64,000 bases of DNA. It comes from Thermoproteota archaeon (lineage in GTDB: Archaea; Korarchaeota; JAOZGF01; JAOZFZ01). The notes under the pieces are model-generated. The model had not been told where the DNA came from and searched no databases. It saw only the letters and a program-made list of their open reading frames with translations. The DNA is taken from assembly GCA_027492035.1 (NCBI GenBank), contig JAOZFT010000032.1, positions 10,233 through 74,232 on the forward strand, written 5' to 3'. A program made the position numbers and the translations under genes. Shown here one piece after another: positions 1 to 64,000 of this stretch. How positions within the stretch are numbered: the stretch's first letter is position 1; every line of letters starts with the position of its first letter.

Positions 1-1304
1 TTGCTCCAAAAACCTGCGAAAGGGGGTATTCCTGAAAGGGATAAAGCACCTATAAGCATTACCGTGAAAGTGATAGGCATCTTACCTTTTATTCCACCCA
101 TTTCATCCATGTAAATTGTTTCAGTGGCGTGAAGTACAGCTCCTGCTCCAAGGAAAAGTAACGCCTTGAAAATAGCGTGGCTCATTAAATGGAAAACACC
201 TGCTGAGTAACCAGCTACGAACTCTTTTGAAGCCTCAAAAGCCAACCCTCCAACACCCAAGGCAAGCATCATATACCCTATCTGCGAAACCGTGGAGTAA
301 GCTAAAACCTTCTTTAATTGACGTGAAACCATGGCTATTGACCCTGCAAGGAAAGCTGTGAAACCACCAATCCATGCAACTGTTAAAAAGAATGGTTGAA
401 TAGCTTCAAAAGCTAAAGCATGAGACACATAAGCTGCATAGAATATTAAACTGACCCTTGCCACAAGGTAAACTCCAGCTTTCACCATTGTAGCTGCATG
501 AATTAGGGCGCTTACTGTTGTCGGGCCAGCCATAGCTTCAGGCAGCCATACATGTAAAGGAAACTGAGCTGATTTACCAATAGGTCCTAAAAACAAAAGT
601 AACGTTGTTAAGGTTAGTAACCCTGCGGAAGTTAATTGCCCAAGCCACTGGAAATTCCTTTGTAGTTCCATGAAGTTAAATGTTCCAGAGTAAAGGTAAA
701 TAATAAGCATTGCAGCAAGTAAGCCAACGTCTCCAACTCTTGTTGTAACAAAGGCTTTCATTCCGCAATGTGAAGGAGGATATATCCCCAGCCAATGTTT
801 CTTTTCATCGCGGTACCAGAAACCAATTAACGCGTAACTGCATAAGCCTACCCCCTCCCACCCAATATATAACTGCAAGAAATTGTCTGATAAAACCAAG
901 AGAACCATTGAACTTATGAAGAAGTTCATGAAGAACCAGTACCTCATCTTACAAGGGTCTTCCCGCATGTACTCAAGGGAGTAAAACATTATCAGGAACC
1001 CTATATCCGCAGCAATGTTAGCCATGAACACGCTTAAGGGATCAATTAATACTCCTGCTTTTATGTTTAAAAGCCAAGGAATTTGCCAATCGAAAGGGAT
1101 ACCGTGCTTTACGCCATTAATAATTACGTTTCCTGACAAGACGTCAGGTATCATTGAAAGAGCTGATGCAGCAGCTGCAAATGAAAAGAAAACTTCTAAG
1201 TAATTCATTACTCTCTCGCTTATTTTATTTAATAAAGGAGAAAGTATGGCTCCTATAGCCGGAACAAAAATCGCTAACCAAGGAGCATATGGAAGCATCA
1301 CCAT
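1..1304 (-). CDS. nuoL: NADH-quinone oxidoreductase-like subunit L (NuoL/FpoL), partial
   Basis: Large antiporter-like membrane subunit of a complex I-type enzyme, expected to help move protons or sodium ions across the membrane. About 434 N-terminal codons are present and the frame leaves the left edge, so the C-terminus is missing. Translation of the minus strand shows an almost entirely hydrophobic protein with NuoL landmarks: YIGWEGVGLCSYALIGFWY, then GPIGKSAQFPLHVWLPEAM, then HAATMVKAGVYLVAR, then KKVLAYSTVSQIGYM. I place the start at the ATG at 1304, which overlaps the nuoK stop and follows an AAGGAGG ribosome site five bases upstream; an in-frame ATG at 1298 is the alternative. It is the last visible gene of the nuo run. 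Confidence 0.95.
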   Translation of the reverse strand, partial: MVMLPYAPWLAIFVPAIGAILSPLLNKISERVMNYLEVFFSFAAAASALSMIPDVLSGNVIINGVKHGIPFDWQIPWLLNIKAGVLIDPLSVFMANIAADIGFLIMFYSLEYMREDPCKMRYWFFMNFFISSMVLLVLSDNFLQLYIGWEGVGLCSYALIGFWYRDEKKHWLGIYPPSHCGMKAFVTTRVGDVGLLAAMLIIYLYSGTFNFMELQRNFQWLGQLTSAGLLTLTTLLLFLGPIGKSAQFPLHVWLPEAMAGPTTVSALIHAATMVKAGVYLVARVSLIFYAAYVSHALAFEAIQPFFLTVAWIGGFTAFLAGSIAMVSRQLKKVLAYSTVSQIGYMMLALGVGGLAFEASKEFVAGYSAGVFHLMSHAIFKALLFLGAGAVLHATETIYMDEMGGIKGKMPITFTVMLIGALSLSGIPPFAGFWS

Positions 1305-1612
1305 CTCAACCTCCTTAATTCACGGACATCCAGTGTCTTATATCTCCGATAAGCAATTAAGGCTAAAGCAATCCCTACACCTAAAATTGCGCCGTCAATT
1401 ATTATAGCTGTTATTACAAACCCGTGAGCTAACGGATCAATTAAGCCAGAAGCCTGGTTAGCTGAAAAAGCAATGAAAAGCAGGTTAGGTGCTGCAGACA
1501 TTATTTCCAAACCAATCAATATCCTTATAATGTTTCTTTTAGTGACTAAGCAATATAGACCTATTGAAAAAAGAATTGCTGCAACTCCCAAGTAAAAACT
1601 TATTTGAATCAT
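1298..1612 (-). CDS. nuoK: NADH-quinone oxidoreductase-like subunit K
   Basis: Small three-helix membrane subunit of the complex I-like enzyme (104 residues, normal for the family), which lies next to the J and L subunits in the membrane arm. The motif GLEIMSAAPNLLFIAF carries the conserved helix-2 glutamate. In helix 3, where bacterial NuoK usually has a second glutamate, this protein reads VITAIIIDGAILGVGIAL, so an aspartate stands at or next to that position. The tail (TLDVRELRRLRW) resembles MrpC/MnhC-type relatives, common in archaeal versions. Its stop overlaps the nuoL start, suggesting translational coupling. Confidence 0.9.
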   Translation of the reverse strand: MIQISFYLGVAAILFSIGLYCLVTKRNIIRILIGLEIMSAAPNLLFIAFSANQASGLIDPLAHGFVITAIIIDGAILGVGIALALIAYRRYKTLDVRELRRLRW

Positions 1613-1615
1613 TTC

Positions 1616-1894
1616 CTACATTCCCCCCTTAACTTCTCTTCTTAAGAGACATAAAATACATATTGTTGCTGTGAAAACCACTATCCCCTGAAAAACAGTG
1701 TCGTAAAATCTTTTGCTCCAAAGAATTTCAGCGGTTGACCTATATATTCCTTCACTGGCTCTAAGCTCATTTCTTCTCTCCTCAGGTACATTTGAAGCAA
1801 ATTTTTGCGTTGCAACTATGTTTAAGTAAAGAAGTGAAACCAGAACTAAGGCTACAACCACTAAACCAACTACGTTTACAGTTTTCACTCCCAT
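1616..1894 (-). CDS. NuoJ C-terminal half (FpoJ'-like), small membrane protein
   Basis: A 92-residue protein with two hydrophobic helices, one near residues 7-27 and one near 66-84, joined by a polar segment rich in Arg and Glu. It sits between nuoJ and nuoK and overlaps the end of nuoJ by ten bases. In archaeal F420H2-type complexes the NuoJ polypeptide is commonly split into two genes, and position, size and hydrophobicity fit the second half. Sequence similarity alone would not have identified it; the assignment rests on gene order. It presumably forms part of the membrane arm next to NuoK. Confidence 0.7.
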   Translation of the reverse strand: MGVKTVNVVGLVVVALVLVSLLYLNIVATQKFASNVPEERRNELRASEGIYRSTAEILWSKRFYDTVFQGIVVFTATICILCLLRREVKGGM

Positions 1895-2145
1895 TTACCC
1901 CCTTTCGTCATTATTACAGCTAAAAGAAGGAAAACAGCCGCTGCTCCAGCAAATACCCCTATCTGGAAAAGTGAAACGTAAGGTGCCCCCAAAGTGTAAA
2001 ATATAATTCCTAAAACAATGCTCATTAAAACAAAAGAAACAACTGCATAAATGAGGTTTTTTGCTTCAACAGCTAAAACTGCAAAGAAAATTAAAAGTAA
2101 ACCAAGGCATATTTCAATTATCGGAGCTATAGAGGCCCAGTTCAT
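1885..2145 (-). CDS. nuoJ: NADH-quinone oxidoreductase-like subunit J (N-terminal half)
   Basis: An 86-residue, three-helix membrane protein matching the first half of NuoJ: ENAAVEAKNLIY-like region (here AVEAKNLIYAVVSFVLMS), then a helix with the NuoJ pattern GAPYVSLFQIGVFAGAAAVFLLLAVI. Full-length bacterial NuoJ is about 160-190 residues; the remainder is probably supplied by the next gene (1616-1894), as in archaeal Fpo/Fqo operons. The start ATG at 2145 overlaps the nuoI stop by four bases and has a GAGGGG ribosome site. Confidence 0.85.
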   Translation of the reverse strand: MNWASIAPIIEICLGLLLIFFAVLAVEAKNLIYAVVSFVLMSIVLGIIFYTLGAPYVSLFQIGVFAGAAAVFLLLAVIMTKGGKWE

Positions 2146-2645
2146 TTCTTACCCCTCTCCTTCTTTAAAGGGGCATGTCCAGCTCCCCTCACCTTACTAA
2201 TCTCTAACTTGACAAGTTTAGGTTTAGGTAAAAGTTTAGGCCTTTCAGGTTGTTTCGAAAGCTTGTAAGGAGTATAAGTCAACTTGCTTTTTTCGTATTC
2301 AGCAAGTTCGACAAGCCAAGTTGACTTTAAAGCTTCAGATGGGCAGTAATCAACGCAGAAGTTACAGAAACAACATCTGCCGAAATCCAGCTGAGGCTTT
2401 TTAAATTTCTTCACTTCACTAAAACCCTCAAGTTCCTTTACTTCAACAAGCTTTATGGCTGCTGTTGGGCAGACAGATTCGCAAATACCGCATGAAATAC
2501 ATCTTTCTGGAAAGAATTGAATTCTGCCTCTGTAATCATCTTCAATAACAGGTGCTTGGAAAGGGTACTTTATAGTGAAGACTCTTCTAAACATATGAGT
2601 AAAAGCCAAACATAAAGGCTTCAAAGTTCTAACGACTACAGACAT
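2142..2645 (-). CDS. nuoI: NADH-quinone oxidoreductase-like subunit I, 2x[4Fe-4S] ferredoxin-type
   Basis: Peripheral-arm iron-sulfur subunit that passes electrons toward NuoB. Two [4Fe-4S] motifs are clear: CISCGICESVCPTAAI and CCFCNFCVDYCPSEAL, in the order and spacing of NuoI. The protein has 167 residues; the C-terminal 60 are basic and proline-rich, as in archaeal homologues, and may interact with a soluble electron-input partner. No NuoE, NuoF or NuoG gene lies in this run, so the donor could be reduced ferredoxin or F420H2, through a subunit encoded elsewhere (inference). Confidence 0.93.
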   Translation of the reverse strand: MSVVVRTLKPLCLAFTHMFRRVFTIKYPFQAPVIEDDYRGRIQFFPERCISCGICESVCPTAAIKLVEVKELEGFSEVKKFKKPQLDFGRCCFCNFCVDYCPSEALKSTWLVELAEYEKSKLTYTPYKLSKQPERPKLLPKPKLVKLEISKVRGAGHAPLKKERGKK

Positions 2646-2648
2646 TCA

Positions 2649-3659
2649 TTAACCCCCCAAAATCCATGGATAAAAGTAAATTAGATCCATCGTGACTAAA
2701 ACATTTAAAATAGCTAAAGGGATAAGCCATTTCCAACCTATAGACAACAATTGATCTATTCTCAGCCTCGGGTAAGCTCCACGTATAAGTATCAACAAAA
2801 ATACAAGAATCCCCATTTTAATCAAGATCCAAGCCATTGGTGGAAGAAAAGAGGGCCCCAAGTATCCCCCTAAATAAAGCGTAACAAATAAAAGTGTTCC
2901 AGCAGCAAAGGTAATGTATTCCCCAAACATTAATAAACCGAAAAGTATTCCGCCATACTCTGTTTTCCAGCCGAAAACAAGTTCCTGTTCAGCTGTAGGA
3001 ATGTCAAAAGGCACTCTCTCAATTTCACCTATTAAAGCAATAAAGAAAACTAAAGCTCCTAAAGGTTGAAGGAAAGCAAACCAAAGGCGTCTTTGGCTTT
3101 CAACTATGTTCACTAAGTTAAATGAACCTGAAAGCATAACAACTCCCAAAGCAGAAAGAAGTAACGGTATCTCAGCCGCAACATCTTGGAAAATAACCCT
3201 TAAACTCCCTATCACAGTATACCTGTTGTTGCAAGCCCAACCTGTAATCATGGCAAGTAAAGGAGATAAAGCAAAAACAGCGAAAGCAATAAGTAAACCT
3301 AAGTCGCTTGGGAAAACAACCCAATCTTTACTAAAAGGAATGGCTGTTAACGCCAGCGTAGGAACTGAAGCTACAAAAACAGGTGTTAAATAGTAAGCTG
3401 CCTTATGAGCCCTTCTAGGGGGAATAAATTCTTTAAAAAGCAATTTTAAAGTGTCAGCTATCGTTTGCAGTATCCCAGCCACTTTGCCTACATGTAAAGG
3501 ACCGTATCTCATCATGACCCTGGCTAAAATCTTCCTTTCAGCCCAAACTACAATGACAGTGAATAAAGCTATGAAAGCTATTCCTGGTATAAAAACTAAT
3601 TCAAGAAACAATTTACTTTGTAGAATGTCCCAAATTAAACTCCATAAATCTGGAGACAT
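2649..3659 (-). CDS. nuoH: NADH-quinone oxidoreductase-like subunit H
   Basis: Membrane subunit that forms the quinone-access channel between the peripheral and membrane arms. About eight transmembrane helices are visible. Diagnostic motifs are WAERKILARVMMRYGP near the N-terminus and IGEIERVPFDIPTAEQELVF in the middle, the cytoplasmic loop facing the NuoB/NuoD quinone site. I place the start at the ATG at 3659, which has GGTGA five bases upstream; an in-frame GTG lies at 3668. It overlaps or abuts nuoD, consistent with one transcript. Confidence 0.93.
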   Translation of the reverse strand: MSPDLWSLIWDILQSKLFLELVFIPGIAFIALFTVIVVWAERKILARVMMRYGPLHVGKVAGILQTIADTLKLLFKEFIPPRRAHKAAYYLTPVFVASVPTLALTAIPFSKDWVVFPSDLGLLIAFAVFALSPLLAMITGWACNNRYTVIGSLRVIFQDVAAEIPLLLSALGVVMLSGSFNLVNIVESQRRLWFAFLQPLGALVFFIALIGEIERVPFDIPTAEQELVFGWKTEYGGILFGLLMFGEYITFAAGTLLFVTLYLGGYLGPSFLPPMAWILIKMGILVFLLILIRGAYPRLRIDQLLSIGWKWLIPLAILNVLVTMDLIYFYPWILGG

Positions 3660-3664
3660 ATTTT

Positions 3665-4762
3665 TCACCTGTCACTGTCTAAAGGGAATGGATCTAGACT
3701 GAATACTAAAATAGGTAGGTCAGCCACTAAACTCCCCTTTGAAATATGTCTTAACAAAGACAAGTTTTTGAATGAAGGGGTAGCTATTTTAACCCTGTAA
3801 GGGTTAGCTCCCCTTTTGCTTACAACATAAAAATTTATTTCTCCCCTTGCAGACTCTACTCTACTAAATGCTTCACCAGGGGGAAGAATCCAAGGGGTTT
3901 TGACTTTTACTCGTCCAGAAGGTAACATCTCCAAAACTTGCTTCATTATTTTGACGCTCTCCCTCATTTCTTTGTATCTAACCATACATCGGTCGTAAGC
4001 GTCTCCCCTTTCCCCAACTGGAATTTCGAAATCAACTTCTTCATAAGCTGCATATGGTTCATCCTTTCTAACATCCATTTTAACCCCTGAACCGCGTAAG
4101 GTTGGACCTGCAGCACCTAACCTTATAGCATCTTTCTTTTTTAATACTCCAACCCCTTTTGTTCTCATTTCAAACAATTTGTTGTTGAAAAACATGTCAT
4201 ACAGAGTTTTTAATCTTCCTTCGAAATAATCAAGGATTTCAAAGGCTTTCTCCTTAAATCCTTCAGGGACATCGTATCTGACACCGCCTGGAACAATGTA
4301 AATATAACTGACTCTTGTTTTAGAAAGCATTGCCCCCAAATCTAGGAAAAGTTCCCTTTCATTTATAGCCCACATTAAAACAGTGTAAAAACCAGCTACA
4401 GCCCCCATTAAAGAAGTCCAGTAAAGGTGGCTTGTGATTCTGTTAAGTTCACACATGAAAGTCCTAAGTAGTTTAGCTTTCTCAGGCACCCTTATATTCA
4501 AAAGTTCTTCCATGGCTTTTACGAAACCTAAATCAACATTTGAAGCATCTAAAATGCAAATTTTCTCAACGGATGGTATAGCCGAAATTATTGTTCTGAA
4601 TTCGCAAACCTTTTCAATTCCTCTATGTGTGAAGCCAATATCTGGAATTAAATCTAACAGGTTCTCTCCATCTGTCTGGAAAAGTACCCTCATTTGTCCA
4701 CTTGCGGGGTGAACAGGACCCCAAGAAATCCATTTCTCTTCTAGTTTTTGTTTTTCACTCAT
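3665..4762 (-). CDS. nuoD: NADH-quinone oxidoreductase-like subunit D (49-kDa type)
   Basis: Large peripheral-arm subunit that, with NuoB, forms the quinone reduction site. Family features are the N-terminal WGPVHPASGQ, the central ELNRITSHLYW, and the C-terminal run PSFKNLSLLRHISKGSLVAD ending in an SLDPFPLDSDR tail. The paired CxxC motifs that bind NiFe in related hydrogenase large subunits are absent at both ends, so this is a quinone or methanophenazine reductase subunit and not an Ech/Mbh hydrogenase. The start is taken at the ATG at 4762 overlapping the nuoC stop; a longer frame back to 4804 would overlap nuoC by 50 bases. Confidence 0.92.
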   Translation of the reverse strand: MSEKQKLEEKWISWGPVHPASGQMRVLFQTDGENLLDLIPDIGFTHRGIEKVCEFRTIISAIPSVEKICILDASNVDLGFVKAMEELLNIRVPEKAKLLRTFMCELNRITSHLYWTSLMGAVAGFYTVLMWAINERELFLDLGAMLSKTRVSYIYIVPGGVRYDVPEGFKEKAFEILDYFEGRLKTLYDMFFNNKLFEMRTKGVGVLKKKDAIRLGAAGPTLRGSGVKMDVRKDEPYAAYEEVDFEIPVGERGDAYDRCMVRYKEMRESVKIMKQVLEMLPSGRVKVKTPWILPPGEAFSRVESARGEINFYVVSKRGANPYRVKIATPSFKNLSLLRHISKGSLVADLPILVFSLDPFPLDSDR

Positions 4763-5216
4763 CTTCCTTGACCTCGAAATCTTTTCTGAGGGGAAAGCCT
4801 TCATTCCAATCTTCAGGTAAAAGTAGATACGCTAAGTTAGGGTGTCCTTCAAAAACAATGCCTAAAAGTTCCCATGTTTCTCTTTCATGCCAATTAACTC
4901 CTTCCCAAACCTTTATTAACGAGGGAAGGGAGGGGTTATCCCTTTGAACACGGGTTTTGAGGGATAAAACAATTCCATCTGCGGTGGAAAGCACATGGTA
5001 AACAACAAGGAAATAGCCTTCCTTTATTAAATCAACTCCCGCCACTGACAAGGGATAATCAAAACCTAGTTTATCCCTAGCAAAAAATGCAGCTTCGATT
5101 AATTTCCCTTTAGACACCTCCACAGAAATCCTCTTCTCTCTTTCAATTTTAACTTCAGCCTCAGGGAAATGTGCCTTAAACTCTTCCAGAAGTTTAGTTT
5201 CTTTCATATTCTTCAC
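4755..5216 (-). CDS. nuoC: NADH-quinone oxidoreductase-like subunit C (30-kDa type)
   Basis: Peripheral-arm subunit of 153 residues. The C-terminal half carries the NuoC signature: VWEGVNWHERETWELLGIVF followed by GHPNLAYLLLPEDW and FPLRKDFEV. The protein packs against NuoD and has no cofactor. It lies between nuoB and nuoD with overlaps on both sides. The first codon is uncertain: GTG at 5216, overlapping the nuoB stop, or ATG at 5207. Confidence 0.92.
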   Translation of the reverse strand: MKNMKETKLLEEFKAHFPEAEVKIEREKRISVEVSKGKLIEAAFFARDKLGFDYPLSVAGVDLIKEGYFLVVYHVLSTADGIVLSLKTRVQRDNPSLPSLIKVWEGVNWHERETWELLGIVFEGHPNLAYLLLPEDWNEGFPLRKDFEVKEDE

Positions 5217-5794
5217 TTCTCTTGACTTTTTTTGTTTTTGTTGCTGTGGGTTGATTTCTGGCCAGTTTTTTCCTCTAAGCTTTCTGAGTTATTCTTTGGA
5301 ACTATTGCTCCACTCTCTAAATTCTCTTTTCTAATCTTCTCTTGAAGCATTCTTAAGGCATGGATTTGAGCTTCAGGTCTGGGAGGACAGCCTGGAACAA
5401 AAACATCGACTGGAATAACTTTGTCTATCCCCTTAACTATACTATATGATTCCTTAAATAAGGCGCCAGTGATGGAGCAATTACCAAGGGCGATGACGTA
5501 TTTGGGGTCGTAAAGCTGGTCATACATGTGTTTAACTCTCTTAGCCATTTTTTTAGAAACAATACCTTCAATCACCAGTAAATCATTTTGCCTAGGAGAA
5601 GAAATAGGAAGTGTTCCAAAGCGTTCCCAGTCGTAACGAGAGCAAGAAACAGCCATGAACTCTACACAGCAGCAACCTGTTTCAAAATGTACTGACCATA
5701 AAGAACTCAGCCTTGCCCAATTGGCGACATATTGAATCAGGTTATTTAAGGTTTTTATTACTTTAGGCCCTCTCTTCACTTTTCTCAGGGACAT
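5213..5794 (-). CDS. nuoB: NADH-quinone oxidoreductase-like subunit B (PSST type, N2 cluster)
   Basis: Carries the terminal [4Fe-4S] cluster (N2) that reduces quinone. The expected ligands are visible: ETGCCCVEFMA near residue 42, LGNCSITGALF, and VFVPGCPPRPEA, with the family segment YDWERFGTLPISSPRQND between them. The protein has 193 residues; the last 30 are polar and rich in Lys, Ser and Asn and look disordered. The gene starts immediately after the nuoA stop. Confidence 0.95.
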   Translation of the reverse strand: MSLRKVKRGPKVIKTLNNLIQYVANWARLSSLWSVHFETGCCCVEFMAVSCSRYDWERFGTLPISSPRQNDLLVIEGIVSKKMAKRVKHMYDQLYDPKYVIALGNCSITGALFKESYSIVKGIDKVIPVDVFVPGCPPRPEAQIHALRMLQEKIRKENLESGAIVPKNNSESLEEKTGQKSTHSNKNKKSQEK

Positions 5795-6172
5795 TTACCT
5801 TATCAGCTCCTTCCCCTTCATTGAGCTTAGGAAGTAAGTGATTGCAAACACTACCGTAACTAAATAAACTAACATAGGAAGAACTATTGTAGTTAATGTT
5901 TTAAATATGAGGGAGCCTGCAAACAAAATCCAAGTTAAAGCATCTAACACAAAGAAAATGGCAGCGTAGGAAAAATACCTTATTCCCCCCTTCATCTCAT
6001 AATATGTTTCTTCTGGAGGAGTCTGGCCGCACTCAAAAGTCGCTATTTTTTTGGGGTTTGGATTTCTTTTTACAAGAATATAGGAAATTATTACTGTCGT
6101 AGCCATGAAAATTGTCATTTCTGCGAAAAATATCCAAAAAACCAAAGGACCTGGTATATTTATCACATCCAC
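5795..6172 (-). CDS. nuoA: NADH-quinone oxidoreductase-like subunit A
   Basis: Small membrane subunit with three helices. The connecting loop shows the NuoA signature FECGQTPP and later MKGGIRYFSYAAIFFVLDA, where the acidic residue in helix 2 is conserved. I favour the GTG at 6172, about eight bases after AGGAGG, giving 125 residues; a longer frame to 6217 would add Arg/Gly-rich residues translated from the ribosome site itself. It is the first gene of the nuo run. About 200 bases of A/T-rich DNA separate it from the ArsA-like gene upstream, so it may have its own promoter. Confidence 0.9.
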   Translation of the reverse strand: MDVINIPGPLVFWIFFAEMTIFMATTVIISYILVKRNPNPKKIATFECGQTPPEETYYEMKGGIRYFSYAAIFFVLDALTWILFAGSLIFKTLTTIVLPMLVYLVTVVFAITYFLSSMKGKELIR

Positions 6173-6378
6173 TCCTCCCCCTCCTAACCTTCGGAATGGT
6201 TTAGAAATATTATTCAATTATAAATTTTTCTATTTTGAAAAAACCCTATAGTTCTCTGTTAAAAACTTGTTACAGTTAAAAAAATTTATTTTTTATGTAA
6301 TATTTCTTTATTTTTTTCAAAACATAATCTTTTTGTGGGACAAGGAGAGCCTACGCCCTTTTCCACAAGTTCTTATAG

Positions 6379-7353
6379 TTACTTGCCGTTCTTTTCTTTA
6401 AAGAGAATGCCCTCCACTTCAAGCAGTCTTTGCATACCCTTTACTTCATAGGGGAAGAGGGGGATTTCGATTATTTCTTTCTCTCTTCCAAAATCTTTCC
6501 TCAACATTTCTATGTACCTATTTTGCATCTTTTTCCTTTTGTCAAGGAAGTCACAACCTGTTTCCGGAATTACGTAATTAATTATTATTCTTTCAATGTT
6601 TACACCATAGCTTGTGAACTCCTGGATTATTCTTTCTGTTTGATAAACTCCTAACGCTTCAGGTAAAGTTACAACTATAAACTCTGTTTTTTCTGGGCTT
6701 TTTAGGAAGTCAATAACTTTTTCCGCTAACAACCGCCACCCCCTAATTATTTCTAATGGCGACCTTTTAGCCTTTCTTAACCCAATAGTTGACCTCAATT
6801 TTTCTACGTACCCTTGTAGGGAAACATAAACTTTAGCAGCTGCTTCTAAATGGTTCAAGAAAACATAAGGTAAACTTAACAGCCTCATAGTATGCCCTGA
6901 GGGGGCTGTGTCCCAAATAATGACTTCAAATTCCTTGTTTTCAATCAATTCAAGTATGTAGTCGAGCATGAATTCCTGGTCAATCCCTGGTGCGCCGGCT
7001 ATGTAATCAATTATGTTATATTCTACTGGCAGAACTGTTGACAATGCTTCATACACTTCAGGGCCGAATTTCTTTTTCCACCTTTTTATGACTTCATCAG
7101 CTCCTATTTCCACTCCATAAAGGTTGTTTAATTCCTTTATTTTTGTTTGTTTAGGTCCTATGTTTGTTTCGAAAATATCTGACAGTGAAGGCATCGCATC
7201 TGTAGAAATAATCAAGGTCTTCTTTCCTTTTCTTGCAAAATGAACAGCCGTGACAGCTGCACAAGTAGTTTTGCCTACTCCTCCTTTTCCCCCAAACATT
7301 ATTACTTTTCTTCCAGCTTTTTCAAGTTCTGAAAGTGAAGGCAAATTTTTCAC
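6379..7353 (-). CDS. ArsA/Get3-family ATPase
   Basis: A soluble P-loop ATPase of the anion-transporting/tail-anchored-protein-targeting family. The deviant Walker A GGKGGVGKTTCAA is at the start, the ISTDAMPSLSDIF switch I segment follows, and the family switch II motif is IIWDTAPSGHTMRLL. No arsenite-binding cysteine triad is seen, so a Get3-like targeting or general role is more likely than arsenite efflux. I choose the GTG at 7353, five bases after an AGGGG site, giving 324 residues; a longer frame extends to 7440. It lies upstream of the nuo operon on the same strand, which could mean co-expression, but no functional link is shown. Confidence 0.85.
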   Translation of the reverse strand: MKNLPSLSELEKAGRKVIMFGGKGGVGKTTCAAVTAVHFARKGKKTLIISTDAMPSLSDIFETNIGPKQTKIKELNNLYGVEIGADEVIKRWKKKFGPEVYEALSTVLPVEYNIIDYIAGAPGIDQEFMLDYILELIENKEFEVIIWDTAPSGHTMRLLSLPYVFLNHLEAAAKVYVSLQGYVEKLRSTIGLRKAKRSPLEIIRGWRLLAEKVIDFLKSPEKTEFIVVTLPEALGVYQTERIIQEFTSYGVNIERIIINYVIPETGCDFLDKRKKMQNRYIEMLRKDFGREKEIIEIPLFPYEVKGMQRLLEVEGILFKEKNGK

Positions 7354-7562
7354 CTTTACCCCTTTCCTGAAAGTTAAACTTTGAGGAAAAATTTTAAAAG
7401 GGTATTTATTTCTTATGTGCAAGTTTTTAGTAAGAGCCAAAAAAGGGTTTATGCATACTTATTTCCCTTCCTTAAGGCTTAAAAAAAGTAAATTAGTAAT
7501 GTTTTAAAGAAAAAGTAGTTTCTTCTCTTTCAAGAGAAAATGATGAGGGGGAGGTGCATAGT

Positions 7563-8327
7563 TTGAATCTTTTAGGTTGGCTTTACTGGTTTACTTTCAA
7601 TTTTTTCCCGCCAATAATGTTTACAATTGTCATTATAGGTGTTTTGTTTAGAATAGCTTTGTGGTTCAGGGGCGGGAAAGTTTCTTGGCTGCGTAACAGT
7701 ATAGGATGGTCGAACGGGAAAGAAAAACTAGTTTTTTTTGGGAAGTTCATTGTTTATTCACTGGAGGGGTTAATTCTCGACCTGATTTTCTTCCGTAAAA
7801 TAGCTAAAAGGTCGATTAAATTTTGGGCTGCAGCTTGGCCCATGCACTTTTCTGCAGGGTTGCTGATTTTAAGCGGCATCCACCATGCAGCCCACACTTA
7901 CTTCCTTGGTTTCTCTGCGAATAAACCTATAACTCACTTGAGTGATATTTTACCTCTTTCACGGGTTGCACCTTTCAATCTTCCTTTTCAAATACCTGGT
8001 TTACCAATTCCTCAACTGGTGCAAGTAGTACTTGGAATTATTTTTTTTATTGAATTATTTGTTCTCTTAATGAGGCGTTTATTATTTGAGGCGCCTAAAC
8101 TCATTTCTGAAACAGACAACTATTTCGATTTGGCTATTATGATAGTAACTGGTTTTGCTGGGTTAATGAGCGGTTTAGGTGCAGAACCTGTTATTTTTTT
8201 CAGAACTCTCCACGGATTATTTGCTCAACTTTACTTCCTGGCCATACCATTCACTTTTTACACTCACATTTTCGGTGCACCTATAAACCAACTTGTTTTA
8301 GCTGCTTACAAAGCTAAGTTTAGTTGA
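7563..8327 (+). CDS. b-type cytochrome membrane subunit (HdrE/DsrM/NarI-like)
   Basis: A polytopic membrane protein of about 254 residues with five or six helices. Histidines fall inside helices in the pattern of diheme quinone-reactive cytochromes: FSAGLLILSGIHHAAHTYF, and later HGLFAQLYFLAIPFTFYTHIFG. In HdrDE, DsrMK and HmeCD systems such a subunit passes electrons between the membrane quinone pool and a partner with CCG domains, and that partner is the next gene. The TTG at 7563 lies eight bases after GAGGGGGAGG; an in-frame GTG at 7554 is the alternative. Substrate and direction of electron flow cannot be read from sequence. Confidence 0.75.
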   Translation: MNLLGWLYWFTFNFFPPIMFTIVIIGVLFRIALWFRGGKVSWLRNSIGWSNGKEKLVFFGKFIVYSLEGLILDLIFFRKIAKRSIKFWAAAWPMHFSAGLLILSGIHHAAHTYFLGFSANKPITHLSDILPLSRVAPFNLPFQIPGLPIPQLVQVVLGIIFFIELFVLLMRRLLFEAPKLISETDNYFDLAIMIVTGFAGLMSGLGAEPVIFFRTLHGLFAQLYFLAIPFTFYTHIFGAPINQLVLAAYKAKFS

Positions 8328-8338
8328 GGTCGCCTAGG

Positions 8339-9637
8339 ATGAGTAAAGGGATTTTTATCTCTGTAGATAAAGTATCCAAGGCTCAAATGCTTCAACTGGA
8401 CATATGTTCACGCTGCGCACTCTGTGCAGAGTATTGTCCAACATATAACGAAACAAGGGACAAAGTTTTAATACCTGGTGAAAGATCTAAACAGATAATG
8501 AGTCTTGTGAAAAAACAAAAAGGACTCCTTACTTTTTTCACAGGCCCTAAATCTGTCAGTAAAGAAGAATTAAGTGACCTAAATAAAGCAGGGTACCTTT
8601 GTACACTCTGCGGCCAATGCACCTACACCTGCCCTACCGGCATCCAAACAACTAATCTTTGGTTAACTTTAAGAAATATTTTGTTTGAAGCAGGAGTTTC
8701 TCCTCAACCCATGAAAGACTTTTCAAAAATTCTCTCTGAGAATTATAATTTTCTGGGTCACTCCAATACTGAAAGAGCTGACTGGGTGGATTTCAGGTTG
8801 AAATTCAATAAAAGGAAGATTAAGAAACTAGATGAAAAAAGAAGAAGCGAACTAAGATATGTTGAGTTAAGGAAGGAAGATATATTAAAAAGGGAAGCAG
8901 ATGTTGTTTATTTTATAGGTTGTAACTCTTCCTTTTTTAAAGGGTTATCTGGTGCAGCTGACGCAATGGTTCACATCTTGAATGCTGCAGGTGAAAAAGC
9001 AACCATTTTGGGTGAAGATGAATGGTGTTGCGGCTACCCCTTCCTCTTAGCTGGTAACATAAAAAAATTTGAAGAATTTGTGCGCCATAATTTGGGAGAA
9101 TTTAAGAAAAGAAAGGCTGATACCGTTGTTTTCACATGTGCTGGATGCTACAAAACATTTAAGCATGAGGTACCTGAAATTCTCGGTATAGAATCTAACT
9201 TAAATTTTCTACACTCCTCCCAATTAATTGAAATATATTTTAAAGAAGGGAAGCTTCCATCTTTGCCCGAAGAGCAGGAAGAGTTAGTGATTACCTACCA
9301 CGATCCGTGTGACATTGGGAGATATGGTTTAATCTATGAAGAGCCCCGTGAAATCCTTAGAAAAGTAAATGTAACCCTTAAAGAAATGCGGGATACAAAA
9401 GAAAAAGCCCTTTGCTGCGGTGGAGGAGGATTAATGAAAGCAGTGAACAAAGAATTAACAAATAAAATAGCTGTCAAAAGAGCTCAGCAGGTGGTGGAAA
9501 CAAAGGCAAGTAGAGTTTGTTCAGGTTGTCCCTCCTGCGAATCAACCCTTAAAGAAGGGTTACAGAACCTAGGAGCCAAGGTACGTGTTTTAGACATAAC
9601 AGAAATAATAGCTGAAAAACTTGGTTTGCTCCCTTAA
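8339..9637 (+). CDS. HdrD-like iron-sulfur protein with two CCG domains
   Basis: The catalytic partner of the preceding cytochrome. The N-terminal third carries two [4Fe-4S] motifs, CSRCALCAEYCP and CTLCGQCTYTCP. The rest holds two cysteine-rich CCG (DUF3483/CCG) domains, shown by WCCGYP with CAGCYKTF, and LCCGGGGLM with CSGCPSCE. This is the HdrD/DsrK/GlpC architecture, in which CCG domains bind a non-cubane cluster that reduces or oxidises a disulfide. There is no methanogenesis gene nearby, so coenzyme M/B heterodisulfide is not implied. The start is the ATG at 8339, eight bases after GAGGT; the cytochrome stop lies just upstream, so the two are probably co-translated. Confidence 0.85.
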   Translation: MSKGIFISVDKVSKAQMLQLDICSRCALCAEYCPTYNETRDKVLIPGERSKQIMSLVKKQKGLLTFFTGPKSVSKEELSDLNKAGYLCTLCGQCTYTCPTGIQTTNLWLTLRNILFEAGVSPQPMKDFSKILSENYNFLGHSNTERADWVDFRLKFNKRKIKKLDEKRRSELRYVELRKEDILKREADVVYFIGCNSSFFKGLSGAADAMVHILNAAGEKATILGEDEWCCGYPFLLAGNIKKFEEFVRHNLGEFKKRKADTVVFTCAGCYKTFKHEVPEILGIESNLNFLHSSQLIEIYFKEGKLPSLPEEQEELVITYHDPCDIGRYGLIYEEPREILRKVNVTLKEMRDTKEKALCCGGGGLMKAVNKELTNKIAVKRAQQVVETKASRVCSGCPSCESTLKEGLQNLGAKVRVLDITEIIAEKLGLLP

Positions 9638-9640
9638 TTT

Positions 9641-9684
9641 AATCCTCCTTTTTTACTTTTTAAAAAAGGGAAGGGAAGTAATTT
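9641..9684. terminator. T-rich/A-rich bidirectional end between convergent genes
   Basis: The 47-base gap between the HdrD-like gene and the convergent GcvH-like gene has a run of Ts (around 9649-9660) followed on the same strand by a run of As (9661-9667), so each strand meets a poly-T tract after its stop codon. Poly-T tracts are the usual archaeal termination signal. Confidence 0.45.
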
Positions 9685-10113
9685 TTATTTTTTCAGTTTT
9701 TCAGTTATTTCTCTTTTAATCCATTGTGTTATCTCGTCTGGTGAGTGGTAAAGATTTTTTAGCTCCTCCTCTAATTTACTGGGTTTTATTACTGCAATCC
9801 ATCCCTCTCCATATGGGTCTTTGTTAATTAAGGTGGGATCATCCTCCAATGCCTCATTTGACTCAACAACTGTTCCTGAAATAGGTGAAATCAATTTCCC
9901 AACCCATTTACCGCTTTCCACAGTACCGATTGGCTGTCCTTGCTCAACTTCATCCCCTTCGAAAGGAGTATCTATGTAAACTAAATTCCCTGCAGCTTTA
10001 GCCCCAAAGTCATTATATCCTATCCTCACCTTATCCCCTTCAACTTTAACCCAACAATGGTCTTTATGGTAATATAACTCCTCTGGAAACTCATACTCAT
10101 CTACCTTAACCAT
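9685..10113 (-). CDS. gcvH: GcvH-like lipoyl carrier protein
   Basis: A 142-residue lipoyl-domain protein with the GcvH fold: N-terminal HKDHCWVKVEGDKVRIGYNDFG, then the lipoylation hairpin TVESGKWVGKLISPISGTVV with the candidate lipoyl lysine at residue 69, then DPTLINKDPYGEGWIAVIK. The residues around the lysine (ESGKW) differ from the usual ESVKA of glycine-cleavage H proteins. No glycine-cleavage P or T gene lies in the window. It converges on the HdrDE-like pair, which invites comparison with the lipoate-binding proteins that work with Hdr-like complexes in sulfur oxidisers; that link is inference. Confidence 0.8.
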   Translation of the reverse strand: MVKVDEYEFPEELYYHKDHCWVKVEGDKVRIGYNDFGAKAAGNLVYIDTPFEGDEVEQGQPIGTVESGKWVGKLISPISGTVVESNEALEDDPTLINKDPYGEGWIAVIKPSKLEEELKNLYHSPDEITQWIKREITEKLKK

Positions 10114-10549
10114 TTTCTTTAACCTCCAAACCTATAGATTCACAGATATTTGCTTCCTTTCAAAAAGGAAAGAAGGTAAAGGCTTTTTACACAGGGAAGT
10201 AATTTCATTAATTTAAATGTTACTAATTATTCACACCACTTAAATGTATTCACTAGGTTTTCAAACATGTTCAGGAAAATGGAAATTTTAAACAGGAAAA
10301 GTTTATACTGAGGGAAACATGTCGAAACATCTTTTTTAAATTAAAAATATGAAGAACTATGTTAAAATGGAATTTATTACGCGTAAAAAGTATATAAAAG
10401 TAAGTGCTTTATTTAAAAACTTTTACCTAACTTCTGCGGTTCCTGTGGATATTACAAAAGTAGTTGGAGCAATTTCAATTTGAAAATTTATTTCTTCCTT
10501 AATCGTTGATTGTCGAATTGAGAAACAGCGAAAACAGTAAAATTTAAAT

Positions 10550-10570
10550 TCCCCAGCCTCATCAAGGGGA
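10550..10570 (+). promoter_or_regulatory. Short inverted repeat in ECF leader
   Basis: TCCCC at 10550-10554 pairs with GGGGA at 10566-10570 across an 11-base loop. In an A/T-rich leader this G/C stem stands out and could fold in the mRNA upstream of the transporter gene. Function unknown. Confidence 0.3.
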
Positions 10571-10580
10571 CGCAAACAAA

Positions 10581-10622
10581 AATTCCTTTCTAGAAATAAA
10601 AGAAAATTATTAAAAAGGAATT
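10581..10622 (+). promoter_or_regulatory. Nine-base inverted repeat before ECF S ribosome site
   Basis: AATTCCTTT at 10581-10589 is complementary to AAAGGAATT at 10614-10622, with a 24-base A-rich loop. It ends about 23 bases before the GGTGA ribosome site of the ECF S gene, so it could be an RNA hairpin or an operator affecting expression. Confidence 0.3.
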
Positions 10623-10659
10623 GTTTAAATTGAAAGAAAAGGTTTAGGTGATAAAGGGA

Positions 10660-11253
10660 ATGACGGCTGAAACCGTAGAAGTTACGCCTACTGGAGCAAA
10701 AATATTAGCTGTGGTAATGATTCCAGCCATTGCTGTTCTGAACTATGTGACAGGGGTTGTTGTGGAAATACTTAAACTCCCCGTATGGGGGGACACATGG
10801 GCTACAATGTTCGGTACCCTTGTTTCAGGAGTAGTGGTAGGTGCGATTGGTGGTTTCCTCTATAACATAGTCATGGCTATGACCTTATGGGGATTACCTG
10901 CTTGGGTCTGGGGACTATGCAACATTGCAATTGCTTTGTTCAGCTGGTTATTCATAAAAGTTGGTTGGGCTGACCTTAAAAAGCCACTAAAACTAATTCC
11001 AGCATTCCTCACGCTAGGGTTTATTTATCCAATTCTTTGTACAATAATAGGGATTGTGATGTATGGTCCAGGGCCTGTTGCAAAACCTCAAGCTGCTGTT
11101 TACTATGCAGTGGAAGCAGCTACTAAAAATCTTTATTTAGCCACATATATTCAGAACGTAAGCGTGGAAATAATTGATAAAAGCATTTCTTGGGTTATTT
11201 CCCTAGCTATAGCTTCAGCAGTACCTAAAAAGTTCATTTTGGCCAAGCGATAA
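10660..11253 (+). CDS. ECF transporter S component, predicted nucleoside-binding
   Basis: A 197-residue integral membrane protein with about six helices. The stretch GDTWATMFGTLVSGVVVGAI resembles the helix-2/3 region of S components, which bind the substrate in energy-coupling-factor importers. It is followed by the T component, a nucleoside hydrolase and both ECF ATPases, so the substrate is predicted from context to be a nucleoside. The start is the ATG at 10660, with GGTGA nine bases upstream; a GTG at 10648 would lie inside that site. S components are poorly conserved, so the family call rests partly on gene order. Confidence 0.72.
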   Translation: MTAETVEVTPTGAKILAVVMIPAIAVLNYVTGVVVEILKLPVWGDTWATMFGTLVSGVVVGAIGGFLYNIVMAMTLWGLPAWVWGLCNIAIALFSWLFIKVGWADLKKPLKLIPAFLTLGFIYPILCTIIGIVMYGPGPVAKPQAAVYYAVEAATKNLYLATYIQNVSVEIIDKSISWVISLAIASAVPKKFILAKR

Positions 11254-11331
11254 ATTTATATAATTTCTTTTTCTCCTTTTTTTCTTTTAAAAATAAGCCA
11301 CAATAGTTTTTGGTGTAGGGGGAGGATTTTT

Positions 11332-12198
11332 TTGAGTTCTCTTGGTTCAACCATTTTGCGTAAAAGTTACACGGTTGGAAACACTTTTTTCCATAGAGCT
11401 GATGGGAGAACTAAATTTATTTTCTTTTTCTGGATCTCTATTTTGGCTTATATTTTCCATGATTTAATAATTAACACTTTTTTCATCGTTACATGTTTAG
11501 TTTTTGTTGCGATTGCTAAGTTAAAGAAACAAATTTATTTGACTGCTGCAGTTGTTGTTATACCTCTTATGATTCTTTATTCCTTTGCTTGGGGTTTGCC
11601 CCAGCTTGGTTTCAATAAAACAGTTCTTTTTACATTTAATTTCTTCGGACGACATGTAACTTTTTATTTTGAAGGGTTAGCGGCAGCTTACATTTTCCCT
11701 TCAAGGATAGGTACAACTATAATGGCAGCCATGCTTTTTTACCTCACAACTAAACCTTCTGAAATGGTTTCTATGCTTATGAAATTCAGGTTCCCCTACA
11801 AATTTGTTTATGGAGTGGCTGCTACTTTTCAACTCATCCCGATAACTGTTGATGAGGTATCAACGATTTTTCAGGCTCAGACTTCGAGAGGAATGAATGT
11901 AGAAGTAGGTTTACTTGCGAAGTTTAAGAATTTCTTGGCTGTTATTGTGCCGCTTACTCTCGGTACAATAAATAAGGTCCAAACAAGGGCTATAACCTTG
12001 GAGTCTAGGGGTTTTAGTGCTCCAGTGAAGAAAACAATACTCTATGAGATTAAGTTTAAGAAAGAGGATTATCTATTGTTTGTTGGAATGTTTATTGCCT
12101 CTGCTATTCTGTTTTACCTTTATTTTGTTTATGCTCCCTCAGTTGGTCACTATATGCATTCACCATTCTCAAATCTTCAGTACTTCATTGGAAGTTGA
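11332..12198 (+). CDS. ECF transporter T component (EcfT/CbiQ family)
   Basis: A 288-residue membrane coupling protein with five or six helices and a long cytoplasmic segment. The two Ala-Arg-Gly-type coupling motifs of EcfT are recognisable: AQTSRGMNVE around residue 183 and TLESRGFSAP around residue 222. These helices bind the two ATPases and transmit motion to the S component. A TTG start at 11332 follows a GGGGGAGG ribosome site. The stop is 14 bases before the nucleoside hydrolase gene. Confidence 0.85.
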   Translation: MSSLGSTILRKSYTVGNTFFHRADGRTKFIFFFWISILAYIFHDLIINTFFIVTCLVFVAIAKLKKQIYLTAAVVVIPLMILYSFAWGLPQLGFNKTVLFTFNFFGRHVTFYFEGLAAAYIFPSRIGTTIMAAMLFYLTTKPSEMVSMLMKFRFPYKFVYGVAATFQLIPITVDEVSTIFQAQTSRGMNVEVGLLAKFKNFLAVIVPLTLGTINKVQTRAITLESRGFSAPVKKTILYEIKFKKEDYLLFVGMFIASAILFYLYFVYAPSVGHYMHSPFSNLQYFIGS

Positions 12199-12212
12199 AA
12201 ACGTGAAAGAGG

Positions 12213-13232
12213 ATGGCTAAAGAGCCTAAGAAAGTTATTTTGGATGTTGATACAGGAATAGATGACGCTGTAGCCATTACCTTAGCTGTTAGATCTCCTG
12301 AAATAAATGTTATAGGGATAACTACTGTAGCCGGTAATGCAACTGTTAATAATACAACAAGAAACACTTTAAGAATGCTTGAGTTCCTAGATAAAACAGG
12401 TATTCCTGTTGCTAAAGGAATGCCGAGACCTATTCTAGGTGAACTTAAAGTTGCTGAAATGGTTCATGGGAAAGATGGTTTAGGAGATGTTGATTTGCCT
12501 GACCCTAAAATTAAACCTATTAATAAACATGCTATGGATTTCTTAATTGATAAGGTTTATAGTTACAGAAAGGGGGAAGTTAACATTGTAGCCACCGGGC
12601 CTTTAACCAATATTGCAATGGCTTTTTTGAAAGATCCTGACTTGCCTGGTAAAATAGGGCAAATTGTTTCAATGGGTGGGGCTTTCGGTGTCACAGTGTA
12701 TGGTTACGGTAACGACACTCCTGTGGCTGAATTTAATATTTACACCGACCCTGTAGCAGCTAAAATTGTTTATAATTCTGGTGTAAATTTAACTTCTTTT
12801 GGTTTAGATGTTACAATGACTCCTGAGGCAGGTTTCACCCGTGAAATGTATAATAACTTAGCCAGAATCAATACGAAAACAGCTAATTTGTTTCATGAAA
12901 TGTTTAGGGGTTTGATAGAGTTTTCAGACCCTATAGCTATGCATGACCCCATGGCTGTTTCTTACTTAATCGATTCTTCAATTTTCAAGGTTGAGAAGTA
13001 CCATGTTGACGTGGAAATTTTTGGTGAATTAACTAGGGGGCAAACTGTGGCTGACAGGAGGTTTTGGTTTAAAGAAACTGTTGAAAAGTTTTTAAAGAAA
13101 CCTTTACCCGAAGAATTGAAGAACACATTAAGAAACATGGTTAAAGAACCAAACGTTAATGTTTGTGTAGATTTAGACTCTAAAAAATTTCTCGATTTAC
13201 TTCTCAAAAGAACAATTTATGAAAAAGTTTGA
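12213..13232 (+). CDS. Nucleoside hydrolase (IUNH family)
   Basis: Predicted N-ribohydrolase that splits a nucleoside into base and ribose in the cytoplasm. The calcium-binding signature DVDTGIDDAVAI opens the protein, then ITTVAGNATVNNTTRNTL follows, and the late metal-ligand segment is PIAMHDPMAVSYLID. At 339 residues it has the usual length. Its position between the T component and the ATPases of an ECF importer ties the transporter to nucleosides. Exact preference (purine, pyrimidine or inosine/uridine type) cannot be called. Confidence 0.9.
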   Translation: MAKEPKKVILDVDTGIDDAVAITLAVRSPEINVIGITTVAGNATVNNTTRNTLRMLEFLDKTGIPVAKGMPRPILGELKVAEMVHGKDGLGDVDLPDPKIKPINKHAMDFLIDKVYSYRKGEVNIVATGPLTNIAMAFLKDPDLPGKIGQIVSMGGAFGVTVYGYGNDTPVAEFNIYTDPVAAKIVYNSGVNLTSFGLDVTMTPEAGFTREMYNNLARINTKTANLFHEMFRGLIEFSDPIAMHDPMAVSYLIDSSIFKVEKYHVDVEIFGELTRGQTVADRRFWFKETVEKFLKKPLPEELKNTLRNMVKEPNVNVCVDLDSKKFLDLLLKRTIYEKV

Positions 13233-13247
13233 AAGGTGTTTTTTGTT

Positions 13248-14132
13248 ATGGGTAATGAAACAAAAAAAGCCGGTGAAGAAAATGTTGTAGTGGTTGAGAA
13301 CTACTCCTATTCATACCCTACCAAGAAAAACGTTATCCAAAACATTTCATTCACTGTGAAAAAGGGGGAAGTGTTGGGTATTATAGGACCCAATGGTGCA
13401 GGTAAATCAACCCTCTGTAAAACATTAAACGGTTTGGTTCCTCACTTTTATGGAGGATTTTTTGGAGGAAACGTTACAGTTGCAGGGATGGAAGTCCTTA
13501 AACATACAACTGCTGAACTCTCCACCAAAGTTGGTTTAGTTTTTCAGGATCCTGAAAGCCAAATTTCAGGAATGATGATGACGGTTTGGGAAGAGGTGGG
13601 GTTTGGTTTATCCATGCTTGGTTTCCCAAGAGAGGAAGTAGATGAGAGAGTGAATGACGCAATAAAGAAGGTCGGCTTAGAAGGGTTAGAGAAAAGATCC
13701 CCCTTTGAGTTATCTGGCGGCCAACAACAGAGGCTTGCTATAGCTACAGTTTTAGCTATCAAACCTGAAATAATGGTTTTGGATGAACCTACTGCTCAAC
13801 TGGATCCCATTGGCAAATACGAAGTTTTTAAAGTAATTGAAGACCTTACACTGGAAGGATTAACAACTATTGTGGTTGAACATGAAATAGAGGAGCTTGC
13901 GCATTTTGCAGATAATATTATCCTTCTACATGAAGGAAAAATACTTTCTTATGGAAAAGCCAAAAAGGTTTTAACAGAAGTTGAAAAATTAAAAGCAATA
14001 GGTGAGGACCCCCCTTCAGTTACGGAACTAACTTACTTATTGGATAAAGAACTTGATTTAAGTCTCGTCAACTACCCAATAACTCTAGATGAAGCAATAA
14101 AAATTTACAAAGAGTTAATGGTGAGTTCATGA
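13248..14132 (+). CDS. ECF transporter ATPase A1
   Basis: Cytoplasmic ATP-binding subunit. A complete ABC set is visible: Walker A GPNGAGKST, Q-loop LVFQDPESQISGMMM, signature ELSGGQQQRLAIA, Walker B IMVLDEPTAQLD and the H-loop VEHE. I choose the ATG at 13248, nine bases after GGTG; the frame can be read from a GTG at 13236. It overlaps the next ATPase gene by four bases. It should pair with EcfA2 under the T subunit. Confidence 0.9.
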   Translation: MGNETKKAGEENVVVVENYSYSYPTKKNVIQNISFTVKKGEVLGIIGPNGAGKSTLCKTLNGLVPHFYGGFFGGNVTVAGMEVLKHTTAELSTKVGLVFQDPESQISGMMMTVWEEVGFGLSMLGFPREEVDERVNDAIKKVGLEGLEKRSPFELSGGQQQRLAIATVLAIKPEIMVLDEPTAQLDPIGKYEVFKVIEDLTLEGLTTIVVEHEIEELAHFADNIILLHEGKILSYGKAKKVLTEVEKLKAIGEDPPSVTELTYLLDKELDLSLVNYPITLDEAIKIYKELMVSS

Positions 14133-14956
14133 AAGAAAAAATAATAGAAACCAAGAACCTTTGGTTCTCTTACAGCCCAGAAGTCACAGCTTTAAGGAAC
14201 ATAAACTTGGAAATTTATAAGGGTGAATTAATAGCTTTAATTGGTCAAAACGGAGGTGGAAAAACGACCCTGGCTAAACATTTCAATGGTTTATTGAAGC
14301 CAACGAAAGGCGATGTATACGTTAAGGGCCAAAACACTAAAGATGTCCCTGCAAACAGGTTAGCCTTAACTGTGGGCTACGTTTTTCAAAACCCAGCTCA
14401 CCAGATTTTTACAAGCAAAGTCTATGATGAGGTAGCTTATGGTGCAAGAAATGAAGGTTTGAATGAAGAAGAAGTTAAAGAAAGGGTGGAATATGCCTTA
14501 GAGGAAGTAGGGTTAATAGGTTATGAAGATTGGCACCCTTACGACTTAGACTATGGAAAAATGAAGCTTTTAACTGTTGCCTCCATCATTTCAATGAAAC
14601 CTGAGGTTTATGTTTTAGATGAACCCACAACTGGACAAGATCATAAAGGAAGAAGAGTCCTAGCTGACTTAGTAATTAAATTAAACAAGGAAGGAAACAC
14701 TGTGATAGTAATTACACATGATATGAAGTTTGTTGCTAGAACGGCTAAAAGAACGATACTGCTTGCAAACGGTGAAGTAATAAAGGATGGAGCTACAAAT
14801 GAAGTATTGCATGATCTTGAAACACTTAAGAAGGCAATGATTAAACCTCCTCAAGTAGTGCAACTAGCCTACTCTCTAAAATCATACGGGGTCCCCACAA
14901 ACATTTTAACGATAGATGATGCCTTTAATTCTTTTAAGAAATTAATAAATAGGTAG
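14129..14956 (+). CDS. ECF transporter ATPase A2 with degenerate signature motif
   Basis: Second ATP-binding subunit, translationally coupled to A1. Walker A is GQNGGGKTT, the Q-loop region is YVFQNPAHQIFTSKVYDEV, Walker B is VYVLDEPTTGQD and the H-loop histidine is in VITHDMK. Where A1 has LSGGQ, this subunit reads DLDYGKMKLL, so its ABC signature is degenerate. The heterodimer should therefore have one normal and one altered ATP site, which is seen in a subset of ABC proteins. Confidence 0.88.
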   Translation: MKEKIIETKNLWFSYSPEVTALRNINLEIYKGELIALIGQNGGGKTTLAKHFNGLLKPTKGDVYVKGQNTKDVPANRLALTVGYVFQNPAHQIFTSKVYDEVAYGARNEGLNEEEVKERVEYALEEVGLIGYEDWHPYDLDYGKMKLLTVASIISMKPEVYVLDEPTTGQDHKGRRVLADLVIKLNKEGNTVIVITHDMKFVARTAKRTILLANGEVIKDGATNEVLHDLETLKKAMIKPPQVVQLAYSLKSYGVPTNILTIDDAFNSFKKLINR

Positions 14957-15236
14957 GAAGACAAATTTTTTAGGATGTGCTGTTTCTTAAATGAAGTCTT
15001 TTTTCATGTTTTTTGATTTTAGTGAAACAGAGAATGGGAATGAATGTTTCTTCGGTTTCTTAGCTTTAACGGTCTATGCTTTGTTTTTTCAGTAAATTTT
15101 ACATTTTCTTATCCTTTGATTTTTTTAAAAGGGTAAATTTTAAATTTCTCTTTCAATTCACTCGTATCGGAGAAAATCAAATTTAATCGCTTATCTCTCC
15201 TCACCTTTAAAAGCCTAATGGTACATTTACTAGAAC

Positions 15237-15656
15237 ATGGGGTTGTTTATGATGGCTGAAAAGATAAGGGTTTTATTGGCTAAACCTGGACTTGACGGGC
15301 ATGATAGGGGAATAAAAGTTGTAGCTAGGGCTTTAAGGGACAGCGGAATGGAAGTAATTTATCTAGGAATAAGGAACACACCTGAACAAATAGTTGAAAC
15401 AGCCATTCAAGAAGATGTGGATGTAATAGGTTTAAGCATTCTTTCCGGTTCTCACATGTACCATTTCCCAAGAATTTTACAGCTTCTTAAAGAAAGGAAA
15501 GCTGAAGACATAGTGGTGATAGGTGGAGGGATAATACCTCAGGAAGACAAGGAAAAACTAGAAAAAATGGGAGTTAAAGCAATTTTTGGACCTGGAACCT
15601 CAACTCAAGAAATAATAAAGAAAATTAAGGAACTAATAGGGAATAAGAAAAACTAA
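15237..15656 (+). CDS. B12-binding subunit of methylmalonyl-CoA mutase-type enzymes
   Basis: A 139-residue free-standing cobalamin domain, about the size of the archaeal mutase C-subunit. The base-off histidine motif DxHxxG appears as [10 protein letters not shown], followed by the SGSH and VIGGG segments that hold the nucleotide tail of B12. It opens the mutase gene cluster and is the only B12 subunit here, while two catalytic subunits follow (16680 and 21137), so both may use it. The start is uncertain among ATGs at 15237, 15249 and 15252; no strong ribosome site favours one. Confidence 0.92.
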
Positions 15657-15677
15657 AGGGATACTTAAGGTGTCATA

Positions 15678-16619
15678 ATGGGTTTGGTTGAAGACATGCT
15701 TAAAGGAGATAAGAGAGCCCTCTCTAGAGTCATTACTTTAGTGGAAAACAACTCTCAAAATTGTGAAGAGATACTCTCCAAACTTTACCCTCACACAGGT
15801 AACTCCCAAATCATAGGGGTTACCGGTCCACCTGGAAGTGGTAAATCTACTTTAATTAATCACTTAGTAAGAGAATTTGTGAGGAAGGGATATAAAGTAG
15901 GAGTTCTTGCAATTGATCCTTCAAGTGAATTCACGGGAGGGGCCTTGCTTGGTGACAGAATAAGGATGCTGGAAGTTTCTTTAGACAGTAACGTGTTTAT
16001 TAGGAGTATGGGTACTAGAGGTACTCTTGGAGGTATTTCAAGAAAAACAAAGGAGGTTGTGAGGGTTTTAGAAGCATTTGGGAAAGATAAAATAATAATT
16101 GAAACCATAGGTGCTGGCCAAAGCGACATTGAAATAACTAGAACAGCCCACACGGTTATAGTTGTCTTAACCCCTGAAACTGGGGATGATGTCCAAGTTT
16201 TAAAGGCAGGAATAATGGAGATTGGAGACATATACGTGGTAAACAAGGCCGACATAGGGAATGCTGAGTTTATGGTTGAAGAAATAAAGGCTTTAATTGC
16301 CAGTAAATCCAGTAACGTAAGTAAAGAATGGACTGCCCCAGTTATTAAAGCTTCAGCTAAAAAGAAGGAAGGAATAAGAGAATTAGTTGAGCAGGTAGAG
16401 AAACATTGGAATTACCTTAAAGTTTCAGGTGAAATTAATAAACTAGAGGAAAGAAGAGTTAAAAATGAAGTAGTAGATACTTTAAACAGGAAAATCTCAA
16501 ATTACCTACTTTCTAAACTGGAATCTGAATTCGGTAAAGAAATTTTTGATGAGATTTTAAAACGGAAAGAATCCCCTTACTCTGTAGTTAATCGTTTAAT
16601 AAAGAAATTTCTTTGTTAA
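15678..16619 (+). CDS. meaB: MeaB/ArgK-type G-protein chaperone of B12-dependent mutase
   Basis: GTPase that gates loading and protects adenosylcobalamin in acyl-CoA mutases. Visible motifs are the P-loop GPPGSGKST near residue 47, IDPSSEFTGGALLGDRIRM, the switch segment IETIGAGQSDIEI and the guanine-binding NKAD. At 313 residues it is full length. It sits between the B12-binding subunit and the first mutase large subunit, the usual arrangement, with a short intergenic gap and no own promoter obvious. Confidence 0.93.
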   Translation: MGLVEDMLKGDKRALSRVITLVENNSQNCEEILSKLYPHTGNSQIIGVTGPPGSGKSTLINHLVREFVRKGYKVGVLAIDPSSEFTGGALLGDRIRMLEVSLDSNVFIRSMGTRGTLGGISRKTKEVVRVLEAFGKDKIIIETIGAGQSDIEITRTAHTVIVVLTPETGDDVQVLKAGIMEIGDIYVVNKADIGNAEFMVEEIKALIASKSSNVSKEWTAPVIKASAKKKEGIRELVEQVEKHWNYLKVSGEINKLEERRVKNEVVDTLNRKISNYLLSKLESEFGKEIFDEILKRKESPYSVVNRLIKKFLC

Positions 16620-16679
16620 ATTTTAGACAATTAATAAGTTAAATTTGCCTTTTTTCTCAAAATGTGTAGGGGAATAAAC

Positions 16680-18359
16680 TTGTTTAATTCCAAAAAAATT
16701 GATGAAATGAAAAAGAGCATAGACAAGTGGGAAAAAACTACTTTAGAAGAATCCTTGAAGCTTAAAAGTGAGAGGAAAAAGGAATTCTTCACTTCTTCAA
16801 ACATAGTGGTTAAAAGGGTTTATACTCCCCTAGATATTGCAAACAAAGACTATCTAAAGGAAATAGGTTTACCTGGAGAATACCCTTTCACAAGAGGGAT
16901 TCATGCCACCATGTACAGGGCCAGAATATGGACAATGAGGCAGTTTGCAGGTTTTGGAACAGCCGAACAAACGAATAAAAGATTTAAATACCTACTTCAA
17001 CATGGAGAGACAGGTTTAAGTGTAGCTTTTGATTTTCCAACTTTGTGCGGGTACGATTCAGATGATTTAATGTCTAAGGGGGAAGTTGGAGCTTGTGGAG
17101 TAGCAGTTGACACTTTGAAAGACATGGAAATACTGTTTGAAGGGATTCCCTTAAATAAAGTAACTACAAGTATGACTATTAACGGCCCTGCAGCAACTAT
17201 TTGGTCCATGTACATAGTTACTGCTGAAAAACAAGGTGCAAAAAAGGAAGAACTCGGCGGCACAATCCAAAATGATATCTTAAAGGAGTATATGGCACAA
17301 AAGTCATTTATCTTTCCTCCTGAGCCCTCGCTTAAACTGGTGGTTGACACAATAGAGTATGCTTCAAAATACCTACCTAAATGGAACCCTATAAGTATTA
17401 GCGGCTACCATATAAGGGAAGCTGGAGCTAACGCTGTTCAAGAATTAGCTTTCACTTTAGCTGATGGATTAACATATGTTGAAGCCACTTTGGAGAGAGG
17501 TTTAAAAGTTGATGACTTCGCTCCACGCTTATCTTTCTTTTTCGCTTGCCACAATAACTTCTTTGAAGAAATAGCTAAGTTCAGGGCTGCAAGAAGGATA
17601 TGGGCTAGAGAAATGAAGGAAAGATTTCAAGCCAAGAAGAAAAGAAGTTTATGGTTAAGGTTTCATACCCAAACCTCAGGTTGCACATTAACAGCCCAAC
17701 AACCTTACAACAACATAGTAAGGGTTGCTATTCAAGCTTTGGCTGCTGTGCTTGGGGGTACTCAAAGTTTACACACTAACAGCATGGATGAAGCATTAAG
17801 TTTACCTACTGAATTCGCTGTAAGAATAGCTTTGAGAACGCAGCAAATAATAGCCCATGAATCAGGCGTAACTGATACAATAGATCCGTTAGGGGGGTCA
17901 TATTATGTTGAATGGTTAACTGATAAAATGGAGGAGGAATGTTACAAATACTTTGACAAAATAGATAAGCTAGGAGGGGTTGTGGAGGGAATAAAAAGAG
18001 GGTTTTTCCAAAAAGAAATTGCTAATTCAGCTCATAAGTATCAAGAAGGTATAGATAAAGGGGAGATAATAGTGGTTGGTGTTAACGGCTACGCAACTGA
18101 AGAATTAATGCCTGTTCCCATTTTCAGAATTGAGCCAGAAGTTGAAAAGAAACAAATTGAAAGGTTAAAAAGGGTTAAAATGGAAAGAAATAGTAAGAAG
18201 GTTGAGGAAGCTATTGATCAACTTAAAAAAGCCGCTGAAAAAGAAGAAAACCTTATGCCTTACATAATAAATGCAGTGAAAGAGTATGCAACCTTGGGAG
18301 AAATCACTAAAGCTTTAAAAGAAATTTATGGAGAATATCATGAACTACTAATTTACTGA
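16680..18359 (+). CDS. Acyl-CoA mutase large subunit, non-canonical pocket (isobutyryl-CoA-mutase-like)
   Basis: TIM-barrel catalytic subunit of an adenosylcobalamin-dependent mutase, about 559 residues without its own B12 domain. Family motifs are intact, including WTMRQFAGFGTAEQTN, SISGYHIREAGA with the catalytic histidine, and [15 protein letters not shown]. The two residues that hold the free carboxylate of methylmalonyl-CoA are changed: the tyrosine of GPYATMY is His75 (GIHATMY) and the arginine before TYIFPP is Gln207 (AQKSFIFPP). The Gln matches what is known for isobutyryl-CoA mutase, so the substrate may be a monocarboxylic acyl-CoA. The TTG at 16680, after AGGGGA, is preferred over the ATG at 16662. 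Confidence 0.88.
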   Translation: MFNSKKIDEMKKSIDKWEKTTLEESLKLKSERKKEFFTSSNIVVKRVYTPLDIANKDYLKEIGLPGEYPFTRGIHATMYRARIWTMRQFAGFGTAEQTNKRFKYLLQHGETGLSVAFDFPTLCGYDSDDLMSKGEVGACGVAVDTLKDMEILFEGIPLNKVTTSMTINGPAATIWSMYIVTAEKQGAKKEELGGTIQNDILKEYMAQKSFIFPPEPSLKLVVDTIEYASKYLPKWNPISISGYHIREAGANAVQELAFTLADGLTYVEATLERGLKVDDFAPRLSFFFACHNNFFEEIAKFRAARRIWAREMKERFQAKKKRSLWLRFHTQTSGCTLTAQQPYNNIVRVAIQALAAVLGGTQSLHTNSMDEALSLPTEFAVRIALRTQQIIAHESGVTDTIDPLGGSYYVEWLTDKMEEECYKYFDKIDKLGGVVEGIKRGFFQKEIANSAHKYQEGIDKGEIIVVGVNGYATEELMPVPIFRIEPEVEKKQIERLKRVKMERNSKKVEEAIDQLKKAAEKEENLMPYIINAVKEYATLGEITKALKEIYGEYHELLIY

Positions 18360-18817
18360 ATTAGGAATTCTGCACTCTAATAAACTAATTTTTTAGGCCA
18401 TGTTCCGCATACTGCATAACTTCACTGTTTTTTGGTTCAGTTTTTCTTTATAATTCCCTCTGCAGCAGATAAATTTATAGTGAAGCGTCATAGAACTTGT
18501 ATTTAGGTTTCAGGTTTTCTTTAAGCCCTTTTTTCTGGCGTTATTAACATCTTCATATTTAGCCAATTCATAACTTAGAACCTTCAGTCTTGACCAGCTT
18601 CTTCAAAATAAATACTACATTTTTGGGAAACTTCCACAACTTTAAATCTACTTCTCTTGCTTTATTTGACCCGGTGTAGGAAAATTGTTTTAAGGAGAGT
18701 TTTAACTGGTAGGAACTTATCTTGGAATATAAAAACGTTCATTTATAATATCTTTAAGTTTTTTAAATGAACAAAATGGAATTGATCAACATAAAGATTT
18801 TTTGCGGGTGTAGTGGA
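18360..18817. other. Intergenic region with possible decayed coding trace
   Basis: About 450 bases before the adenosyltransferase gene. A/T boxes near 18740-18760 could serve as its promoter. On the minus strand 18510-18596 a 29-codon stretch reads like coding sequence (ending LAKYEDVNNARKKGLKKT) but has no start or upstream continuation because stops close the frame. I see no RNA gene. Confidence 0.35.
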
Positions 18818-19348
18818 GTGAAGAAACTTAAGAAGGGCCTTGTCCAAGTTTATACAGGTAACGGTAAAGGTAAAACAACCGCTGCTTTAGGTTTGGCTTT
18901 AAGGGCTTTAGGTCACGGTTACAGGGTTTGTATGGTTCAATTTATGAAAGGTGGGATAAGGTACGGTGAAATAGAGATTGCTAAAAAACTTGACAATTTT
19001 GAGGTTAAGAGTTTTGGGAGGCCTGAATTTGTAGATAAAAACAATCCAGAAGAAATAGATATAAAATTAGCCCATGAAGCTTTAAACTACGCCTCTGAAA
19101 TAATTAAATCTAGGAAATGTGACATAGTGATCCTAGATGAAATTAATGTCGCCCTCGAGTGGAAACTCATAAAGCTAGGTGATGTCCTAGATATATTAAA
19201 AAGTAAACCTGAAGATGTAGAAATTATTTTGACAGGTAGATACGCCCCTAAAGAAATAATTAACTTAGCTGATTTAGTTACTGAAATGAAAGAAATTAAA
19301 CATCCTTACCAAAAGGGTGTAAAGGCTAGGGAAGGGATAGAGTTTTAG
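18818..19348 (+). CDS. cobO: Cob(I)alamin adenosyltransferase, CobA/CobO/BtuR type
   Basis: Makes adenosylcobalamin from ATP and cob(I)alamin, the cofactor of the flanking mutases. The N-terminal P-loop QVYTGNGKGKTTAALGLALRA is the family signature, followed by VQFMKGG, the VILDEIN Walker B segment and LTGRYAP. The family runs about 170-200 residues. I favour the GTG at 18818, seven bases after GGGTG, which removes an odd Cys-rich leader; an ATG at 18767 is also in frame. It lies downstream of the first mutase gene. Confidence 0.9.
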   Translation: MKKLKKGLVQVYTGNGKGKTTAALGLALRALGHGYRVCMVQFMKGGIRYGEIEIAKKLDNFEVKSFGRPEFVDKNNPEEIDIKLAHEALNYASEIIKSRKCDIVILDEINVALEWKLIKLGDVLDILKSKPEDVEIILTGRYAPKEIINLADLVTEMKEIKHPYQKGVKAREGIEF

Positions 19349-19393
19349 AGGGAGAAAGAAGCTTTCTTTAACCTCTTCAATCCATTTTCTTTG

Positions 19394-19744
19394 TCAAGTT
19401 GCTGGTTTGAATTTGAAACCATAAACTTCTTTACTGTCTATTTTTCTCAGAAAACCCCATACTGGCTTCATCTTCATTCCTATTTCGACATTTTCTGAAG
19501 TTAATTGCCCAGTTGCTCTAACCCCGTTTTCAAATTCAACAATGCCTAAAATTAAGGGTTTCTCTTCAACTCCTTTAGGTGTAGCGTAAAGTTTGGTATA
19601 AGTTATTAGTTTGCATTTGTCACCTAGTTCGACTTTTTCGAATTCTCGAGAGTCACAGTTCATACACACAGCATGTTTAGGGTAATATATCCTTCCGCAA
19701 CGCTTACACCTGTATCCAATCATCCTCTTTTCTGTTTCATTCAT
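19394..19744 (-). CDS. DUF35 OB-fold acyl-CoA-binding protein with zinc ribbon
   Basis: A 116-residue protein with an N-terminal rubredoxin-like zinc ribbon (CKRCGRIYYP and CMNCDSREF) and a C-terminal OB-fold. DUF35 proteins partner with thiolase-fold enzymes; in archaea they bridge thiolase and HMG-CoA synthase, and in steroid degradation they partner with the aldolase Ltp2. Here it follows the thiolase-like gene by three bases, so the two proteins very likely form a complex. No HMG-CoA synthase is adjacent. Confidence 0.88.
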   Translation of the reverse strand: MNETEKRMIGYRCKRCGRIYYPKHAVCMNCDSREFEKVELGDKCKLITYTKLYATPKGVEEKPLILGIVEFENGVRATGQLTSENVEIGMKMKPVWGFLRKIDSKEVYGFKFKPAT

Positions 19745-19747
19745 TTC

Positions 19748-20932
19748 TTAATCCCCTCTTTTTAAAACGAAAGCTACAACGTTACTTCCGAAACTGAAAA
19801 AGTTACAGGAGAAACCTATTTCAGCGTTTTCAACCTGCCTTTCCCCAGCTTCGTTTCTAAGCTGCCAGACTAACTCCACTATTTGTGCAGCCCCTGTAGC
19901 TCCTACAGGATGGCCTCGTGCTTTCAATCCACCCGAGGGGTTAATTGGTATTTTTCCACCTATTTCTGTTAACCCTTCTTCTAAGGCCTTATGTCCTTCT
20001 CCCTTTTTAAAGAAACCAGCTTCTTCGCTTTCAGCTATTTCAAGTATGGTGAATGCGTCATGCAGCTCAGCTACATCTACATCTTTAGGTTCAACCTTAG
20101 CTATTTCAAATGCTTTCTTAGCTGCTATTCTTAAAGATTTAATTTCTGTCGGATCCTCTCTTTCGTGGACAGCTTGAACCTCTGTAGCCTGGCCAAAACC
20201 TATTATTTCAACAGGTGTGTCAATGTATTTCTTTGCTTCCTCTAATGGGCATAGAATAACTGAGGCTGCGCCGTCACTTACGGGGCAGCAATCATAAAGT
20301 CTTAGGGGGTCAGCTATAACTGGGTTTTTTATTCCGGATTTTTCAGGGTATAGTATGTCGTCAACAGTTACTGCTTTATGTATGTGTGCATAAGGGTTTT
20401 TTAAAGCATTTTTATGGTTTTTTGCTGCAACCATTGCTAAATGTTTCCTTTCTACACCGTATTTATGCATGTAAAGCCTGGTAAACATTCCAGCTAAAGA
20501 AGGTAATGTTACTCCTTGTGCATATTCAGCTTCAGGATGAGTCATGGTAGCTATGAAATCAGTGATTTCATTTCCAGTTGTAACCCTCATTTTTTCACCT
20601 GCAGCCACTAATACTTTGTCAAAATAACCTGAAGCCACTGCCAAAAAACCATTTTTTATGGCTGAAGAACCTGAAGCAGTTCCGTTCTGTACGGTGTCAA
20701 CAGCTGCTGGTAAAAGGTTTAAGTTGGCTGTTAAAGCTGTAGCTAAACCTGTTTGGTGATTAAGCAATAAACTACCCATGTTTCCCACATAAACAGCATC
20801 TATTTGTTTATTGTCTAAGTTTGAGTCATCTAAAGCTTTTAAAGAAGCTTCAGTTAAAAGATCCATCAAGGTTGCATTTTCGTGTTTACCGAATTTAGTC
20901 ATGCCGCACCCAATTATTGCCACTTTCCTCAT
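19748..20932 (-). CDS. Thiolase-superfamily protein lacking the usual active-site cysteine
   Basis: Clear thiolase fold: start MRKVAIIGCGMTKFGKHE, HDAFTILE (usual NExF position) and GGLKARGHPVGATGAAQIVE with the conserved histidine, in about 395 residues. The nucleophile segment, normally EAACASG, reads QNGTASG, so a threonine (residue 85) replaces the acyl-accepting cysteine. The C-terminal catalytic cysteine region is FSCNFFSFGS rather than a CxGG-type motif. A normal acetoacetyl-CoA thiolase reaction is therefore unlikely; it may be an aldolase-like or acyl-CoA-binding relative. The ATG at 20932, after GGGAGGT, is preferred to a longer frame from 20983. Confidence 0.85.
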   Translation of the reverse strand: MRKVAIIGCGMTKFGKHENATLMDLLTEASLKALDDSNLDNKQIDAVYVGNMGSLLLNHQTGLATALTANLNLLPAAVDTVQNGTASGSSAIKNGFLAVASGYFDKVLVAAGEKMRVTTGNEITDFIATMTHPEAEYAQGVTLPSLAGMFTRLYMHKYGVERKHLAMVAAKNHKNALKNPYAHIHKAVTVDDILYPEKSGIKNPVIADPLRLYDCCPVSDGAASVILCPLEEAKKYIDTPVEIIGFGQATEVQAVHEREDPTEIKSLRIAAKKAFEIAKVEPKDVDVAELHDAFTILEIAESEEAGFFKKGEGHKALEEGLTEIGGKIPINPSGGLKARGHPVGATGAAQIVELVWQLRNEAGERQVENAEIGFSCNFFSFGSNVVAFVLKRGD

Positions 20933-21136
20933 TTTCTTTCTTACCTCCCAGGGAAATGGATAAGAATGGTCACTTACCTTCACTTTTTAAATTTTCCCTT
21001 TAATTCCTCCCTGTTTTGTTGGAATAGAAAACTTTTTTAAGTGAAGGGAAGAGAATTTCTTTGTTCACTTATTTAACGCTCTGTTGTCACATTTTTTTCA
21101 ATGAAGGTTTTTGGAGGCTTATAAAGGGTATAAATA

Positions 21137-22822
21137 ATGAATAGGAGCAATTTAGAAAAAATAAGTAAGGGCAAAAAGGAATGGGAGGAAAAACAATTGA
21201 AGAACCTTTTGAAGAAAGCACCTGAAAGAAAGAGTGTTTTCAAAAATTCCTCAGGAATAGAAGTGGGAAGGGTCTACACCCCCCTTGAGATCCAAGGTTT
21301 TGATTACTTAACCAAGTTAGGCTTCCCCGGCAGTTACCCTTACACTAGAGGCCCCTATGCAACAATGTATAGAGGCAGGTTATGGACCATGAGGCAATAC
21401 GCCGGCTTCGGAACAGCTGAAGAAACAAATAAACACTTCAAATACTTGCTGAGTCAGGGTCAGACAGGTTTAAGTGTAGCTTTCGACTTGCCTACACAGA
21501 TAGGCTACGACTCTGATCACCCCTTAGCTAGAGGGGAAGTAGGGAGGGTGGGTGTAGCTGTTGATTCATTAAAAGACATGGAAATACTATTTCAGGGGAT
21601 TCCTCTGGACAAAGTAAGCACCTCAATGACAATTAATGCACCCGCCAATGTGTTATTGGCGATGTACTTAACCCTAGGGGAAATGCAAGGTATAAATAGA
21701 TCTCTTTTAAGAGGAACTGTTCAGAACGACATATTGAAGGAATACATTGCTAGGGGAACCTACATCTTTCCTCCAACACCCTCACTGAAAATAGCTGTAG
21801 ATGTTTTTGAATTTTGTTCGAAAGAAATGCCTAAATGGAACTTCATAAGCGTAAGTGGCTACCATATGAGAGAAGCTGGGGCTAATGCTGTTCAAGAATT
21901 AGCTTTCACTTTAGCTGATGGGTTAGCTTACATAAATGCTGCTTTAGAAAGAGGTTTAAAAATTGATGACTTTGCTCCCAGGATCTCCTTCTTTTTCGCT
22001 TGCCACAATAACTTCTTCGAAGAAATAGCTAAGTTCAGGGCTGCAAGAAGGTTGTGGGCTGAAATTTTAAAGGAAAAGTATTCTCCAAAGAAAGAAAGAT
22101 CCTTACTTATGAGGTTCCACACTCAAACCTCAGGTTGTACATTAACTGCTCAGCAGCCTATGAACAATATAATACGTGTAGCTTATCAAGCTTTGGCTGC
22201 TGTGCTTGGGGGTACTCAAAGTTTACACACTAACAGCATGGATGAAGCCCTATGTTTACCCAGTAAACAATCAGTTAAGATTGCTTTAAGAACTCAACAA
22301 ATCCTAGCTTATGAAACAGGCGTCTCTGACACTATAGACCCCTTAGGTGGATCCTATTACCTTGAATGGTTAACTGATGAATTAGAAGAAAAAGCTAGGA
22401 AGTATATTGATGAAATAGAGGAAATGGGGGGAATGGCGAAAGCTATTGAGAAAGGATTTATCCAGAAGGAAATACTTGAAACAGCTTATCACTACCAGAA
22501 AGAAATAGAGAAAGGAGAAACTGTAGTTGTGGGAGTGAATAAATTCAAGGAAGAAAGGGAAGAAATAAAAATTGAAATTTTCAACGTTTCAAAACTTGAA
22601 GAAACAGCTAAAATGCAAATTAAAAAACTTCAAATAGTTAAAAGAGAAAGGAATAAGTCTAAGGTTGAAGAGGCATTGTGTAAACTAGGTAAAGCGGCTG
22701 AAAAGAATGAAAACCTTGTACCTCCAATAATTGAGGCAGTTAAAGCTTATGCCACTTTAGGAGAAATATGTGGTGTGTTAAGAAACATTTATGGGGAGTA
22801 TAGAGCCCCAAATATTCTTTAA
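21137..22822 (+). CDS. Methylmalonyl-CoA mutase large (catalytic) subunit
   Basis: Second mutase barrel, 561 residues. It keeps the methylmalonyl-CoA carboxylate-binding pair: Tyr74 in RGPYATMY and Arg206 in ARGTYIFPP. The rest of the barrel ([46 protein letters not shown]) is canonical, so interconversion of methylmalonyl-CoA and succinyl-CoA is expected, with the B12 subunit from 15237. The epimerase follows 16 bases later. Three tracts are nearly identical at DNA level to the paralogue at 16680 (see findings). Confidence 0.94.
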
Positions 22823-22838
22823 AAAAGGGTGAAAGATA

Positions 22839-23237
22839 ATGTTTAAGAAGATAGACCATATTGGAATAGCTGTCAAAGACCTTGAAGAAACCATGAAAAA
22901 ATTTAAGGATGTTTACGGTTTAGAACTGCATAAAGTAAGGGAAGTGAAGGATCAAAAAGTGAAAATTGCAGTTTTTAAAATAGGTGAAACCAAAATAGAA
23001 CTTCTTGAACCAACCGAAGAAGAAAGTGCAGTTGGAAGATTTATTCGAAAAAGAGGGGAAGGTTTCCATCACATAGCTTTTCAAGTTGAAGATTTAGGAT
23101 CTACATTGGAAAAAATTGAGGGGGCAGGCATAAAAACAGTGACTGATAAGCCGACTTTAGGCTACGAAAACCACAAAATCATTTTCTTGCATCCAAAAAC
23201 AACTAACGGCGTATTAATAGAACTTGTGGAAAAGTAA
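22839..23237 (+). CDS. mce: Methylmalonyl-CoA epimerase
   Basis: A 132-residue vicinal-oxygen-chelate protein. Metal-ligand positions of the epimerase are recognisable: KIDHIGIAVKDLEE (His7), IELLEPT, GFHHIAFQVED and VLIELVEK. It interconverts the two epimers of methylmalonyl-CoA ahead of the mutase. The gene lies directly after the canonical mutase with an AAAGGGTGA ribosome site, supporting a functional pair in propionyl-CoA metabolism. Confidence 0.93.
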   Translation: MFKKIDHIGIAVKDLEETMKKFKDVYGLELHKVREVKDQKVKIAVFKIGETKIELLEPTEEESAVGRFIRKRGEGFHHIAFQVEDLGSTLEKIEGAGIKTVTDKPTLGYENHKIIFLHPKTTNGVLIELVEK

Positions 23238-23377
23238 AAAACTAAGTATTCTTCCTAAATTCTTTTCCTTACCTTTTAAAGTGGGTTTTTCCTTTAATTC
23301 AATATTAAGAAAAACTTTTAAAAAAGAAGATATGAAAACAGGTTATTCATTTAACTAGGAAAAAAAGGTGATCTGTA

Positions 23378-24652
23378 TTGGCTTCTTCAAGCATTAAGGA
23401 AGAGATAGAAAAGGCAAATCAGGAATCTGTTACAAGAATGATGGAGTCAGATCCACTGTGGGTCGATATAGGATTTGCTAAGAAAGTAATTCCGGGAATG
23501 AAGGATTATAAACTGATACATGCAGGTCCCCCAATTGAATGGGAAAGAATGAGCGGACCCATGAGAGGGGCAATAATAGGTGCTATACTCTACGAAAAGT
23601 GGGCTGAAACACCTAAAGAAGCTGAGGAATTAGCTAAGTCAGGTAAAGTTAGTTTCGAACCTAACCATCACTATAACGCAGTAGGTCCCATGAGCGGGGT
23701 TATTTCCCCAACTATGCCAGCAATTGTTCTGAAAGATAAAAAGTATGGGAACCAAACCTATTCTCTCCTTAATGAAGGAATAGGGAAAGTGCTCCGTTAC
23801 GGCGGCTACGACAAGGAAGTAATAGATAGGTTAAACTGGATAAGAGACGTCTTAGGCCCAGTTTTAGAAGCTACAATAAAGGAAGTAAAGAAGGAGAAGG
23901 AAGGTGTAGCTTTAAAACCAATTATGTCGCAGGCTCTCCACATGGGTGACGAATGCCATAACAGACATGTAGCTGCTACTTCTCTCTTCCTGAGGGAAAT
24001 AATTCCTTACATGATGCAGACAAGGTTAGACAAGAAAGACCTAATTGATGCATACAACTTCATGAACAAAAATAACTTCACTTTCCTAGGGTTCGCTATG
24101 GCTGCAGCTAAGGCAATGACTTTAGCAGCTCACAATATTAAGTACAGTACAATAGTGACTGTCATGAGTAGGAACGGTACAGACATAGGTATTTGGGTTA
24201 GTGGTTTAGGTAATGAATGGTTCACTGCACCAGCTCCTGTACCTAAGGGTGTTTGGTTCCCAGGGTTCAGTGAGAAAGATGCTAACCCTGATCTAGGAGA
24301 CAGCGCCATAATGGAAACAGCTGGTATAGGAGGATTTGCTATGGCGGCAGCACCCGCGATTGTAGCCTGGGTTGGAGGATCTGTTTCCTTCGCTGTTGAA
24401 AACACTAAAAAGATGCAAGAAATCTGTTACACCAAACATAAATACTTCACCATACCCTATCTTGAATTTGAAGGAACCCCTACAGGCGTAGATATAAGAA
24501 AGGTTGTGAAGACAGGGATAACTCCAACTATAAACACAGGCATTGCTCACAAGGAAGCAGGAATAGGTCAAGTGGGGGCAGGAATTGTGAAATTCCCAAT
24601 GAAGATGTTTAAAGATGCGTTAAAAGCCTTTGCAGAAAAATATGGGTTATAA
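23378..24652 (+). CDS. DUF1116 protein, oxamate carbamoyltransferase subunit AllG-like (YlbE family)
   Basis: A 424-residue cytoplasmic protein with the DUF1116 landmarks: DPLWVDIGFAKKVIPGM, LIHAGPPIEWERMSGPMRGA, HHYNAVGPMSGVISPTMPA and LNEGIGKVLRYGGYD. In E. coli the YlbE (AllG) protein works with FdrA (AllF) and YlbF (AllH) as oxamate carbamoyltransferase in anaerobic allantoin breakdown. All three partners occur in this window, on both strands. The TTG start is set by a full GGTGATC ribosome site. It is followed by the DUF2877 gene 50 bases later. Confidence 0.88.
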   Translation: MASSSIKEEIEKANQESVTRMMESDPLWVDIGFAKKVIPGMKDYKLIHAGPPIEWERMSGPMRGAIIGAILYEKWAETPKEAEELAKSGKVSFEPNHHYNAVGPMSGVISPTMPAIVLKDKKYGNQTYSLLNEGIGKVLRYGGYDKEVIDRLNWIRDVLGPVLEATIKEVKKEKEGVALKPIMSQALHMGDECHNRHVAATSLFLREIIPYMMQTRLDKKDLIDAYNFMNKNNFTFLGFAMAAAKAMTLAAHNIKYSTIVTVMSRNGTDIGIWVSGLGNEWFTAPAPVPKGVWFPGFSEKDANPDLGDSAIMETAGIGGFAMAAAPAIVAWVGGSVSFAVENTKKMQEICYTKHKYFTIPYLEFEGTPTGVDIRKVVKTGITPTINTGIAHKEAGIGQVGAGIVKFPMKMFKDALKAFAEKYGL

Positions 24653-24706
24653 AACCCATCCCTTATTCTTTTTTGCCTACAAAAATATGCGAAAGACCGA
24701 TTTTTG

Positions 24707-25666
24707 ATGCATTTAGAAAGTATTGGCGAAATAGCTTTAAATGAAATAACCAAGTCAGAAGGGGAAAGTAAATTAGGGACAGTGTTGAACGTTTTCAAAT
24801 CCACAGCCTACATAAAAACAATAAGTAATGAATTAATTATATTAACCACCCTCCCCTTAAAATCCCCTATAACCATGAACTTAAACTATAGAGGTAACCT
24901 TAAATCTGTTTTAAAACCTTTAGCAAAAATTAAAGTAAGGGACGGTAAACTTCAAACAAATGGTTTCACAGCATCTTTAGTTGAAGCCAAAAAATATGTT
25001 GTTCAAAAACAATGCCTTAACGCTGATGTATTGTTTTCTATTCTGGAAAAAGATTTCCGAAACATCCTTTCTCTCTTAAACCTTGAACTTTATAATGCAT
25101 CAATTACTTGGTTAAAAACTTATCAAGTAGTTACCGAAAAGTTTATGGAGTGTCTTAACGAAACTAAAAAATTGAAAAATAATTTACAGAACTCAATTTT
25201 AAATTTTTTAACTAAAATTATAGGGTTAGGGCCTGGTTTCACCCCTTCAGGGGATGACTTTGCGGCAGGTTTTCTTTTCATATTCAACACCTTTTCTCCC
25301 TTACTCAAACTTAAAAAAATAAAAATAAGCAATAGTATCCTCTTCTCCCACACAAATTGGGTTAGTGGAAAAATAGTAGATTATATACAGCGAGGTATTG
25401 CTGATGAAGTGCTTTACAAGGTTCTTTGCTGCTTAAAGAACCTTCAAAGGAATTCTTTAACAGATTCCTTCCTAGACCTGATTTCAAGGGGTCATACCAC
25501 CGGAGTAGATCTTGCGATGGGGTTTCTTGCAGCTATTTCCTTTCTACAAGATACTGCCTATAACTCAAGTTTAACTTCTAAACTGATCCTTTTCTTGCTT
25601 GAAAATACAAAGCAAGTTTTGTTTGTTGGGGGAGATGGGAACCTAAGGAAATTACCTAAGAACTAA
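24707..25666 (+). CDS. DUF2877 protein, oxamate carbamoyltransferase subunit AllH-like (YlbF family)
   Basis: A 319-residue protein with the hallmark DUF2877 segment IGLGPGFTPSGDDFAAGFLF near residue 180 and a C-terminal SRGHTTGVDLAMGFLAAI. The N-terminal half is a beta-rich domain with little conservation. In E. coli the family member YlbF (AllH) belongs to the oxamate carbamoyltransferase with FdrA and YlbE. It directly follows the DUF1116 gene. I use the ATG at 24707; a TTG precedes it directly and no strong ribosome site is visible. Confidence 0.85.
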   Translation: MHLESIGEIALNEITKSEGESKLGTVLNVFKSTAYIKTISNELIILTTLPLKSPITMNLNYRGNLKSVLKPLAKIKVRDGKLQTNGFTASLVEAKKYVVQKQCLNADVLFSILEKDFRNILSLLNLELYNASITWLKTYQVVTEKFMECLNETKKLKNNLQNSILNFLTKIIGLGPGFTPSGDDFAAGFLFIFNTFSPLLKLKKIKISNSILFSHTNWVSGKIVDYIQRGIADEVLYKVLCCLKNLQRNSLTDSFLDLISRGHTTGVDLAMGFLAAISFLQDTAYNSSLTSKLILFLLENTKQVLFVGGDGNLRKLPKN

Positions 25667-25842
25667 AACATTTATCTTTTTTCAGGGAGGAAAAGTAAAC
25701 ATTTAAAAATGAAGCCTTTCCTGTGAAAGGGTATTACCCATACTCCCCTACAATTCCTTTAATGAATGTCTCAGGGGGAAAACATGTTAAAGAACTGTTT
25801 TTCTTATTCTGAAAAGGGTGAAGTAATGCAGGTGAAATTTAT

Positions 25843-28227
25843 TTGAGGCAGAAATATATAGGTAAAGCTTTACCTCAGCTTGATTCATTTCATAAAGTTA
25901 CCGGTATAGCCAAATACACACACGACATCTCCCTTCCCGGTATGCTCCACGTTAAACTCGTAACTAGTACGGAGCCACATGCAGAAATAATCAACATTGA
26001 TGCAAGTGAAGCTTTAAAAATTCCTGGAGTGGTGGCAGTTCTTACAGGGAAAGATTTTCCTTACAGGCTTGGGATTTATGTAGGAGATAGAGATGTTTTG
26101 GCAATTGACAAAGTTAACTGGGTAGGTCATCCTGTAGCCGCTGTAGTTGCCGAAACAATGGAGGCAGCTGAGAAAGCCATTGACTTGGTTGAAGTAGATT
26201 ATAAGCCTTTGAAACCTGTCTTCGACCCCTTTGAAGCTTTAAAGGAAGAAGCGCCGATTATCCACCCAAAACTTGGTGAATATAGACGTGCACCTGCTTT
26301 TACGCCGGTTCCAGGAACAAATATAGCTAATAAATTCACTTTAAGGAAGGGAGATGTGGAGAAAGGGTTTAAAGAAGCAGATGTGGTGGTTGAAAACAGA
26401 TTTTACATGCCCTTCGTAAGTCACTGTTACATGGAGACACAATCCGTGGTTGCACATTACCACAAAGACGGGACAATTGAAATATGGACGAGTGCACAGT
26501 CTCCATTCGCTGTAAGGAACCTAATGGGTTTGTCACTAGGTATCCCTATCGGTAAAATAATTATTTATCAGCCCTTTGTGGGAGGAGGTTTCGGAGGTAA
26601 AGCAGGGTTACATTGGGAACCATTGGCAGCCTTAATTTCTAAAAAGGTAGGTTACAAACCTGTTAAGCTTAAACTTTCAAGGAAGGAACAGTTTACTTCA
26701 GCACCTGTAAGGGAAGGGTTCCATGCAGAAGTTAAAGTAGGGGCTAAAAGAAACGGTAAATTAACAGCTTTAAAAGCAAAATTCATTCTTGACAGTGGAG
26801 CATTCGCAGATTACACAGTAAATGTTTCTAGAGCTGCAGGTTACTCTGTGGGGGAAGTATATGACATTCCTAATGTGTACTGTGACTCCTTAGCTGTTTA
26901 CACAAACAAAGTACCTACTACAGCTATGAGAGGTTTTGGTCACCCGGAAAGTGCGTGGGCTGTTGAAAGATCCATTGAAATGTTAGCTAACGAATTAAAA
27001 ATGGATCCCCTAAAACTAAGGTTAATGAATGTTGTTAAAGCAGGCATATCAACAACCGTAACAGGTGAAAGACTTAGGGAAGATGCAGGTAATCCAGTCC
27101 AGTGTTTGGAGGCTGTAGCTAAAGCAATTAACTGGGGTAAAACCGAAGAAAAACCCAAGGAACCTTGGAAATTTATAGGTAAAGGGTTAGCTGTTTTCTC
27201 CAAGGGTCCAGCTCAACCTCCTAATGCTGCTTCTGCAGCTATTATAAAAATAAATGAGGATGTAACTGTCGATTTAATGGTTGGGACTGGAAACTTCGGA
27301 CAAGGCACCCTAACAAGTCTGGCGCAAATTGTCGCTGATGAATTGGGGGTACCTGTAGAAAAAGTAAGAATAAGAACTATGCGTAGTACAGACACTGTAG
27401 CCTATACTTGGCAAACAGTAGGTAGTAGAGGCCTTTTCACTGATGGAAACGCTGTGCTTGAAGCACTAAAGGATGCTAAAAAACAAATAAAGGAAGTAGC
27501 TTCACAGGTCCTTAGAGTTAAGCCTGCAGATTTGGAAATAAAAGACGGAAAAGTTATGGTAAAGGGCAGACCCTGGGAAAATGTCCCTTTGAGTGACATA
27601 GTCATGGGATATACTTACCCCAATGGCAACTCTATAGGAGGCCCAATAATAGGTAGAGGTAAATACATCTCCCCAATAAATACTTATTTAGATCCTGAAA
27701 CAGGTCAAGGAATACCCACTATCTTCTACACCTTTGGTGCTGCTGCATGCAAAGTTGAAGTTGACGTCCTTACAGGTAAAGTGAAAGTGCTGGAAGCTGC
27801 CCAGGCTTTCGATCTAGGAAAAGCCATAAACCCATTACTTGTCCGTCAACAAGTTGAAGGGGGCTTTATAATGGGTCTAAGTGTAGCGTTATTTGAAGAG
27901 ATACAATTTGATGAAAGAGGGTGGGTTCTTAACCCTAACTTCTCAACTTACTGGGTTGCCAGGGCTGCAGATATTCCTTCAAAAATAGACACTATACCAG
28001 TGGAGAATCCTCAGAAAGATGCACCTTACGGCGCAAGAGGGATAGGGGAAGTAGTAATGTTAGGTGTCCCCCCTACAATAGCCAACGCTGTACAGAATGC
28101 AATAGGGGTAAACATCAATAATTTGCCTTTAACGCCTGAAAACGTTTGGAAAGCTATAAAGAAGCAGAGGCCTGAATTGGTAGAAGAAATAAAGAAGAAA
28201 TTGGTTTCATGGAAATGGAAAGTTTAG
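25843..28227 (+). CDS. Molybdenum hydroxylase large subunit (xanthine dehydrogenase/CoxL family)
   Basis: Molybdopterin-cytosine-dinucleotide-type catalytic subunit, 794 residues. The N-terminal aldehyde-oxidase domain (KVTGIAKYTHDISLPGML) is followed by the Mo-binding segments QPFVGGGFGGKAG, TAMRGFGHPESAWA, GNFGQGT and the catalytic glutamate in ARGIGEVVMLGVPP. The active-site loop is not the AYRCSFR of form I CO dehydrogenase, so CO oxidation is unlikely. Neighbouring carbamoyltransferase genes suggest a purine or other N-heterocycle as substrate (inference). The TTG start follows a GGTGA site. The FAD and [2Fe-2S] subunits come next. Confidence 0.9.
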   Translation: MRQKYIGKALPQLDSFHKVTGIAKYTHDISLPGMLHVKLVTSTEPHAEIINIDASEALKIPGVVAVLTGKDFPYRLGIYVGDRDVLAIDKVNWVGHPVAAVVAETMEAAEKAIDLVEVDYKPLKPVFDPFEALKEEAPIIHPKLGEYRRAPAFTPVPGTNIANKFTLRKGDVEKGFKEADVVVENRFYMPFVSHCYMETQSVVAHYHKDGTIEIWTSAQSPFAVRNLMGLSLGIPIGKIIIYQPFVGGGFGGKAGLHWEPLAALISKKVGYKPVKLKLSRKEQFTSAPVREGFHAEVKVGAKRNGKLTALKAKFILDSGAFADYTVNVSRAAGYSVGEVYDIPNVYCDSLAVYTNKVPTTAMRGFGHPESAWAVERSIEMLANELKMDPLKLRLMNVVKAGISTTVTGERLREDAGNPVQCLEAVAKAINWGKTEEKPKEPWKFIGKGLAVFSKGPAQPPNAASAAIIKINEDVTVDLMVGTGNFGQGTLTSLAQIVADELGVPVEKVRIRTMRSTDTVAYTWQTVGSRGLFTDGNAVLEALKDAKKQIKEVASQVLRVKPADLEIKDGKVMVKGRPWENVPLSDIVMGYTYPNGNSIGGPIIGRGKYISPINTYLDPETGQGIPTIFYTFGAAACKVEVDVLTGKVKVLEAAQAFDLGKAINPLLVRQQVEGGFIMGLSVALFEEIQFDERGWVLNPNFSTYWVARAADIPSKIDTIPVENPQKDAPYGARGIGEVVMLGVPPTIANAVQNAIGVNINNLPLTPENVWKAIKKQRPELVEEIKKKLVSWKWKV

Positions 28228-28239
28228 AGGTGAAGAAAA

Positions 28240-29121
28240 ATGTCTTTTGGTGCACCCTATATTTCAATACCTGAATTCCAGTATCTTAAACCTAAAACTT
28301 TGAAAGAAGCGCTTGAAACACTTTCAAAATATGAAGATGAAGCTAAAGTGTTAGCTGGGGGTGTAGGCCTTTTAAATCTCATGAAAGAAAGACTAGTGGA
28401 GCCTGAATATGTAGTTGATATTAAAGGGATTCCTGAACTTAGGAAGGTAACATATGAAGAGGGGAAAGGGTTGACTATAGGGGCAACAGTGACTTTAAGT
28501 GAACTGGAAAACAATGAAATAGTGGAGAGGAAGTACACAGCCTTACATGAAGCAATAAAGGTTTTAAGTGACCCAGTTTTAAGAAATAGGTCAACATTGG
28601 TTGGAAATGTCTGTGAAGCCTTTGCTTGGATGGATAGTCTATCTCCTCTACTTGTTTTCGACGCTGAATTAAAAGCTTTAAGCGTAAACGGTGAAAGAAT
28701 GATAAAAGCCAAAGATTTTATTATCGGCCTAGCTGAAACAGCCTTGGAACCAAATGAACTGGTTGCATCCATTTTTCTGCCAGAACCACCTAAAAACTCG
28801 GCAAGTAAATTTATTAAATTCAGGTCCAGAAGCGAATTCAGTGTGATCAACGTGGCTTCTCTCTTGGCAAACAGGGACAATCCTCCAGAAAGAATCTTGA
28901 GATTAGCTTATGGAGGAGCTACGCCTTCTCCCGTTAGGGTATTTGCAGTAGAAAAAGTTTTTAAGCAACAGAAACCCTTAAATGAATTACTTAAGGAAGC
29001 TTTAGATGTTGTTTTCAAAGAAGTTTCCCCAATGGAAGACATGCATGCTTCTAAGGAATACAGGGAACATTTAATGGAAACTTTAACCATTAAAATTATT
29101 AGGGAACTCTGGGGTGAATGA
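28240..29121 (+). CDS. Molybdenum hydroxylase FAD-binding subunit (CoxM/XdhB type)
   Basis: FAD-binding medium subunit, 293 residues. The FAD pyrophosphate segment VLAGGVGLLNLMKERL near residue 40 matches the LAGGxxLL pattern, and LTIGATVTLSELENN is typical. The second FAD motif, usually GGNIAxASPxAD, is altered to VGNVCEAFAWMDSLSPLL. The C-terminal CO-dehydrogenase flavoprotein domain is present. It passes electrons from the iron-sulfur subunit to an unknown acceptor. It overlaps the small-subunit gene by four bases. Confidence 0.9.
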   Translation: MSFGAPYISIPEFQYLKPKTLKEALETLSKYEDEAKVLAGGVGLLNLMKERLVEPEYVVDIKGIPELRKVTYEEGKGLTIGATVTLSELENNEIVERKYTALHEAIKVLSDPVLRNRSTLVGNVCEAFAWMDSLSPLLVFDAELKALSVNGERMIKAKDFIIGLAETALEPNELVASIFLPEPPKNSASKFIKFRSRSEFSVINVASLLANRDNPPERILRLAYGGATPSPVRVFAVEKVFKQQKPLNELLKEALDVVFKEVSPMEDMHASKEYREHLMETLTIKIIRELWGE

Positions 29122-29594
29122 AAATGCCAAGAAAAATCACCTTCACCGTGAATGGTGTGAAAAAACAGGTGGAGGTTAAGGATAATGAGTTGTTGGCTGA
29201 TGTTTTAAGAGATAAGCTTCAACTTACAGGTGTAAAGCAGGCATGTTGGAGAGGGGAATGTGGACTTTGCACAGTACTCCTTAACGGTAAACCTGTTAAA
29301 TCATGCCTTATCTTAGCTGTTGAAGCAAACGGGGCTGAAATAGTTACCAGTGAAGGATTAATGGAGGGTGACAAACTATCCCATCTACAAAAGTCATTTG
29401 TTGAAAACGGAGCTCTTCAATGTGGTTTCTGCACACCAGCTTTCACATTGGTAACTCATTATTTACTGACTCAAAAACCTGACGCGTCAGAAGAAGAAAT
29501 AAGGGAATATATTAGTGGCTTAATTTGTAGGTGTGGAACCTATAATGAAATAGTGAAAGCTGTGAAACAGGCTTCTCAATACTACAAAAAATAA
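29118..29594 (+). CDS. Molybdenum hydroxylase [2Fe-2S] subunit (CoxS/XdhC type)
   Basis: Small iron-sulfur subunit of 158 residues. The plant-type cluster motif CWRGECGLCTVLLNG and the alpha-helical-domain motif CGFCTPAF with CRCGTYNEI near the C-terminus are both complete, so two [2Fe-2S] clusters are expected. It completes the L-M-S trio read from one strand. The start is the ATG at 29118 or the ATG at 29124, the latter better spaced from GGGGTGA. Confidence 0.93.
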   Translation: MKMPRKITFTVNGVKKQVEVKDNELLADVLRDKLQLTGVKQACWRGECGLCTVLLNGKPVKSCLILAVEANGAEIVTSEGLMEGDKLSHLQKSFVENGALQCGFCTPAFTLVTHYLLTQKPDASEEEIREYISGLICRCGTYNEIVKAVKQASQYYKK

Positions 29595-29626
29595 GGAAAT
29601 GAATTTCTTTTCCTCTTTTTCTTTCT

Positions 29627-29800
29627 TTAAAGGATTTTTGAAAGGATGTCCTTGTATTCTTTTTCTAGTTTAGGGGGCGGCTGCCAAGTGACGTGTACAG
29701 CCTTTATTTCTTGGTCAAGCAAGGCATTATAAAATATTTCTATGCCTATGTTTATTACTTTTAATTCAGATTTAAATAACTCCATCACTTTCTCACTCAT
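29627..29800 (-). CDS. Small FdrA-linked protein with WQPP motif
   Basis: A 57-residue protein starting right after fdrA, with GGTGA eight bases before its ATG (29800); an in-frame GTG lies at 29812. It reads LKVINIGIEIFYNALLDQEI then AVHVTWQPPPKLEKEY. From memory, short proteins annotated as fdrA-domain proteins beside fdrA in some bacteria share the pattern of NxG, then VVHVxWxPP. It may be a small subunit or accessory of the carbamoyltransferase. No cofactor or catalytic residue can be identified; the role is inferred only from the position. Confidence 0.65.
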   Translation of the reverse strand: MSEKVMELFKSELKVINIGIEIFYNALLDQEIKAVHVTWQPPPKLEKEYKDILSKIL

Positions 29801-29814
29801 TCCTTTTTTCACCT

Positions 29815-31428
29815 CTATTGTGGAAACAGGAAAGATTCATATGTTCTTTCTAATGTATCCTCTTTCATTCTCCCCTTCGATGCCACTGCTGAAGCTAATA
29901 TAGCCATTAAAGCATTAGTTGGAAGAACTGTAACACCTAAACTTTCCAGTTTCTTTGTTTGGAGCGAAAGGTTTTGGGGGTCTCTATCCGTCCCGCATAC
30001 ATGGGCTAAAATAGCTAAGTACCTTCCGTTTTTTTCAGCTGTTTCTTTTGCTTTCCTTATAGCTTCTGTATGGGCTTCAGCTGGGTCTGAATGTGAACCG
30101 TAACCTAGAACGAAATCAAGGAGTATAACAGCAACTTCTGGGTCCTTTGCCTCTTCTATCAACCTTAAATTCCTAATCGTCGGGTCAATCATCGGATGAG
30201 CTCTGCCTATGGTGAACTCTTCCTCCCCTAAATCAACTACTGTGTGTTGAAAACTTTTGTAAGGGTTTTTTAATCCAAGCCTAGGTTCTAGGGGTGCATT
30301 GGAGTAAACGTCTCCCAAAGTTTCTTTTAAGATAATAAGTGACTCATACGTTAATGTTCCCCCTGTAAAAAGTCCCCTTATGTATTTCTGTTTTTCTTCA
30401 AATTGAGAATAAAGCTTTTCACTTTTCCTTAACAACTCCTCTGCAGGTATTGAAATCTTCTTTTCTGCCTCTTTGAAAAGTTTTTCGTCAAGGAGTCTTA
30501 CCGACTCTAAAGCTGCTGCATGTAACGTTCTTGTTTGGACAAGTCTTTCCTTAAGTTGATTGGGTACTTCAAAAACTTTCCCGCCCATGAAACAGGTAAC
30601 ATATTTCTTTTTTGTGTTGTATGTTATATAATCAAGTATTTTTTTCTGAACTTCGGGATCTGGTGGTTTAGCCACTAGAGTTACTACTTTTGTTTCGGTA
30701 TCTTTCTCTAAAGCCTTTATTGACTCTAAAGCCATTATTCCCCCCACTTTCTTTTTAACATCTCCTCCACCTATTCCTATTCCCTGTGAAACACCTGAAC
30801 CGGCTACAGTTATTAAAACACTTACCTCCTGTAAACCTGTTCCAGCTGCTGCAACTATGCCTATTGGTCCCTTATTTACTACGTTAGCGAAAGCTATTGC
30901 TTTGTTATTTATTATTGAGGTGCCTGCAGCAGCCCCCATTACAAGGAGACCCCTCTCCTTTGCGTATTCCTTTATTTCAAGTTCATCCTCAATGGGTACA
31001 TGGTCACTGAATAAGTGCACGTGAATTCCTCTATCTAAAAGTTTCAGCGTTATTTCTTTAGCGTATTCCCCTGGGACGGAAACGATTGCTAAATTAGCAT
31101 CAGGTAATGCCTCTAATGCAGTTTCTAAGCTGTAAAAGTATTGTCCAGCTTTTGGAGGCTTAGTTAGCATTTTTTCAATTGTTTCAACAGCCTTATTTAT
31201 TATTTCTTCAGTTGATGCGGAAACAGCTATTACCATGTCGCTTTCTCCAGCTATTTTCCCTTCCTCAACCAATAAACCTAGTTTTTCCAGTATTTCCTTG
31301 TTTGTTTTTGTACCCATAACTACAGCTGCATCCATTACTCCCTCTATTTTTTTAGCTTGTTCTGACAAATGGAGGAGCTGTAAAGAGTCCCTATAAAAAT
31401 TCTTCTTCACCACATTTTTTACAGGCAA
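29815..31428 (-). CDS. fdrA: FdrA/AllF, SucD-like subunit of oxamate carbamoyltransferase
   Basis: A 537-residue protein related to the succinyl-CoA synthetase alpha chain, with two Rossmann-type halves. Visible family segments are DAAVVMGTKTNKEIL near the start, GAAAGTSIINNKAIAFANVV, GSGVSQGIGIGGGDV and the C-terminal HPMIDPTIRNLRL followed by LLDFVLGYGSHSDPA. In E. coli FdrA (AllF) acts with YlbE and YlbF in cleaving or forming oxalurate from oxamate and carbamoyl phosphate. Carbamate kinase lies directly upstream on the same strand. Start is uncertain between TTG 31428 and GTG 31437; both lie at a GGTGAT site. Confidence 0.9.
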   Translation of the reverse strand: MPVKNVVKKNFYRDSLQLLHLSEQAKKIEGVMDAAVVMGTKTNKEILEKLGLLVEEGKIAGESDMVIAVSASTEEIINKAVETIEKMLTKPPKAGQYFYSLETALEALPDANLAIVSVPGEYAKEITLKLLDRGIHVHLFSDHVPIEDELEIKEYAKERGLLVMGAAAGTSIINNKAIAFANVVNKGPIGIVAAAGTGLQEVSVLITVAGSGVSQGIGIGGGDVKKKVGGIMALESIKALEKDTETKVVTLVAKPPDPEVQKKILDYITYNTKKKYVTCFMGGKVFEVPNQLKERLVQTRTLHAAALESVRLLDEKLFKEAEKKISIPAEELLRKSEKLYSQFEEKQKYIRGLFTGGTLTYESLIILKETLGDVYSNAPLEPRLGLKNPYKSFQHTVVDLGEEEFTIGRAHPMIDPTIRNLRLIEEAKDPEVAVILLDFVLGYGSHSDPAEAHTEAIRKAKETAEKNGRYLAILAHVCGTDRDPQNLSLQTKKLESLGVTVLPTNALMAILASAVASKGRMKEDTLERTYESFLFPQ

Positions 31429-31483
31429 ATTTATCACCTAAATTTTTAATTCTATTTCTCCTTCTTTGTTTCCAAGAGTTTAC

Positions 31484-32443
31484 TCATTTATTTTTGTATA
31501 TTAAGGTCCCTGTTTTTCCATCTAAAGCGTCAACCGCTTTATTTAACGAGGTAATTATCGCCTTTTTCCCCCCAAACTCCAGAAACCTTATGCAAGCCTT
31601 TACTTTCGGCCCCATACTTCCAGCCAAGAAATGGCCCTCCTCTAAATATTTTTTGGCTTCTTCAATAGACATTGTGTCAATGTCTTTCTCGTTTGGTTTT
31701 CCATAGTTCAATTTAGCTTTTTCTACATCCGTCAAGATAAGGAAAATGTCGGGTTTCACCACTTCAGCTAGTCTCTCCCCTGCTAAATCTTTATCTATCA
31801 CTGCTTCAACTCCCTTTAATGAGCCATCCTTCTGCGAAACAACAGGTATTCCTCCGCCTCCTGAGGCTATAACTATTACCCCTGCATTAACTAGCCTCTT
31901 TATTGCTTCCCCCTCTATTGGACGTATAGGGTCAGGTGAAGGAACAACTCTCCGGTACACTCGTTCACCAGCAGGTTTCACTTTTCTAATGAAGTAATTT
32001 CTTTCTTTCTTCAATTCTTCAGCCTCTTCTAAAGTGTAAAACGGTCCAACGGGTTTATGTGGATCTTGGAAATCCGGATCGTCCTCTCTAACCAACACTT
32101 GTGTCACAATAGTTGCTACAGGAATGTTTATACCCTCTCTTTGTAAATAGTTTATTAATGTCTGTTGTAACATGTAACCTATTTGTCCTTGTGTCATAGC
32201 ACCTAAGACATCTAAGGGTTGTGCAGGAACTTTACTTACTCCCTCTTCCTGTTGGATAAGTAAGTTACCCACCTGAGGACCGTTTCCATGAGTAATAACT
32301 AAACCGTAGCCTCTTTTCACTATTTCAAGCAAGTGTTTACATGTTTCTCTAACGTTTCTAAACTGTTCTTCAGCTGTTCCTTTTTCATCGGCTTGTTTTA
32401 TTGCGTTTCCTCCCAATGCAATAAGAATAACTTCTTTTTTCAT
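31484..32443 (-). CDS. arcC: Carbamate kinase
   Basis: Amino-acid-kinase-fold enzyme that transfers phosphate from carbamoyl phosphate to ADP. The 319-residue protein carries ALGGNAIKQADEKG at the start, THGNGPQVGNLLIQQE, the proline-rich PVGPFYTLEEA segment, IASGGGGIPVV and LTDVEKAKLNYG, all typical of ArcC. Located just upstream of fdrA, it would make ATP from the carbamoyl phosphate released by the carbamoyltransferase, as AllK does in bacterial allantoin fermentation. Confidence 0.95.
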   Translation of the reverse strand: MKKEVILIALGGNAIKQADEKGTAEEQFRNVRETCKHLLEIVKRGYGLVITHGNGPQVGNLLIQQEEGVSKVPAQPLDVLGAMTQGQIGYMLQQTLINYLQREGINIPVATIVTQVLVREDDPDFQDPHKPVGPFYTLEEAEELKKERNYFIRKVKPAGERVYRRVVPSPDPIRPIEGEAIKRLVNAGVIVIASGGGGIPVVSQKDGSLKGVEAVIDKDLAGERLAEVVKPDIFLILTDVEKAKLNYGKPNEKDIDTMSIEEAKKYLEEGHFLAGSMGPKVKACIRFLEFGGKKAIITSLNKAVDALDGKTGTLIYKNK

Positions 32444-32575
32444 GTTATCAACCTTTGCAAAAGCGTTTTATCCTTATTTAGAAAGGATGTGAAATAAAGA
32501 ATAAGGGAAAGCAGTAGTGCTTTTAAAAAATTTTTGCTTAATTTACCATTTTTCCAGCGTAGAATGTAAAATTCT

Positions 32576-33358
32576 TTATTTTCTTTTAAGAACAATCCCC
32601 GCTGGATCTATTTCTTCCCTCAAAACTTTTAATTCCTTTTCAGTTGGAGAAGGAGTTTGAGGTATCTTTTCCGGGATTATCAGTTCAAAGCTTGTATTTT
32701 CAACCACTTCCTTAACAGTTACTCCCGGGTGTAGTGAAAGTAATTTCATCCTTTTAGTTTCTTCATCGAAACCCATAACCCCTAACTGTGTAATTACTCT
32801 GTAAGGACCTGTATCTTCCGGTAAACCAGCTTTTTCCCTTTCACCTGGCCCTGTTAAATAACCTGGCGTAGTTATGAAATCTACCTTCTTCACGAATCTT
32901 TTCTTGTCCTGCCTCATAATAATGATGGTTTTCCATGCAAGGGAGCCTGCGTCATTAGCCCCACCACTACCAGGCAACCTAACCTTTGGTTTATCAATAT
33001 CCCCTATCACTGTTGTGTTTATGTTCCCATACATATCTATTTGAGCGGCACCCAGGAAACCATAGTCAGCGTAACCAGCTTGTAAAAAGGACATTACATA
33101 ATTCATTGAAGTAGCCATCACTGCCTTGTAGAAAGTTCTGGAGTCACCAACTGAAATAGGCAGGGTGGGAAGCTGAGGCCCTACTCCTCCTGCTTCAAAA
33201 ATAATTAAGAGATGGGGTGCATGGGTTTTTTGGGCAAGTGAAGCTGCTATTATAGGTAAACCAGTGCCCACTAAAACTGATCTGTTATCTTTAAGCATTT
33301 TAGAAGCTGCGCAAGCCATTAATTCAATAGTAGAAAATCCTCCTTTATCCCTTTCCAC
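32576..33358 (-). CDS. CoA-transferase subunit B (glutaconate CoA-transferase family I)
   Basis: Beta-type subunit of a two-chain CoA-transferase, about 260 residues. The segment IIFEAGGVGPQLPTLPISVGD includes a glutamate where family I CoA-transferases carry the residue that forms the CoA thioester (ExG), and GFLGAAQIDMYGNINTTVIG with LPGSGGANDAGSL is characteristic. The presence of the glutamate argues against the hydrolase-like IpdAB branch. The GTG at 33358 has GAGGTGA five bases upstream; the frame extends to 33367. It is coupled to the alpha subunit gene. Acyl acceptor unknown. Confidence 0.85.
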   Translation of the reverse strand: MERDKGGFSTIELMACAASKMLKDNRSVLVGTGLPIIAASLAQKTHAPHLLIIFEAGGVGPQLPTLPISVGDSRTFYKAVMATSMNYVMSFLQAGYADYGFLGAAQIDMYGNINTTVIGDIDKPKVRLPGSGGANDAGSLAWKTIIIMRQDKKRFVKKVDFITTPGYLTGPGEREKAGLPEDTGPYRVITQLGVMGFDEETKRMKLLSLHPGVTVKEVVENTSFELIIPEKIPQTPSPTEKELKVLREEIDPAGIVLKRK

Positions 33359-33363
33359 AACTC

Positions 33364-34377
33364 TCACCTCTCCATCCAGGGAGCTTCCAACCTTACTTGA
33401 AGTTTCTCAAGTTTCTTCAAGTAGTTAAGCTTCTTCACTCCCCCTACTAAGTTTAAATATTCCACGAAGTCTTTAACACCGTAAACGTATTTGTCTAAAT
33501 ATTGCTCAACCCCTTCATCTGTTTTAGAAAGTTTGAGCCATTCACCAATATGTTCCTCATCAAAATAGTAAAGATACGGCATGTGACAGGGGTGGCTGCC
33601 GTAAGGCACCTCCACAACAGCATCTACGAGGAAGAAAGGAATAACTGTTCTGTCAGGCCTCTTCCTAATTTCTTCTTCCTCAACTATCTCCTCAGTTGTA
33701 ACAATTAACCTTCTAGCAGCCCTAGCTAATTCGAAATCCATAACCAATATTCCGTCAATTTGGGAGTTTCCGTAAATATCACATCTGTGTACATGCAGTA
33801 TTGCAACATCTGGATAGCATGCAGGAACAAGGCATATTCTTTTCCCAGAGAAGGGGTCTTTCACAACCTTTGATGAACTTCTTTTAAAAGTGTCTGTTCC
33901 AAGCAAAACCCTTACAGGCATAAAAGGTAAACCTAAAGCCGCAGCTTCTAACCTCCATTGGAAAGCAGCGTTGCTCCATTCACTGGCTACTTTCACCTTG
34001 CCTTTTTCAACTGCTCTTCTTGAAGCTGGAGACAACCCCCTTAATTCATGTCCAAAACAGTAAGCAACCTCTACCTTGCTTGCACAACCCGAAGCCATGA
34101 GCAAATCTGTGTCATGAACCCCTGTTTTCCCTCCAACAATCAAATCCTTCTTTTTCTGCCTAATTATTTCATAAACAGCAGCCATTGGAACTCTTACATG
34201 ACCAAAGCCGCCGAAAGCAATGTAGCAGCCATTTTTGACGTATCTTTTCACCGCTTCCCTTAGATCCATCCTTTTATCCTTTAATGTCCTAAACTTGTTC
34301 CTTTCCACCCATTTCCTATGCTCATCAGGATCATGCCAAGCTAGAAGTTCACCCTCACCTTCCTCGACCACTTCCAT
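33364..34377 (-). CDS. CoA-transferase subunit A (glutaconate CoA-transferase family I)
   Basis: Alpha-type subunit of 337 residues. The family opening DKRMDLREAVKRYVKNGCYIAFGGFGHVRVP is preceded by a charged 35-residue extension. Later segments are RVLLGTDTFKRSS, PACYPDVAILHVHRCDIYGN and IVTTEEIVEEEEIR. It sits upstream of subunit B with a four-base-scale junction, so both come from one message. The ATG at 34377 follows GGGG by seven bases. With the mutase and acyl-CoA dehydrogenase genes nearby, a role in activating an organic acid is plausible but the acid is unknown. Confidence 0.85.
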   Translation of the reverse strand: MEVVEEGEGELLAWHDPDEHRKWVERNKFRTLKDKRMDLREAVKRYVKNGCYIAFGGFGHVRVPMAAVYEIIRQKKKDLIVGGKTGVHDTDLLMASGCASKVEVAYCFGHELRGLSPASRRAVEKGKVKVASEWSNAAFQWRLEAAALGLPFMPVRVLLGTDTFKRSSSKVVKDPFSGKRICLVPACYPDVAILHVHRCDIYGNSQIDGILVMDFELARAARRLIVTTEEIVEEEEIRKRPDRTVIPFFLVDAVVEVPYGSHPCHMPYLYYFDEEHIGEWLKLSKTDEGVEQYLDKYVYGVKDFVEYLNLVGGVKKLNYLKKLEKLQVRLEAPWMER

Positions 34378-34660
34378 TCCTAAACCCCAGTAAAAGTTTT
34401 ATCTTTATTTGAGGAAGGTAAGGTGTCCCCTCTAAAATAAATATTTTACTACTTTCCTTTTGGTTCAATTGACGATTAAGCCTAACCTATTCAGTTGGAA
34501 GTAATTATTAAAAAAATAAGACTATTCTTTGAACTTTTCAGCTTTAAGGTTATGTGTAAATATTTAAAAGAAATTAAGTTAGGAAAAAGAGAATCTGTTT
34601 TTAAAACGTTAAAATAAACAAGGAATTAACCAGTAAAGATAGAAAGAAAAAGAAGGGGAA

Positions 34661-35392
34661 TTAAATTTCTACTTTTTCCGAAATTGTAAAGTTCTTGGCC
34701 TTTTTCAACATGTCTTCAGGGACAGGTCTCTCCCCTATAAAGTAGGGGAACCTCTTTTTTATGAAACTGTCCCAGTCTTCTTTGGTTATATAAAAGACTC
34801 TTGCTCCTCCGAGTTCATGCTGATATTCAGGCCATGGCTTTTGTTTTTTACCCCATTTTAGTGCAAATACACGTATCCCTATGTAAGACTCGAAAGTCGC
34901 CCACCACTCCTTCACTCCAAGGTAGTCGAAAGCGTATTCAACTTTTGCAGCATATAGTGACGGACCTAATCCTACTCCCCTTACAAATGACATTGTATGT
35001 AAACTATATGCTATGTCGTTGCTATATAACCTAGCATTCACTATTCCTGCTAATTTCCCGTCTATTGTCCCCAATAGTAAGTAATGATCTTTTATTCTGT
35101 ACCTGTACCATGCAAGGATCTCTGCGTAAGTTCTCACTGCGACTATGTCGTAGAAATCTTTCTCTACATCGAAATAGGGCCTTATTGCCTTTAAAACTTT
35201 TGGTACATCTTCTCTAGTTGCTTGGTGGACAACCATTTTTGTTCCATCTCTCAAAGTAAGTACTTTCGGTGGGTAAGGAGTGTTTTGCAGTACTGGTGAC
35301 TCCGGAGGCCTTAAGTTTGGTTCTAAATCCTCAACTTTAACAGTATATTCAGTTGCTGAAACAGGACAAGGCGGTTTTAAAGCCACGTTCAT
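34661..35392 (-). CDS. GNAT-like acetyltransferase-fold protein
   Basis: A 243-residue protein whose middle resembles a GNAT domain: DGTKMVVHQATREDVPKVLK (start of fold), LLGTIDGKLAGIVNARLYS (strand 4 region) and FVRGVGLGPSLYAAKVEYAF, where RGVGLG fits the acetyl-CoA pyrophosphate loop. The N-terminal 45 residues are proline-rich and the C-terminal 60 are unusual. No substrate can be proposed. It lies between the CoA-transferase and CoxG-like genes on the same strand, with a 268-base A/T-rich gap on the CoA-transferase side. Confidence 0.6.
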   Translation of the reverse strand: MNVALKPPCPVSATEYTVKVEDLEPNLRPPESPVLQNTPYPPKVLTLRDGTKMVVHQATREDVPKVLKAIRPYFDVEKDFYDIVAVRTYAEILAWYRYRIKDHYLLLGTIDGKLAGIVNARLYSNDIAYSLHTMSFVRGVGLGPSLYAAKVEYAFDYLGVKEWWATFESYIGIRVFALKWGKKQKPWPEYQHELGGARVFYITKEDWDSFIKKRFPYFIGERPVPEDMLKKAKNFTISEKVEI

Positions 35393-35532
35393 CACTCTCC
35401 TTTTTATTTTATTTAAAAAGCTTAAAGCTTACTTTTCTAACCTATTAGGAAATAAGTATGCATAAGTTTGTGGGTTCAAATTTAAATATTTCTAATTTTT
35501 CATTTATCTTTCGATTCTTCCTTTATGTTTTT

Positions 35533-35979
35533 TTAAGTTGCTTCTAATGATTCCTTCACGCATTCAAACATTTTCTTAATCACTTTATCCATGGCTCCTT
35601 GGATCATTCCCTTTGCTAATCCCCCAAGTAAGCCACTTGTTTCTGCAGTTGCTTTCCAAGCAAAGGTTGTAGTGTTTGGTGATTCCTCCTCCAATTTTAT
35701 CTCTACCTCTGAATTAAATGAACTGTTCACTCCTTTACCTTTTAAAGCAAGTCTTGCGAAGTAGTCATCGGGTTTTTCCTCCAAAATTGCCACGTTTATA
35801 TTGAAGGTTCCCTTAATAAACCCAACTCCAGCCTTGACTTTAGCTGTGAAAGATCTTTCTCCTGTCTTTTCGTATTCTTTTAAGCCTGGAACACATTTAA
35901 CTATTTCATCTGTATTGGAAACAAACTCCCAAACTTTGTTCCGAGGCGCATTTATTAAGAACTTACCTTCAAACTCCAT
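35533..35979 (-). CDS. CoxG-like SRPBCC protein
   Basis: A 148-residue protein of the CO dehydrogenase subunit G family (START/SRPBCC fold): MEFEGKFLINAPRNKVWEFV, then VKCVPGLKEYEKTG, and a C-terminal amphipathic GLLGGLAKGMIQGAMDKVIKKM. In CO dehydrogenase systems CoxG helps tether the molybdenum enzyme to the membrane and pass electrons to quinone. Here the molybdenum hydroxylase is about 6 kb away on the opposite strand. The ATG at 35979 follows GGTGA by seven bases; the frame extends to 36009. Confidence 0.82.
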   Translation of the reverse strand: MEFEGKFLINAPRNKVWEFVSNTDEIVKCVPGLKEYEKTGERSFTAKVKAGVGFIKGTFNINVAILEEKPDDYFARLALKGKGVNSSFNSEVEIKLEEESPNTTTFAWKATAETSGLLGGLAKGMIQGAMDKVIKKMFECVKESLEAT

Positions 35980-36411
35980 ACGAAAGTCACCCTCTACAGG
36001 AAAATTCAAATAGTAAAAGGTTACTTTCGCTTGCTCTTTTTAAATGTATCCTTCATTTTCTTGCTCTGAAAACTTTCTTAAGGCTTTTTCTAAGTTTTTC
36101 TCATGTTTTATATCAAATATAAAATTTAATGAGCCTACGTAGGCTGCAAATTAATGCTTATCCCTGTCTCTTCTTGAACAAAAGCCAATTCCCTTTGAAA
36201 TTTATTCAAGTTTATTTATTGGGTTCTTAATAAAATAGGAAACACATCGGCTGAAAAAAGATAAAGTGAGGTTCTGAAACATTAAAATTTAAATATAAAG
36301 TGAAGGATAAGTATGAGTTATTCCCTTACGGAGGCATTTCCCGTCCAAAAAAGGGAAAAAATCTATGGAATCACTTAAGAATTTGTTTTTTAAAAATACG
36401 AGGGGTAAAAT
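35980..36411. other. Divergent promoter region between CoxG-like and BMP importer genes
   Basis: About 430 A/T-rich bases between divergent transcription units. It holds a perfect 14-base palindrome (36132-36145) and several T/A-rich boxes. No open frame of interest and no RNA gene seen. Confidence 0.5.
36132..36145. promoter_or_regulatory. Perfect 14-base palindrome, candidate operator
   Basis: AGCCTACGTAGGCT is a perfect inverted repeat in a very A/T-rich divergent promoter region, about 270 bases before the BMP lipoprotein start and 150 bases before the CoxG-like start. Its G/C content and symmetry fit a dimeric repressor site. I did not find another copy by eye. Confidence 0.4.
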
Positions 36412-37554
36412 GTGATTGAGAATAAAATAAAGGTTGGATCTGCAGTCTTTATCTTTGTATTGGCAATAGTTCTAGCTGGATGCGTTGGTCAACCACCATC
36501 TCCAACTCCTACACCTACACCAACAGCAACTCCTACACCTACACCAACTGTTTCACCAACAGCAACTCCGACTCCTAAACATCCAGAAATAAAAATTGCT
36601 CTCATCTTACCGGGTTCAATAACTGACAGAGGATGGGATCAAGATCCTTACGAGGGTTTCATGCAAGCTAAGAAAGATTTCGGAATTACTGCTGAATACA
36701 CTGAAGGGACAGACATCACAGGTACCGCTGAAGACTACCCAAGGATAATAAGAGATTATTGTAGAAGAGGGTTCCAATTAATCATTGCACATGGATTCCA
36801 GTACAGAGACGCTGTAAAAGAAGCTGCTAAGGATTATCCGAATGTTTGGTTCACTTTCGATGGTTCAGCTGAAGACATAACTAGCAATACTGCTCCGTGG
36901 ATATCCCTAGGCCATGAACCAGCTTATTTAGCGGGCATATTAGCTGCAAAAATGACAAAATCAAAAATTGTAGGCGTCTATAATGGAATGCCTGTACCTA
37001 TTGAAGTCCCATGCATGGAGGCTTTCAAGGCAGGTGTACACTCAGTTGACCCTAATATAAAAATATTGTCAACTTACATAGGTGTTTGGCATGACGTACA
37101 GAAGGGGTATGACACTGCTTCCTCAATGATTGATGCAGGAGCGGATGTAATCTATGGTATCGGAGACGGAATCAATGTCGGAGGCCAGCAGGCATGTAAA
37201 GAGAAAGGAGTTTGGTTCATTGGAGGAACAGGTGGTATACATCAAGTAGAAGGAGCCCCTGATATAACCTTGGCCTCTGTCTCATGGGGACTCGACAGAG
37301 TAATTTATCACTTAGTTAAGATCTTTGTTGAAAACGGTAAATTAGAACCTAAATTCTACCAATACTCAATGCACACTACTATAACCGAGAAAGGCAAACG
37401 CGTAGGACCATACTTTGTCTGGAACATGGATTTAGTAAATAAAGGAGTTATTCCCAAAGACGTCTACAACCTCATAGAATCAACTAAAGAAGATATAATG
37501 AAAGGATTAGTCCAAGTTCCACTTGTCTTCACAGCCCCTGAGGCGCAGGGCTAA
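36412..37554 (+). CDS. BMP-family substrate-binding lipoprotein (nucleoside-type ABC importer)
   Basis: Secreted, lipid-anchored binding protein of 380 residues. A signal peptide ends in the lipobox LAGC (Cys24), followed by a Thr/Pro-rich spacer (about residues 27-55) and then the Bmp/Med fold: KIALILPGSITDRGWDQDPYEGF, IIAHGFQYRDAVKEAAKDYP, LGHEPAYLAGILAAKMTKS and DAGADVIYGIGDGINVGGQQA. BMP family members bind purine nucleosides or related compounds. GTG start, six bases after AGGGGT. First gene of an importer operon with two permeases and an ATPase. Confidence 0.92.
   Translation: MIENKIKVGSAVFIFVLAIVLAGCVGQPPSPTPTPTPTATPTPTPTVSPTATPTPKHPEIKIALILPGSITDRGWDQDPYEGFMQAKKDFGITAEYTEGTDITGTAEDYPRIIRDYCRRGFQLIIAHGFQYRDAVKEAAKDYPNVWFTFDGSAEDITSNTAPWISLGHEPAYLAGILAAKMTKSKIVGVYNGMPVPIEVPCMEAFKAGVHSVDPNIKILSTYIGVWHDVQKGYDTASSMIDAGADVIYGIGDGINVGGQQACKEKGVWFIGGTGGIHQVEGAPDITLASVSWGLDRVIYHLVKIFVENGKLEPKFYQYSMHTTITEKGKRVGPYFVWNMDLVNKGVIPKDVYNLIESTKEDIMKGLVQVPLVFTAPEAQG
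36504..36548 (+). repeat. 24-base tandem repeat encoding the Thr/Pro lipoprotein spacer
   Basis: A 21-base unit starting AACTCCTACACC (36504-36524) is repeated exactly at 36528-36548, a period of 24 bases. It encodes alternating Thr-Pro with an occasional Ala, the flexible stalk between the lipid anchor and the binding domain. Confidence 0.7.
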
Positions 37555-37609
37555 CCCCTTCCCCTTTTTTCTTTATTTTTTAAATATAACGCAATGGAGG
37601 TCTTTTGCT

Positions 37610-38668
37610 GTGTACTTGGGAGGTGGACAGCGTTACATACTCTGGAGAGTTATTTCGGTCATAATTTCACTTGCCATAGCTTTAGGTATAGCTTCCATTT
37701 TTATTGTAGCAGTGGGTGCTAACCCTTTAGTTGCTTTTTATGCTATATATGATGGCTCATTAAGCAATCCAGAAGGTATTTCTGAAACCTTAATTAAAGC
37801 AACTCCTTTAATTTTTACTTCTTTAGCTTGTGCGGTGGCTTTTAAGTCTAACATGTTGAACATAGGTGCTGAAGGACAAATGTATATAGGACAAGCAGTA
37901 GCTGCAGTTGCAGCCTTAACAATGCCTTTAAATTTACCTATTTACCTTTTTATTCCCTATCTTATAGCAGTAAGTTTTATTGGCGGCGCAGCATGGGCAG
38001 CTATACCAGGATATTTAAAGTTGAAATTTGGGATAAGTGAAGTAGTAACTACTATGTTAATGAACTGGATCCCTATTTATTTAGTGGATTACTTGGTTTT
38101 TGGCCCGTTTTATGAAACAGAGCATATTCATCCTCAAACAAATCCTATCCCTGAGGCAGCTAGGCTTCCGAGGCTTTTTCCAAGGTACAGAGTTCACGCA
38201 GGCATTTTCATAGCTGTAGCTACGGCTGTTATTCTTTATTTCTTTTTGTGGAAGACTCATAAAGGGTTTGAGTTTAGAGCTACTGGAGCTAGTGTAACTG
38301 GGGCCAGGGCCATGGGTATTAACGTGAATAAGAGGCTGATGCAAGCTATGATAATAAGTGGGGGAATTGCTGGTTTAGCAGGTTTCTCAATTGTTTCAGG
38401 CACTTACCATAAGCTCAAACTTGGAACTACAGCCATCCTCGGACATGGTTATGCAGGTATACTAGTAGCCTTAGTAGCCAATAATCACCCCTTAGGAACC
38501 GCTGTTGCAGCGTTTATTTTTGCAGTCCTAATCATTGGCTCTGAAACCATGCAACGTGCAGCAGGAGTTCCTTTCCCGGTAATAAACATAGTAGAAGCGT
38601 TGCTAGTTTTAGCTGTTTTGTTAAGTGGGAGAATGTTTGAGTACTTGTCAAAGAAGGTGAAACTTTGA
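37610..38668 (+). CDS. BMP-type ABC importer permease 1
   Basis: Integral membrane permease of about 352 residues with nine or ten helices, from the branched-chain/BMP permease family. The conserved cytoplasmic loop FKSNMLNIGAEGQMYIGQAVAA and the later ATGASVTGARAMGINVNKRLMQ are typical of nucleoside permeases such as NupP/YufP. The GTG at 37610 has GGAGGT eight bases upstream; a longer frame would overlap the binding-protein gene. It pairs with permease 2. Confidence 0.88.
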   Translation: MYLGGGQRYILWRVISVIISLAIALGIASIFIVAVGANPLVAFYAIYDGSLSNPEGISETLIKATPLIFTSLACAVAFKSNMLNIGAEGQMYIGQAVAAVAALTMPLNLPIYLFIPYLIAVSFIGGAAWAAIPGYLKLKFGISEVVTTMLMNWIPIYLVDYLVFGPFYETEHIHPQTNPIPEAARLPRLFPRYRVHAGIFIAVATAVILYFFLWKTHKGFEFRATGASVTGARAMGINVNKRLMQAMIISGGIAGLAGFSIVSGTYHKLKLGTTAILGHGYAGILVALVANNHPLGTAVAAFIFAVLIIGSETMQRAAGVPFPVINIVEALLVLAVLLSGRMFEYLSKKVKL

Positions 38669-38669
38669 A

Positions 38670-39632
38670 ATGTTTCCATTAAGTGAAACAATTGCTAGTA
38701 TAGTTGGGAGAGGAATAATGTTCGGTGCAGCTTTACTGCTAGCTTCCCTGGGAGAAATATTTGCCCAAAAATCAGGTTTCATGAATTTAGCCATGGAAGG
38801 ATTAATGACGCTTGCAGCCTCCGTCTCTTACCAAGTTATGTTTTTAACAGGTAATCCAGCTTTAGCTCTTGCAGCAGCAATGGCTAGCAGTATGGCCGTC
38901 TCGTTCATAAGTGTTTATCTCAACCAAAGATTTTACCTTGACCAAGTAGTTGCAGGCATGGCACTCTACATCTTCTCTTTCGGCCTAGGTGTTTATATCC
39001 ATAGGGTTGTTTCTGGAGGAGTTACAGGCGTAAAATTTATTGAAGTACTTAAACCTATAAATATACCCTTACTATCTAATATTCCAATCCTAGGACCTAT
39101 TCTTTTCAAACAAAACGTACTAGTCTACACGGCAATTATTTTGTCTTTTATTGCTTACATAGTTTTATTCAGGACCAGTTGGGGCTTAACAGTTAGGGCG
39201 GTTGGGGAGAACCCTAAGGCTGCTGACAATGCCGGTATAAACGTTTATAGGACAAGGTACTTAGCGACTCTACTTAGCGGGGCTGGTGCAGGTTTAGGTG
39301 GGGCATACATTGTCTTAGCAGTGCTAGGCAATTTCCAAGAACTTGTAGTTAGCGGAAGAGGATGGATAACCATTGCAATGGTTATTTTTTCGCAATGGAA
39401 CCCCCTTTACGCAATAATAGGTTCCTTCTTTTTTGGTACCATGGAGTCGGTGGCGAAATTCATGGAAATAACTAGAGAAATATCTATTACCGGAGGTATA
39501 CCCTACCAGTTTTTCTGGATGATACCTTACATAGCCAGTATTTTAGCTTTAGTGGTAGCCTTTAAGAAAGCAGCTCTACCCTCTGCTTTGTTTAAAGTTT
39601 ATAAAAGAGAAGAAGCTATAAGTGAAGTATAG
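38670..39632 (+). CDS. BMP-type ABC importer permease 2
   Basis: Second permease of 320 residues, with the family segments FAQKSGFMNLAMEGLMTLAA and VRAVGENPKAADNAGINVYR, matching NupQ/YufQ-type subunits. It begins one base after the permease 1 stop, with GGTGA about nine bases upstream of the ATG, so translation is coupled. Substrate specificity resides in the binding protein. Confidence 0.88.
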   Translation: MFPLSETIASIVGRGIMFGAALLLASLGEIFAQKSGFMNLAMEGLMTLAASVSYQVMFLTGNPALALAAAMASSMAVSFISVYLNQRFYLDQVVAGMALYIFSFGLGVYIHRVVSGGVTGVKFIEVLKPINIPLLSNIPILGPILFKQNVLVYTAIILSFIAYIVLFRTSWGLTVRAVGENPKAADNAGINVYRTRYLATLLSGAGAGLGGAYIVLAVLGNFQELVVSGRGWITIAMVIFSQWNPLYAIIGSFFFGTMESVAKFMEITREISITGGIPYQFFWMIPYIASILALVVAFKKAALPSALFKVYKREEAISEV

Positions 39633-39765
39633 GATCCTCAGAGAGGCGATATTGAAATGGTTCCTTTTTTCTTCGGTACCTTTATTAATTGGAAAAAGGT
39701 TAAGTGTATTTTTGGTTTTTCGAAAATTTCAATATGTAAAAAATTTTTTGATGGGGGAGCCATTA

Positions 39766-41355
39766 ATGGGAAAACAATACACAAAGGGAGAAATCAGGGA
39801 AAAATTGACTAAATTAGAGATAGGAACCACCGTTCTGGAAATGAAAAACATAACTAAAACATTTCCAGGTGTTGTAGCGGATGACCATGTTAATTTCGAA
39901 TTGAAGAAAGGTGAAATTCATGGCTTACTTGGGGAAAATGGAGCAGGTAAAACAGTTCTTATGAGTGTTTTATATGGTCTCTACAAGCCTGATGAAGGCG
40001 AGATATGGTTAGCCGGTGAAAAAGTTGACATAAAATCCCCTAAAGACGCTATAGAGCTGGGTATTTCAATGGTTCATCAAAGGTTTGCGTTAGTTAAAAA
40101 CATTACTGCTTTAGAGAACATAATTCTTGGAACTCAATCCTCCAAGAAATTCTTTCTTGATGAGAAAGAGGCCGAGGAAAAAGTAAAGAAACTTTCAGAA
40201 AAATTCGGGTTGGAAGTGAAACTAAACTCTTTAGTAATGGATTTATCAATGGGTGAAAGGCAGAAAGTTGAAATTTTAAAAGCTCTCTACCGTGGCTCAA
40301 ACATTTTAATACTTGATGAACCCACAACCATGATTACCCCTCAAGAAATCGATTCATTATTTGAAACATTAAGGAAAATGGTTAAGGAAGGGCTATCCAT
40401 CGTGTTTATCTCCCACAAAATACCTGTTGTCCTAAGAGTAACTGACAGAATAACTATTTTAAGAAACGGGAGAGTGATAACTACTGTAAAAACAAGTGAA
40501 ACAAATGAAAGGGACCTAGCAGTGAAAATGGTTGGGAGGGAAGTTCTTTACAGGCTTCCAAAAGTTAAAAGAGAAAGAGGTGAAAGAATTTTGCACATAG
40601 AAAATCTTTGGGCCCCTGGCGAAGAGGAAGGAGTTCCTGTTCTAAAAAGCATTTCCTTCTCCGTCCATAAAGGTGAAATTCTAGGAATAGCGGGAGTAGC
40701 AGGTAACGGGCAGAAAGAACTGGTTGAGTGTATCTTGGGGCTTAGGAAAGTAAGTAAAGGGAAAATTTTCCTAAACGGGAAAGATTACACTAACAAATTT
40801 ACAAGAGAAATATATGAAGCAGGAGTTGCTTGGATACCTGACGAAAAAGACAGGGGAGCAATTCTTGGTTTATCAGTTGCTGAAAATTTAGTTATGAAAA
40901 AATTCTATAAACCACCCTTCTCTAAAGGATTAATGTATAATGAAAAGGAATCCTTAAGCTTCGCTGAAAAAATTGTAAAGGAGTACGGTGTCAAAACAGC
41001 GGGAGTTAAGGCTCCAGTTAGAACACTTTCAGGGGGGAACATCCAAAGATTAATTCTAGCACGTGAATTTTCAGCAAACCCTAAACTATTGATAGCTTTC
41101 AACCCAACCCAAGGCTTAGATGTCAACGCTACGGAATTCACTAGAAGAAAAATACTTGAATTGAGGGAAAAGGGATCAGGGGTGCTTCTTGTTTCAATGG
41201 ACCTGGACGAAGTTATGATGTTAAGTGACAGAATAGCGGTAATGTATAAGGGGGAGATAGTAGGTATAATTGATGCAGCTAAAGCTGAAAGATACGAATT
41301 AGGTTTAATGATGGCTGGATCCAAACGTTTAGAATCAAGCAACTGGGCCAGCTAA
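39766..41355 (+). CDS. BMP-type ABC importer ATPase with two nucleotide-binding domains
   Basis: Duplicated ABC ATPase of about 529 residues. Domain 1 has Walker A GENGAGKTV, signature LSMGERQKVEI and Walker B LILDEPTTMITPQE. Domain 2 has the usual degenerate Walker A for this family, GVAGNGQKELVE, followed by signature LSGGNIQRLILARE and FNPTQGLDVNA. This is the arrangement of nucleoside and sugar ABC importers (NupO, RbsA). I choose the ATG at 39766, six bases after GGGGGAG; the frame runs back to 39622 but that region overlaps the permease gene and looks non-coding. Confidence 0.9.
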   Translation: MGKQYTKGEIREKLTKLEIGTTVLEMKNITKTFPGVVADDHVNFELKKGEIHGLLGENGAGKTVLMSVLYGLYKPDEGEIWLAGEKVDIKSPKDAIELGISMVHQRFALVKNITALENIILGTQSSKKFFLDEKEAEEKVKKLSEKFGLEVKLNSLVMDLSMGERQKVEILKALYRGSNILILDEPTTMITPQEIDSLFETLRKMVKEGLSIVFISHKIPVVLRVTDRITILRNGRVITTVKTSETNERDLAVKMVGREVLYRLPKVKRERGERILHIENLWAPGEEEGVPVLKSISFSVHKGEILGIAGVAGNGQKELVECILGLRKVSKGKIFLNGKDYTNKFTREIYEAGVAWIPDEKDRGAILGLSVAENLVMKKFYKPPFSKGLMYNEKESLSFAEKIVKEYGVKTAGVKAPVRTLSGGNIQRLILAREFSANPKLLIAFNPTQGLDVNATEFTRRKILELREKGSGVLLVSMDLDEVMMLSDRIAVMYKGEIVGIIDAAKAERYELGLMMAGSKRLESSNWAS

Positions 41356-41477
41356 TTAAAACAACCAAGTCTTTCACAGCTTCAAAAGAAGTTTAACATA
41401 AGCCCCCTTTAAATAACTCATTTTAAAAAGTTTAATTTGTCGTAGAGATAGTTTAGGAAGGTTACAGCTGGTGGAAA

Positions 41478-43178
41478 ATGAAATATTCCCTAGTTTTAAC
41501 AATTTACTTGCCTTTACTCTTGATTTTTCTGTTTTCTTTCACTTCTAACATCCGCTGCTTAAACTCCTATGACCTTAACCCTCAGAACCCTTTAGAAGCT
41601 AAGAGTGACAAATGTTTCTCTTTAACTCTCCCACTTCAAGGTTCACGGTTTCAGAAGGGGACAAGTCTAAACCATAACCTATCAAGTAACTTAACTCCCC
41701 AAATCCAGTTAGAAGTTTTACCTCATTACCAAACAGCCAGATTTAAGAGTTTTGTGTCTTATCTCCTCCTTATTAAAGTAATTAATGTGACCAAAAATGT
41801 AACTATACATCTTAAAGTAAGTGGTTTACCTTTTGAAATGAATCCCACCTTTGGAGAAACACGTTACTTGTCAAAGAATTCTGCAACTGTTGAATTGTTG
41901 CTCTACTCAGGTAAAAAGGAAGGAGTTTACTCCTTCAACGTTACGGCTTCAGCTCCTAACACAAGTAAGGGCTTCTGTAATGTTCAATTGCGGGTAGTTA
42001 ATATAGAAAAAGACTTTTCTCTTCCCCTAAATAGATACAATGCTAAGGTAGTGCCTGGAGGCAATCTCATCTTTTCAGTTTATATAAATCCTATAAATGG
42101 ATATAATAGACTTGTCGCTTTAAGCTGTCCAAATTTACCTGAAGGGTTTAAAATAAAATTCACGCCTTCAAAGGCGTATCCGTCTTACAATGTCCAAATT
42201 AATTTATCAATACCCGAAAATGTTAAGCCTCAGGAAAAGATTTTTGTTATAGAGGGTGAAGACAACCAAGGGTTGCATCATGCCTCAATTTTCAGGTTAG
42301 GAATTCTTGAACCTGGTTCAATAGATTTCAAACTGAAAATCAAACCAGAGAAAGGAAGTGTTCTCCAAGGTGGGAAAATATATTTTAAAGTCGAAGTAAT
42401 CAATTTGACACAGGAAAAAGATAAAGTTTTTCTTTTTGTTAAAGGCATCCCAAACGACACCTTGTACGGGTTTGGGGAAGATGAACTTGAACCTCCGGGT
42501 GAATCAGATCTTGTTATTCAAGCAGGAAACATAACAGGTACTTACCTTTTCACAGTCTATGGTGTGGGGGGAGGTTTAAAAAGAATAACTCATGCAACCC
42601 TTACAATCAAAAAGAAAGAATGCTTTATAGCTACAGCCACTTTTAATTCAGAAGTTTCAGATGAAGTCAATACTTTAAGAAAATTCAGAGACAGCCTGAT
42701 ACTTAAAACCTACACTGGAACCCTGTTTTACAAAGTGTTTGATGAAATTTATTACGCATTCAGTCCACAAATAGCTGAACAGGAGAAGGTTAATCCCTCT
42801 CTCCAACTCTTTTTCAAATTCACACTTTATCCATTAATCTACACCCTGAAACTAGCAACTTTTGTCTCTGAACCACTTTCTTACATAAACTTGGAAGCAG
42901 CCGCCTTAACAGCGGGGGCAATAGCCTCTTTTTTGCTAGGCTTCATTTATATAAGCCCCCTTATCTTCATCGTTTCTAAAATGGTTGGGGGAAAAGTTAA
43001 GTTCTGGGAAGAAATAAAAGTCTTTTTACTCCTTTTCTTAATCTCTTCTATGTCAATAATGGTAGGGGTTATCTTTAGGGAAAACAATTTAACAACATTC
43101 TTCATCTTCAGTTACATCATGTCCTTCCTTTACTTAGGTACCGTATCTGCTCTAAACTTTCTAAATAAGTTCTTTTAA
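41478..43178 (+). CDS. Secreted CFI-box surface protein with C-terminal membrane helices
   Basis: A 566-residue exported protein of unknown function. A signal peptide covers roughly residues 1-27. Three beta-sandwich (NEW3/CARDB-like) modules follow, with putative N-glycosylation sites (NVTKNVT). A CFI-box reads ECFIATATFNSEVSDEVNTL (Cys382) followed by RKFRDSLIL and YYAFSPQIAEQ. Three hydrophobic helices end the protein. CFI-box regions are known near the C-termini of surface proteins and may serve in processing or anchoring. The last two beta modules, CFI-box and helices are paralogous to the end of the 1061-residue protein at 49037. Confidence 0.75.
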   Translation: MKYSLVLTIYLPLLLIFLFSFTSNIRCLNSYDLNPQNPLEAKSDKCFSLTLPLQGSRFQKGTSLNHNLSSNLTPQIQLEVLPHYQTARFKSFVSYLLLIKVINVTKNVTIHLKVSGLPFEMNPTFGETRYLSKNSATVELLLYSGKKEGVYSFNVTASAPNTSKGFCNVQLRVVNIEKDFSLPLNRYNAKVVPGGNLIFSVYINPINGYNRLVALSCPNLPEGFKIKFTPSKAYPSYNVQINLSIPENVKPQEKIFVIEGEDNQGLHHASIFRLGILEPGSIDFKLKIKPEKGSVLQGGKIYFKVEVINLTQEKDKVFLFVKGIPNDTLYGFGEDELEPPGESDLVIQAGNITGTYLFTVYGVGGGLKRITHATLTIKKKECFIATATFNSEVSDEVNTLRKFRDSLILKTYTGTLFYKVFDEIYYAFSPQIAEQEKVNPSLQLFFKFTLYPLIYTLKLATFVSEPLSYINLEAAALTAGAIASFLLGFIYISPLIFIVSKMVGGKVKFWEEIKVFLLLFLISSMSIMVGVIFRENNLTTFFIFSYIMSFLYLGTVSALNFLNKFF

Positions 43179-43254
43179 CTAGCCATTTTAAAATAAAGGT
43201 TCTCTTAATGGTTAAAAGGAAATTATGCAAGAAGTTAAATAGGAGGGCCTAAGA

Positions 43255-44181
43255 TTGATTCACTCTCTCAGAAATGGAACGTTGAAACTTATTGAATTAA
43301 GGCCAGAAATCCCTGGCTTCAAAAAATTTATAGGTTCATGGGTTTGGACTGAGGAAAAGGAAAAGTTTTTAGTGGATGTAGGGCCCAGTTCAACAGTTCC
43401 TCTCCTTCTTGAGTCATTAAAGAAATTAAAAATTAACAAACTGGATTATGTTTTTCTCACCCACATTCATATAGATCATGCTGGAGGCTTGGGAGAATTT
43501 GTTAAACACTTCCCTGAAACAAAAATCTTCTGTTATGAAAAAGCAGTTAAACACTTACTGAAACCTTCAAAGCTATGGGAGGCCAGCAAAAAAGTTTTGG
43601 GGGATTTAGCAATCAAATACGGGGAAATACTCCCTGTTCCTAAAGAAAACTTTATTAAAAGGGAAGAAATTGAAATAGAAGGGTTCAAAGTAATTAATAC
43701 ACCAGGCCACTCTTCCCATCATGTAAGTTTCCTTTACAAAAATTATCTTTTTGTTGGAGAGGCAGCTGGAGTTTTTCAATCACTAAACAATGAATTTTAC
43801 CTAAGACCTGTTACACCTCCGAAATTCTTTTTCGAAACATACCTGAACAGTTTAGAAAAACTTTTAAACTTAGTAAGTACAGAAAAAATCTGTTATGGTC
43901 ATTTCGGAATCTATGTAAATGCGAAAAAAATGCTAAGAACCCATAAAAAACAACTTCTACTTTGGGGAAAGGTTATAAAAGAAGAAATTGAAACCGCTAC
44001 TGAAACGAATTCAGAAGATGTAATAGATAAATGCCTCAGAATCTTGCTGGAAAAAGATCAACTGTTGAAACTGGATAAATTAGAAAAAGATATCCAGCAA
44101 AGAGAAAAAGAATTCCTTAGAAACAGTATAAAAGGATATTTAAGGTATTTCAAGCAAAGAAAAAGACTAACAAACCTGTAA
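43255..44181 (+). CDS. Metallo-beta-lactamase fold hydrolase
   Basis: A 308-residue MBL-fold protein. The dinuclear metal motif is HIHIDHAGGLGEFV, later ligands are in NTPGHSSHHVSFL and FVGEAAG, and YGHFG supplies the last histidine. This composition fits the hydroxyacylglutathione hydrolase-like group that acts on thioesters or similar. The C-terminal 90 residues are Lys/Glu-rich and helical. TTG start after AGGAGG. It stands alone; substrate unknown. Confidence 0.85.
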   Translation: MIHSLRNGTLKLIELRPEIPGFKKFIGSWVWTEEKEKFLVDVGPSSTVPLLLESLKKLKINKLDYVFLTHIHIDHAGGLGEFVKHFPETKIFCYEKAVKHLLKPSKLWEASKKVLGDLAIKYGEILPVPKENFIKREEIEIEGFKVINTPGHSSHHVSFLYKNYLFVGEAAGVFQSLNNEFYLRPVTPPKFFFETYLNSLEKLLNLVSTEKICYGHFGIYVNAKKMLRTHKKQLLLWGKVIKEEIETATETNSEDVIDKCLRILLEKDQLLKLDKLEKDIQQREKEFLRNSIKGYLRYFKQRKRLTNL

Positions 44182-44246
44182 CTCTCTTCCCTGTACCCTT
44201 TCACTCTCAACAATCCCTACTGAAAAACTTCTCCAAAGATTTTTGT

Positions 44247-44546
44247 TCAACCACCACCTACAGTCTCCATTATAGTTATCATGTCTCCTGTCACCAAATC
44301 CCCCTCTGCCAATGGAGTATCCAAACCCTTAAGTAATTTAACGCTGTGCCCATTAACTAATATTATAAGTTGGCTTCTCACTGTGGGAGAATCTTGCTCC
44401 TTCACTAAGTCAGCAAACTTTGGCCCCAGCTTCTGGTTTAAAACATTCAATAATTCACGTACCGTTTTAGGTGGAGGATCGATCTCTAACTCCGAAACCC
44501 CTGCAGCTTCCCTTAATGTAGAGTAAAACTTAACTTTCACACCCAC
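44247..44546 (-). CDS. MoaD/ThiS-like sulfur-carrier protein
   Basis: A 99-residue beta-grasp protein ending in the C-terminal Gly-Gly (METVGGG) that is adenylated and thiolated in sulfur carriers. The start KVKFYSTLREAAGVSELEID is MoaD-like. It could serve molybdopterin synthesis for the molybdenum hydroxylase in this window or a tRNA-thiolation or SAMP-like role; no MoaE or E1 gene is adjacent. GTG start, seven bases after GGGG. Confidence 0.85.
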   Translation of the reverse strand: MGVKVKFYSTLREAAGVSELEIDPPPKTVRELLNVLNQKLGPKFADLVKEQDSPTVRSQLIILVNGHSVKLLKGLDTPLAEGDLVTGDMITIMETVGGG

Positions 44547-44664
44547 AAATCAACCCCTCAAAAACTTTCCCTTAAGTTTCCTGAAAGTATTGTGTTCTAA
44601 GTTTAATTCAAAAACCATTATGTTGAAAAATTAAAACCCTCTTTTCCAACTTGGGAAAAACAAA

Positions 44665-44675
44665 ATATATAAAAA
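44665..44675 (+). promoter_or_regulatory. TATA-like box upstream of acyl-CoA dehydrogenase
   Basis: ATATATAAAAA at this position resembles the archaeal TATA box. It lies about 80 bases before the acyl-CoA dehydrogenase start, giving an untranslated leader of about 50 bases if transcription begins 25-28 bases downstream. Confidence 0.4.
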
Positions 44676-44754
44676 TTTTGGCGAGAATTCATTCTTTTCA
44701 TAGATACCTCTCCTCTATGGCCTTTTTCTGTAGAAAGCTGTAAAGGGGTTTAAA

Positions 44755-45909
44755 ATGGAGTTTAAGTTAAAACCTGAACATGAATTAATGAAGAAAATGC
44801 TTCGAGAATTTGTAGATAATGAAGTTATTCCCGTAGCTGGAGAAATAGATGAAAAAGAGAAGTTTCCCTGGGAGCTAATTAAAAAAATGAGTAAATTAGG
44901 CTTAATGGGTTTAACAATACCCGAAAAATATGGGGGAGCAAACCTGGACTCCATAGGAGTCGTTATTGTGGCGGAAGAAATAGCCAGAGGATCAGGTTCA
45001 CTAGCTTTAATTTTAGACGCCCATGATTGTTTAGCCTTGGAACACATTTACAAATTCGCAAACGAAAAACAAATTGAAAAATATGTACCTCCCTTGACTA
45101 AAGGCGAAAAAATAGGTGCATGGGCTTTAACAGAGCCTGGTGCAGGTTCAGACGTTAAATCCATGCAAACATTCGCTAAACAAGAAAATGGTAAATGGGT
45201 TCTCAACGGAACAAAAATCTTTATCACTAACGGCCCTGTGGCAGACGTTATAGTTACAATGGCTAAGACAAAAGATGAAAAAGGGAAAATCGGGATAAGT
45301 GCCTTCATTGTTGAGAAAAACTTTAAAGGATTTAAGGTGGGGCAGAAATTCAGGAAACTAGGTCTAAAAGCTTCTCCAATAGGTGAACTCGTCTTTGAAA
45401 ACTGTGAAGTGCCAAAAGAAAATTTGATAGGCAATGTAAATGAGGGCTTTAACCAACTACTTCACGTCTTAAACAACGGAAGAATCTACATCTCGGGGAT
45501 GGCTATAGGATTAGCAGTTGCAGCTTTTGAAGAAGCAATGAAGTATTCACTTGAAAGGAAGCAGTTCAATAAATTAATTTCAGAGTTTCAGGGGATTCAG
45601 TTCCCCTTAGCGGAAATATATACAGAAATAGAGGCAGCTAGGCTGCTGGCCTATAAAGCAGCTTGCTTAAAAGATAAAGGGGAAAAGTATGTTAAAGAGG
45701 CTGCAATGGCCAAATTATTCTCTTCACAAGTGGCTATGAAGGCAACGGTAAAAGCTGTTCAAATTCATGGAGGATATGGTTACACAAAGGATTATCCGGT
45801 AGAAAGATTCCTCAGAGACGCTAAACTAACAGAAATAGGGGAAGGGACAAGTGAAATTCAAAAAATAGTCATATTTAAACAGCTTCTGAAGGAATATGGG
45901 AAAGCATAG
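44755..45909 (+). CDS. Acyl-CoA dehydrogenase
   Basis: Flavoenzyme of 384 residues that oxidises an acyl-CoA to the enoyl-CoA. The family motifs AWALTEPGAGSD, GLKASPIGELVFENC, QIHGGYGYTKDYPVERFLRD and EIGEGTSEIQKIV are all present, the last carrying the catalytic glutamate seen in short- and medium-chain enzymes. Chain-length preference cannot be called. ATG start six bases after AAGGGG. It could feed electrons to a membrane acceptor by an electron-transfer flavoprotein encoded elsewhere. Confidence 0.94.
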   Translation: MEFKLKPEHELMKKMLREFVDNEVIPVAGEIDEKEKFPWELIKKMSKLGLMGLTIPEKYGGANLDSIGVVIVAEEIARGSGSLALILDAHDCLALEHIYKFANEKQIEKYVPPLTKGEKIGAWALTEPGAGSDVKSMQTFAKQENGKWVLNGTKIFITNGPVADVIVTMAKTKDEKGKIGISAFIVEKNFKGFKVGQKFRKLGLKASPIGELVFENCEVPKENLIGNVNEGFNQLLHVLNNGRIYISGMAIGLAVAAFEEAMKYSLERKQFNKLISEFQGIQFPLAEIYTEIEAARLLAYKAACLKDKGEKYVKEAAMAKLFSSQVAMKATVKAVQIHGGYGYTKDYPVERFLRDAKLTEIGEGTSEIQKIVIFKQLLKEYGKA

Positions 45910-45916
45910 TCACAGG

Positions 45917-46435
45917 TCAAAACAGCACCCTTCCTTCCTTTATCCTCACCCCCTCAAGTTTAAGAAGCTCCTTTTTTATTTCTATTCCACTCCCGAATCC
46001 ACCTACTTCACCATTGCTCTTAATTACTCGATGGCAAGGTATTATTATGAGGATAGGATTCTTGTCTAAAGCATTGCCAACTGCCCTGTATGCTTTAGGC
46101 TTTCCTATCCTTTCAGCTACCCATTTATATGTTTTTACTTCACCATATTCAATTTTCCTTGTTGTTTCCCAAACCATCCTCTCAAATTTTGAACCTGTAA
46201 GAAAACAGGTTTCTGTGTTTCTAAAAACTGTTTTTGTTTTCTTGAAGTATTTGTCAAGTTCTCCTACTACCTCCTCACCTCCCCTTTTCTGATAAATCTC
46301 TATTTCCCCCTGTAACTTTTTGATTTGGTTTAAAAAGGAGCTTTCCTCCAGAACTAAGCCGCAAACCCTTTTTCTGTAGAAGAATATTGTCAACGAACCT
46401 ATTGGTGAATCATACCCTTTTTTATAAATCTTCAT
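45917..46435 (-). CDS. ogt: Methylated-DNA--[protein]-cysteine S-methyltransferase
   Basis: Suicide repair protein for O6-alkylguanine, about 172 residues. The acceptor-cysteine motif IPCHRVIKSNGEVGGF is near the C-terminus, preceded by the DNA-binding helix segment YGEVKTYKWVAERIGKPKAY and VGNALDKNP. The ATG at 46435 follows a run of seven Gs; the frame extends to 46498. It converges on the acyl-CoA dehydrogenase gene but is functionally independent. Confidence 0.93.
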   Translation of the reverse strand: MKIYKKGYDSPIGSLTIFFYRKRVCGLVLEESSFLNQIKKLQGEIEIYQKRGGEEVVGELDKYFKKTKTVFRNTETCFLTGSKFERMVWETTRKIEYGEVKTYKWVAERIGKPKAYRAVGNALDKNPILIIIPCHRVIKSNGEVGGFGSGIEIKKELLKLEGVRIKEGRVLF

Positions 46436-46544
46436 AATCCCCCCCTTTTTTAAAAAGGGTTTTATTCCTTTAATTCCTCCCAATTTCTCTAAAGTCAAAA
46501 TTTCATTAAAGGTTTCCCCCTAAAATTTTTTTAGGTGTGTCTGT

Positions 46545-47246
46545 TTGAAATTTTTTTTTGGAGGGATTAAGAGGAAAGAGCTTCTTGAAAGCCTAATCAT
46601 TATTTTATTCCTTGTAATTGTTAGTTTCCTTTTTCTGATTTATTATTCACAAATAAAGTGGTTACTGCTTAATCTACCTCCTAACTTAATATGGCTCAGT
46701 TCTTTCCTTCTCGGCTTCATTGGAGCAGCGAGCATAATCATTCCAATTCCCTACACTGCACTCTTTCTTCTCCTTTCAGCTAACTTCCCTGAACTTGACA
46801 TTTTAAGCCTATCTATCTTCAGCGGCATCGGTTCAGGATTCGGAGAATTAACAGGTTGGATTCTCGGTTACTACTTAACCAATCCTTTAACAGGCAAATA
46901 CAAAAAAAGAATTGAAACTTTTGAAAAGTTTCTGGAGAACACTAGTGAGTGGCTTCTCTTAACATTCGTTTTTCTTTTCGCCTTCACGCCTCTTCCGGAT
47001 GACTTGATTTTTATAGCTTTGGGGATGCTTAGGTATAGTTTATGGAAGGCTGTTCTCAGCTGTACAACCGGAAAAATCCTCATGTTTCTTACAATAGGGT
47101 GGTTTGGAAAACTTTTAGGCTTAAGTGTAGGAAAGGTCTCTGAACAGTTAGTAATGGCGGTAACTCTTGTTCTTGTCATTCTTCTTTTTTTAATTCTTGT
47201 AGTTATTGATTGGGAAAGAATTTTAAGCGAGAAACTGGAAAAATAA
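46545..47246 (+). CDS. VTT/DedA-like membrane protein
   Basis: A 233-residue integral membrane protein with about five helices. FSGIGSGFGELTGWILGYYL fits the conserved G-x-x-x-GE-x-x-G pattern of the VTT (SNARE-associated, DedA/TMEM41) domain, and FAFTPLPDDLIFIALGML is the typical re-entrant motif with acidic pair. Family members move lipids across membranes. The TTG start is weakly supported. It follows the ogt gene divergently. Confidence 0.7.
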   Translation: MKFFFGGIKRKELLESLIIILFLVIVSFLFLIYYSQIKWLLLNLPPNLIWLSSFLLGFIGAASIIIPIPYTALFLLLSANFPELDILSLSIFSGIGSGFGELTGWILGYYLTNPLTGKYKKRIETFEKFLENTSEWLLLTFVFLFAFTPLPDDLIFIALGMLRYSLWKAVLSCTTGKILMFLTIGWFGKLLGLSVGKVSEQLVMAVTLVLVILLFLILVVIDWERILSEKLEK

Positions 47247-47297
47247 ATCCAATGTTTTTAGAACTTTCGTTTAAAGGGAGGGAAATTTATTATTTGC

Positions 47298-47450
47298 TTG
47301 TTAAGGGAGTTTCTCTTCCTAAAGAGAGAGGTAAGGATCCAAAAAATAATTGAGAAAATGGGGAAAGGAAAAGTTAAATACGTTAAACTTGTCTTTACGG
47401 ACATAAACAGCTTAGTTAAGGGTGTACTTGCTCCCTTCAGCTACTCTTAG
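47298..47450 (+). pseudogene. Glutamine synthetase-like N-terminal remnant
   Basis: A 50-codon open frame ends KVKYVKLVFTDINSLVKGV followed by LAPFSYS and a stop. The pattern of KY-V-x-L-x-FTDINGxxKG is typical of the beta-grasp N-terminus of glutamine synthetases and related ligases. A normal family member continues for 400 more residues, but no continuation is found in the other frames downstream. It is most likely a truncated, decayed gene. Confidence 0.45.
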
Positions 47451-47574
47451 TCAGGCTTTAACTTTTTTGGAATACATCTGAAAAAGGCTTTTTCCTTACT
47501 TTTTCAAGTAATTTCTTCCCGGTGCCTCTGAAAGAGTTCAGGCTTTTTCTTTTCCTTAAATAATTGATCGTACC

Positions 47575-47688
47575 TCAATTTATGCCTAATTGAACTGCAA
47601 ATGTAGACTTCTGGGTTAATTCTCTATTTCTCAGCTCCCCGTTATCTATATCCCTTAATGTAACCCAACCTTTACTTGTGAGGAGCTT
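47575..47688 (-). pseudogene. Unidentified coding-like fragment
   Basis: A 37-codon open stretch on the minus strand reads TSKGWVTLRDIDNGELRNRE then LTQKSTFAVQLGIN and a stop, with protein-like composition. An in-frame stop lies directly before it and there is no start codon with a ribosome site, so it looks like the tail of a broken gene. I could not assign a family. Confidence 0.3.
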
Positions 47689-47878
47689 TTAAAAAAAGGA
47701 GGTAGTGGGAATCTTCTCCTCCCATAGATTTCTAGTAACATATACTTTTCATGCTTAGTTTGAAGGGAGGGATAACTTAACATAAAACACATTTTTCCTG
47801 GTTAGAGAGGCGTTGCACCCCAAAGAATTCAGACTCTTTATTTTTTGGTATTTCTGCAACTGAAAGGGATCCTTGGTG

Positions 47879-48850
47879 TTAATGGATGTATTGTTGAAGT
47901 GTTCTAAGTCTTTTCACTATGTTGGGATGCGTAGAAAACATTTCTGACACTTTATCCAGCCAAGTCAATTTCCTACTGGCTATCTCTTCCACTGCTCCCC
48001 ATTCTCTCCTCAAGTTTGAAGCTTTAATATATGCTGAATCCTTTATTGATGTGTCAGGGTCCGTTATGAACAGAGTTTTAAATGCATGCACTCCTCCTTT
48101 GTTTCTTGAGTAACTTTTCAAATTGCTCGTTGTGTTAACTATTTTAGCTAAGGCTGTTGAAAGCTTCTCTGCTCCATTATGAACTACCTGTACACTGTGA
48201 CGGTCTGCATAGTATTCCCTCAACCTGCTGAAGTAAAGGACAAACAACGTAAGTATCCAATAGAAAACGTAGGAGACTGCACCTATAGCCATTGTTAACG
48301 CTCCTGCCTCTTCCCCCTCTCTTGAATCCGAAAACATGCTTGAATAAAGCAGGGTCATACCTATATAATAGAATATGGAGGGCAGGACTGAAACAAACAT
48401 CATAGTTTGTGCATCTCTATGGGTCAAATGCCCAATTTCATGGCCTAGGACAGCTTCTACCTCGTCCATGTTGAGGGTTTGTAGGAGCCCTCTCGTTACA
48501 GCCACTCTATAACCCGTTAGTGGTGAGCCATAAGCGAAAGCATTTGGGATATTTGTTTCAGCTATCATTAGTTTGGGAGTTTTTATTCCGCTTTTATGAC
48601 TTAGGTCTTTCACTACTTCATGAAGTTCAGGGGCTTCGTTGTAACTTAATGGTTTAACGCGGTAAACTAAATCTACTATATAGGGAGCTATTAACCACTG
48701 GATGAAGTTGAAAATTATTACGAACCCGAGTAGGAAGTAGAGATTTGTTACCCCAAGTAAATTCATCAGGAACACTCCGAAAAGTGTTGATAACCCAATT
48801 ATTAAGGCCAATGTCGTAAACATTGAAATTTTCAGTTTCCATATCTTCAT
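47879..48850 (-). CDS. htpX: HtpX-type M48 membrane metalloprotease
   Basis: A 323-residue zinc protease with two N-terminal helices, further helices in the middle, and a cytoplasmic catalytic domain. The zinc motif HEIGH is in EAVLGHEIGHLTHRDAQTMM, with the third ligand in SRLREYYADRHSV. These enzymes degrade misfolded membrane proteins. The ATG follows AGGTGG. It probably has its own promoter in the A/T-rich stretch before it. Confidence 0.92.
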   Translation of the reverse strand: MKIWKLKISMFTTLALIIGLSTLFGVFLMNLLGVTNLYFLLGFVIIFNFIQWLIAPYIVDLVYRVKPLSYNEAPELHEVVKDLSHKSGIKTPKLMIAETNIPNAFAYGSPLTGYRVAVTRGLLQTLNMDEVEAVLGHEIGHLTHRDAQTMMFVSVLPSIFYYIGMTLLYSSMFSDSREGEEAGALTMAIGAVSYVFYWILTLFVLYFSRLREYYADRHSVQVVHNGAEKLSTALAKIVNTTSNLKSYSRNKGGVHAFKTLFITDPDTSIKDSAYIKASNLRREWGAVEEIASRKLTWLDKVSEMFSTHPNIVKRLRTLQQYIH

Positions 48851-49036
48851 TTTACCACCTTCCTAACCTTCTCTCACTTACCTTTAAAGTGAACTTAAAG
48901 TGAAAAATAGGTTTTAAATTTTTCCCTTATTTTCTTTCTTCCTTACCTCCTCCCATAACCTCTTTTCCTCCTTTAAAACCGCCCCTTTGTTTTGAATTTC
49001 TTTGGGAAGAAACTGGAAAAGTGCGTAGGTCAGTGT

Positions 49037-52000
49037 TTAAGCCTTCTCCTCCACTGGAAAAACTGTTTTGTTGGGGCCTTGCCTAAGAAATAACTTTAGA
49101 ATATGAGGTGTAGTTAAAGCTGTGAAAGCGATGAAAGAAATAATTAGGAGAGTGGCTGAGATCATTGCTAGGGTGCTGTTATGCAAAATCTCGCTCATTG
49201 TTAAAAGTAACAATGGAGTTACTGTAAGCAAAGTTTTATTTAAGAGTTTCTTTTTATTTTTTAATTGAATTTTCTCTCTTTCGCTTCTACATTCCTCAGC
49301 TCCTTTCCTTTCCTTCCATTCCTTATGAATACTCAGTGGTAAACCTAAGTAGGTGAAACCTAGTAACATACTTACAATTAATCCTGCCGTTATGGACCCA
49401 ATTTCTTTGTTTATTTTGAAGATTGGAAGTGTCAGGGTTGCTGCTGCATGTAGGGAGCCTATTAATGGGTAGAGGATTGTTTTAAATATTGGTTTGGTTT
49501 GTGGGTGTTTGTAAATGAAATCTGCAACGTACGGACTGAATGAATAATAGAAAAGGTTAAACGCTCTATAGAAATTCTTTCCAATGAAGGAAGAAAGAAT
49601 GAAACGGTTCCTGAATTTCCTTAGGAAAATAACTTCTGGAGATAATTCTGAACCGTAAGTGGCTGTTGCTATGAAACATTTCCTTTTTTCGACCATTAAC
49701 TTGATTGTTTTCTTATGTGTAACACCTCCTCCTGAAGCTTTAATACTCACCAAGAAATATCCTGTAGTGGTTCCTGTTTTGATTGTTAGGTTAGCTGTTT
49801 CTCCTGTTTTTAAGTTCTTAGGTATCAATTTATAACTAGCATCTTCAGGTAAACCTGTAATCTCCAGTTTTATCGTTTGAGGCTGCCCCTTAACAAGAGA
49901 AACTTTAACTGTTATGTATGTTTTCTCTCCCTCCTCGATTTTCACTTCCTCAGGTTCAACTCTTAATTTAAAGTCAAAACCTGTGGAAGGGTGCTTCTTT
50001 TTTTCAGTGACATGTAAAGTCAAGGTGCAGCTGTGTATTTTGTTATCTGTCCCTGTTGCCTTCACCATTAACTTGTAAGTTCCCGACGGACATGAATCGG
50101 ACACTGTAATTTTCATTTCGGAGTTGAAATTAGGCTTAGCCTGGGAAGGGTTAAACTTTACCCCTATATTCACTGGCGGAGTTGAACAACTCAATGTCAC
50201 GTTATTGCTGTAACCTGATGTAGAAGTAACTGAAACAGCTAATGTTAATGATTCCCCTGGCACTATTTCGATGTCTTTTTTATTTAACGCTATATTGAAG
50301 TCTCTAACTGGTTTTTCCTGAATTATTAACACGGCAGGTGCGCTGCGGATTAAATCTCCACTTGAAACATTAATTGTTAATTCGTAGTTTCCAACAGTGT
50401 TCCCTGCTTGAATGTTTACTTTAATTTTTTTGCTTCCACCTGTACCGTTTTCAGGCGGAGATACTTGGTAATAGGTGTCTGAAGGCAGGTTTAGGACAGT
50501 GACTGCTACTGTTTGGATTGTGAACGAACCTGTAGGAGTTAAGGTTAGGGTGTAGCTTGTGTTTCCGCCTTGGTAAACTACTCTCGTTGGAGGATTAATC
50601 AATAACTGGAAACCTGGTGCTTCTCCCCTTATTACTAATGTTTCATTTACAGGATTTGACCATGCTCCTTTGTTATCTTTCACTTTAAAGGTTATTGTGT
50701 GGTTGCCTGGTGATAAGTTAGAAATAGAAAAAATAGCTTGGTTGCTTAGGTGCCCGTCTATGTTTGAGTCCCAACTGTAGCCTGTAATTGCCCCATCTGG
50801 GTCTGAACCATGTCCTGTAAAGGTTACAGTATCACTTACATTTGCTGGGTTAGGGGTTATTGAGTCAATAAATGCAACAGGTGGTTGATTAGCTGTACTT
50901 ACTACTTGAACTGGAACCACAACATATTCAGACCATGCTCCTTCATTATCTTGAACCCTTAAAGTTATGTTAAACGTGGCAGGGAGTGAATAAGTATGAT
51001 TAATTGTTTTTGAAATGTTGTTCCCGATTAAATTGCCTGTAACAAGTGGGGAGCCATCTCCCCAAGCTATTTCATATTTTGTGACGTTTCCATCTGGGTC
51101 AAACCCTGCGAAACTGAATACGATTTCCTCACTTACATTTACGGGTGCAGTTGGATGCTCTAGAACTAAGGTGATAGGTGGTTTATTTCCTGAAATTCTT
51201 TGGTTGTAAGTATTGCTTGACCAAATCCAGTAATACATTTTTTCGGTGTTAGAGGAGAAATTTAGGTAGTAAAGTTTGTTGGGGTCACCTGAATCTGTTA
51301 TTTCTCCAATAGAGGGTACTTCAACAAGTGAATCCTTTACAAAATCAAATAGGTTAGCAACAGTTGCAGTTGTTAAGGTGGTGTAAAATAAGAAATTGTT
51401 TTTTTCGCAAGCGAAAATCCACCCTATTCTCCCTATGGAGGGATTAGCTACTGCTAGCATGAAAGGTTCTCCCGGTGGAAAAATAATAGAGTTGCTGTTT
51501 GGAGCCTTTACACTACCTTGACTGTAAGAGTTACGTGACCAAATAGCGAAGTCAATATTTCCTTGGAGTGAGTGAATAAAAAGTGTATAAGGGTTTGTGC
51601 TGCTTCCTGAATCCTTAACTTCAGCTAGGCTAGTAAGATTTATTAAGATGTCTTGGTTACTGTCGCCAATGTTTACAAATTGGGGGGACTCTTTACTTGA
51701 AGAAACAAGAATGTTACCGTGTTTAAAACAGAAAATCCATCCAGATTTATTTGAGGAGGGGTTTATAAGAGTTACAACGAAAAATTTTGAATCAGGGAAG
51801 GGCACTTGCACAAAACTTCCAGCTGAAACCGACCCTGAGAAATAAGAACCATAAAACCATACAAAGTAGTAAAGTGTCGAATTAAAAGCATATATCTCTA
51901 AAATAAGGGGCTGTGCCGGATTGCCTGAATCCCTAACTCCACCTAAACCTGAAACATTTATTAAAACCTGTTTTGAAGTATCATTTAAGTAAGCGACATT

Positions 52001-52222
52001 AGTTGCTGTTAAAGGTGACGAAACTAAAATGTAATCCCTCTCTTTACTAAAAACTAGCCCTAGGCCTTCACCAGCTGAAAATCCTCCAATAAAAAACTTA
52101 TTGCTTGGAAACTCGATTCCGCCAGTTAAAGCCTGAGAGAAAACAGGAGAAACATGTAATGACAAATCAGGAATCAAAATAAGTGAAAGGAGAAAAAGAA
52201 TATTGTAAAATCTTTTCAACAT
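49037..52222 (-). CDS. Giant secreted protein with PKD domains and CFI-box
   Basis: A 1061-residue exported protein. After a signal peptide (about residues 1-30), three roughly 100-residue repeats share the pattern INVSGLGGVRDSGNP / INLTSLAEVKDSGSS / VEVPSIGEITDSGDP followed by a YYxxW-type strand. Two PKD-like modules follow (AGFDPDGNVTKYEIAWGDGSP and GHGSDPDGAITGYSWDS), then three beta-sandwich modules, a CFI-box (KCFIATATYGSELSPEVIFL, Cys849) and three hydrophobic helices near the C-terminus. A surface adhesin or S-layer-associated role is plausible. Its last 350 residues are paralogous to the 566-residue protein at 41478. Confidence 0.75.
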   Translation of the reverse strand: MLKRFYNILFLLSLILIPDLSLHVSPVFSQALTGGIEFPSNKFFIGGFSAGEGLGLVFSKERDYILVSSPLTATNVAYLNDTSKQVLINVSGLGGVRDSGNPAQPLILEIYAFNSTLYYFVWFYGSYFSGSVSAGSFVQVPFPDSKFFVVTLINPSSNKSGWIFCFKHGNILVSSSKESPQFVNIGDSNQDILINLTSLAEVKDSGSSTNPYTLFIHSLQGNIDFAIWSRNSYSQGSVKAPNSNSIIFPPGEPFMLAVANPSIGRIGWIFACEKNNFLFYTTLTTATVANLFDFVKDSLVEVPSIGEITDSGDPNKLYYLNFSSNTEKMYYWIWSSNTYNQRISGNKPPITLVLEHPTAPVNVSEEIVFSFAGFDPDGNVTKYEIAWGDGSPLVTGNLIGNNISKTINHTYSLPATFNITLRVQDNEGAWSEYVVVPVQVVSTANQPPVAFIDSITPNPANVSDTVTFTGHGSDPDGAITGYSWDSNIDGHLSNQAIFSISNLSPGNHTITFKVKDNKGAWSNPVNETLVIRGEAPGFQLLINPPTRVVYQGGNTSYTLTLTPTGSFTIQTVAVTVLNLPSDTYYQVSPPENGTGGSKKIKVNIQAGNTVGNYELTINVSSGDLIRSAPAVLIIQEKPVRDFNIALNKKDIEIVPGESLTLAVSVTSTSGYSNNVTLSCSTPPVNIGVKFNPSQAKPNFNSEMKITVSDSCPSGTYKLMVKATGTDNKIHSCTLTLHVTEKKKHPSTGFDFKLRVEPEEVKIEEGEKTYITVKVSLVKGQPQTIKLEITGLPEDASYKLIPKNLKTGETANLTIKTGTTTGYFLVSIKASGGGVTHKKTIKLMVEKRKCFIATATYGSELSPEVIFLRKFRNRFILSSFIGKNFYRAFNLFYYSFSPYVADFIYKHPQTKPIFKTILYPLIGSLHAAATLTLPIFKINKEIGSITAGLIVSMLLGFTYLGLPLSIHKEWKERKGAEECRSEREKIQLKNKKKLLNKTLLTVTPLLLLTMSEILHNSTLAMISATLLIISFIAFTALTTPHILKLFLRQGPNKTVFPVEEKA

Positions 52223-52514
52223 TCAATTAAGCCCTCCTACCTTCCATTTCATTTTTGAAAGCTTATTTCCTTTCTAAACTATTAAATTTAGGTTTATAAT
52301 TAAGATCTACGAAAATTAAGAAAACCACTTCCAGAGTTTTTATTTAAACTTTGTTCTTAAAAAACAATCATACCTTACTTCCCTAAAAATGGAAATTTTT
52401 ATTTTTTTAAGGTTTCCATCTTGGATGAACCGTAAAGTTTATAAGTTTCCTTCGTAAGAAATCCTCATTACATATTACGTTGCAAAGTTTGATGTGGAAG
52501 AGGAATTTTCCTGA

Positions 52515-53057
52515 ATGGCTCACGAAGTCTGTTTGAACGTGGTTGTAACAGGTAAAGTTCAGAATTTCGGTTTCAGAGAATTCACTGTCAATTTAGCGAA
52601 CATACTTGGTTTGAAGGGGTATGTTTTTAATGATGTGGATGGCACCGTCAAAATGGTTGTTGCTGGAAATAAAGAAGAAATCCTTGGCTTTTTAAATGAA
52701 CTAAAAAGTAAATCCGGTAAAACAGGGGCTGTGATTGAAGAAATTAATTTTTCAGAAATTGGAGCTACAGTTTTTCTTCCTCCTAAATTTGTTAAGCTCG
52801 AAACTGAAGAAGTTATGGATTTAGCAAGAAAATTTGATAAAGGAATTGAAATTTTAAGAGAAATAAAAAATAATACAGAAGCTATTCCGAGGGTTGAAAG
52901 TGCCATCCAGGAAATGAATGTGAAGCTTGGTAAGTTGGACAATGTGGAAAAGGGTATTAATGAATTGAATACTTCCATTAAATCTAACACTGAGTACTTA
53001 AGAAAGTTGGGGGAAGCTATCTTGGAGATCCTAAAGAAAAAGAGCATGGAAGAGTGA
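52515..53057 (+). CDS. Acylphosphatase domain fused to a coiled coil
   Basis: A 180-residue protein with an acylphosphatase domain (about residues 1-90) followed by a heptad-rich helix. The domain keeps the substrate-binding arginine and the catalytic asparagine (VVTGKVQNFGFREF and VFNDVDGTVKMVV), although the usual QGVGFR is QNFGFR. The tail from residue 100, with EILREIKNNTEAIP and NVEKGINELNTSIKSNTEYL, should form a coiled coil. A regulatory or scaffolding role seems more likely than housekeeping acyl-phosphate hydrolysis. A canonical single-domain acylphosphatase is at 61263. Confidence 0.8.
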   Translation: MAHEVCLNVVVTGKVQNFGFREFTVNLANILGLKGYVFNDVDGTVKMVVAGNKEEILGFLNELKSKSGKTGAVIEEINFSEIGATVFLPPKFVKLETEEVMDLARKFDKGIEILREIKNNTEAIPRVESAIQEMNVKLGKLDNVEKGINELNTSIKSNTEYLRKLGEAILEILKKKSMEE

Positions 53058-53060
53058 AAA

Positions 53061-54905
53061 TCAGGTCTGTTTTTCTAGTTCTTTCTTAAGGAAACTTAAA
53101 ATTATTTCTTCATTGTTCTCGGTTCCCACAAAAATTGGTATGTTTTTTCTTTTTGTTGCGGTATGGGAAATAAAAATCCACTCCCCTGGCTCCAGCTGAG
53201 AAGTTTTTTCAAGTATTTCTGGGCTAACTCCAGCTGCTTCTGCTACAACATGCCTATCATAGCTCCTAGGTAATGTTCCGGTAAAGTATGAATGAATCTG
53301 TTGGATAGCGTTTACGTTTAAATGGGCTACTCTTTGTGTAGCAACCCAGCAGTGTAAACGATACTTTCTTCCTTGCCTTAACAGTCTTTCCACTGCCTCA
53401 TTTGATTGCCAAGTATAATCCTCCCTCCTCACCCTGTCAGGTATGAATTCCTGGGCTTCATCTATGACAACCAGTACTCTAGATCCTCTGCTAGTGTATT
53501 TTCTCAGCTTGAAAAGATTGCTTATTAACTTCTCAGTTAAAATTCTTGTTTTTAAAGGGTCAGGAGTATAAAGTATAAACAGTCTGCACTTTTCTTCCTC
53601 TACAGTTTTTATAGCTTCTAAAGCTATTTTTTCAGGGGTGTATTCTACTTCCTTAACTTTAGCAGATTCTGACGAGGTTGAATCTATAACCCTTACTACT
53701 TCTTCAATTACGTTAATTACTTTGTAAACTCTTTTCTTCTCTAGATCCGCTGCTTCTTCCTTAAGTACTTTCTTTATTTCATCTATTGCTTGAGATTTTT
53801 CCTTAAATACTTCACTTAATTCCTTGCTTGGATTTATTCCTTCCTTTTCAAGTATGTTTTTCAGTTTTCCATAGATTTCTCTTGACCTAAACTTTGTTAC
53901 TGGATGTAGATCATTAAACAAGCTTTCAAATGACTCAAGTACTTCTTTGAAACTCAACTTTTTACTTGTTAAATCTAAACGTTTTACTTTACTTTCTTTG
54001 AAAAGTTTTGTAACTTGATAAGCTATTTTCTGATAAACCTCTTCTTCATTTTTTCCCAATTTTTCTAAAAAAGTTTCTGGTATAGCTTGTGAGGCAATGA
54101 AAGCACCAATAGGGTTTTCAGTCCCGAAATAATTCTCTGTTGAAAGAATTATTCCCTCCTCCAAAACCTTGTCCAGTAAGTTGAGGGAGTACTCGCCAGG
54201 TATGTCGATTACTATAACCTTTAAATCATCTAAGTTGTCCATCAACCTCCTTACCAGTAAAGATGTTAAATTGGATTTACCGGCTCCTGTAAAACCGAAA
54301 ACTCCTACGTGGTGGCTTATAAGTTTAACAGGGTCAACCTTTAAAGGGTGGTTAAACCCTGCCATGACCCCTATACTCATTCCGTTTTCGAAATTCACCA
54401 ATTTATTAACAGCTTTAGTTGAAAGCAAAAAGGTTTCTGCCCCTACAAGAGGCATCATGGTTTCATCTCTGACGAAATCAACTCCTTTATTCCTTAAATC
54501 CATTAAGTAACCAGTGTAAACTGCATGTATATCTATCCATGTATCCTCTGTCTCACCCCACATTCTATATATTTTCTCTAGGAAATCAAGCCTTATTGGT
54601 TTAGGTAGAGAAATATCCATGGAAAGCTGTTGGTAATGCATAGGGTTTGTGCTTACAACTTCATAAATTAAATATTTTTCTCTTTCCTTCATAGGCCTTT
54701 TTAAAGCTAAAAAACAAGGTTTCCTCAATCTGTCTAAAACTTCTAAGTTAAAAGAAGCCTCAAATGTTCCAACTATACTTTTTAAGGTGATTCTTCCTTC
54801 CTCTATAGAAGTCACTTTTATGTGGGTGCTTCTAAGTCTAGCTTTAAATTTTCCGTTTAAATCGTCAAGAAAGGGATTCCCTTCTTCTGAATTTTTCTCT
54901 TGCAT
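53061..54905 (-). CDS. HerA-like hexameric DNA translocase ATPase
   Basis: A 614-residue FtsK/HerA-family ATPase. An N-terminal beta-barrel (HAS-barrel-like) is followed by Walker A VFGFTGAGKSNLTS, a long charged insertion of about 200 residues (roughly 270-430), Walker B RVLVVIDEAQEFIPD and the sensor/arginine-finger region RQGRKYRLHCWVATQR. The insertion makes it longer than classic HerA (about 500). It is co-directional and overlapping with the NurA-like gene. No Mre11 or Rad50 gene is adjacent. The ATG at 54905 has GGAGTGA upstream. Confidence 0.82.
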   Translation of the reverse strand: MQEKNSEEGNPFLDDLNGKFKARLRSTHIKVTSIEEGRITLKSIVGTFEASFNLEVLDRLRKPCFLALKRPMKEREKYLIYEVVSTNPMHYQQLSMDISLPKPIRLDFLEKIYRMWGETEDTWIDIHAVYTGYLMDLRNKGVDFVRDETMMPLVGAETFLLSTKAVNKLVNFENGMSIGVMAGFNHPLKVDPVKLISHHVGVFGFTGAGKSNLTSLLVRRLMDNLDDLKVIVIDIPGEYSLNLLDKVLEEGIILSTENYFGTENPIGAFIASQAIPETFLEKLGKNEEEVYQKIAYQVTKLFKESKVKRLDLTSKKLSFKEVLESFESLFNDLHPVTKFRSREIYGKLKNILEKEGINPSKELSEVFKEKSQAIDEIKKVLKEEAADLEKKRVYKVINVIEEVVRVIDSTSSESAKVKEVEYTPEKIALEAIKTVEEEKCRLFILYTPDPLKTRILTEKLISNLFKLRKYTSRGSRVLVVIDEAQEFIPDRVRREDYTWQSNEAVERLLRQGRKYRLHCWVATQRVAHLNVNAIQQIHSYFTGTLPRSYDRHVVAEAAGVSPEILEKTSQLEPGEWIFISHTATKRKNIPIFVGTENNEEIILSFLKKELEKQT

Positions 54906-56685
54906 GTTCAGCTTCACTCCTTATATCCCTAAATCTTCTTGAAATGAAAAATGCCTTGTTTTTAGAGGCTACTTTGCTAATCTCTAAATCAGCAACTCCC
55001 TTAATTGCGAACCCAGCTTGTTTAGCTAATGCTTTAACATATTTATCAGCTAGAAACAGGAGGTGATTATGCCCAGACTCCTCTATAACGTTTGGGTTGT
55101 CTGTACAGCTTAAAATATACAGAACAATATCTCCCACTCTACTCGTAGTTTCTTGTTCAAAAAAGGGCTCCAACACTGCTTCGCCACTAAATTCCCTAAC
55201 TTCAATTTTTTTGACTAGTTTCTCATCCCATGAGGGATAGTAGGGTCTGTCATAAACAAAAACAGGGCTTCTAAGAGAAACATCCTTCGCTGCACATCTT
55301 AATTGAAAATATCCTTTAATGAACCTTTTCTCTTGAAGAATAACCTTCCTTGCAGCTTTTAAAGCGCAATTATTTCTTTCACTTTTTACCGTGGTTGTTA
55401 ACGAAGAGTCATATTCGATGGTTCTCCAAGGGACAGGTATTTCAAAATAATTTAAAGCGCTTAGAATGGATAGAAGAGCTTTGTCACTTTTAAATGTTGG
55501 GAGAGCCTCCTTACTTGGTTTTGGTTCACTTAAAAATTGGAAGGTTGGGATAACTGACCTAACCATGTCAGTTGCAGTTGTGTCCTTAGCTATGCCAATA
55601 ACTAATTTGCTTTTTTCTTTAGCTTCGTTCATTAAGAAATGCAGAGTTAACATGTTAATCGTGTTTATGTCAAGGGTTGTAACCCATTTTTCCTCTTTAC
55701 CTTTCCAAAGGAGAGGATGCCCATCTCTTCCATTGAAAATTTTATTTCTTATTTTTTCTGAAGCTTCCCAAACTCTTTCCCAATAGAAACAAGTGTTTTC
55801 TGCAACAGTTACCTCACCTTCCTCTATTTCTTCAAGAAGTAAGCCGTTATGTTTTTCGTTTAATCTCTGGAGTTTATCAAGATAAAACTTAACCTTTTCT
55901 TTAGGAAGGTTTAACGCGGTAGGTAAATCATCTATTCTTATTCTCTTCCTCCTATTTTTTATCAGGAAATTAATCAGTGCATAGACCCCGTAAACCCCTC
56001 TAAAAGGTAAAAACTCTTTTCCAGGACCAAGGTACCCAGCTAACTGTAAATCAAGCATTGAAGGCTTCCCTTTACTCGTGTCAATGCTAGTAATTACAGA
56101 CTTCCCTTTCTTAATAAGTAACCTGAAATCTCTACTTGTTGGCCCATATGTTCCTGAAAGCGTCCGGTCGAGAAAAATAACCTTAACATCATTCTCTTTT
56201 AAAGCTTTAGTTGCAAGTGTAAGTTCTGAAAGGGTCATCAATGCGGAAGGAACACTTTCAATTGATTTTTTAATTTCATAATCTGTAGAACCGCCTATTG
56301 ATTCAAGGGCTATATCGGGTAAATCTTCAAGCCAAAGAGGCACAGCAGTTGAGAGGTAAATAGGTTCACTTCTTTCAGCTTTGGAGACATCAATTGAGAC
56401 CTTTTTTTCATCGATGTTCATCTCTCCATAATAGGCTGCGGCGCAGATGTAAAAGAGAAGCATTTCAAGCCTTTCCTCTTGTGTCTGTGAACCATCTATT
56501 CCTACCAACTTATATCTTCCTTTCCCAAAAAATTTTTTAACATATTTTTCAGCTTCACTCTTATCCAGGGAATGAATTATTTTGATTAACTTCTTTTGTT
56601 TAGCTAAGTTAGAGACTCTCCTTCTAAATAAATCAATTAAATCCGTTGTTCCCACATATATTTGGTCTATCCCCAAAAAAGACAT
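54865..56685 (-). CDS. NurA-like nuclease with helix-turn-helix insertion
   Basis: A 606-residue protein, about 200 residues longer than classic NurA. The N-terminal KLVGIDGSQTQEERLEMLLF carries the nuclease Asp motif, VIFLDRTLSGTYGP fits the second acidic motif, and LVIGIAKDTTATDMV and the C-terminal HNHLLFLADKYVKALAKQAG resemble the later NurA regions. An inserted winged-helix-like segment (RIRIDDLPTALNLPKEKVKF, about residues 250-300) is unusual. It is coupled to the HerA-like ATPase, the normal partner in end resection. Assignment is by motif and neighbour, and is moderately certain. Confidence 0.65.
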   Translation of the reverse strand: MSFLGIDQIYVGTTDLIDLFRRRVSNLAKQKKLIKIIHSLDKSEAEKYVKKFFGKGRYKLVGIDGSQTQEERLEMLLFYICAAAYYGEMNIDEKKVSIDVSKAERSEPIYLSTAVPLWLEDLPDIALESIGGSTDYEIKKSIESVPSALMTLSELTLATKALKENDVKVIFLDRTLSGTYGPTSRDFRLLIKKGKSVITSIDTSKGKPSMLDLQLAGYLGPGKEFLPFRGVYGVYALINFLIKNRRKRIRIDDLPTALNLPKEKVKFYLDKLQRLNEKHNGLLLEEIEEGEVTVAENTCFYWERVWEASEKIRNKIFNGRDGHPLLWKGKEEKWVTTLDINTINMLTLHFLMNEAKEKSKLVIGIAKDTTATDMVRSVIPTFQFLSEPKPSKEALPTFKSDKALLSILSALNYFEIPVPWRTIEYDSSLTTTVKSERNNCALKAARKVILQEKRFIKGYFQLRCAAKDVSLRSPVFVYDRPYYPSWDEKLVKKIEVREFSGEAVLEPFFEQETTSRVGDIVLYILSCTDNPNVIEESGHNHLLFLADKYVKALAKQAGFAIKGVADLEISKVASKNKAFFISRRFRDIRSEAEHAREKFRRRESLS

Positions 56686-56914
56686 TTTCTAGCCTCTTTT
56701 TCGTAAGTGTTAAAAGATTTAGGTTCATAAAGTAATCTTATTTTATACGTGGGCTCCAATTAACTTTATAAAGGAATCTTTTCAAAGGTTTAAATCAATC
56801 CCCCCTTACGTAAATTTTTAAATGAAAAACCTTTGGAGTTTAAAGGTTTTTTATTCTTGATATCTCCTTAATTTCCTGTTTTGTCAAGTAAGAGATGTTT
56901 AGGTTGGTCTTGAA

Positions 56915-57898
56915 ATGGGAAAATTGAATGCTTTCTTCCAACTTTCTAAACCGAAGGTTTCGCTTGCTTTTTATTTCCTTTACTTTCTGTCTTTCTTGGC
57001 TTCCTCCTCCCTTTACTTCAAGGAAAATTCACTTTATTTATTCACCTTAGGAAGCTTAGCTCTTTTTGCTTCCATATCAGGAAGTAATATAATAAACAAT
57101 TATTATGACAGGGACATAGACTCCTTAATGTTCAGAACCAAAAGGAGACCGTTGCCTCTGGGTTTGGTTTCGCCTAGTCAGGCTTTAAGTTCAGGCTTGT
57201 TGCTTCTAGGTTTTTCATTTATTTTATCATTTTTTCTTGGTTCATTCTCTTTCCTCCTCCTTATAATCGGCACCTCCTTTTATTTGCTTTTATACACTGT
57301 CTATTTTAAGAGAAAGAGTTTCCTTAACGTTTTATTAACAATTCCTTCTGTCGCTTCCCCTGTTTGGTTTGGTTGGTTTATAGGGTCCGGTAATTTAGGT
57401 TTAGAAGGTTTCTTAACAGGTTTAACAGTTTCATTCTGGGGTGTAACTCATCTATGGTCCCTATCCCTCGTTTATAGTAGAGATTATGAAAGAGCCGACG
57501 TGCCTATGTTAACTGCTACGGTAAGCAGGAAAAAGGCGGTGTGGCATGTGTTAATCTCTTCCCTTTCCTTGATTCTTTACACCTTTTCGCTGTATCTACT
57601 AGGTTTTTATGGATCTGTTTTTCTTTCAGGGATTGTTGTACCTAACTTTCTGCTTTTCTTTTTAAATTTGAAAGCATTGAAAAACAACCCCACACGATAT
57701 AGTTGGTGGATATATAAGTTCTCAACCTTTTACATTTTAGAGTTTTTACTTTCAACTGTGTTTGACCGATCTTTCCCAGTCTCTCTCCAAACCTTAATGA
57801 CTTGTTCTGCAGTGAACCTTTTGATTTCATTAATGCCTCTGTTTTTTATCTTTAGAAGCGCGAAAAAAGCACTCTTCTTTTTTCATGAAGTAGTTTAA
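56915..57898 (+). CDS. UbiA-family prenyltransferase, heme O synthase-like
   Basis: Membrane-bound prenyltransferase of 327 residues with about nine helices. The first Asp-rich motif is NIINNYYDRDIDSLMFRTKRRP and the second is YSRDYERADVPML, both closer to CtaB (protoheme IX farnesyltransferase) than to lipid-quinone or archaeol enzymes. No terminal oxidase gene is nearby. It may make heme O, or prenylate another ring. ATG start downstream of a T-rich region; single gene. Confidence 0.78.
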   Translation: MGKLNAFFQLSKPKVSLAFYFLYFLSFLASSSLYFKENSLYLFTLGSLALFASISGSNIINNYYDRDIDSLMFRTKRRPLPLGLVSPSQALSSGLLLLGFSFILSFFLGSFSFLLLIIGTSFYLLLYTVYFKRKSFLNVLLTIPSVASPVWFGWFIGSGNLGLEGFLTGLTVSFWGVTHLWSLSLVYSRDYERADVPMLTATVSRKKAVWHVLISSLSLILYTFSLYLLGFYGSVFLSGIVVPNFLLFFLNLKALKNNPTRYSWWIYKFSTFYILEFLLSTVFDRSFPVSLQTLMTCSAVNLLISLMPLFFIFRSAKKALFFFHEVV

Positions 57899-57906
57899 AC
57901 ATTAAT

Positions 57907-58605
57907 TTACTGTTTCTCTTTTTTCCCAATTAGTGGAAGGATTTCCTTCACTATATAATTTATAAACTGTTCCTGTGTAATTTTCGTAAAAACTGTAACG
58001 ATCCCGTTCCGAGTTAACCCCACCACTAAATTGTTTGGTTTATCTTCAAAAACTACATACCAAATTTTCCCATGCTTTAAGTATTCCATATAAAGAGAAC
58101 AGTCTGCTAAGCTTGGTCCGTAAAGGGATAATTTATTCACGTTCGGAATGTCCACTTCATCAAAAAATATAACTTTAGTAGATTCAGGGTTACTTTCATG
58201 TATTGTTTTTAAGGTGTTGTGAGGTATCTTTGCTTCAACTAATCCTCCTGTTGGAACAAGCAAGATTTCCCTTATTTGATTAGCTACATTGTTTGCTTTT
58301 AGTTTCTTCTCCAAAACAATAAGGAAAATCTTTCTCCCTTCTTCAATCATTAAAAAAGGAGTTTGTTTTGTAACGGGTACGTTCCGTTTTTCTCCTTTAA
58401 AGCTTAAAGTTATTAAGTAATCGTAGGAGAAAATTCCCCTTAAAAAATTTTTTTGCAAAACCAATTCTTTTATTTCCTTAACCAAATCTATTTTCTCTTG
58501 ATTTGTTTCTGTTTCTTCTACTTTCTTGAAGTTCTTAAGTTTCTGAGCTGCAACTTTTAAAGTTAAATCTGTTTCTATAGTGAAAATTTTAGCGGCTGAA
58601 ACCAT
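57907..58605 (-). CDS. Conserved-looking hypothetical protein
   Basis: A 232-residue protein I do not recognise. It is soluble by composition, with alternating charged and hydrophobic strands, for example NFLRGIFSYDYLITLSFKGE, FLIVLEKKLKANNVANQ and KIWYVVFEDKPNNLVVGLT. There is no signal peptide, metal motif or P-loop. It starts four bases after the upstream unknown gene, so the two are probably expressed and act together. Confidence 0.6.
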   Translation of the reverse strand: MVSAAKIFTIETDLTLKVAAQKLKNFKKVEETETNQEKIDLVKEIKELVLQKNFLRGIFSYDYLITLSFKGEKRNVPVTKQTPFLMIEEGRKIFLIVLEKKLKANNVANQIREILLVPTGGLVEAKIPHNTLKTIHESNPESTKVIFFDEVDIPNVNKLSLYGPSLADCSLYMEYLKHGKIWYVVFEDKPNNLVVGLTRNGIVTVFTKITQEQFINYIVKEILPLIGKKEKQ

Positions 58606-58609
58606 TCCT

Positions 58610-59449
58610 TTACTCTGCCTCTTCCTCCTTTACTTCTGACAAGAAATCCTTAATTTTTTTAACTTTTTCTTCCAGTTTTATTTTTTCGTAAATTTTCAAT
58701 TCTCTACCTATCTCCTTCAGTGTTTCTTTTTTTATCTTTTCAGGAGCCTTTGAAAAAATTTCTTTCGCCTTTTCCTTCTTTCCTTTGAAAACTAAATCAA
58801 GAACATATTCATACAATCTCTTAGTGTAAATTGTTTCATTACTCATGTAAATTACGTAACCAGCGTCATAATCTATTTCAACCTGTGTTATTTCTTCCTT
58901 TAATTCATCAATTCTAAGCATTGCCTTAAATGCCTCATTGCTTAGAATTTCTGAGTAACTATACGCACTTATTACTTTGTCCAGTTTCTGTGCAGCTTTT
59001 TCCCCCATTGAATAAATTTCTTTTAAGTCTTCCCTTGTTAAGGGTACGTTAAATTTCCTGTCTTCAATTGTTAGATACCCCTCTAACCCTTTAACTTTGT
59101 CTGTGGGAAGTTTTAAACCTAGGAATCCATCGTAAATGTAAACAGGTACAACTTCTTCTTTTCCATTTTGAAAAACTATTTTTACACATTCGTTCCAGAG
59201 TTTAGCACTTGTTTCTCCCAGAATCAGGTGCCTTCCACCCTCTAAACCTGCTACTTGGAATTTGAAAGCCAGTTTCTTAGCTATTCCCCCCACAAACCCA
59301 AGCACTTCCGCTACAAAAAACTTAATCCATCCTTCACTTGTTTTAACTTCAATCTCCATTGAACCTATAGGTTTAAAACCTATGGAGAGAAGGAAATCCA
59401 AAAATTTATTTTTCTCCATTTTCCTTGTTTCAATCCCTACCCAAGGCAA
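58610..59449 (-). CDS. Hypothetical protein, Lys/Glu-rich C-terminal helix
   Basis: A 279-residue soluble protein of unknown family. The first 140 residues are beta-rich (SEGWIKFFVAEVLGFVGG, GGRHLILGETSAKLWNE, VYIYDGFLGLKLP, GYLTIEDRKFNVPL). The rest is helical, ending in a Lys/Glu-rich coiled-coil-like stretch. An in-frame ATG at 59419 follows AAGGAAA and could be the start instead. It forms a two-gene unit with the next gene. No catalytic motif is visible. Confidence 0.6.
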   Translation of the reverse strand: MPWVGIETRKMEKNKFLDFLLSIGFKPIGSMEIEVKTSEGWIKFFVAEVLGFVGGIAKKLAFKFQVAGLEGGRHLILGETSAKLWNECVKIVFQNGKEEVVPVYIYDGFLGLKLPTDKVKGLEGYLTIEDRKFNVPLTREDLKEIYSMGEKAAQKLDKVISAYSYSEILSNEAFKAMLRIDELKEEITQVEIDYDAGYVIYMSNETIYTKRLYEYVLDLVFKGKKEKAKEIFSKAPEKIKKETLKEIGRELKIYEKIKLEEKVKKIKDFLSEVKEEEAE

Positions 59450-59673
59450 CTTTAAACCTCTTTTTCCTGTTTATAAACTTTAAGAAATTCTTGGTTATTT
59501 TAAAAAGTTAATTTTTATCATCTCCTCCAAAATTTTTAAATAAAATATGTTAAAACACTTTCTATTCCCCTCTAAACTTTTCCGATGTGAATTCCTTAAG
59601 AGAAAAAACTTATATTTTCTTTTAGAAGGTCTAAAAATAAAAAGATTTCAGTTTACATGTGGTGTTGCTGAGA

Positions 59674-60762
59674 ATGGATGTAGAAAAGAGAATGCAACTA
59701 ATTAAAGGAGTAGCAGAAGAAATTGTTACTGAGAAAGAGTTAAAGGAACTTTTAGAGAAGAAAAAGCACCCTGTTGCATATGACGGTTTTGAACCTTCCG
59801 GTGTAGCTCATTTACCCTTTGGTGTTTTGAGGCCTCTTCTCTTAAAGGATTTACTGGCTGCAGGTATACATTTCAAGCTTTTACTTGCTGATTGGCATGC
59901 ATGGATCAACAACAAAATGGGAGGAGACCTAGAAAAAATAAGAACTGTTGGTGAATACTTCGTTGAAGTGTGGAAAATAGCAGGTGTAGATTTCAACAAA
60001 GTTGAAGTTATATGGGCCAGTGACCTTGTTTCAAAACCTGACTACTGGAAAACCGTTATTTTAGTTGCTAAACAGACAACTTTAAACAGGGCCCTTAGGT
60101 GTTTAACAATAATGGGAAGGAAAGCTCAGGAACTAAAGGAAACAGCTCAACTTTTTTACCCCATGATGCAATGTGCAGACATTTTCCATTTAAGCGCTGA
60201 CATGACACAGTTAGGACTCGACCAAAGAAGAGTAAATATTTTAGCTAGGGAAGTAGGGCCAAAAATAGGTTACTGGAAACCTGTAATTGTCAGCCATCAT
60301 ATGCTCCTTGGTCTACAGGGTAGAAAGGAACCAGGAGGATACGATGAAAAACCTGAAATAGACATAGCTATTTCTTCAAAAATGAGTAAAAGCAAGCCCT
60401 CCACAAACATTACTGTTCATGATTCTCAGGAGGAGATACGTCGAAAAATTAGGTTAGCTTACTGTCCACCTAAACAGGCGGAATGGAACCCTCTACTTGA
60501 CTACGCTAAACACATAATATTCCGAGCCTTTAAGGAAATGAAAATTGAAAGACCTATTAAGTATGGTGGTGAAGTAATGTTTAACAATTATGAAGAACTT
60601 GAGAGGGAATATGTTACAGGGCGTCTTCACCCTTTAGACCTTAAAGAAGCCATTGCTTCATACTTGGATAAATTAATTAAACCAATAAGGGAGCATTTTG
60701 AAAGAAATAGTCATGCAAGGGAACTTTACAGACTGGTTAAGACACAAGAAGTAGAAACTTAG
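59674..60762 (+). CDS. tyrS: Tyrosyl-tRNA synthetase (archaeal type)
   Basis: Class I aminoacyl-tRNA synthetase of about 362 residues. YDGFEPSGVAHLPFG is the ATP-binding region where the HIGH motif lies; here it reads HLPF (His46). QTTLNRALRCLTIMGRKAQE, FYPMMQCADIF, DMTQLGLDQRRVNILARE and the KMSKS loop SSKMSKSKPS support a TyrRS call. The ATG at 59674 follows GGTG; the frame extends to 59659. It charges tRNA-Tyr and is the only aminoacylation gene in the window. Confidence 0.93.
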   Translation: MDVEKRMQLIKGVAEEIVTEKELKELLEKKKHPVAYDGFEPSGVAHLPFGVLRPLLLKDLLAAGIHFKLLLADWHAWINNKMGGDLEKIRTVGEYFVEVWKIAGVDFNKVEVIWASDLVSKPDYWKTVILVAKQTTLNRALRCLTIMGRKAQELKETAQLFYPMMQCADIFHLSADMTQLGLDQRRVNILAREVGPKIGYWKPVIVSHHMLLGLQGRKEPGGYDEKPEIDIAISSKMSKSKPSTNITVHDSQEEIRRKIRLAYCPPKQAEWNPLLDYAKHIIFRAFKEMKIERPIKYGGEVMFNNYEELEREYVTGRLHPLDLKEAIASYLDKLIKPIREHFERNSHARELYRLVKTQEVET

Positions 60763-60784
60763 ACAGCATAAATTACCCCAATTT

Positions 60785-61138
60785 TCAAACAGGGCTTATG
60801 GAAACTTTCTCGATTTTAATTTTTACTTTCTCCCCCACTGTCGGCCTCCCTATTTTTTCGTAGTCCTTCATGTTCAACACTAAATTTATTGAAATAAATG
60901 TGCCGACAGTTACTGGAACCATCCCTAGTTCCTTCATTGCTTTCATTGTTGATTCAGTTACCTTTTTAATGTAAGTGTTAATATCATCCAAATCCTCTTT
61001 TTCAATCCTTAAAGTCTTTATTTTGCTTAAAGCTTCGTCTAAACTATGTTTTGGGGCCTTCTCTTCTTCAAAAAGAATCAATCTTATTTTGTTTCCTTCT
61101 AAACTTACGTTTTTTACGGTATATACTTTCTCAATCAT
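60785..61138 (-). CDS. Small hypothetical protein
   Basis: A 117-residue cytoplasmic protein of unknown family. It has N- and C-terminal beta strands (KVYTVKNVSLEGNKIRLILF and VGEKVKIKIEKVSISPV) flanking a helical segment. No cofactor, membrane or nucleic-acid motif. It lies convergent to tyrS and upstream of it on this strand is the acylphosphatase gene, 124 bases away. Confidence 0.6.
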   Translation of the reverse strand: MIEKVYTVKNVSLEGNKIRLILFEEEKAPKHSLDEALSKIKTLRIEKEDLDDINTYIKKVTESTMKAMKELGMVPVTVGTFISINLVLNMKDYEKIGRPTVGEKVKIKIEKVSISPV

Positions 61139-61262
61139 TCCAATTCATCTCTTCCCTTTTTTAACAGGGGTTTCCCCCTTTATAAAAGTTTATCTTTAAG
61201 TTTTTTGAAGAAATGCTTTTAAAGCTTCAAAACGGAAGTAGAAATGCTTTGTCTATCTTTTT

Positions 61263-61541
61263 CTAAAAAATTATGCTGAAACTTTCAAATTCACCTTTAT
61301 AAGTTTCCCATTCAACTCTTACTTTGTCAACTCTGGCTAAAGGAGGCCCTCGGTGGCACCATTTAATCATTTCCCTCACATTTTCCTCTTCTCCTTCAAA
61401 AACAGCTTCTACGTCTCCATTTCTTAAATTTCTAACCCAACCCTTAACATTTAAACTTAAAGCTTTAGATCTTGTGTTAGACCTGAAAAATACACCTTGC
61501 ACTCTTCCTGAAACATACACATGCGCCCTAACTTTTTTCAA
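61263..61541 (-). CDS. acyP: Acylphosphatase
   Basis: A 92-residue canonical acylphosphatase: VYVSGRVQGVFFRSNTRSKA carries the phosphate-binding loop and arginine, and GWVRNLRNGDVEAVFEG the catalytic asparagine, followed by the GPPLARVDKV segment. It hydrolyses carboxyl-phosphate bonds such as acetyl phosphate or 1,3-bisphosphoglycerate in vitro. ATG start near a GGTGA-like site. Confidence 0.95.
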   Translation of the reverse strand: MKKVRAHVYVSGRVQGVFFRSNTRSKALSLNVKGWVRNLRNGDVEAVFEGEEENVREMIKWCHRGPPLARVDKVRVEWETYKGEFESFSIIF

Positions 61542-61707
61542 TTAAATTTCACCCTTTTCTTCCATAAACTACGAATTTTGGAGGATTTAATTAATAGTTA
61601 GAGAATGAGATTCAATATTTTTTAAAAGTAAGAATCACGAAATTTTAGCAAAACACATGCATAAAGCTGCTTAGTTCAGTAAATTCTGTTATTAATGAAT
61701 AAATTTC

Positions 61708-61719
61708 ATTTATATAAAA
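61708..61719 (+). promoter_or_regulatory. TATA-like box upstream of the peptide-type ABC operon
   Basis: ATTTATATAAAA is an archaeal TATA-like box about 85 bases before the binding-protein start. A second T/A-rich box (TTTAAATATTTTT near 61749) is closer and could be the active one. Confidence 0.35.
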
Positions 61720-61800
61720 AATTTTTTGTAAATTTTAGGATACATTCTTTAAATATTTTTTAGGCAACTAACTTCTCAAAATAAGAATGGTGTCTATGAA

Positions 61801-63417
61801 ATGGAGAAAAAAATATTTGCCTTAATTCTTGGAATGGTGGCTTTACTACTGTTTGCAGGGTGCATTGGACAACCACCAGCTACTCCAACCCCTACAGCAA
61901 CACCAACCCCAACACCCACAGCAACTCCCACACCAACCCCTACTAAACCAAAGTATGCTGAACAAATAACGATAGGGACAACGGATAGAGTAACTGACCT
62001 GGATCCAGCGATGACTTACGATTTCTTCACTTGGGAAGTGTTTAACAATATAGGGGAGGGGATGTTCAAGTACATACCTGGTACAACAGATGTCACTTTA
62101 GGAATAGCTAAAAGTTACAAGGTGGTTAATGGTGGCAAATCCTACATTATAGAGTTAAAACATGGGTTGAAGTTCACTGACGGAACTGAATGCACAGCAG
62201 ATGTAATAAAATGGAACTTTGACAGAGTTAGAAGAATAAATGGAGACCCAGCATGGTTTGTAACAGACTTTGTTAAAAGTGTAGAAGTTATAGACAAGTA
62301 CACTGTGAACATAACTTTGTTAAATCCTGTAGTCTTCTATCCAAAAATTCTAGCTGTAACTACATGTTTCCCTGTTTCACCAAATTCTTACCCTGAAAAT
62401 GAAGTAAGTTCAGATAACACAGCAGGTGGACTGGGACCCTACAAAATAACAAAGTTTGTTAGGGATCAAGTGTTGGTTCTAGAAGCAAATCCTGACTACT
62501 ACGGAACCCCTCCCAAAACAAAGAGGATAGTGATAAAGTTCTACAAGGATTCAACAGCTTTAAGAATGGCTCTAGAAAGCGGAGAAATAGACATAGCTTG
62601 GAAAACTTTGAACCCAACAGATATAAAGGATCTTAAAGCTAAGGGTTACAATGTACTGGAAAGCCCGGGGCCTTACATCAGGTATTTAGTCCTGCACACA
62701 GCATTTAAGCCTTTTGATGATAAAAGAGTCAGACAAGCTCTTGCAGCGGCTATGAACAGGCCAGAAATAGCCCAAAGGGTATTCTTAGGTACTGTTGAAC
62801 CTTTGTACAGTTTAATTCCTAAAGGCATGTGGTCACATAAAGATGTGTTCACAAAGTACGGGGACGGTAACCTAACCTTAGCAAAGAAACTGCTTCGCGA
62901 AGCTGGTTACTCAGAAACAAATCCTCTCAAATTCACTCTTTGGTACACACCAGCTCACTACGGTACTACAGAGGCAGATTTAGCTGCTTTACTTAAAGAG
63001 CAATGGGAAGCAACAGGCATGATCGAAGTTGATGTAAAAAGCGCTGAATGGTCCACTTACATAGACATGACCAGACATAAGGAAACCCCTGCCTCTCTTT
63101 ATGGTTGGTATCCAGACTATGTAGACCCTGACGACTACACTTATCCCTTCTTACATACAGGTTCGAACAGATGGCTTGGTTGCCCCTACAACAATTCTGC
63201 TTTAGACAAAAAACTTGAACAAGCCGAAGTTGCTACAGATACTACCTTAAGAGGCCAGTTGTATGCAGAAATCCAGGATACTTTAGCAGAAGATGCCCCT
63301 ATAATCCCGATCTTCCAGGGTAAATTGTATGTAGTCTCTGTTAAAGGCGTTAAAGGAATAATTCTAGACCCTGTCATGCTACTTAGGTATTTCCTTATGT
63401 ACAAAGAAGTTTCCTAA
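61801..63417 (+). CDS. Extracellular solute-binding lipoprotein, family 5 (peptide/nickel type)
   Basis: A 538-residue lipid-anchored binding protein. The signal peptide ends in FAGC (Cys21) and is followed by a Thr/Pro-rich stalk (residues about 26-52) like that of the BMP lipoprotein at 36412. The family 5 fold is seen in TIGTTDRVTDLDPAMTYDFF, YIIELKHGLKFTDGTECTAD, FGLGPYKI-like GGLGPYKITKF and YLVLHTAFKPFDDKRVRQAL. It should bind an oligopeptide or similar solute. ATG at 61801, eight bases after GGTG. A DppB-like permease follows. Confidence 0.92.
   Translation: MEKKIFALILGMVALLLFAGCIGQPPATPTPTATPTPTPTATPTPTPTKPKYAEQITIGTTDRVTDLDPAMTYDFFTWEVFNNIGEGMFKYIPGTTDVTLGIAKSYKVVNGGKSYIIELKHGLKFTDGTECTADVIKWNFDRVRRINGDPAWFVTDFVKSVEVIDKYTVNITLLNPVVFYPKILAVTTCFPVSPNSYPENEVSSDNTAGGLGPYKITKFVRDQVLVLEANPDYYGTPPKTKRIVIKFYKDSTALRMALESGEIDIAWKTLNPTDIKDLKAKGYNVLESPGPYIRYLVLHTAFKPFDDKRVRQALAAAMNRPEIAQRVFLGTVEPLYSLIPKGMWSHKDVFTKYGDGNLTLAKKLLREAGYSETNPLKFTLWYTPAHYGTTEADLAALLKEQWEATGMIEVDVKSAEWSTYIDMTRHKETPASLYGWYPDYVDPDDYTYPFLHTGSNRWLGCPYNNSALDKKLEQAEVATDTTLRGQLYAEIQDTLAEDAPIIPIFQGKLYVVSVKGVKGIILDPVMLLRYFLMYKEVS
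61884..61945 (+). repeat. Thr/Pro-coding low-complexity tract
   Basis: Repeated CCAACCCC / ACAGCAAC units encode the Thr-Pro-Ala stalk of the binding lipoprotein. The pattern matches in protein, though not exactly in DNA, the stalk repeat at 36504. Confidence 0.6.
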
Positions 63418-63510
63418 ACCCCTTTTCCTCTTTTTTTAACAGAGAAAAAGTTAAAAGCTATGCAGATGCCTCAATTGAAATAAAGATTTTTTTTATTTTT
63501 CTTTTTTTTT
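63418..63510 (+). terminator. T-rich tracts after the binding-protein gene
   Basis: Two T-rich stretches (around 63423-63438 and 63488-63510) lie between the binding-protein stop and the permease ribosome site. They fit archaeal poly-T termination or attenuation; some read-through into the permease is expected since the genes belong to one system. Confidence 0.35.
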
Positions 63511-63534
63511 AAAGAGTTTGGGGGGTAGTTTTAT

Positions 63535-64000
63535 TTGGCCTCGCTTAAAGCTTACCTAATAACTAGGATTCTTCTTACAATTCCAATGATTCTAATCCTC
63601 CTAACTTTTGTCTTTGTAATTCTCAGGATTTTGCCAGGTGACCCCGTACTTGCTATGGTTGGGATGAAGGCTTCTACACAGCACATAGAGCATCTAAGGG
63701 CTCAATTAGGTTTAAATAAACCCTTATATATGCAGTACATAGATTATGTGGTTCAAATTTTCACTGGAAATTTTGGCAGATCAATGATTTGGGGTAGGAG
63801 GCCTGTTATTCAAGAAATAATGGACCACTTCCCCGCTACTGTTGAATTGACGATTTTTGGTTTTATTTTCAGTGTACTGTTTGGTTTAGTTACAGGTTCA
63901 ATAGCGGCACTTAAGAAAGGGACAGGGTTAGATGTAGGGATGAGGCTTTTAAGTGTAGTTGCTTATACCCTCTTTATTCCTTGGCTTGGAATGATGCTCC
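63535..64000 (+). CDS. DppB-like ABC permease, partial
   Basis: The first 155 codons of a peptide-type ABC permease, running off the right edge. A TTG start at 63535 follows GGGGGG. The N-terminal helix is followed by the family segment ILRILPGDPVLAMVG, then LRAQLGLNKPLYMQYIDYV and GNFGRSMIWGRRPV, all typical of DppB/OppB. It forms the importer with the upstream family 5 binding protein; the second permease and ATPases should follow outside the window. Confidence 0.9.
   Translation, partial: MASLKAYLITRILLTIPMILILLTFVFVILRILPGDPVLAMVGMKASTQHIEHLRAQLGLNKPLYMQYIDYVVQIFTGNFGRSMIWGRRPVIQEIMDHFPATVELTIFGFIFSVLFGLVTGSIAALKKGTGLDVGMRLLSVVAYTLFIPWLGMML

Follow-up and report, generated by a model that had tools for sequence, protein, structure and literature searches.

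What does an archaeon break down with a gene set better known from the end of allantoin fermentation, and why should that set be wrapped around a molybdenum (Mo) hydroxylase? A gene island in the 64,000-nucleotide stretch of DNA analyzed here (the window) raises both questions. An earlier note, made from the sequence alone, read the island as a route from nucleoside or N-heterocycle to carbamoyl phosphate and ATP, framed it by allantoin fermentation, and doubted that the substrate really derives from allantoin. The route is plausible, given AllFGH and carbamate kinase alongside a Mo hydroxylase and nucleoside import; the allantoin framing is not supported, and the doubt was well placed. The linked genes in relatives are of pyrimidine type rather than allantoin type.

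The Gene Island

The features on which the argument draws are as follows.

12213–13232, + strand: IU-type nucleoside hydrolase (PF01156), pathway membership uncertain
19394–19744, − strand: DUF35 partner of the thiolase-like protein (named from reading and position; the thiolase–DUF35 pair recurs in module loci)
19748–20983, − strand: thiolase-like protein without the nucleophilic cysteine (motif QNGTASG)
21137–23237, + strand: large subunit of methylmalonyl-CoA mutase, with an epimerase; both may act downstream (translation reading)
23378–24652, + strand: AllG (DUF1116, PF06545), subunit of an oxamate-carbamoyltransferase-like enzyme (Pfam E 1.9e-88)
24704–25666, + strand: AllH (DUF2877, PF11392; Pfam E 4.6e-18)
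25843–28227, + strand: Mo hydroxylase large subunit, WQTVGS motif (PF02738/PF20256/PF01315)
28240–29121, + strand: Mo hydroxylase FAD subunit (PF00941, PF03450)
29118–29594, + strand: Mo hydroxylase 2Fe-2S subunit (PF01799, PF00111)
29815–31437, − strand: FdrA/AllF subunit (NF004760, 447 bits against a cut-off of 433)
31484–32443, − strand: catabolic carbamate kinase (TIGR00746, 419 bits against a cut-off of 358)
32576–33367, − strand: CoA-transferase subunit B (PF01144; adjoins AllG in Hadarchaeota)
33364–34377, − strand: CoA-transferase subunit A (PF01144; adjoins AllG in Hadarchaeota)
34661–35395, − strand: GNAT-fold protein, conserved module member (AlphaFold/Foldseek fold match)
35533–36009, − strand: CoxG-like protein, usual Mo hydroxylase partner (PF06240, E 9.2e-27)
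36412–41355, + strand: Bmp binding protein and NupB, NupC, NupA, an ABC importer of nucleoside type (PF02608, PF02653 twice, PF00005)
Contig C14 of the same genome, 3354–4142, unlinked to the island: PF04199 cyclase (PF04199, E 1.1e-37)

AllG, AllH, FdrA and carbamate kinase do occur together, as Pfam and NCBIfam profiles find them: all three AllFGH subunit families are present, linked and over their cut-offs (PF06545, PF11392, NF004760), as is the kinase. The three Mo hydroxylase genes (25843–29594) lie inside the set, as the note had said, flanked by AllG/AllH and by FdrA/carbamate kinase. The set is larger than 23378–32443, taking in the CoA-transferase pair, the GNAT-fold gene and CoxG at the right and the thiolase-like/DUF35 pair at the left. 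A nucleoside importer and a nucleoside hydrolase within 15 kb on each side were also claimed, correctly, since the importer is at 36412–41355 and the hydrolase at 12213–13232; the latter sits inside an ECF-transporter-like operon, and its closest NCBIfam models (RihC and UriH) are each below cut-off. This grouping of genes is not chance.

Nor is it the first of its kind in an archaeon, as allFGHK was published in 2025 for ammonia-oxidizing archaea (PMC12625717). In those archaea and in comammox bacteria, allFGHK occurs with bmpA-nupABC and a biuret hydrolase, so that the archaeal set beside a nucleoside-type ABC importer is shared with our island, whereas the biuret hydrolase context, without the module's Mo hydroxylase, is not. 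Biuret hydrolase and RutB fall in one isochorismatase tree (PMC12625717), and a RutB-like enzyme is found in 7 of the 80 AllG loci that we compared, all 7 without Mo hydroxylase and cyclase.

A Conserved Module

The island belongs to a conserved module that extends across Thermoproteota-type archaea, Hadarchaeota and about ten phyla of bacteria. The module comprises AllFGH, the Mo hydroxylase, the PF04199 cyclase, the GNAT-fold protein, the Cys-less thiolase-like protein with DUF35, and CoA-activating enzymes; the CoA-transferase, GNAT and thiolase/DUF35 genes recur beside AllFGH in other lineages. The cyclase is present in 38 of the 80 AllG loci (directly downstream of AllG in 23) and the Mo hydroxylase in 32. 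Among Hadarchaeota genomes, 9 of the 12 with AllG and 0 of the 16 without it have the Mo hydroxylase orthologue (p 3.2e-5), the cyclase counts being 8 of 12 and 0 of 16 (p 1.6e-4), and AllG and Mo hydroxylase distances correlate with r 0.90, with the qualification that these Fisher and Mantel p values overstate independence because the loci are related. In Halanaerobiales (L070/L073), a one-strand operon reads NCS2-PucR-AllH-MmdA-OadG-BCCP-OadB-GNAT-FdrA-AllG-cyclase-CK-Mo hydroxylase. The haloarchaeal Mo hydroxylase belongs to a different subfamily, and the cyclase is absent from one assembly (G001). Fuchsiella alkaliacetigena, a cultured carrier, has AllFGH, CaiB, the cyclase and a nitrilase, with no Mo hydroxylase seen on that contig.

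Purine or Pyrimidine?

Could the route be a purine one after all, in which the Mo hydroxylase would be a xanthine dehydrogenase and AllFGH would act on allantoin-derived oxalurate, as in Escherichia coli? E. coli AllFGH is an oxamic transcarbamylase that cleaves the acylurea oxalurate (PMC11326118), and its reverse reaction has been run as well. The likeness to E. coli AllFGH and AllK extends to FdrA, DUF1116, DUF2877 and carbamate kinase occurring together and to carbamoyl phosphate yielding ATP (PMC11326118, PMC9843812). Among full-length family matches, the large subunit of the Mo hydroxylase fits XdhA models best, yet it scores 522 bits there against a cut-off of 780, and it is below every curated NCBIfam cut-off. 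Its WQTVGS is the window's copy of WQTV[GA]S, an active-region motif private to the module's Mo hydroxylase and not found in E. coli XdhA, XdhD or PaoC, nor in the alignments of CODH and 4-hydroxybenzoyl-CoA reductase.

The genome as a whole (93% complete) speaks to the allantoin steps. Its 9 PF01979 matches are, where searched by family, deaminase types, adenine deaminase and PyrC (two, on C20 and C38, were compared by BLAST only), and no amidohydrolase among them stands out as an allantoinase. The closest is PyrC, which lies beside pyrB/pyrI, is over the cut-off for dihydroorotase and falls 12 bits short of that for allantoinase. One Ldh_2 protein, which a purine route could enlist as the ureidoglycolate dehydrogenase AllD, reaches 202 bits on AllD against a cut-off of 496, and its best model, sulfolactate dehydrogenase, is also sub-cut-off.

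Of the suggested kinship with known oxamate carbamoyltransferases, part holds: window AllG keeps the family-invariant residues and is 45% identical to E. coli AllG (44% to YahG), yet it falls in an 18-row archaeal clade (support 98) and E. coli AllG in a different one (support 95), in a FastTree tree with some weak deep forks and a long E. coli branch. (The AllG frame of locus L039 is masked by a longer overlapping ORF.) Window AllH is weakly similar to its E. coli counterpart (26% over 137 aa). The module is tied to the Mo hydroxylase, cyclase, CoA activation and pyrimidine genes, and not to allB/C/D. Clearly purine-type NCS2 permeases occur only in loci without the module's Mo hydroxylase (XanQ/UacT-type loci, n = 4, lack it and the cyclase). 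On this evidence, we regard the purine route as quite improbable.

Window FdrA is closer to YahF (41% identity) than to AllF (35% to E. coli FdrA), and E. coli yahDEFGIJ likewise has DUF2877, FdrA, DUF1116, carbamate kinase and an amidohydrolase in a single locus, although without Mo hydroxylase or cyclase; in the AllG tree, YahG groups with Bacillaceae loci, some of which have purine-type permeases. As to how FdrA works, we rejected a phospho-histidine mechanism like that of succinyl-CoA synthetase because the SucD phosphohistidine is not conserved.

What the module keeps for company in relatives is different. Wherever a Mo-hydroxylase locus has a classifiable NCS2 permease, it is of UraA/RutG type (11 of 11); those of the Pyrodictiaceae and Caldiserica loci are assignable to neither purine nor pyrimidine type. 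Uridine phosphorylase clears its curated threshold in L020 (L026 and L027 have homologues) and in L078, where a cytosine-deaminase-family enzyme sits between AllG and the cyclase. In Halostagnicola larsenii, which has only the upper part of the proposed pathway, both a cytosine deaminase and a cytosine permease score over cut-off and lie beside the cyclase and a Mo hydroxylase. NupABC adjoins module genes in Hadarchaeota, Caldiserica and one Desulfurococcales MAG. The window itself lacks any over-cut-off uracil permease, cytosine deaminase or uridine phosphorylase, and its genome has sub-cut-off homologues of these pyrimidine genes elsewhere. The linked permeases, phosphorylases and deaminases point to a pyrimidine substrate.

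A Proposed Pathway

Our preferred reading, on which we are evenly balanced, takes the island as the core of an oxidative catabolism of pyrimidine bases that conserves energy through carbamoyl phosphate. We infer all of the substrates, and the order of the steps, from the gene content, linkage, co-occurrence and motifs that the sequences display. Pyrimidine nucleosides would be imported and cleaved to uracil or thymine, whose ring the Mo hydroxylase would oxidize to barbiturate or 5-methylbarbiturate. Ring opening, which would yield ureidomalonate or its methyl homologue, would then probably fall to the PF04199 cyclase (the ring opener is among the least certain points). FdrA-AllG-AllH would phosphorolyse ureidomalonate, an acylurea that exceeds oxalurate by one CH2. 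The products would be malonamate and carbamoyl phosphate, the latter of which carbamate kinase would turn into ATP, NH3 and CO2. Malonamate would become malonyl-CoA or methylmalonyl-CoA by way of the CoA-transferase and possibly the GNAT-fold protein; malonyl-CoA would be decarboxylated, perhaps by the Cys-less thiolase/DUF35 pair, and methylmalonyl-CoA would pass to the mutase. The roles of the GNAT-fold and thiolase-like proteins are also among the least certain.

The Rhodococcus-type oxidative pyrimidine pathway uses uracil dehydrogenase, barbiturase and ureidomalonase and ends in urea and malonate. Our proposal has the same intermediates, barbiturate and ureidomalonate, and differs in ending with phosphorolysis to carbamoyl phosphate. 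An oxidative pyrimidine pathway is mentioned in PMC12507026, which also covers the E. coli reductive uric acid pathway with YgeW and YqeA. The latter likewise phosphorolyses a ureide to carbamoyl phosphate, and its gene cluster includes both a Mo hydroxylase and a carbamate kinase; its substrate is a purine, however, and YgeW is a classical transcarbamylase (PF00185), not of the AllFGH family. In the literature searched, no anaerobic pathway for barbiturate or uracil that involves carbamate kinase turned up. Somewhat short of an even chance, in our judgment, is the wider claim: a widespread, energy-conserving and undescribed oxidative pyrimidine pathway, spread over several lineages of archaea and about ten phyla of bacteria, which would comprise a new Mo hydroxylase family (uracil/thymine), a PF04199 enzyme that opens the ring, an AllFGH clade with ureidomalonate (malonamate) carbamoyltransferase activity, and carbamate kinase, with (methyl)malonyl-CoA as its end.

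Why would this matter? The usual annotation of DUF1116/FdrA genes is oxamate carbamoyltransferase (current Pfam names included), and they are interpreted as purine catabolism; should the module degrade pyrimidines instead, many of these annotations give the wrong substrate. In anoxic sediments and hot systems, uracil from RNA would then gain an ATP-yielding fate, and the module may hold the gene for a microbial uracil dehydrogenase.

Must a pyrimidine be degraded oxidatively? On a reductive route, dihydrouracil would give 3-ureidopropionate, from which AllFGH would remove the carbamoyl group and leave beta-alanine; a dihydropyrimidinase-type enzyme does lie near the divergent AllG of L031, and the mutase could serve propionyl-CoA made from beta-alanine. 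Such a route has no job for the Mo hydroxylase, although no other partner is tied to AllG as strongly. In the window's genome, the one clear dihydropyrimidinase-like enzyme is the PyrC already mentioned, and 3-ureidopropionate, unlike oxalurate, is not an acylurea. We hold it highly improbable.

Another cyclic ureide or N-heterocycle (hydantoin-like, a modified base or a secondary metabolite) might instead be the substrate, the uracil-type genes being accidental neighbors in some lineages. The Mo hydroxylase motif, unlike those of the characterized enzymes compared, and the varied transporters (NCS1, NCS2, Nup) would suit this idea, but enzymes specific to pyrimidines turn up independently in Hadarchaeota, Elusimicrobia and haloarchaea, and we judge it unlikely.

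A Candidate Ring Opener

The cyclase on C14 has the HxGTHxD...H metal motif (its alignment includes one thiolase row, L020:11611-12771, which leaves the motif reading unaffected). Does such an enzyme open rings? Among its closest solved relatives are kynurenine formamidases, whose substrates are open-chain amides, and in haloarchaea it coexists with a dihydropyrimidinase-like enzyme, so a variant of the preferred pathway would have the cyclase hydrolyse open-chain malonamate (or oxamate) and another amidohydrolase open the ring. However, isatin hydrolases, of the same family, do open a ring, and the Halanaerobiales operons contain no ring-opening candidate other than the cyclase; this variant seems to us improbable. 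A search for AtzD/TrzD-type barbiturase gave no PF09663 match in three genomes, and the control genomes were also silent. The cyclase keeps other company as well: a haloarchaeon has it together with a xanthine permease of PbuX type, and in L084 it lies beside allB/allD-like genes.

The CoA End of the Proposed Pathway

The GNAT-fold protein has no Pfam match and no PDB sequence match, and we therefore rejected it as a sequence homologue of a solved protein; it is 38–58% identical to its counterparts in other, non-Hadarchaeal module loci. Its AlphaFold model (pLDDT 89) has GNATs as top Foldseek matches (E to 2.4e-7) and aligns with VIA at Z 14.4 and rmsd 3.2 over 163 residues, so that the predicted structure has the general GNAT fold and nothing more specific.

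The thiolase-like protein was rejected as a true thiolase because its nucleophilic cysteine is missing. The window and 13 module copies have NG[PT]ASG instead; the L078 protein lacks the Cys with a different motif, and the L017 copy keeps it, as do several other thiolases of the window's genome. Solved thiolase-fold/DUF35 retroaldolases use YDHF/YDCY motifs (PMC12329534), whereas the module has HDAF, and we did not assign a retroaldolase function. Na+ decarboxylase and thiolase-like genes are found in 8 and 10 loci with zero overlap, numbers too small for significance.

The linked (methyl)malonyl-CoA genes point to a malonyl-type product: the one-strand Halanaerobiales operon includes MmdA-OadG-BCCP-OadB, and a mutase-like gene lies beside AllG/AllH also in G002, L035 and L039. 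A CaiB CoA-transferase (L079, L108) and an amidase placed after the Mo hydroxylase belong to the same product context.

The island and its genes

Each of the genes that the earlier note had named—AllG, AllH, three molybdenum (Mo) hydroxylase genes, FdrA, and carbamate kinase—was found in the window, which comes from an archaeal genome (G000) of 1.87 Mb that is 93% complete. Left-flank names other than that of the thiolase come from reading of the translation.

Island (23378-32443), + strand: AllG, AllH, then three Mo hydroxylase subunits
Island, - strand: FdrA, carbamate kinase
Rightward continuation: two CoA-transferase subunits, a 244-aa protein (no Pfam match), CoxG, Bmp-NupABC importer
Left flank: methylmalonyl-CoA mutase large subunit and epimerase; thiolase-like gene and DUF35 partner

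What do these genes break down? The earlier note likened them to the set that ends allantoin fermentation in E. coli, while allowing that the substrate here may have another origin. The window AllG lies in an archaeal clade separate from E. coli AllG and YahG, and the allantoin-enzyme label is therefore unwarranted; a search of G000 for allantoinase gave PyrC, adjoining pyrB/pyrI, as the sole near-candidate. AllG likely acts as a transcarbamylase of the AllFGH (FdrA–AllG–AllH) kind. E. coli also has an uncharacterized paralogue set, yahD-yahJ (L032:5281-12508), with its own amidohydrolase, YahJ; it may serve a second ureide, because YahG clusters with Bacillaceae loci, some of which carry purine-type permeases.

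A recurrent module

AllG is present in all three genomes of the window's class and in 5 of 150 searched relatives (G000 included), two of these five being Hadarchaeota, another archaeal phylum. In that phylum 12 of 28 genomes have AllG, and the window's neighborhood recurs (FdrA-AllG-CoA-transferase A-B, thiolase-DUF35-GNAT-AllH, Mo hydroxylase), with an acetyl-CoA-synthetase-type ligase in some replacing the CoA-transferase of other genomes. A scan of 84,980 species gave 80 named AllG loci. Most of the closest (58-73% identity) come from MAGs of Desulfurococcales, Fervidicoccus, Nitrososphaeria, and Pyrodictiaceae, also with Mo hydroxylase, a cyclase or GNAT gene, and the module is common to bacterial loci (Bacillota, Caldisericota, Thermotogota, Chloroflexota, Cloacimonadota, Bdellovibrionota, Spirochaetota, and others). 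Searches of one paper library found no account of the module or the route proposed below, an absence that is not proof of novelty.

The PF04199 cyclase occurs in 38 of the 80 loci, directly downstream of AllG in 23, and together with Mo hydroxylase in 26, far above expectation (p 9e-7). G000 carries its cyclase, metal motif intact, on a separate contig (G000:C14:3354-4142); identity to Hadarchaeal module cyclases reaches 85%, a value above that of the other module proteins, and its sequence would possibly reflect recent transfer. Cyclases of at least 73% identity are found in 8 of the 12 Hadarchaeota with AllG, orthologues of the window Mo subunit (at least 51%) in 9, and neither in any of the 16 without. 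Distances correlate with those of AllG for Mo hydroxylase (r 0.90), GNAT (0.78), FdrA (0.69), and cyclase (0.67), shared organismal history contributing to these values. Module Mo subunits share a WQTV[GA]S motif, present in the window, in five archaeal loci, and in 26 of the 80. It is missing from E. coli XdhA, XdhD, and PaoC, from the solved CO dehydrogenases and 4-hydroxybenzoyl-CoA reductase, and from four further Mo hydroxylases of the loci (L061, L069, L092, L105).

Two side observations belong here. Cultured haloarchaea (L163, L164, L165) carry on megaplasmids a module-type cyclase, 54-62% identical to Halanaerobiales-type cyclases, beside a different Mo hydroxylase subfamily in two of the three and near dihydropyrimidinase-like, cytosine deaminase or xanthine permease genes; no AllFGH lies on these stretches. 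At the Thermoprotei/Fervidicoccus loci L036 (7825-11703) and L038, indolepyruvate ferredoxin oxidoreductase genes adjoin the module GNAT gene, which at L036 also neighbors the alpha subunit of an ADP-forming acyl-CoA synthetase.

Pyrimidine or purine?

The NCS2-family permeases near AllG form two groups. Every Mo-hydroxylase locus whose NCS2 can be classified, 11 in all, has the UraA/RutG (pyrimidine) type, whereas the four XanQ/UacT-type loci are without Mo hydroxylase (p 0.011) and without cyclase (p 0.023); four more (Pyrodictiaceae, Caldiserica) have an NCS2 assignable to neither type. Uridine phosphorylase scores above the curated cut-off in the Hadarchaeal module locus L020 and in L078, the latter ordered FdrA-AllG-cytosine deaminase family-cyclase-uridine phosphorylase. 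In the cultured haloarchaeon Halostagnicola larsenii, cytosine deaminase and cytosine permease stand side by side with the cyclase and with a Mo hydroxylase from a different subfamily; a xanthine permease is also present, and AllFGH is absent from that stretch. RutB-like enzymes, which are related to the biuret hydrolase described from ammonia oxidizers (PMC12625717), occur in seven loci, and all seven lack Mo hydroxylase and cyclase.

A proposed route and its products

In E. coli, AllFGH acts on oxalurate, and the products are oxamate and carbamoyl phosphate (PMC11326118). In the pyrimidine-base breakdown that we favor, Mo hydroxylase would form barbiturate, and a hydrolase would open its ring to ureidomalonate, which is oxalurate plus one CH2; the same chemistry would therefore yield malonamate and carbamoyl phosphate, from which carbamate kinase would make ATP. 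Thymine would enter a methyl series, giving the mutase a use. This scheme, whose every substrate we infer, employs nearly every conserved gene and would account for the CoA and (methyl)malonyl-CoA enzymes.

A malonyl-type product needing conversion to a CoA thioester fits several contexts: a single-strand Halanaerobiales operon (permease, PucR regulator, AllH, four-subunit Na+-pumping decarboxylase of methylmalonyl-CoA type, GNAT, FdrA, AllG, cyclase, carbamate kinase, Mo hydroxylase); CaiB CoA-transferase and amidase after the set at L079 and L108; and mutase-type genes adjoining AllG/AllH in the window, the relative G002, L035, and L039. A confident structural model gives the GNAT-type protein a GNAT fold but points to no particular relative. 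The thiolase-like protein we reject as a thiolase because NG[PT]ASG replaces CASG, while several other G000 thiolases keep the cysteine; thiolase-fold proteins with DUF35 are known to perform other C–C cleavages (PMC12329534).

Within 8 kb (15237-23237) the window holds the small subunit of methylmalonyl-CoA mutase, two genes for the large subunit, MeaB, and the epimerase; with two large subunits, there may be two acyl-CoA substrates. Farther left, an operon at 10648-14956 (small membrane protein, EcfT-like protein, IU-type nucleoside hydrolase, two EcfA-like ATPases) forms an ECF-transporter-like system that encloses the nucleoside hydrolase gene. It may take up a modified nucleoside, for instance queuosine, instead of working for the pyrimidine island.
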